DNA of 20,265 bases. It comes from a virus. How positions within the stretch are numbered: position 1 is the stretch's first letter; each line of letters begins with the position of its first letter. Position numbers and translations under genes: made by a program. The notes below the pieces were generated by a model that saw only the letters and a program-made list of their open reading frames with translations, searched no databases and was not told where the DNA came from. This document shows, piece by piece, positions 1 through 20,265 of the stretch. The stretch covers positions 1 through 20,265 of the IMG/VR virus record IMGVR_UViG_3300042691_001612; one strand, written 5' to 3'.

Positions 1-3000
1 CTCTAGCACGTATGGTTGACCCAATATCGTTTGCACCAGTACGTTACGCAGAAGCGATTGAAAAGTCGTTTAACCGCTTCTATGTACGCGGTACAATGCT
101 TAACCTAGGCGACACATCAGGTCTTGTTAATGGCGTTGAGGACTGGGTAAGTTCTGCAGCGTTTAAGACTGTACTTGGTAAAGAAGGTCAAGAAGCAGTT
201 ATTGCTACTATACAGCGTAACTTGTTTAAGGCTACCACTAACCAAGAGCGTGCTGTTGCAATTGAATCAGGTATCACTGAGATTACTGAGCAGATTGGTA
301 AGAAACTTAATTTAACTCCAGAAGAGATTGATATTCTTAAGCGTTCAACTAAGATTTCTGGTAGGGAAGAAGCAATTGAAAAGGCTTACAGCCTAGGCTC
401 AATCGCTGAAAACCGTGTAGCAAACATTGTTAATGCTGGCGGAGAAACAGTTCTACTGCCAGATGCAATCTTGGAACACCAGTTGCTCCGCGATATGATT
501 AATCTTCCTGATAGCAAAGCAGTCTTAAAGACTCTAACTAACTTCCAGGCTAATGCTGTCTATGGTCGCGTACGTCAGGGTAAGGTTCTTGCAGAAGAAT
601 TTGGCGATGTATGGCGTACAGCACAGTTGGTATTCCGATTCTCATACATCTTCCGTAACATTGCAGAAATGCAAATGCGTCAATTGTTCTCAGGTCACAA
701 TAACTTGATTTCAAGTCCGCTATCATTCCTATCAATGGTGATTGCAAACCCACAAGGCAATGAGTTCCAGAAGTTGGTATCTCGCTGGGGTAAGTATCAA
801 TATGATGCGACAGGTCAGATATTCAAGGAATCAGATGCAGAAGCAGAACTAACAGATGCAGTTCGTGCGTACCGTTCACAGATTAATCGCAAGCAGTCTG
901 TCTCTGATATGCGCTCTAGCCGTCACTCACAGGTATTTAAGTTCTACAAGGTAGTAGATTCTAACCACCCACAGTTTATGGAAGGCTTTGCCTATACCAT
1001 TAACAACTTCGTGGCTGATAAGTTCATCCCAGATGTAGTTAAATTAATGCAGAATGGTGACGAAGCAGCCAAGCGTGCCTATGTACAAAAACTCATTGAT
1101 GAGTATGATACTGCAGATAACATCCTTAAAGACTTCTCAACAGGTGTGTTCCAGAAGAATGATGGTATTCGTAACCTGTTCTTGAAGGACCCTAGTGCAG
1201 GATTTGGTAAAGATAACTTCAACGCAGATAATATCTTTATCTATCTCTTTGACGAAAAGCAGGTAGATACTGTTGCAGGTAACATCAAGGCACTTGCAGG
1301 TAGTGGTCCTAAGTCACACTTAGTACTAGAACTACTTCGCAATGGTGAGGTTGTTGTTGAAAAGGGTGGGAAACTAACCAAGATTCGTGCTCCTTATGCT
1401 CAGGGTATCAAAAATACCGCTGAAATGGAAGTTGCTGAGAAGCAATTCCTCAAAGCAATTCAGAGTAACTTTACAGCAGATGATGTAGCAGGTTCTAATG
1501 TGTTCGTAACTACAGAGCGTGCTATTGGTCAGGCTGGTCCTAAAGAAATTACATACGCAGTTGACAAGTTCTTTGAACTAGCAACCCGACTAGAGTCTAA
1601 GTATAACTTTGGTCCTGAGTATCAGATGTCTTATTGGGACTTCATTGGTGGTTATGCTCCAATGCTCAAGACAGATGACCTCAAGCGACTGCTTACAAGT
1701 GCAAACAACTCACTGGCTCCTGTAACTTTTATGGGTCGTCCAGTAGGTCGTAAGCATCCCACACTTCGTGTTATCTCTAAAGAACTTTCAAAGCGTGAGA
1801 AGAACATTGATTACGTACATCAAGGTGCTACTGAACTGCAGACTATCCATCAGATGGCTGCGCGTGAGGCTTCTAAGTATGTTAAAGATTTGTTCTATGA
1901 TGCTGCACGTCAGAATCAGTGGGCTAACGCATGGCGTCTAGCCTTCCCATTCGCACAGGCACACTACAACACACTTAATAAGTGGGGCGAATTGTTCTTG
2001 GCTAATCCTATACCTGCATACAAGTTTGGTAAGGCATACAACTCACTTAATCAAGAGGGTTCAAACACACTCTATGATATTAGTGGTATGACTTATGATG
2101 ACAACCAAGGTTTCTTCTATACTGAGCCAGGTTCTACTAATAAGCAGTTCAAGATTCCTCTAGTAGGTTCTGTCATGGGTGCTATGGCTGGTATGAACAT
2201 TGATACTCGTGAAGCACTGCAGATTACTGCACCAGTACAGTCACTTAACCTAGCATTTGGTCAGGTTAACCCAGGGTTGCCTGGTATTGGACCTGCACTA
2301 CAGGGATTGTACGCTGCTAGCGGTAAAACAACAGCATTTGGTCCAGTTAATGACATTTTACGCGACATTATTACACCGTTTGGTGCACCTAAATCTGCAG
2401 AAGATTTCGTGTTTCCAGCATGGTTACGCAAGACTATTGCATACCGTATGGGTGATGAGACAATGGTACAGCGTGGTGTTAAGGACTGGGCATCATACTT
2501 AGCATCTACTGGCAAGTATGGAACTAATCCATTAGCAAATGATGCAGAGCGTACACGACTATTCCAAGATGCTGAATCACTATCTCGTGAGGTTGGCTTC
2601 TTGAATGCACTGTTTCAGAGCATCTCACCTGCTACTCCATCTACAGAGGTTCTTGCAAAGATTAAGACTCCTGAGAACAAAGTACAATTCATGACATTAA
2701 CAATGCTTTACTCACACTGGGACGAGATTTCTCGTAAGAATCCAGGTGATTATGGCAAGTCTGTCTATCAGTTTGCTGAGGCATTTGGTGCTGAAAACTT
2801 GCTTATTGCACTAGGTGGTTCTACAGGTAACGTACGTGGTACTGATGATGCATGGACTTGGTTGAATAATAATCCAAGCGCTGCTGCTAAATATGCTCGT
2901 TCTCCTGGAGATGTAGTTCCTTATTTCTTCCCAGGTGGAGAGTATTCACTTAAGTACTACAACTGGCAAAAGACAACAGGTGCTCGCCGTAGCCTATCTG

Positions 3001-3455
3001 CTACAGAGTTATCTAATGAGGCTGAAAGCATGGTTTACTCAATGCTTAAGGACCAGATTGCAGAACAACAGATTGCTAATCGCTACCCAGACTTCTGGTA
3101 TAAAGAGCAGATTGACAAGTTAAACAAGCAATTTGGTGGCTCACGCCCACCTGATGCTGTCACAACTGGTACAGCGCAAGAGCGTATTGCTCGTATTGGT
3201 GAGGCACTACAAGACCCAGCATTTACTCAATCACCTGTATATAACCAGATATCTGAGTTCTATCCTAAGTATCAAGAGTTCCAAACTATACTTAACAAAG
3301 CAAAAGTATCCAACTATGCAGAACTTACTGCAAAGGGTGGATTAGCAACACTCATGCGTAATGAACTTGTTTCATTGGCTGAGCAATTAATGGTCGATAA
3401 TCCATCATTCTCTCGTATGTATTACGGAGTATTCGCAGGACAGTTGAAGGGCTAA
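1..3455 (+). CDS. Very large internal/head-associated virion protein, 5' end cut off
   Basis: The reading frame is open from base 3 and the first Met (base 12) has no ribosome-binding site in the 11 bases before it, so this is probably the C-terminal part of a longer protein; at least 1147 residues are present. No catalytic motif, signal peptide or clear transmembrane helix was recognised. Numbering from the Met at base 12, an aromatic and hydrophobic stretch lies near residues 203-245 (VFRFSYIFRNIAEMQMRQL). A second aromatic, helix-like region is near 612-678 (HQMAAREASKYVKDLFYDAA onward), and a Tyr/Trp-rich segment (FFPGGEYSLKYYNWQ) comes before the C-terminal helices. Size, position before scaffold and capsid genes, and lack of enzyme motifs suggest a structural protein carried in the head or ejected with the DNA. 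That role is inferred. The next gene begins one base after its stop. A MuF-type or portal fusion upstream cannot be excluded. Confidence 0.6.
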   Translation, partial: LARMVDPISFAPVRYAEAIEKSFNRFYVRGTMLNLGDTSGLVNGVEDWVSSAAFKTVLGKEGQEAVIATIQRNLFKATTNQERAVAIESGITEITEQIGKKLNLTPEEIDILKRSTKISGREEAIEKAYSLGSIAENRVANIVNAGGETVLLPDAILEHQLLRDMINLPDSKAVLKTLTNFQANAVYGRVRQGKVLAEEFGDVWRTAQLVFRFSYIFRNIAEMQMRQLFSGHNNLISSPLSFLSMVIANPQGNEFQKLVSRWGKYQYDATGQIFKESDAEAELTDAVRAYRSQINRKQSVSDMRSSRHSQVFKFYKVVDSNHPQFMEGFAYTINNFVADKFIPDVVKLMQNGDEAAKRAYVQKLIDEYDTADNILKDFSTGVFQKNDGIRNLFLKDPSAGFGKDNFNADNIFIYLFDEKQVDTVAGNIKALAGSGPKSHLVLELLRNGEVVVEKGGKLTKIRAPYAQGIKNTAEMEVAEKQFLKAIQSNFTADDVAGSNVFVTTERAIGQAGPKEITYAVDKFFELATRLESKYNFGPEYQMSYWDFIGGYAPMLKTDDLKRLLTSANNSLAPVTFMGRPVGRKHPTLRVISKELSKREKNIDYVHQGATELQTIHQMAAREASKYVKDLFYDAARQNQWANAWRLAFPFAQAHYNTLNKWGELFLANPIPAYKFGKAYNSLNQEGSNTLYDISGMTYDDNQGFFYTEPGSTNKQFKIPLVGSVMGAMAGMNIDTREALQITAPVQSLNLAFGQVNPGLPGIGPALQGLYAASGKTTAFGPVNDILRDIITPFGAPKSAEDFVFPAWLRKTIAYRMGDETMVQRGVKDWASYLASTGKYGTNPLANDAERTRLFQDAESLSREVGFLNALFQSISPATPSTEVLAKIKTPENKVQFMTLTMLYSHWDEISRKNPGDYGKSVYQFAEAFGAENLLIALGGSTGNVRGTDDAWTWLNNNPSAAAKYARSPGDVVPYFFPGGEYSLKYYNWQKTTGARRSLSATELSNEAESMVYSMLKDQIAEQQIANRYPDFWYKEQIDKLNKQFGGSRPPDAVTTGTAQERIARIGEALQDPAFTQSPVYNQISEFYPKYQEFQTILNKAKVSNYAELTAKGGLATLMRNELVSLAEQLMVDNPSFSRMYYGVFAGQLKG

Positions 3456-3456
3456 A

Positions 3457-4818
3457 ATGGCAGAACCGAGAGTACCTTATAACACAGGGTTTCAAACACC
3501 TACCGCCTTTTCATCAATGTCTAATGCAATCATTAGTGGTATGCCTGCTAATATGTATGGGGCTACTAATCCTTACTTGCCTTACTTAAACGCACCTGAT
3601 GCCACTGCAAAGGCTATTGAACTACAGAACTTAAAGCGTATGCTTAGTGCTCAAGCAGCACCTAGTGGTTCTAAAGCAACTAATATGTTTGACCACTGGC
3701 AGACACTTGCTCGTGCTACAGGTTTCTCAAAGGCTAAGACACCTATTGGTGTAATTGGGGCTGGAGATGACTCTGCAATGGCTACAATTATTGGTCTTGC
3801 TGCTGCTAACAATGCAGACCCTATCTCATACCTAGAGACTCTTAAGGCTTATGGTGTTGGTGCTAAGCCTGGTCCTAAGCAACCAGATACCACTACAAAG
3901 TACAATAAGCAGATATCTACTGCCTTGCAGTTGAAGGATGAAACAGAGGCTCGTCTTGAGTTTGGTAATGCTTATTACACAGCATTCGGTCAAGCACCTA
4001 GTGCAGACCTAGACAAGAAGTTTGTCAACCAGTGGAACTCCACAATTAAGGCACAGGCTGCTACTAGCACTACATCCACTGTGACATCTTATGCTCCTGT
4101 CTATGACAAGAAGAGCAAGCCAGTTATGGACCCTAAGACTAAGAAACAGAAGATTGATAAGTTTGGCAATCCTCAGTACTCAAAGCAGTTAAAGAACGCT
4201 GATGGAGTTCTCCAGTACCAAGCAATCAATAAGGTTTCTACAACAACGTCTGGTGAAGGATTTAACGCCGAAGAACAACAGCAGTTCCTTGCTGACTTCT
4301 TGGTTAAGAACTTTCCAAATGATAAGTTTGATGTTGAGAATCTAGGTGGTGCTGCTAAGGCTATCTATGATGACTTAGTAGGGACAAGTGTAAAAAACTA
4401 TGCTAAAGCACCAGACTTTGCAACGCTATCACCAGTTATCAAGGATATCCTTGGCACTGCTGACCAAAATGTAGCACAAGAAAAGATTAACAAATATAAG
4501 ACTGGTATCCGTAATCAAGTTGCTGCAAAGTATATGGGCATTGCTGATTATGTAAATGCAGGAGAAGACGCTGACAAGTATGTCAAGCCACTCATGCAGT
4601 CACTATCTAATGCTCTTGAAAGAGATGTTACTGAATCTGATGCATTACTTAAGCAAGCGCTTAATTTTAAGGGTGATGATGGCAAGTACCGCTTACCTAA
4701 CGATTGGGAAATGACTAAGTTAATCATGAGCGATGCAGGATATGGCAAGACCTCTACAGCCATTAACGAGGCTGTTAACTTAACCCAAGGTCTAAGAAGC
4801 AAGTTAGGACGTGGATAA
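3457..4818 (+). CDS. Virion-associated protein of unknown function (453 aa)
   Basis: I do not recognise a named family. The protein is soluble-looking, rich in Ala, Lys, Thr and Asn. The N-terminus is Pro/Asn/Tyr-rich (NMYGATNPYLPYLNAP near residues 32-47). Residues around 150-200 look helical (GNAYYTAFGQAPSADLDKKF). A Thr/Ser-rich linker with a charged loop (DKKSKPVMDPKTKKQKIDK) is mid-protein, and helices follow to the end. It starts one base after the stop of the giant protein and its own stop overlaps the next start (TAATG), so the three genes are probably co-translated. With the flanking genes it forms a three-gene block before the scaffold gene, where head or internal proteins are plausible. 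The function is inferred only from position. No cysteine-rich, enzymatic or membrane feature was seen. Confidence 0.65.
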   Translation: MAEPRVPYNTGFQTPTAFSSMSNAIISGMPANMYGATNPYLPYLNAPDATAKAIELQNLKRMLSAQAAPSGSKATNMFDHWQTLARATGFSKAKTPIGVIGAGDDSAMATIIGLAAANNADPISYLETLKAYGVGAKPGPKQPDTTTKYNKQISTALQLKDETEARLEFGNAYYTAFGQAPSADLDKKFVNQWNSTIKAQAATSTTSTVTSYAPVYDKKSKPVMDPKTKKQKIDKFGNPQYSKQLKNADGVLQYQAINKVSTTTSGEGFNAEEQQQFLADFLVKNFPNDKFDVENLGGAAKAIYDDLVGTSVKNYAKAPDFATLSPVIKDILGTADQNVAQEKINKYKTGIRNQVAAKYMGIADYVNAGEDADKYVKPLMQSLSNALERDVTESDALLKQALNFKGDDGKYRLPNDWEMTKLIMSDAGYGKTSTAINEAVNLTQGLRSKLGRG

Positions 4819-6293
4819 TGGCAGACACAACAAGTCTTGCTGGGATACTTGCTGCATCTAAAGCAGCACCAACAACAAAAAAACCATTAACTCAGGCAGA
4901 GATTGATGCTGCAACAGCAAAGCAAGTTGCTGCTGGTATTAAGAGCACATCTAAAGAAGCAAAGTTAGAAGGCGAAACTTATGCACAAGCAAATGCTCGC
5001 CTTACTGCTGGTTACAAAGCACAGGCTAAACCTGAACTAACAGTTGAAGGTAAAGCAGCAGGAGCAACAATTGAATTTGTTCGCACTGGTGCTGGTGGTG
5101 TTGGAACTTACAAGGAAGTATTCCCTATGGGGGCTGCTATTCCTGATAAACGCACAACCAACTATGGCAATGTTTATGATTCAAAGGGTAACCTTGTTTC
5201 AGGTACTGGTCTAAAAACTGGCACAGGTGGAAAGACAGTCCTGACCACTGTGGTAAACTCAGATGGTAGTACAACTGTTACTTATACAGATTTTACATCT
5301 ACTATTATTCCTAAAAAAGTTGTTGCTACAACCGACCCTGCAGTAGTTGTTACAGGCAATGGTCTTGTGACATCTACTACAGAAACTGGGCCCACTACCA
5401 ATGTTCAGGTGCTCAAGGCAGCACTTCGTAATCTTGGATTCTCCGCTGCAATTATTGATTCATCTACATCTTTTTTGACATCTCTTCTTAAAGAAGGTCT
5501 TGATTACGATAATGCTACAGAGGTATTCCTAAATAACAAGGAGTATACACTCAAGAGTGGCGCAAAGATTGAGTCACCTTTTTACACAGAGTATGGTTTC
5601 CTCAATGAGGGACTTGTAAAACCTAGGTCTGCTAATGAATTATTTAATGCAGTTGAGGGTTACAAAGAAGTAATAGACAAGTACAGCCTAAGCAAGAAAT
5701 ATCTTGACAAAGAATCTCTAAAACTATACACCAAGAATAATGTGTCTGTTGAGGATTTGGCTAGACGTGCAAACATTGCTACTCTCAAGTCAGTTAACCA
5801 AGACCCAGCCTATGTTGAGGCATTACAGAAACTTGGTTATATTGCAACTGCTGCTGACCTTAAGGATTTCTTCATGGACCCTAAGATTGGTCAAGAACAA
5901 CTAAACATTAATCGTACTACTGGAGCATTTGCAGCAGAGGCTATTCGCCGTGCTCAATCTGGTATCCAATTCAACAGTGAGCGTTTCAAAGCACTAGCGC
6001 AGACAATGGTTGAAAAGGGTGTTACCGAAGAAGGAGCAGCAACGCTTGCAGCGCAGGGCTTCGAGAACATTGCTGCTCAACTTGGTACTACGACCAAACT
6101 CTCTGGAATCTATGAGAACCAACGCGCAGCAACTATGGGCCAGGTTCAATCAGAACTTGAAAAAGAAGAGTTTAGTGGTCTTGAGTCTGAGCGTCGCAAG
6201 CGCTTGAAAGAACAAGAAATTAGAGCCTTCCAAGGTTCAGCAGGTACCACAGCAGGTTCCTTACGTCAAAGTAACGTACTAGGACTCCTATAA
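4818..6293 (+). CDS. Virion-associated protein with helical C-terminal half (491 aa)
   Basis: No named family is recognised. Residues 1-80 are Ala/Lys-rich and probably helical. Residues about 80-190 are Gly/Thr/Val-rich and probably beta or disordered. From about residue 195 the protein becomes helical, ending in a charged segment (ELEKEEFSGLESERRKRLKE) and a Ser/Gly/Thr-rich tail. A stretch near 395-440 (AQTMVEKGVTEEGAATLAAQ onward) resembles the helical repeats seen in internal proteins of other actinobacteriophages; that comparison is from memory. The start overlaps the preceding stop (TAATG), implying translational coupling. It is the last gene before a 117-base non-coding leader and the scaffold/capsid pair. 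A role as an internal or minor head protein is inferred. Confidence 0.62.
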   Translation: MADTTSLAGILAASKAAPTTKKPLTQAEIDAATAKQVAAGIKSTSKEAKLEGETYAQANARLTAGYKAQAKPELTVEGKAAGATIEFVRTGAGGVGTYKEVFPMGAAIPDKRTTNYGNVYDSKGNLVSGTGLKTGTGGKTVLTTVVNSDGSTTVTYTDFTSTIIPKKVVATTDPAVVVTGNGLVTSTTETGPTTNVQVLKAALRNLGFSAAIIDSSTSFLTSLLKEGLDYDNATEVFLNNKEYTLKSGAKIESPFYTEYGFLNEGLVKPRSANELFNAVEGYKEVIDKYSLSKKYLDKESLKLYTKNNVSVEDLARRANIATLKSVNQDPAYVEALQKLGYIATAADLKDFFMDPKIGQEQLNINRTTGAFAAEAIRRAQSGIQFNSERFKALAQTMVEKGVTEEGAATLAAQGFENIAAQLGTTTKLSGIYENQRAATMGQVQSELEKEEFSGLESERRKRLKEQEIRAFQGSAGTTAGSLRQSNVLGLL

Positions 6294-6300
6294 AAGAATC

Positions 6301-6328
6301 CCCACCTGGACCCATCGGCCCCAGGGGG
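6301..6328 (+). promoter_or_regulatory. GC-rich hairpin in the leader before the scaffold gene
   Basis: Bases 6305-6309 (CCTGG) pair with 6321-6325 (CCAGG). With one bulged A at 6304 the stem extends by three C-G pairs (6301-6303 with 6326-6328), leaving an 11-base loop. This is the most GC-rich patch between genes in the window. It lies 8 bases after the stop of the 491-aa gene and is followed by TATAAG, not by a run of T, so it is not a standard intrinsic terminator. It may be an mRNA processing or stability element, or part of a promoter region for the capsid transcript. The 117-base gap holding it (6294-6410) contains no other convincing signal. Confidence 0.4.
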
Positions 6329-6396
6329 CGTATAAGACCGAAAGTACAAGCCAATGCAGATACCCCATCTGAATTGAGGTGTGCGACAACTACTAA

Positions 6397-6403
6397 AAGG
6401 GAG
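6397..6403 (+). promoter_or_regulatory. Ribosome-binding site that fixes the scaffold start
   Basis: AAGGGAG is centred about 10 bases before ATG 6411, leaving a 7-base spacer. The frame is open further upstream with a possible GTG at 6381, but that codon lacks a comparable purine-rich site, so ATG 6411 is preferred. Confidence 0.6.
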
Positions 6404-6410
6404 ACTCGCT

Positions 6411-6890
6411 ATGAGCGAAAACCGCGACAACTACTGGGCAGATGACGAAGACGATGAAGAAACAAGCACACCTGTGTTTGAATCAGATTCGGACCTTGTT
6501 AAGCGACTACGTAAGCAACTAAAGGCTGAGCAGCGCAAAAACAAAGAACTTGAGACATCATATGGTGAACTCACCAAGGCCCAAAAAGAGCGGATTCTAA
6601 AGGATGTACTTACATCCAAGGGTGTCAATCAAAAGATTGCACAGTTTATTCCATCCGATATTGAGGCATCTGAAGATGCTATTAGTAACTGGCTAGATGC
6701 CAATGGTGAAATCTTCGGATACACACCAGCACCTAAGCCAGCAGTAAACGAAAATGATATCGCTGCAATGCAGAAAATGGATTCTGTGCTAACTAATGCT
6801 GAGACACCTGCTTCTTCTAACGATTTACAAAATCGTCTTGCTAACGCAACAACGGAAGAAGAGATTCTATCCATTCTCAGCGGTCAGTAA
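6411..6890 (+). CDS. Capsid scaffolding protein
   Basis: A 159-residue, strongly acidic, highly charged protein directly before the major capsid gene, the usual position and size for a phage scaffold. Residues 10-30 are an Asp/Glu-rich disordered head (DDEDDEE). Residues about 27-66 form a charged heptad-like helix (LVKRLRKQLKAEQRKNKELE) expected to be a coiled coil. Residues 66-82 (VLTSKGVNQKIAQFIPSD) match a segment I associate with actinobacteriophage scaffolds, and the C-terminus is another helix (TTEEEILSILSGQ). Scaffolds of this kind guide assembly of the HK97-fold shell and leave before or during DNA packaging. No protease motif was seen, so a fused maturation protease is unlikely. Confidence 0.75.
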   Translation: MSENRDNYWADDEDDEETSTPVFESDSDLVKRLRKQLKAEQRKNKELETSYGELTKAQKERILKDVLTSKGVNQKIAQFIPSDIEASEDAISNWLDANGEIFGYTPAPKPAVNENDIAAMQKMDSVLTNAETPASSNDLQNRLANATTEEEILSILSGQ

Positions 6891-6926
6891 AAAACCGCAC
6901 ACTAACCAGAAAGGGGATATCGGCAG

Positions 6927-7898
6927 ATGCCTGATGTCTTTTCAACCACAACCTCGGGGTTAGGTTCCAATCTTGTAACTATGGCGTACGACAAGTTGAT
7001 TGAAATCAACTTGCGTTCAACACCACAGTTCCGCGCAATTGCGGACAAGAAAATTGGAAACCCAACTCACGACGGTTCTTCAATTCGTTTCCAGTTCCAC
7101 AACGATATTTCTGACACCTCAATCGCAGGTGCCACACTCGCTGAAACTGTAGACCCAGATGCAGTAGCATTGCCAGCAACAACAACCCTAGATGTCGTAC
7201 AGACAGAACTAGGTCGCGTTGTACTTCCAACACGCAAGTTGTCACTAATGTCACTTGCAGACGTAGACCCATGGATTGCTAACGCAGTTGCATTCAACAT
7301 GGCAATGACACTAGACAATGGTGTTGCTGCTGTTCTTGATGCAGGTACAAACGTCATCCGTGAGGCTGGCTCAGCACTATCAACAACTGCTGCAAAGACA
7401 GCAATCACAGCAACAGACACATTCAAGGGTCGCGACGTACGTTACGCAGTAACAAAGTTGCGCGCAGAGAATGTTCTAACACGCGGCGGAATGTATGTTT
7501 CATACATCCACCCAGAAGTTTCACACGACCTACGCACAGAGACAGGTAACAACATCTGGCGTACACCACATGAGTACCAAGGTGTTGGTTCACTCTATGC
7601 TGGTGAACTAGGCGCATGGGAAGGTGTTCGTTTCATCGAGACACCACGCATGACAAACACACAGTCAGGCTCAGGAACAGGCGCAACTCAGACTCGCGTC
7701 TACAACACCTACGTACTAGGACAGCAAGCACTTGCTGAGGCAGTATGGAAGGAACCAGGCATTGAGTTTGGTAACGTTGTTGACAAGTTGAACCGTTTCC
7801 GTCCAGTCGGCTGGCATGGAATCATCAACTGGTCTGTCTTCCGTCAGGCTGCGTTGTACCGCATTGAGACTGCTTCAACAGTACGTCCAAACGCGTAA
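6927..7898 (+). CDS. Major capsid protein, N4-gp56-like (HK97 fold)
   Basis: A 323-residue protein right after the scaffold gene, of the right length for an HK97-fold shell protein without a long processed arm. The layout fits the N4-gp56 major capsid family: an N-terminal helical arm (residues 15-45), then beta-rich E-loop-like sequence (50-105). A helical spine follows around 110-140 and 168-182, then the YIHPEVSHDLR segment (193-203), and the GELGAWEGVRFIET strand (226-239). A C-terminal segment is typical of shell subunits (LGQQALAEAVWKEPGIEFG). The family name is from memory; the capsid role is well supported by context. The start has AAGGGGAT 9 bases upstream. The gene uses C-ending codons (AAC, TAC, CGC) more than its neighbours, as expected for the most abundant virion protein. 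Confidence 0.8.
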   Translation: MPDVFSTTTSGLGSNLVTMAYDKLIEINLRSTPQFRAIADKKIGNPTHDGSSIRFQFHNDISDTSIAGATLAETVDPDAVALPATTTLDVVQTELGRVVLPTRKLSLMSLADVDPWIANAVAFNMAMTLDNGVAAVLDAGTNVIREAGSALSTTAAKTAITATDTFKGRDVRYAVTKLRAENVLTRGGMYVSYIHPEVSHDLRTETGNNIWRTPHEYQGVGSLYAGELGAWEGVRFIETPRMTNTQSGSGTGATQTRVYNTYVLGQQALAEAVWKEPGIEFGNVVDKLNRFRPVGWHGIINWSVFRQAALYRIETASTVRPNA

Positions 7899-7913
7899 TC
7901 TAAGTATTTAGAT
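7898..7913 (+). repeat. Perfect 6-bp inverted repeat at the capsid stop codon
   Basis: ATCTAA at 7898-7903 and TTAGAT at 7908-7913 flank GTAT. The first base is the last base of the capsid stop codon. It could be a small hairpin or an operator-like site. It shares two bases with the larger hairpin downstream, so the two RNA structures would compete at that edge. Confidence 0.4.
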
Positions 7914-7947
7914 GGGTGGGGCAGGGGGTAACTCCTGCTCTATCCAT
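7912..7947 (+). terminator. 16-bp hairpin with GUAA tetraloop after the capsid gene
   Basis: Bases 7912-7927 pair without a break to 7932-7947: 16 pairs, of which four are G-U as RNA, closed by the tetraloop GUAA (7928-7931), a GNRA loop. Only 14 bases separate it from the capsid stop. The sequence after the stem is AAAACGG, with no T-run, so intrinsic termination should be weak. A partial terminator, or a 3' stabiliser or processing site that raises capsid mRNA over downstream genes, fits better. The G-U pairs mean the structure is stable on the + strand RNA only, which supports an RNA role. Confidence 0.65.
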
Positions 7948-7967
7948 AAAACGGCTTAGGAGGCTAT

Positions 7968-8219
7968 ATGGCATACAGATTCACAACACCTACAGTGAGC
8001 GAAGGCCCTGCAGGTGAAGGCCGTCTATTTGGCCGTTACAGGCTTACTAGAGGCATTACAGTTCTTAAGATAGATGGCGAATACTACGAAACTCGCTATC
8101 CATCCTCAGAAGAGGTAGATGCCGCTGACGAGGCATACTTGGGAGGATACTCCTATGAAGTTAGTCCAGGAGAAAAAGCCAGTCTTGAGGCTGCAGGTTA
8201 TACAGTGGAGACGGTATGA
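7968..8219 (+). CDS. Small virion-region protein (83 aa), unknown function
   Basis: A well-formed gene with TAGGAGG a few bases before the start. The N-terminal half is probably beta-rich with aromatic residues (RLFGRYRLTRGITVLKIDGE), followed by an acidic middle (EEVDAADEAYLGG) and a short C-terminal stretch reading SYEVSPGEKASLEAAGY. I recognise no named family. It is the first gene after the post-capsid hairpin. Its stop overlaps the start of the next gene as ATGA, so the two are probably translated together. A capsid accessory role is possible from position alone. Confidence 0.6.
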   Translation: MAYRFTTPTVSEGPAGEGRLFGRYRLTRGITVLKIDGEYYETRYPSSEEVDAADEAYLGGYSYEVSPGEKASLEAAGYTVETV

Positions 8220-8530
8220 GACATAGATTAGACCATCCAGAGGATGTTGAAGGTTGCTTTGGATGCAAGGTTCTAGGACTTCAAATGAGTCCAGGGGATG
8301 CTTCATCCCAGAAGATGGTAAGTAATAAAAAGTGGGACAGTGAGTTAGACGCCTATCGCGCAGCACGTGCCGAGGGGATTCAACCTGCTGGAACAACTAT
8401 GAAAAAGATTCAGGAAGCACGGCGTGCCTCTGATGTCATGGGTAAGGCATTTGATGCCAACACCATGGGTGACAGCAAGATAATCCAAAACAAGACAGTA
8501 TCTACACTCAAGGAAGTAGGAGTAATATAA
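8216..8530 (+). CDS. Small protein with H-x6-CxxC zinc-like motif (104 aa)
   Basis: The N-terminus carries HPEDVEGCFGCK: His7, Cys14 and Cys17 form a compact potential zinc site (three ligands; a fourth such as His3 or Glu9 would be needed). A charged helical segment follows (KKWDSELDAYRAARAEGIQP), then a GTTMKKIQEARRASD stretch. The CFGCK and YRAARAEGIQPAGT segments recur, to my recollection, in small proteins from many actinobacteriophages, usually near head genes and without an assigned function. The ATG overlaps the preceding stop (ATGA) and its stop overlaps the next start (TAATG). It could be a minor structural or assembly protein; nothing in the sequence proves which. Confidence 0.62.
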   Translation: MRHRLDHPEDVEGCFGCKVLGLQMSPGDASSQKMVSNKKWDSELDAYRAARAEGIQPAGTTMKKIQEARRASDVMGKAFDANTMGDSKIIQNKTVSTLKEVGVI

Positions 8531-8670
8531 TGCCAATGGTAAACGGAAAAGAATACGCATACACTGCTAAGGGTATGGCAATGGCTAAGGCTGAGGCTAA
8601 GAAGACTGGTAAGAAGATGGTTGTAAAGAAGGCCAAGAAGAAGAGCATGCCACGCAAGAAGGCTATGTAA
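8530..8670 (+). CDS. Lysine-rich micro-protein (46 aa)
   Basis: This short gene starts at an ATG overlapping the previous stop (TAATG) and runs 46 codons. It begins MPMVNGKEYAYTAKGMAMAK; the rest is almost only Lys, Ala, Met and Val (AKKTGKKMVVKKAKKKSM). It contains no acidic residue after Glu22. This is the first of eight consecutive strongly basic genes. The motif GKEYAYTAKG followed by a K-rich tail suggests a short ordered head and a nucleic-acid-binding tail. Function is unknown; DNA condensation in the head or a minor capsid component are guesses. Tight packing and coupling on both sides support it being translated. Confidence 0.6.
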   Translation: MPMVNGKEYAYTAKGMAMAKAEAKKTGKKMVVKKAKKKSMPRKKAM

Positions 8671-8672
8671 TT

Positions 8673-8837
8673 ATGTCAGTTAAAGGCGAGAAGTACAAGT
8701 CAATGGCAGCCAAGAAGAAGCATGAAAAAGCAGAAGGTCCTGCCATGCGCATGAAGGAATACGGCACTAAGAAGAAAGCCGCTAAGAAGACAGCCAAGAA
8801 GGCTGCAAAGCGTGGACTATTTGGGGGTATGTACTAA
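8673..8837 (+). CDS. Lysine-rich micro-protein (54 aa)
   Basis: Begins two bases after the preceding stop and ends by overlapping the next start (TAATG). The protein starts MSVKGEKYKSMAAKKKHEKA, passes through PAMRMKEYGTKKK, has an Ala/Lys tract (AAKKTAKKAAKRG), and ends in LFGGMY. The GEKY near its start parallels GKEY near the start of the 46-aa neighbour, so the two may be diverged copies. The K/A tract resembles tails of histone H1 and bacterial HU-like proteins in composition only. Function is unknown. It would be missed by standard length cut-offs, and both ends abut real genes. Confidence 0.58.
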   Translation: MSVKGEKYKSMAAKKKHEKAEGPAMRMKEYGTKKKAAKKTAKKAAKRGLFGGMY

Positions 8838-9070
8838 TGGCTAAGAAAGTATCTTACTTAGATAACCTTAAGAAGGAACTAGGACAAAGTTTCCGCGCTT
8901 ACCAGGCAACTGGTGAGATGAGCCAGAAGTCTGGTCCTGGAACAGATGAACGTGCAAACATGCTTCGTCGTAAGCAAGATAAAGCATTTGGTCAACTATT
9001 TGGTGCAGCCGTTCAAGGTCGTCGTTATGATGACAAGACTGGTAAGCAGATTAAGGCAAAGAAAAAGTAA
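8837..9070 (+). CDS. Basic small protein (77 aa), unknown function
   Basis: Translationally coupled at both ends (TAATG overlaps). Residues 1-30 look helical with alternating basic residues (YLDNLKKELGQSFRAYQ). A flexible GPGTDERANMLRRK segment follows, then FGQLFGAAVQGRRYDDKTGK and a K-rich end (KQIKAKKK). Compared with its neighbours it has a more normal, foldable middle, so it may be a true small structural protein with a basic tail. I do not recognise a family. Context places it with seven other basic proteins just after the capsid gene. Confidence 0.6.
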   Translation: MAKKVSYLDNLKKELGQSFRAYQATGEMSQKSGPGTDERANMLRRKQDKAFGQLFGAAVQGRRYDDKTGKQIKAKKK

Positions 9071-9213
9071 TGAAAAAACTTACTACTACTCAAAAATATA
9101 ATCAGTTGAAACGCCAAACAGAATCTGCAGGCATGACAGTTACTGAGAAAAATGGAAAGTTAGTAGTTTCTCGTAAAAGGAAAAAGAATGCCAAAAGCAA
9201 AGCCAAAGGCTAA
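9070..9213 (+). CDS. Basic micro-protein (47 aa) overlapping the next gene
   Basis: Starts at an ATG overlapping the preceding stop and ends 26 bases inside the next gene. The first 35 residues read as a small helix plus hairpin (KKLTTTQKYNQLKRQTESAG, then MTVTEKNGKLVVS). The tail RKRKKNAKSKAKG is encoded partly by the same bases as the MPKAKPKAK start of the next protein, in another frame. The MTVTEKNGKLVVSRK part looks like a genuine beta hairpin, arguing for a real protein over chance. Function is unknown. Confidence is lower because of its length and the overlap. Confidence 0.5.
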   Translation: MKKLTTTQKYNQLKRQTESAGMTVTEKNGKLVVSRKRKKNAKSKAKG

Positions 9214-9379
9214 GTCTACAGTTAACGCTGCTGGTAACTACACCAAACCAGGTATGCGTGCTTCTTTATTCAAGAAGATTAAGGCTGGTTCTAAAGGTGG
9301 TGACCCTGGTGAGTGGTCTGCGCGTAAGGCACAACTACTTGCTGTTGAATATAAGAAGGCTGGCGGAGGGTACAAGTAA
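9188..9379 (+). CDS. DUF5872-like basic protein, N-terminal-type half (63 aa)
   Basis: A ribosome-binding site (AAGGA) lies about 6 bases before the ATG, inside the preceding gene. After a K/P/A-rich head (residues 1-9) comes NYTKPGMRASLFKKIKAG (17-34), then KGGDPGEWSARKAQLLA (36-52) and a YKKAGGGYK end. The pattern GGxPGxWSARKAQ-YKxxGGGYK matches, from memory, short proteins of phages and large DNA viruses grouped as DUF5872; in some, this half is joined to one like the neighbouring 78-aa protein. The biochemical role of that family is unknown to me. The stop overlaps the next start (TAATG), so the two halves are probably made together. Confidence 0.68.
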   Translation: MPKAKPKAKSTVNAAGNYTKPGMRASLFKKIKAGSKGGDPGEWSARKAQLLAVEYKKAGGGYK

Positions 9380-9615
9380 TGGCTTTGGCTAAGTCTCAGC
9401 AGTCACTCAAGAAGTGGACTGCACAGAAGTGGAAGACATCAGATGGTAAGCCCTCTAAGGGCAAGAAAAGATATCTACCGTCTGCTGCTTGGGAAGCATT
9501 AACTCCAGGCGAAAAGGCTGCCACTAATCGAGCCAAGGCCAAAGGTAATGCAAAGGGTAAGCAGTTCGTAAAGCAACCTAAATCAGTAGCAAAGAAAACA
9601 AAAGGTTACAGATGA
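9379..9615 (+). CDS. DUF5872-like basic protein, C-terminal-type half (78 aa)
   Basis: A 78-residue basic protein with the chain SLKKWTAQKWKTSDGKPSKG (9-28), KKRYLPSAAWEALTPGEKAA (29-48), TNRAKAKG (49-56) and GKQFVKQPKSVAKKTKGYR (60-78). The WTxQKWxTxxGKPS, RYLP and GKQFVxQPKxxAKKTxxYR signatures are ones I recall from phage and giant-virus proteins of the DUF5872 type, where they may follow the WSARKAQ module in one chain. It starts at the overlapping TAATG of the 63-aa gene and its own stop overlaps the next start as ATGA. Role unknown; the aromatic/basic pattern would suit a nucleic-acid or capsid contact, which is inference. Confidence 0.68.
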   Translation: MALAKSQQSLKKWTAQKWKTSDGKPSKGKKRYLPSAAWEALTPGEKAATNRAKAKGNAKGKQFVKQPKSVAKKTKGYR

Positions 9616-9890
9616 AAGACTCACGACTAACACGGGCTGGAGTAGCAGGCTTTAATAAGCCTAAGCGTACTCCAAGCCACCCTACTAAGTCACACGTAGT
9701 TGTGGCTAAGGTAGGTAGCCAGGTTAAGACCATACGTTTTGGACAACAAGGCGTTTCTGGCTCACCTAAAAAAGCAGGAGAATCTGCTGCCAATGCAGCA
9801 CGACGTAAGTCTTTCAAAGCAAGACATGCAAGCAATATATCCAAAGGAAAAATGAGTGCCGCATATTGGGCAGACAAGGTGAAATGGTAA
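9612..9890 (+). CDS. Conserved-looking basic phage protein (92 aa)
   Basis: Coupled to the previous gene by ATGA and to the next by TAATG. The sequence is ordered and distinctive: KDSRLTRAGVAGFNKPKRTP (2-21), SHPTKSHVVVAKVG (22-35), VKTIRFGQQGVSGSPKK (38-54), ARRKSFKARHASNISKGKMS (63-82), AAYWADKVKW (83-92). The segments TPSHPTKSHVVVAK, IRFGQQG and ARRKSFKARH-SAAYWADKVKW look like a family I remember from marine and freshwater phages, annotated only as a domain of unknown function. Beta strands in the first half and a basic helix in the second suggest a folded protein that can bind DNA or RNA. No enzymatic residues stand out. Confidence 0.66.
   Translation: MKDSRLTRAGVAGFNKPKRTPSHPTKSHVVVAKVGSQVKTIRFGQQGVSGSPKKAGESAANAARRKSFKARHASNISKGKMSAAYWADKVKW
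9876..9882 (+). promoter_or_regulatory. Ribosome-binding site that fixes the start at 9890
   Basis: AAGGTGA lies 7 bases before ATG 9890, which also overlaps the previous stop as TAATG. The upstream in-frame ATG at 9866 lies inside the previous gene with no such site, so the 191-residue form is preferred over the 199-residue one. Confidence 0.55.
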
Positions 9891-10465
9891 TGGCAATTAA
9901 TTCAGAGTACAGAGGTTCAGCCTCTGGCATAGCAGCAGCGAAGAAGAAGGCTGCAATGAAGACAAAGACAGTAGTAACTCCTGGCACTAAGGTGTCACAG
10001 GCTACTATCGATAAAATTAAAGCAATGGGAATGACAAAAGCACTCAAGAGTGCTGGTTCTGCATCTCCTGAAATGCGTGAAGGTTTGAAGCGTCTATACG
10101 GTGCAAAGCGTGTTTCAGCAGCAATGCCTAGCAAGCCAGCAGCAAAATCAGCAGACGCAGCACGTTCTAGTGCAATGAAGCCTAGCAAGCCTGTAGTAAG
10201 GTCAGCGGATGCTGCTCGTGCAGCAGCCTCAAAGCCTGCTAAGCCAGTGGCTAAGAGTGCAGATGCTGCTCGTATGGGTGCTAGCACAGTAATGTCTAAG
10301 ACTGCTGCAAAGCCAGCAAAGAAGTCAGGAACAACTGACCCATTTGCAAGATTTGTATTTGGTGTTGGTAAGACACTTAAGGGTGGTTCAAACCAAGGAA
10401 TGACTGCAGCACAGGTAGCAGCAGAGAACAAGCGTCGTGCAGATGCAGCAAAGAAGAATAAGTAA
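9890..10465 (+). CDS. Histone-H1-like repeat protein (191 aa)
   Basis: The last and largest of the basic genes. Residues 14-26 are Ala/Lys-rich. Residues 27-78 look folded (VVTPGTKVSQATIDKIKAMG, then SPEMREGLKRLYGAKR). Residues 80-133 are three tandem 18-residue repeats of the pattern PxKPVxxSADAARxxAxK. Residues 134-166 form a Lys/Ala linker leading to a short aromatic segment (DPFARFVFGVGKTLKGG), and the end is a basic helix (AAENKRRADAAKKNK). The K/P/A/S composition of the repeats resembles the tails of histone H1; this is a compositional likeness, not evidence of shared origin. A DNA-compacting or packaged virion protein is plausible. It ends 19 bases before the adaptor gene. Confidence 0.62.
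   Translation: MAINSEYRGSASGIAAAKKKAAMKTKTVVTPGTKVSQATIDKIKAMGMTKALKSAGSASPEMREGLKRLYGAKRVSAAMPSKPAAKSADAARSSAMKPSKPVVRSADAARAAASKPAKPVAKSADAARMGASTVMSKTAAKPAKKSGTTDPFARFVFGVGKTLKGGSNQGMTAAQVAAENKRRADAAKKNK
10127..10288 (+). repeat. Three tandem 54-bp (18-residue) repeats
   Basis: Three in-frame units with no indels: residues 80-97, 98-115 and 116-133 of the H1-like protein. Each has (P)xKPxxxSADAARxxAxx. The protein pattern is kept while many codons differ between units (for example the Ala-Asp-Ala-Ala codons), so the duplications are old and under protein-level selection. Eighteen residues equal about five helical turns. Confidence 0.8.
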
Positions 10466-10484
10466 TTCAAACTAAAGGAATCCA

Positions 10485-11390
10485 ATGACAACGACCTATG
10501 CCAATTTGGTAGATGAGATTACTCTCAATCTGTCAGGCTATACATTAAGGCAAGACCGTACTACTCATTTGACTGCTGACGTGACCTCTTCTGGTCTATC
10601 ACTAAGTCTGGGCAGTGTGACCAATATTGGTAAAGGTGTTGTGGAAATTGATGACGAGTTAATATGGCTAGATACATATGACCGTATCTCATCAGTTGGT
10701 AACATTGCTCCTTATGGTCGTGGCTACCACGGTACAACGGCTGCAGCACACACAACAAATACCAAGGTAACAATTGCTCCAACTTTCCCACGAGCAACTA
10801 TTAAGAAGGCTATCAATGATACAATTGATGCAGTATTTCCTAACCTATTTGCTGTCGGAGTTCACACCTTCACATATAACACAGTTAAGACAACATACTC
10901 ACTTCCTGCCGAAGTGCAAACAATTCTGTATGTCTCATACAAGCCAACAGGACCAACAGAAGAATGGCTACCTGTAAGAAACTACCGCGCAGACGTATTT
11001 GCTAATACAACAGCATTTGCAACAGCACAGAGTATTTCAATCTATGACCGCATTGAGTCAGGTCGTACAGTTCAAGTTTATTATTCAAAGAAGCCATCTA
11101 CACTAACAGCGTCTGCATCTAGTGCAGTATTTGAGACTGTTACAGGATTACCTTCATCTTGCAAGGATGTCATTGTTTACGGCGCAGCATATCGCTTAGC
11201 ATCCTTCGTTGACCCAGGTCGACTTAACTACTCATCTGCAGAAGCAGACAATGCAGACACCAAGATTCAATATGGCTCTGGTGCATCTACTGCCCGATTC
11301 CTTCTTGCTCTCTATCAGCAACGCCTAAACGAAGAGACTAAGAAACTACGCGATGTTTACCCAACCCGAATCCACTACACGAGGTACTAA
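10485..11390 (+). CDS. Probable head-tail adaptor/connector protein (301 aa)
   Basis: Starts at an ATG with AAAGGA a few bases upstream. Residues about 35-105 form a beta-rich insert (GKGVVEIDDELIWLDTYDRI, then YGRGYHGTTAAAHTTNTKV). Helices follow (RATIKKAINDTIDAVFPNLF), then a beta region (TYSLPAEVQTILYVSYKP), and a C-terminal helix-turn-helix (VIVYGAAYRLASF, then RFLLALYQQRLNEETKKLRD). A helical core with a beta insert and a long C-terminal helix is the layout of podovirus gp11-type adaptors. The match is by architecture and by position after the capsid and accessory genes, not by a known signature. It could equally be a tail-completion protein. The YGRGxxGTTAAAH segment is echoed in the next gene. 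Confidence 0.55.
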   Translation: MTTTYANLVDEITLNLSGYTLRQDRTTHLTADVTSSGLSLSLGSVTNIGKGVVEIDDELIWLDTYDRISSVGNIAPYGRGYHGTTAAAHTTNTKVTIAPTFPRATIKKAINDTIDAVFPNLFAVGVHTFTYNTVKTTYSLPAEVQTILYVSYKPTGPTEEWLPVRNYRADVFANTTAFATAQSISIYDRIESGRTVQVYYSKKPSTLTASASSAVFETVTGLPSSCKDVIVYGAAYRLASFVDPGRLNYSSAEADNADTKIQYGSGASTARFLLALYQQRLNEETKKLRDVYPTRIHYTRY

Positions 11391-11393
11391 AAT

Positions 11394-13796
11394 ATGACAG
11401 TCCGCAGATATTCCTCCACTTCTCAGGAAACTAACCTTGCCTCAGCGCTGAACTCTAGCGCAACTACTATGGTGGTCAACTCCGCATCAGCGCTTCTTTC
11501 TAGTATCACGCCTGGTGCTGGTGAAACATTTACTGTTGTTATTGACCCAGATACAGCCCTTGAAGAAATTGTAGATGTAATAAGTCCTAGTGCTCCAGGC
11601 AGCAATACACTAACAATTACTCGTGGTACTGGTGTAGATGGCACTACTGCTATTTCTCACTCTGCTGGTGCAAAGGTACGTCACATGGCTATTGGCCGTG
11701 ACTTCCGTGAGGCTAACAACCACATTAAGAACGAGACAACTGCTCACGGACTGACTATTGCTAACGTCCTAGAGACAACCGACACAAACATGATTACCAC
11801 AGCAATGTTGCAGTCATCTTCTGTAACTACCGCAAAAATTGCTGATGCTAACGTCACAACTGCAAAGTTGGCTGATGGCTCAGTAACTTCTGCAAAGATT
11901 GCAGACCTAAGTATTGCTACAGGTGATATTGCAGACTTTGCTATTACAAGCGGTAAGATTGCAACAGGTGCTGTAGGCACAGCAAAGATTGATGACCTGT
12001 CAGTAACAGAGGCAAAGATTGCCCCTACTGCAGTAACTACTGGCAAGATTGCAGATTCAGCAATTACCAGTGCAAAGATTGCAGACGGAACAATTGTTGC
12101 TGGCGACATTGCAGATGGAGCCATTACCTCAGCAAAGATTCTTGATGGAACTATTGCTACTGGAGACATTGCTGACAGTGCTATTACTTCGGCTAAGATT
12201 GCCGATGGCACTATTGTGGCTGGTGACCTAGCAGACGGAGCAGTTACATCTGCCAAGATTCTAGATGGCACAATTGTTAACGCTGACGTATCAGCAACTG
12301 CTGCTATTGCTAAGACTAAGTTAGACCTTGGCGGAACTATTACCTCTGCCGACTTGGTTGATGGAACTATCGTTAACGCAGATATTAACGCTGCTGCTGG
12401 TATTGCACTTAGCAAGTTAGCGGTAGACCCACTGGCTCGTGGTAATCACACTGGTACTCAAGCAGCATCTACTATTTCAGACTTTGATACACAGGTTCGC
12501 ACATCTCGCTTAGACCAGATGGCAGCACCTACTGCAGCCGTTTCTTTTAATAGCCAAAAGATTACAAATTTAGCAAACCCTGTAGATAACGGAGACGCTG
12601 TAAGTCTTGGATATTTTGCAAGCCAAAAGGGTGCCAACAATGGTATTGCTTCCCTTGATAGCACTGGAAAAATTCCAACTTCTGAACTTCCCGCAATTGC
12701 TGTTGCCACTGTATATGTAGTTGCATCGCAAGCAGCAATGCTTGCACTGCCATCTGATATCGGAGAAATTGCTATTCGTACAGATGTCAGCAAATCTTTT
12801 ATTCTTTCAGCAGCACCTGCTAGCACTCTGGCAAACTGGAAAGAACTTCTTACTCCACCTGATGCAGTTCTTTCTGTAGACTCACAGACTGGTAACGTAA
12901 CATTATCTAATACATACATTAATAGAACTACTGGTCAGTTGCTTGGCAACTTAGATGCAAATACTCACAAGGTAACTAACTTAGGCGCTCCAACATCTAA
13001 CAATGATGCTGCTACTAAGGTCTATGTAGATACAGTTGCTGGTTCTGCTAGTGCTGCTGCTGCTTCTGCAGCCGCTGCTGCAACAACATACGATAACTTT
13101 GATGACCGCTACTTAGGCGCTAAGTCAACTGCACCTACACTAGATAATGATGGCAACTCAATTATTGAAGGTGCTATTTACTGGAACTCAGTAACCAATG
13201 CAATGTATGCGTGGACTGGCACAGAGTGGGGTTCAATCTCATCTACTGCTGACATCTATCGCTTCCGCTTTACGGCATCAGGTGGAGAGACATCAGAGTC
13301 AGGTCTAGATGATAACGGATTAACACTTGCCTACATCCCAGGTAAGGAGCAGGTATACCTTAATGGTGTACTACTTGCTCGTACCTCTGATTATAACGCT
13401 ACAAATGGCTCAAGTATTACAGGACTAGCAGCATTGACTGCTGGAGATATCCTAGAAGTAATTACATTCACAGCCTTTGAACTAGCAGACTCAATTGCTC
13501 GTTCACTCTTTGACGCAAAGGGCGACATCTTAGTTGCTACTAGCGCAGATACACCAGGTAAGTTACCAGTTGGTACAAATGGTTACTTCCTCAAGGCTGA
13601 TTCATCTACAGCAACAGGCTTAGCCTGGGGCGCGGTAGTAACTAATCCTCTGACTGGAACTGGTGGAGACCTTGGTGACACTATCTTTACGGGTTCAACA
13701 ACTCCTTCATCTCCTACAACTGGAGATATTTGGATTGACACAACAGTTGACACGACACCTGATTTAACACTAATGACAATTATGGGAGCGTACTAA
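11394..13796 (+). CDS. Long tail fibre with decapeptide repeats (800 aa)
   Basis: An N-terminal anchor domain (about 1-110) contains EEIVDVI and a TITRGTGVDGTTAISHSAGA segment similar to one in the adaptor. Residues 145-294 are 15 exact ten-residue repeats of the type TSAKIADGTI/VAGDIADGAI, typical of long fibrous shafts. Then follow common fibre motifs: NHTGTQAASTISDFD, QKITNLANPVDNGDAVS, and KVTNLGAPTSNNDAATKVYV, an Ala/Ser coiled stretch, and DDRYLGAKSTAPTLDNDGN leading into a YWNS..YAWTGTEW module. A beta domain follows (IPGKEQVYLNGVLLARTSDY), and the end has a KGDILVATSADTPGKLPVG module. The protein is expected to be a trimeric fibre joining the tail to receptor-binding tips. Six further candidate fibre or accessory genes follow. 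Confidence 0.8.
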   Translation: MTVRRYSSTSQETNLASALNSSATTMVVNSASALLSSITPGAGETFTVVIDPDTALEEIVDVISPSAPGSNTLTITRGTGVDGTTAISHSAGAKVRHMAIGRDFREANNHIKNETTAHGLTIANVLETTDTNMITTAMLQSSSVTTAKIADANVTTAKLADGSVTSAKIADLSIATGDIADFAITSGKIATGAVGTAKIDDLSVTEAKIAPTAVTTGKIADSAITSAKIADGTIVAGDIADGAITSAKILDGTIATGDIADSAITSAKIADGTIVAGDLADGAVTSAKILDGTIVNADVSATAAIAKTKLDLGGTITSADLVDGTIVNADINAAAGIALSKLAVDPLARGNHTGTQAASTISDFDTQVRTSRLDQMAAPTAAVSFNSQKITNLANPVDNGDAVSLGYFASQKGANNGIASLDSTGKIPTSELPAIAVATVYVVASQAAMLALPSDIGEIAIRTDVSKSFILSAAPASTLANWKELLTPPDAVLSVDSQTGNVTLSNTYINRTTGQLLGNLDANTHKVTNLGAPTSNNDAATKVYVDTVAGSASAAAASAAAAATTYDNFDDRYLGAKSTAPTLDNDGNSIIEGAIYWNSVTNAMYAWTGTEWGSISSTADIYRFRFTASGGETSESGLDDNGLTLAYIPGKEQVYLNGVLLARTSDYNATNGSSITGLAALTAGDILEVITFTAFELADSIARSLFDAKGDILVATSADTPGKLPVGTNGYFLKADSSTATGLAWGAVVTNPLTGTGGDLGDTIFTGSTTPSSPTTGDIWIDTTVDTTPDLTLMTIMGAY
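11826..12275 (+). repeat. Fifteen 30-bp (10-residue) repeats in the fibre shaft
   Basis: Fifteen in-frame, gapless units, from TTAKIADANV to TSAKILDGTI, encode residues 145-294. The consensus is roughly (T/V)(S/T/A)(A/G)(K/D)I(A/L)D(G/S)(T/A)(I/V). Conserved Ile/Val at positions 5 and 10 suggests a stacked beta or triple-helix shaft. After base 12275 the period breaks into imperfect related sequence up to about 12425. Codons vary between units. Confidence 0.85.
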
Positions 13797-13797
13797 T

Positions 13798-14937
13798 ATG
13801 CCAATTAAAAGATACAATGGTTCCGATTGGGAAGTCGTTGCTGGTGCAGGAGTCCAGGGACCGACAGGTGCTACAGGTGCATCAGCAACTACAGTAGTCA
13901 CAACTAAAGGTGACCTACTAGGTTACAGCACTACTGCAGACCGTCTAGCAGTTGGCAACAATGGTGAGACACTTGTAGCAGATAGTTCCGCTACTACTGG
14001 TTTGCGCTATCAAACAGGCGTAAATGGTAATTACATAATCAACGGTGGCTGCGATATCTGGCAACGTGGAACAACTTGGACTGGTACGGGTTATTCAGGT
14101 GCAGACCGTTGGTATGCGGCGCTTGCTGGAACTGTTACGGTTTCTCAAGAAACATCTGATTTACCAACAGGAGTTGGCGTTCAGTACGGTATGAAATATG
14201 TTACTGGTGCTTCTTCATCTTACGCTCAATTTTATACAGCATTAGAAACTGCAACTGTTAAACCTATGCGTGGACAAACTTTTGTTGTTTCTTATTACTT
14301 AAAAACAGCGGGCTCTTATGCTGGCGGTGTAATTCTATCTGTTGACTATTCAACTTCAACAGATGCTTTAACTGCTCAAACAACAAACATTGCAACATTG
14401 GTGACCACTGGCTCGACTGCAACTTCTTGGACACGTGTTCAGCAATCTTTTACTGTGCCAAGTACAGCAGTTGGTTTGCGTGTTGGAATCTTGCCTGATA
14501 CCGTTCAGGCTTCAGGTGTTACTGTAAGAATCGCTGCAATTCAATTAGAACTCGGAACTGTGCCAACAACCTTTAAGCGTTCAGGCGGAACAATCCAAGG
14601 AGAATTAGACGCTTGCCAGAGATATTACTGGCGACAAACTGGAACAACTTATTCAGTTGGTTTTGCAAAAGATACATTTTATGCTTATACAGTTATGCCT
14701 CACCCAGTAAGAATGCGTGTAAATCCAACGCTTGAAACAACTGGAACTGCATCAAATTATTTAATTCTTCATAACGCAACCTCATTTTGTTCCAGCGTAC
14801 CTTCGCTTACACAAGCAAATCCTGATTGCAGTATGATTACTTATACTGTTGCAGGAGGAACTTTAACAACTGGTCAAGCAAACTTATGCAGTCAAAGCGG
14901 TGCTTCAACCTTTATCGGCTTTTCTGCGGAACTTTAG
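13798..14937 (+). CDS. Tail fibre / receptor-binding protein with jelly-roll-like domain (379 aa)
   Basis: Residues 1-30 are a short joiner (PIKRYNGSDWEVVAGAG) followed by a brief collagen-like run (GPTGATGAS). Residues 36-70 (TKGDLLGYSTTADRLAVG, then ETLVADSSATTGLRY) closely parallel the C-terminal module of the 800-aa fibre. From residue 78 there is NYIINGGCDIWQRGTTW and GADRWYAAL, the opening of a carbohydrate-binding jelly-roll-like domain common in phage tail fibres, closing near QLELGTVPTTFKRSGGTIQG. The ending begins ELDACQRYYWRQTGTTY. From about base 14080 on, codons are more A/T-rich than upstream, as in a recently exchanged receptor-binding tip. The start lies one base after the preceding stop. 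Confidence 0.75.
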   Translation: MPIKRYNGSDWEVVAGAGVQGPTGATGASATTVVTTKGDLLGYSTTADRLAVGNNGETLVADSSATTGLRYQTGVNGNYIINGGCDIWQRGTTWTGTGYSGADRWYAALAGTVTVSQETSDLPTGVGVQYGMKYVTGASSSYAQFYTALETATVKPMRGQTFVVSYYLKTAGSYAGGVILSVDYSTSTDALTAQTTNIATLVTTGSTATSWTRVQQSFTVPSTAVGLRVGILPDTVQASGVTVRIAAIQLELGTVPTTFKRSGGTIQGELDACQRYYWRQTGTTYSVGFAKDTFYAYTVMPHPVRMRVNPTLETTGTASNYLILHNATSFCSSVPSLTQANPDCSMITYTVAGGTLTTGQANLCSQSGASTFIGFSAEL

Positions 14938-14940
14938 GAG
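14936..14940 (+). promoter_or_regulatory. Ribosome-binding site overlapping the fibre stop codon
   Basis: AGGAG begins at the second base of the TAG stop at 14935-14937 and sits 5 bases before ATG 14946. This favours 14946 over an in-frame ATG at 14826 that lies deep inside the fibre gene and would add an implausible Cys/Tyr-rich leader. Confidence 0.6.
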
Positions 14941-14945
14941 CAATA

Positions 14946-15116
14946 ATGGAATATACAAAAACAACTAATGAATTAGGTAATGAAATTATTACTTTAGTTC
15001 TTGAAGATAAAACTCTTTCTATACCAGCAGATACTGCTAATAGTGATTATCAACGCTATCTAGCGTGGCTGGAAAACCCAGAAGCGGAACAATCCACACC
15101 GAATCTTCCAAACTAA
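14946..15116 (+). CDS. Small fibre-associated protein (56 aa), chaperone-like
   Basis: An acidic 56-residue protein: a strand-rich start (EYTKTTNELGNEIITLVLED), then KTLSIPADTANSDYQRYLAW and a Pro/Asn-rich end (LENPEAEQSTPNLPN). The (I)PxDxxNxDYQxYLxWLxxG-type segment recurs in small phage proteins next to tail fibres, some annotated as fibre-assembly or tail-assembly proteins; this is from memory. Lying directly after a fibre gene, a folding helper or small tail component is likely. It precedes another fibre-cluster gene by 19 bases. Confidence 0.6.
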   Translation: MEYTKTTNELGNEIITLVLEDKTLSIPADTANSDYQRYLAWLENPEAEQSTPNLPN

Positions 15117-15135
15117 CAACGAAAGGTAGTAACTA

Positions 15136-15438
15136 ATGGCTACAACAACTAAGCAAATGTACCGCGGAGCAGCATCGCTGACATCTGCAACACTCTACAC
15201 AGTACCATCTTCAACAACTGCTGTTGTCTCAAACATCATTGTGACTAACACAGCATCTTCTGCTGGAACATTTACGCTGAGCCTTAATGGAGCGGCACTG
15301 TTCACAACAACAACAATTGCTGCTAACTCAACAGCAATGTTTGATATCAAGCAGGTACTGACAACTACTCAGACCATCACAGGTCTTGCATCAGCAACAT
15401 CAGTTAACTTCCACATCAGTGGCGTAGAGATTGTTTAA
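15136..15438 (+). CDS. Small beta-rich tail/fibre accessory protein (100 aa)
   Basis: Ribosome-binding site GAAAGG lies before the ATG. The protein is almost all Thr, Ser, Ala, Val and Ile with regularly spaced strands: ATLYTVPSSTTAVVSNIIVT, NTASSAGTFTLSLNGAALFT, IAANSTAMFDIKQVL and SVNFHISGVEI. This is the pattern of a single immunoglobulin-like or jelly-roll sandwich. Similar short proteins with a YTVPSxTTAVVxNIxVxN core are, to my recollection, frequent next to fibre genes in phages infecting Actinobacteria and marine bacteria. It may decorate the fibre or capsid. No basis for a more exact role was found. Confidence 0.6.
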   Translation: MATTTKQMYRGAASLTSATLYTVPSSTTAVVSNIIVTNTASSAGTFTLSLNGAALFTTTTIAANSTAMFDIKQVLTTTQTITGLASATSVNFHISGVEIV

Positions 15439-15448
15439 GGAGTAAGTT

Positions 15449-16327
15449 ATGGGTTCATCAGTATTTCCTGCCGCTGGCGGTGGAGTTAATCAATTTACAC
15501 AAAGATTCCTATCTAATGGAACATTTACTGCGCCATCTACTTGCAACTCTGTAGAGATTACATTAGTTGGTGGAGGTGGCGGAGCAGGTGGAATCCTTAC
15601 TCCAGCAGATGCTAACCAAACTCGCGCTGCTGGTGGTGGCGGTGGTGGGCAAGTTCTTAAAAGAGTGTTTCCCGTAACACCAGGAGCCGCATACACTGTA
15701 ACTATTGGTAATGGTGGCGCAGGTGGTGCTGGTGCGCAAGCAGGCTCGGTTGGTGGCGATAGTTCATTTGGCTCACTTGCAACAGCGCTTGGTGGTGGAG
15801 GTGGTTGGGGTTGGAACCAAAATACAGAACTTAAGGCTGTCGCAAGAGCAACATCTGGAGGTCAAGTAGGACAGGGAAACCAAGTTTTTGCAGGTGCTGG
15901 CGGTGGCGCAGGTGGTGCTGGGCAATTCTTTACACTCTCAAACCCAAACGCTTACAATGTCCAGACTTACACTGGAAGCCTAACTAATAATATGAATGCA
16001 ATTGCTGGTGGAACGGGAAATTTTGGTGGTTCTAGCAGCAACGTAATACAAATTGGTGGAGTAGGAATAGACGGTTTTGGCGCAGGTGGTGCTGGTGGTA
16101 TGGCTGCATTTAGCGCAGGCCACCCATCAAGCAGTTCAATGAGTACTTTTAACGGAATTGCAGCAGTTCTGCAACAAGGTGGACAAACAGCACTTAATGG
16201 AACTTCTGCTGCTGCAAACACTGGTCACGGTGGTAATGGTGGCGGTGCAACATCAAATGGAAGCAACCTTTCATCTACTGGTGGCAATGGCGGTTCTGGT
16301 ATTTGCATCGTTACATACTTGGCATAA
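15449..16327 (+). CDS. Glycine-rich adhesin-like tail protein (292 aa)
   Basis: AAGGAG lies 6-11 bases before the start. An N-terminal strand segment (FLSNGTFTAPSTCNSVEITL) leads into clusters of glycine: VGGGGGAGG, AAGGGGGGQV, GNGGAGGAGAQ, ALGGGGGWGW, GAGGGAGGAG, GFGAGGAGGM and GHGGNGGGATSNG, separated by Ser/Thr/Asn-rich loops. The end is GNGGSGICIVTYLA. This is the glycine-rich domain design known from phage adhesins such as S16 gp38, where polyglycine-II strands form a sandwich and the loops make the receptor contact. That parallel is by architecture only. The C-terminal IVTYLA probably closes the domain. It is a likely receptor-binding protein or fibre cap. Confidence 0.72.
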   Translation: MGSSVFPAAGGGVNQFTQRFLSNGTFTAPSTCNSVEITLVGGGGGAGGILTPADANQTRAAGGGGGGQVLKRVFPVTPGAAYTVTIGNGGAGGAGAQAGSVGGDSSFGSLATALGGGGGWGWNQNTELKAVARATSGGQVGQGNQVFAGAGGGAGGAGQFFTLSNPNAYNVQTYTGSLTNNMNAIAGGTGNFGGSSSNVIQIGGVGIDGFGAGGAGGMAAFSAGHPSSSSMSTFNGIAAVLQQGGQTALNGTSAAANTGHGGNGGGATSNGSNLSSTGGNGGSGICIVTYLA

Positions 16328-16338
16328 GGAGAATATAA

Positions 16339-16920
16339 ATGACTAAAGCAAGAGATTTAGCCAACTTTGGAACTGCTGGTGCTACTGTATCTGCAACTGA
16401 ACTTGGATATGTAGATGGAGTTACATCTGCTATCCAGACTCAGATTAATGCAAAGCAAGCAGTAGTTGCCAACGTAGATGACACTGAAATTGGTTACCTC
16501 AATGGTGTAACATCAGCAATCCAAACTCAGTTAGACTCTAAGGCATCTGCTACATCAATCCCTGACGCAACAACAACAACTGCTGTTCGTGGTCCAGGAT
16601 ATATGGGCATTCCGCAAAGTGCTGCAGCAACAACTGGTGCGTATACTATTGTTGCTGGTGATGCTGGTGAGCATATTTACTCAACTGCAAGTCGTACTGT
16701 TACTATTCCTTCTAACGCTTCAGTTGCTTTTCCAGTAGGTACTGCAATCTCTTTTGTTGCAGCAACTGGAACAACAGTGACTATTGCAATTACCTCTGAC
16801 ACCTTGTTACTGGCAGGTCCTGGAACTGCAGGTTCACGCACACTGGCACCATTTGGCATTGCTACTGCTATTAAAATTACAAGCACATCTTGGATTATTA
16901 GTGGAAATGGCTTGACCTAA
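16339..16920 (+). CDS. Tail fibre protein with repeated coiled-coil motif (193 aa)
   Basis: Starts MTKARDLANFGTAG, a common opening of phage fibre tips. Residues 20-40 and 49-69 are two copies of a TELGYVDGVTSAIQTQINAK-type motif, expected to form a short trimeric coiled coil. The rest is a beta domain: AYTIVAGDAGEHIYSTASRT, FPVGTAISFVAATGTTVTIA, TLLLAGPGTAGSRTLAPFG, ending SWIISGNGLT. The stop overlaps the start of the next gene (TAATG), so the two are likely made in matched amounts and may sit together on the tail. Confidence 0.72.
   Translation: MTKARDLANFGTAGATVSATELGYVDGVTSAIQTQINAKQAVVANVDDTEIGYLNGVTSAIQTQLDSKASATSIPDATTTTAVRGPGYMGIPQSAAATTGAYTIVAGDAGEHIYSTASRTVTIPSNASVAFPVGTAISFVAATGTTVTIAITSDTLLLAGPGTAGSRTLAPFGIATAIKITSTSWIISGNGLT
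16396..16545 (+). repeat. Two 63-bp coiled-coil repeats in the 193-aa fibre
   Basis: Bases 16396-16458 and 16483-16545 encode TE(L/I)GY(V/L)(D/N)GVTSAIQTQ(I/L)(N/D)(A/S)K(Q/A). The two copies are 87 bases apart start to start, with a short linker reading AVVANVDD between them. Confidence 0.75.
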
Positions 16921-17444
16921 TGAGCGGTATACAGAATGGCTTGATTGGCTCTATGACCAAAAAAACCTATGCAATTGGAGATATTGGACCTTCTGGAGTT
17001 GGAAAAGTTATTTATGATGCTGGCTCAGTACAGTCTTGGGGTAGGTACATAGAAGCAGCAGAACCATACACAGATGCTGGACAAAGAGTATGGTCTGGGC
17101 AACAATTTGTATCTTGCGGTGCTAGCGGCACCGCAATAGGAACTGGCAAATCAAATACTGCTGCAATAATTGCACAAAGTAACACAGCCAACTGTGCAGC
17201 AACTATTTGTACTGCTTTCAATGGTGGAGGATTCACTGACTGGTTCTTACCTTCTAGAGATGAAATGACACAATGGTATAACCAAAAATCTTACTTTACT
17301 AGCGTTAATACTGGTAGAGAATACTGGACATCTTCTGAAACTGCTTCAGATGGTGGTTACGCAATTTATATGGTAACTGGTGGAATTTTCGTTAAGGGAA
17401 AAAGTTCTGGATATTTGTCTAGACCAATGCGGTATTTTTCTTAA
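16920..17444 (+). CDS. DUF1566 / Lcl-C-type lectin-like protein (174 aa)
   Basis: The N-terminus has YAIGDIGPSGVGKVIYDAG (17-35) and WGRYIEAAE (40-48), the opening I associate with actinobacterial surface proteins carrying this domain. The DUF1566 core follows: NTANCAATICTAFNGGGFTD (88-107), DWFLPSRDEMTQWY (107-120), REYWTSSETA (133-142) and SRPMRYFS (167-174). DUF1566/Lcl-C domains are related in fold to C-type lectins and bind carbohydrate or protein ligands on cell surfaces. A receptor-binding function on the tail fits its place at the end of the fibre bank. It has three Cys (66, 92, 97) and no signal peptide. Coupled to the 193-aa fibre by TAATG. It may have been acquired from a host. Confidence 0.72.
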   Translation: MSGIQNGLIGSMTKKTYAIGDIGPSGVGKVIYDAGSVQSWGRYIEAAEPYTDAGQRVWSGQQFVSCGASGTAIGTGKSNTAAIIAQSNTANCAATICTAFNGGGFTDWFLPSRDEMTQWYNQKSYFTSVNTGREYWTSSETASDGGYAIYMVTGGIFVKGKSSGYLSRPMRYFS

Positions 17445-17455
17445 TAGATTATCCC

Positions 17456-17479
17456 TGAGCATTGGATTAAAACTGCTCA
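17456..17479 (+). terminator. Weak hairpin between the lectin-like and tail genes
   Basis: TGAGCA (17456-17461) pairs with TGCTCA (17474-17479) around a 12-base loop, followed after a few bases by a short T-rich run (CTTTTCT). The stem is short and the loop long, so it is at best a weak terminator. It fills most of the 61-base gap at 17445-17505, which otherwise carries only the AAGGAG site for the next gene. Confidence 0.25.
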
Positions 17480-17505
17480 ACTAACTTTTCTAACTAAGGA
17501 GCACA

Positions 17506-19491
17506 ATGGCAACGCCAGATATTACGGAAAATATCCCGTTAAACGTTGGTAACCCTGGAACCTCTGGTTTCTGGTCTAACAATGCTGAGGATTATGATGT
17601 TGCTGTCGGTGGCTTGCCATTCTTCTTAGCACCTACTGACCAACAGCCTTACCAGCGTGAGACTGCTCCATACCGCAAAGACCAGTTCGACAATGGTACT
17701 GAGCCAGGAGAACAGTCACTAACTGGTTGGTGGATTCGTTCACAGTCATCTTTCCATGTTGGCAACGGTATTAAGTTCTATGACCCATCAGCAGGTGAGA
17801 CAACTAAGTATCGCTTTGCCGACTCACAAGGTGTAGATGTATGGACTAAAGGCGAAGTTAAACTCCTCAAAGATGTAGTAGAAACACACGTTACTACTGG
17901 TCCAGTAGTAGGCACAGACCATCAACACCGAAATCAAAATATACATTCTATTCAATGGAGTGGGAATAACGGTGTGTTACTTCACGATGAATTTGACGTA
18001 GACAAGATTGCTGCTGACGGAACAGTTACTCATTATATTGATTATGTTCCTGGAACAACAGAAAAAGTATATGCAATATGCAACGATGGAGTCAATGCCT
18101 ATTGGGTAACTAATCAAGTTCATGGTGGTGCCAATAAACTTCATATGTACAAAAAACCATTAACTGGTTCTTCTGCAAGTACTGCAGATGAAACTCTTAT
18201 GTTTCGTGGTGATTCAATTGTTATCACCTATGCTGCTATGGATTTTATTAAAGACCGTATTATCCTATGCGTAAATAACAGAGTTTATGAATTAGCAACA
18301 AATTCTACTTCTTTGCCTTCTCCAGTTTATACAAATCCTAACACCAACTACCACTACACATCTGTGGCTGCATCTGGTCCTGCTATCTACACAGCGGGTC
18401 ACTCAGGTATTTACTCTACTATCCAGAAGTACACACTAACTACTGCTGGTGCTATGCCTACCCTCACACAGGCTGTAGTGGCAGCAGAATTTCCTACTGG
18501 TGAAATAGTAGAAAAGTTATATTACTATCTAGGTTACATGATGATTGGTACATCTAAGGGTGTACGTGCTTCTATTGTTAGCCCTGATGATGGCTCTTTA
18601 TCTTACGGTCCACTTATCGTTGAGACATCTCAACCAGTCTATGACTTTGCTGCACGTGACCGTTTTGTATGGTGCACATCAGGTATTGGTGCTTTAGATG
18701 CTGGACTTATCCGTATTGATTTAGGTCAGAGCATTGAGGGTGAACCATTACGTTTTGCCTATGCAAATGACTTACAAGTAACCCAATCTGCAGAACACTA
18801 TACAACAGGTGTTGCATTCATTGGCACTACTAATCGTCTTGCTTTTTGCACAGCACATAATACTACTGATGGTGCAATCTACATGGAGTCAGCAACAGTG
18901 CTACGTCCAACAGGATACGTGACCACTGGCGCTATCCGCTATGGAACACTTGAGCCAAAGAACTTTAAGTTAATCCGTGCCCGTGGTGACTTTACCCATG
19001 GCGCTATGGACATCTTTGCTATTGACCCTAGTGAAAACATATACACAATTATTACTTACAATGCTGCTGTTGGAACCCCAGAGGCTGCTACAACCAACCC
19101 AGAGGGCCCACAAGAGTATCTGTCATACAAATTTACGCTCTCACGCAGCGCAACCACGACTAGCCAAGGCCCTGTGTTTAAGGGTTATCAAGCCAAGGCT
19201 CTACCTGCTACAGCACGTCAACGGGTGATTCAGTTCCCTGTATGGTGTTTTGACGTAGAGACCGACAGATATAACGTAAAGACTGGATACGAAGGACGTG
19301 CGTGGGAGCGTATTCAACTACTTGAAGACATAGAGAAACTAGGAGATATCGTGAACGTGCAAGACTTTACTACTGGTGAGCGTGTGCAGGCTTTAATCGA
19401 AAAGGTTAACTTCTCACGCAAGACTCCACCATCAGGTCAGTTTGACGGCTTCGGCGGTCTTCTCCTCATCACAGTCAGGACTGTTTTATAA
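17506..19491 (+). CDS. Large tail protein, beta-propeller-like (661 aa)
   Basis: AAGGAG lies 5 bases before the start. The middle has repeated strand-turn segments with small residues and aromatics (NNGVLLHDEF, DGVNAYWVTNQV, DRIILCVNNRVYELATN, GPAIYTAGHSGIYSTIQK, GYMMIGTSKGVRASI, DRFVWCTSGIGALDAGLIRI, TNRLAFCTAHN), at roughly 45-60 residue spacing, which suggests a beta-propeller. The C-terminal part (GYEGRAWERIQLLEDIEKLG, then VQDFTTGERVQALIEKVNFS, then GFGGLLLITVRTVL) resembles the ends of large minor tail proteins in actinobacteriophages. A tail nozzle or hub is likely; podovirus nozzles also contain propellers. A minor tail protein of a long-tailed phage is the alternative. It precedes the lysis genes and overlaps the next start (TAATG). 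Confidence 0.65.
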   Translation: MATPDITENIPLNVGNPGTSGFWSNNAEDYDVAVGGLPFFLAPTDQQPYQRETAPYRKDQFDNGTEPGEQSLTGWWIRSQSSFHVGNGIKFYDPSAGETTKYRFADSQGVDVWTKGEVKLLKDVVETHVTTGPVVGTDHQHRNQNIHSIQWSGNNGVLLHDEFDVDKIAADGTVTHYIDYVPGTTEKVYAICNDGVNAYWVTNQVHGGANKLHMYKKPLTGSSASTADETLMFRGDSIVITYAAMDFIKDRIILCVNNRVYELATNSTSLPSPVYTNPNTNYHYTSVAASGPAIYTAGHSGIYSTIQKYTLTTAGAMPTLTQAVVAAEFPTGEIVEKLYYYLGYMMIGTSKGVRASIVSPDDGSLSYGPLIVETSQPVYDFAARDRFVWCTSGIGALDAGLIRIDLGQSIEGEPLRFAYANDLQVTQSAEHYTTGVAFIGTTNRLAFCTAHNTTDGAIYMESATVLRPTGYVTTGAIRYGTLEPKNFKLIRARGDFTHGAMDIFAIDPSENIYTIITYNAAVGTPEAATTNPEGPQEYLSYKFTLSRSATTTSQGPVFKGYQAKALPATARQRVIQFPVWCFDVETDRYNVKTGYEGRAWERIQLLEDIEKLGDIVNVQDFTTGERVQALIEKVNFSRKTPPSGQFDGFGGLLLITVRTVL

Positions 19492-19694
19492 TGACCGTAG
19501 CACAATGGCTTGGATTGGCCATCTCAGTATGTACTCTGGTTGGAGCCTTTGCTGTTTCAGTCAGATGGCTAGTCAAGCATTATCTTTATGAACTTAAGCC
19601 TAATGGTGGTTCAAGCGTTAAGGACTCAGTCATTAGACTAGAGGAAAAGGTTGAGATGTTGCACGAATTAGTAATTCAAATGGTTAAGAAGTAA
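19491..19694 (+). CDS. Single-TM holin-like membrane protein (67 aa)
   Basis: Residues 5-27 (WLGLAISVCTLVGAFAVSVRW) are one transmembrane helix, followed by LVKHYLYELKPNGGSS (27-42) and a charged amphipathic helix (VKDSVIRLEEKVEMLHELV). Membrane helix plus a (Y/L)ELKPNGGSS linker plus a coiled coil is a layout I know from small proteins beside lysins in actinobacteriophages, often called holins or membrane proteins. Its place directly before the endolysin supports a role in lysis. With one membrane segment, its orientation and whether it forms lesions are unknown. Coupled to the tail gene by TAATG. Confidence 0.65.
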   Translation: MTVAQWLGLAISVCTLVGAFAVSVRWLVKHYLYELKPNGGSSVKDSVIRLEEKVEMLHELVIQMVKK

Positions 19695-19704
19695 GGGATG
19701 ACAA

Positions 19705-20154
19705 ATGAAACCTGTAGCCAAGAAAGCCACGCCTGCTGCAATTGCTGTTCTGCGCCAAGCGACGGCACTCAAGCCAAAGCGGAACAAAGCCTCAGATGGG
19801 CTTCTACCCAGTGCTGCTCATATAAATCAGAATCCTGATTCAGACCATAACACAGGTTATGCAGTAGACCTAACCCATGACCCAGAGTTGGGCATCAATG
19901 GGCACGAAGTCTATGCACATCTTAAATCTGATAGACGAGTTAAGTATTTAATTTTTAAGGGACGTATCTGGAGCGCTGAAAAGGGAGACCGTGATTACAC
20001 AGGTTCTAATCCCCACAACAAGCACATCCACATTTCAATCAAGGATGACCACGGAGATGACACATCTAACTGGTTCCCTTGGTTGGGTAAGCCAACAACC
20101 ATCAACAAAGTGAAGGCAGCAGTTAAGCCTCTACCAAAGAAGGAGAACAAATGA
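19705..20154 (+). CDS. Endolysin, M15-type zinc peptidase (149 aa)
   Basis: SDHNTGYAVDLTHDPE gives the M15 metal-binding pair His48 and Asp55, and NPHNKHIHI gives the later HxH, with His109 the likely third zinc ligand. Asp47 and the region before HxH may supply catalytic residues. Proteins of this kind cut peptide bonds in the peptidoglycan stem or cross-link. There is no signal peptide, so release to the wall would need a holin, consistent with the flanking membrane proteins. At 149 residues it is a bare catalytic domain with a basic C-terminal tail (KPLPKKENK) and no separate cell-wall-binding domain. A virion-assembly hydrolase is possible but less likely here. AAGGG lies 8 bases before the ATG; the stop overlaps the next start (ATGA). 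Confidence 0.78.
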   Translation: MKPVAKKATPAAIAVLRQATALKPKRNKASDGLLPSAAHINQNPDSDHNTGYAVDLTHDPELGINGHEVYAHLKSDRRVKYLIFKGRIWSAEKGDRDYTGSNPHNKHIHISIKDDHGDDTSNWFPWLGKPTTINKVKAAVKPLPKKENK

Positions 20155-20265
20155 AAGAGTTCCTAACCCCTAAGCGAGTTAAGGCAATCAAGTCCTGGGC
20201 TACAGCGGTAGCAGCAGTGGCTGTCTTTACTGGAGTACAACTGGTCACTGACCTAGCACCACAGT
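20151..20265 (+). CDS. Membrane protein, probable second holin, 3' end cut off
   Basis: Starts at ATG 20151 with AAGGAG 5-10 bases upstream and overlaps the endolysin stop (ATGA). Thirty-eight codons are visible. A basic N-terminus (KEFLTPKRVKAIKS) leads into one hydrophobic helix (WATAVAAVAVFTGVQLV) and TDLAPQ. Two small membrane proteins on either side of an endolysin are a common lysis-cassette arrangement in phages of Actinobacteria. The truncation at the window end prevents counting membrane helices. Confidence 0.55.
   Translation, partial: MKEFLTPKRVKAIKSWATAVAAVAVFTGVQLVTDLAPQ

What the first reader, a model, noticed from the sequence alone, without database searches (positions are those of the whole stretch)
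1..6293. Giant and two large unassigned proteins before the scaffold, with no tape measure after the capsid
More than 2000 residues of unassigned, apparently structural protein precede the head genes, while the capsid-to-fibre interval lacks tail-tube, chaperone and tape-measure genes. This implies a short-tailed phage whose internal/ejection proteins are encoded before the capsid gene, unlike the T7 order, where they follow the tail-tube genes.
Basis: partly seen in the sequence, partly recalled or inferred. Interest (0 to 1): 0.5.

Follow-up and report, generated by a model that had tools for sequence, protein, structure and literature searches.

The report
Swappable ejection cassette of freshwater podophages
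Three large genes before the capsid gene of a freshwater phage most likely make the protein machine that is shot into the cell ahead of the DNA, and related phages exchange these genes as one block.

Summary
Partly confirmed. The window is a phage fragment whose giant gene is cut at its left end. Two contigs 99.9% identical to it give the whole protein (1938 aa); one also shows portal and the end of terminase upstream. Order: terminase, portal, two small genes, giant, 453 aa, 491 aa, scaffold, capsid, adaptor, fibres, putative nozzle.

Streptomyces podophages (Beephvirinae; 16 nm tail in one by published TEM) have the same layout, and their matching genes include NlpC/P60 and SLT cell-wall hydrolases.

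Best reading: the block encodes an ejection apparatus, placed before the capsid gene rather than after the tail genes as in T7, P22 and SU10. All 43 distinct giants examined (82,202 residues) lack cysteine; the main ejection proteins of T7, P22, N4 and SU10 nearly do (1 in 10,820 residues).

New here: the block is exchanged as a unit. Of 80 contig pairs with portal and capsid core at least 88% identical, 43 have giants at most 65% identical, against 0 of 80 for the scaffold. Two isolated Planktophila phages, 96-98% identical on both sides, share nothing alignable in it.

Virion location is not shown, no hydrolase was recognised in the window's block, and its modelled parts match no solved structure.

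The parts
3..3455 (+). Giant protein, C-terminal 1150 residues (5' end of the gene lies outside; whole protein 1938 aa); inferred ejection protein
   Evidence: full frame in L010 and L022; phrog_10618 E 4e-8; weak profile link to FlowerPower gp9, better link to E7-type giants; no cysteine
3457..4818 (+). 453-aa protein; C-terminal half related to the shared C-terminal part of FlowerPower gp11 (NlpC/P60) and gp12 (SLT), a stretch of the N-terminal half perhaps to gp10; inferred ejection protein
   Evidence: hhalign; Foldseek in viral models; Pfam none
4818..6293 (+). 491-aa protein, C-terminal part related to FlowerPower gp13; inferred ejection protein
   Evidence: phrog_8424 E 1e-22; hhalign E 2e-17, 2e-14 against Streptomyces sequences alone
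6226..6293 (+). Right edge of the exchanged block in the window's own lineage: high DNA identity to G014 and G031 resumes at about 6281 and 6226
   Evidence: L010/G006 positions 11669 and 11614 minus the offset 5388
6381..6890 (+). Scaffold (inferred), conserved right flank of the block
   Evidence: phrog_7813 E 1e-36 (no function given), phrog_648 head scaffolding E 1e-4; Dennebes gene 36 at this place annotated scaffolding protein
6927..7898 (+). Major capsid protein
   Evidence: phrog_1357 E 9e-61; Pfam Phage_capsid_3
10485..11390 (+). Head-tail adaptor of the SU10 type
   Evidence: Pfam PF24175 E 9e-11, above cut-off
11394..13796 (+). Tail fibre protein
   Evidence: phrog_38058 E 2e-81 tail fiber
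17506..19491 (+). Putative nozzle (inferred from place only)
   Evidence: phrog_11667 E 2e-147, function unknown; no PDB match

Best explanation
The giant (1938 aa), 453-aa and 491-aa proteins are the ejection apparatus of a short-tailed actinobacterial phage. They are packed in the head, leave it through portal, adaptor and nozzle ahead of the DNA, and extend the conduit across cell wall and membrane. The three genes, with the later part of the small gene before them, form a cassette that relatives exchange as one unit between conserved portal and scaffold genes. Shown: layout, homology of the 453- and 491-aa proteins to Beephvirinae gp11/gp12 and gp13, hydrolase domains there, absence of cysteine, exchange with sharp DNA junctions. 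Inferred: virion location, ejection, channel formation, and the selective reason (escape from entry blocks such as superinfection exclusion, or matching of a host envelope component).
For: Three large co-exchanged genes in late-gene position between portal and scaffold in the relatives examined. Homologues gp11 and gp12 carry NlpC/P60 (E 2e-29) and SLT (E 4e-5) domains at the N-terminus and share their C-terminal part with the 453-aa protein. Cysteine: 0 in 82,202 residues of 43 distinct giants, 0 in 19,588 (491-aa family), 3 in 17,504 (453-aa family, all within the first 9 residues of the frames as called); in four Streptomyces relatives the five block proteins have one cysteine per phage, at position 33 of gp11. 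Ejection sets of T7, P22, N4, SU10: 1 in 10,820. Coherence: identity ranks giant/453 0.96, giant/491 0.90. P22 precedent: gp16 and gp20 of Sf6 function in P22 only together (section read). Podovirus TEM of relatives.
Against: No virion proteomics. No hydrolase recognised in the block of the window's group: Pfam on the window's three proteins, on those of G001 and E7, and on 29 members of the 491-aa family; NlpC/P60 occurs in 5 of 11 relatives but elsewhere in the genome. No predicted transmembrane stretch by hydropathy. No fold match in PDB, though half of the giant's modelled part is of low confidence and its N-terminal 791 residues were not modelled. The giant's link to gp9 is weak with Streptomyces sequences alone (probability 24). 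Capsid and scaffold proteins are almost as poor in cysteine (4 in 13,702 and 4 in 5,843), so that sign does not single out ejection; T7 gp6.7, annotated as injected, has one in 88. A review assigns ejection proteins to phages of Gram-negative hosts in the main (passage).
Confidence: 0.72

Rival explanations
1. They are outer tail proteins (tail-tip wall hydrolases and a giant spike or fibre), as the annotation minor tail protein of some Streptomyces relatives suggests.
For: gp11 and gp12 are annotated minor tail protein in Kumquat and Dennebes; wall hydrolases also occur at tail tips (recalled).
Against: Fibres and putative nozzle are encoded elsewhere; outer tail proteins of the same group are not free of cysteine (putative nozzle 54 in 6,979 residues, adaptor 18 in 5,736); in the pairs E7/F5 and G017/G029 the block changes while the adaptor stays 98-99% identical.
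Confidence: 0.13
2. The giant is a virion-carried enzyme or polyvalent injected effector, like the N4 virion RNA polymerase, rather than a conduit part.
For: Size; absence of cysteine shared with N4 vRNAP; long stretches without known fold.
Against: No polymerase or other enzyme family in Pfam or PHROGs for the window, G001, FlowerPower or E7 giants; no fold match.
Confidence: 0.1
3. The giant is a tape measure of a long-tailed phage.
For: Length, mostly helical model.
Against: SU10-type adaptor; TEM of relatives with the same layout shows podoviruses; no long-tail tube or chaperone family over cut-off in the window.
Confidence: 0.02
4. On the exchange claim: the cassette merely evolves fast in place and is not exchanged.
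For: Cassette genes are more divergent throughout (mean identity 42, 35 and 39% against 74% for the portal); AU tests reject even the sister cassette trees; strong rank reversals are a minority (180 of 11,023 ordered triples).
Against: The window's lineage (G006) has portal 97.4 but giant 49.1 with G014, and portal 89.2 but giant 87.4 with G005; DNA junctions are abrupt; 12 of 19 strong giant splits contradict strong portal splits, against 1 of 14 portal splits contradicted by the scaffold; on giant data the portal tree costs 8180 log units, the 453-aa tree 343.
Confidence: 0.05

Closest known systems
Beephvirinae (Streptomyces phages FlowerPower, Kumquat, Abafar, Dennebes) gp9-gp13 or their equivalents
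   Same: Place between portal and scaffold, giant first, related 453-aa C-terminal part and 491-aa protein, near absence of cysteine, podovirus relatives
   Different: Five proteins instead of three, two with wall hydrolases, a tRNA array between block and scaffold; the giants are only weakly alike
Planktophila phages LanE43AprE7 and F5 (OX376640, OX376641)
   Same: Same layout, portal 54% and giant C-terminal part detectably related; their 8 kbp island is this block
   Different: Shorter giants (1764 and 1711 aa) without direct BLAST match to the window's
Ejection proteins of P22 (gp7, gp20, gp16)
   Same: Highly variable, mosaic, must match one another (sections read); no cysteine
   Different: Encoded after the tail genes; no sequence relation found; Gram-negative host
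T7 gp14-gp16 and SU10 gp20-gp24
   Same: Several large internal proteins, almost no cysteine; SU10 shares the adaptor family
   Different: Encoded after the tail genes
N4 virion RNA polymerase gp50
   Same: Giant ejected virion protein without cysteine
   Different: Has a polymerase; in transcription order it follows the capsid gene; no polymerase recognised here

Membership tests
Podovirus ejection (internal virion) proteins | Present inside the virion and lost on DNA release | not testable with these tools
   No proteomics or cryo-EM at hand
Podovirus ejection (internal virion) proteins | Phage has a short tail | tested here: inconclusive
   SU10-type adaptor; TEM only for Streptomyces relatives
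Podovirus ejection (internal virion) proteins | Sequence or fold relation to a known ejection protein | tested here: not met
   No match to T7, P22, N4 or SU10 ejection families in PHROGs or Pfam; none by profile or fold in PDB. The known sets are themselves mostly unrelated to one another (recalled; partly)
Podovirus ejection (internal virion) proteins | Peptidoglycan hydrolase in the set (common, not universal) | tested here: inconclusive
   Met in the Streptomyces relatives, not found in the window's group
Podovirus ejection (internal virion) proteins | Almost no cysteine (my own working sign, not an established definition) | tested here: met
Tape measure protein | Long tail with tube and chaperone genes beside it | tested here: not met
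   None over cut-off in the window; podovirus relatives
Beephvirinae-type pre-capsid block | Giant and following proteins between portal and scaffold, with homologues of gp11/gp12 C-terminal part and gp13 | tested here: met
N4-type virion RNA polymerase | RNA polymerase domain | tested here: not met
   No such family in Pfam or PHROGs for the window or G001 giant; the N-terminal part was scanned by sequence only

The most novel reading that the evidence does not exclude
Podophages of actinobacterial (single-membrane) hosts carry a complete ejection machine as a self-contained cassette that is exchanged whole between otherwise nearly identical phages, because superinfection exclusion or host entry factors select for new types; and strict exclusion of cysteine marks proteins that must be threaded through the virion channel, whatever their family.
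Probability: 0.4. Interest if true: 0.78.

Novelty: new variant of a known kind. Interest (0 to 1): 0.6.

Why it matters
DNA entry by short-tailed phages is known mainly from Gram-negative hosts. This gives a natural series, from the wider group that includes the first isolated 'Ca. Nanopelagicales' phages, in which one module of about 8 kb changes while its neighbours do not. E7 and F5 grow on the same host strain, so what the cassette decides (entry factor, exclusion, host range) becomes directly testable. The absence of cysteine, if general, is a simple sequence sign for finding ejected proteins that family searches miss.

Tried and rejected
Tape measure or long-tail reading: rejected on the adaptor family and on TEM of relatives. 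Fold comparison of the giant's C-terminal 1147 residues (mean pLDDT 62.8) and of the 453-aa protein (79.0) against PDB: no match with E <= 0.001, best 0.42 and 0.24. Repeated weak TolC rows (TM about 0.09) were judged meaningless. Profiles of giant, 453-aa, 491-aa, adaptor and putative nozzle against PDB sequences: nothing below E 0.1. tblastn of the window's part of the giant in annotated phages: no match at E <= 0.1. Papers: Nanopelagicales with phage and ejection gave none; some searches listed 8 of 639, 8 of 105 and 10 of 39 papers, and no listed title or abstract start speaks of cysteine in ejection proteins; the word is absent from the main text of PMC12633501, PMC10925440, PMC8954989 and PMC8402733. 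Most subscription papers are not held, and I recall, without a source here, that the missing cysteine of N4 vRNAP has been remarked on. VIA-align, NCBIfam and PADLOC were not used.

For the 491-aa protein it holds (E 2e-14). The gp12 comparison also includes the E7 protein; the gp11 one does not. That phrog_10618 is the gp9 family is inferred from its length (1722).

Limits of counts: contigs were chosen by similarity to the window's giant or capsid (best 80 of 241), so exchange frequency is no population estimate. Some contigs are near-duplicates (G014/G033, G016/G032, G036/G037). Tree tests used 29 of 46 contigs; E7, F5, G019 and G044-G046 (giants not reliably alignable) and contigs with partial portal or without scaffold or a cassette gene were left out. 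Capsid identity uses the first 250 residues only. Of G001's 54 called frames, 20 were scanned for families. In the cysteine comparison only listed genes of each phage were counted; N4 gp51 and gp52 were taken as ejection proteins from recall; T7 gp6.7 and gp7.3 (1 in 88, 0 in 99) are outside the 10,820.
Full report
What the window is. It is a 20,265-base virus record with no further sequence of its own. Its capsid protein is 44-47% identical to that of 29 Streptomyces phage records (those opened belong to Beephvirinae) and of Planktophila phages E7 and F5. WhiB, in the control genomes found only in Corynebacterium, was found in 10 of 11 larger relatives, so an actinobacterial host is likely. 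Since E7 and F5 were isolated on 'Ca. Planktophila' (PMC10202952, first of two parts of the text read, and passages), it may infect freshwater Nanopelagicales; this is inference.

Extending the contig. L010 (17,911 bases) and L022 (18,261 bases) overlap the window with 5 mismatches in 12,523 and 11 in 15,645 bases and carry the giant as one 1938-aa frame. L010 also carries the portal and the end of the terminase gene. In the 42-kb relative G001 the order is terminase (623 aa), portal (585), 81 aa, 142 aa, giant (1930), 462, 547, scaffold (170), capsid (324), then adaptor, fibres and putative nozzle; terminase and portal are confirmed by family.

The tail. No tape measure, chaperone or long-tail tube family passes its cut-off in the window; one weak match to a tail tube initiator (15.6 bits, cut-off 27) was seen for 9612-9887. 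The gene at 10485 is an SU10-type adaptor. In SU10 the order is portal, scaffold, capsid, adaptor, long fibres, short fibres, nozzle, needle, then ejection proteins gp20-24 (passages; record). The window's group shares the first part of this plan but has its large unassigned proteins between portal and scaffold. Two relatives with this layout are podoviruses by TEM: Abafar, tail 16 +/- 2 nm (PMC11536984, passages), and FlowerPower (PMC9753666, passages).

What the three proteins are. In FlowerPower the block is gp9 (1635 aa), gp10, gp11 with NlpC/P60, gp12 with SLT, and gp13. Profile comparison links the window's 491-aa protein to gp13 (E 2e-17; 2e-14 without the E7 sequence) and the C-terminal half of the 453-aa protein to gp11 and gp12 (E 2e-10 and 3e-10). 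A short stretch of its N-terminal half resembles gp10 (E 2e-4, probability 49). Foldseek on the 453-aa model in viral models finds a 430-aa FlowerPower protein (E 4e-6, by length gp12) and a 271-aa protein of phage Manuel (E 3e-4, by length the gp10 equivalent). The giant matches phrog_10618 (E 4e-8) and shares about 350 C-terminal residues with the giants of E7, F5, G019 and G044-G046 (E 4e-7, probability 93). Its link to gp9 in the same region is weak: probability 83 with E7 included, 24 with the four Streptomyces sequences alone.

Cysteine. All 43 distinct giants of the 46 contigs, 82,202 residues, have none. The 491-aa family has 0 in 19,588 and the small gene before the giant 0 in 4,869. 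The 453-aa family has 3 in 17,504, each within the first 9 residues of the frame as called, perhaps before the true start. Portal has 94 in 22,190, terminase 104 in 14,789 and putative nozzle 54 in 6,979. Ejection sets of other phages behave alike: T7 gp14-16 1 in 2261, P22 0 in 1309, N4 0 in 4294, SU10 0 in 2956; the other listed proteins of these phages run at 0.6-1.2%. In FlowerPower, Kumquat, Abafar and Dennebes the five block proteins hold one cysteine per phage, residue 33 of gp11, the NlpC/P60 nucleophile by recall. Against: scaffolds and several capsid proteins are also nearly free of cysteine, and T7 gp6.7, annotated as injected, has one in 88. So the sign supports but does not prove ejection. 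A plausible reason, inferred, is that ejected proteins must unfold, pass a narrow channel and refold outside the cytoplasm.

Exchange as a unit. E7 and F5 are 96.4% identical over 5.5 kb up to about 90 bases inside the gene before the giant, and 97.7% identical from the last 10 bases of the third cassette gene onward. Between these points nothing aligns (8549 against 8267 bases); the other gaps over 300 bases are at most 545 bases long. This is the 8 kbp island that their paper reports as hypothetical proteins without homologues in the other phage. Among 46 contigs, 561 of 1035 pairs had portal and capsid measured. In 80 both were at least 88% identical; of these, giants were at most 65% identical in 43, the 453-aa protein in 60, the 491-aa protein in 68, the scaffold in none. 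G017 and G029 have portal 95.7, scaffold 97.8, capsid 98.0, adaptor 97.7, but giant 35.2, 453-aa 21.8 and 491-aa 43.9. The window's own lineage (G006) against G014 has 97.4, 93.1, 91.2 and 88.7 against 49.1, 46.7 and 44.3; against G005 it has portal 89.2 but giant 87.4.

Junctions and trees. In the six exchanged pairs examined the left junction lies about 90-200 bases inside the small gene before the giant. In 33 pairs its first 45 residues stay 75-89% identical while later parts fall to 21-65%. The right junction lies from the last bases of the 491-aa gene to about 1 kb inside it; the pair G006/G005, with alike cassettes, shows no left junction. On 29 contigs portal and scaffold trees share 14 of 26 splits, giant and 453-aa trees 18, giant and 491-aa trees 14, giant and portal trees 8; 12 of 19 strong giant splits contradict a strong portal split, 4 a strong 453-aa split, 5 a strong 491-aa split. 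On giant data the portal tree is 8180 log units worse than the giant tree, the 453-aa tree 343, the 491-aa tree 2504; the AU test rejects every tree but each gene's own, portal and scaffold included. So the cassette is coherent but not perfectly so. Identity ranks: giant with 453-aa 0.96, giant with 491-aa 0.90, portal with scaffold 0.92, giant with portal 0.76. Strong rank reversals are a minority: 180 of 11,023 ordered triples. One portal cluster of 13 contigs (92% linkage) holds five cassette types. The adaptor changes independently too: at most 65% identical in 7 of 15 such pairs.

How it may work. P22 offers the experimental precedent: its ejection proteins gp16 and gp20 are among the most variable parts of the virion gene cluster, those of Sf6 work in P22 only together, and mutations in them overcome the exclusion protein SieA (PMC10883804, two sections and passages read). 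A cassette that must match internally but is interchangeable as a whole would produce what is seen here. The junction inside the small upstream gene suggests, as inference, that this protein links a conserved partner (portal or scaffold) by its N-terminal part to the changing giant by the rest.

Verdict. The ejection reading is likely but unproven. Whole-cassette exchange is well supported by sequence; within the searches made I saw no description of it as an ejection module in these phages.

Noticed in passing
6927-7898; relatives such as L048, L050, L066: Many relatives' capsid genes are about 72 codons longer than the window's (395 against 323 aa), with the extra part after residue about 250; the core stays about 90% identical.
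   Followed up: no
10485-13796: The adaptor also changes abruptly between contigs with alike portal and capsid (at most 65% identical in 7 of 15 pairs): a second exchanged region independent of the cassette.
   Followed up: partly
11394-13796, roughly residues 130-340: The fibre protein holds a run of short repeats of the type ..TTAKIADG.. / ..ITSAKIADG.. (seen in the translation).
   Followed up: no
L002:15986-18057: In Streptomyces relatives a tRNA array sits exactly between the pre-capsid block and the scaffold, the right border of the cassette.
   Followed up: no
G001 (L115) 1852-4421, minus strand: An amidoligase-like gene next to a class II glutamine amidotransferase-like gene, conserved in several relatives.
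   Followed up: no
16920-17444: Sub-cut-off Pfam match to the Lcl C-terminal domain (E 5e-7, 30.4 bits, cut-off 34.9) in the fibre region.
   Followed up: no
9814-10491 (-) and 9866-10465 (+): Two long frames on opposite strands overlap almost fully; which one is a gene was not settled.
   Followed up: no
G012 (L120) 3365-8012: One relative has extra large frames (956, 183 and 348 aa) between the small genes after the capsid gene and the adaptor.
   Followed up: no
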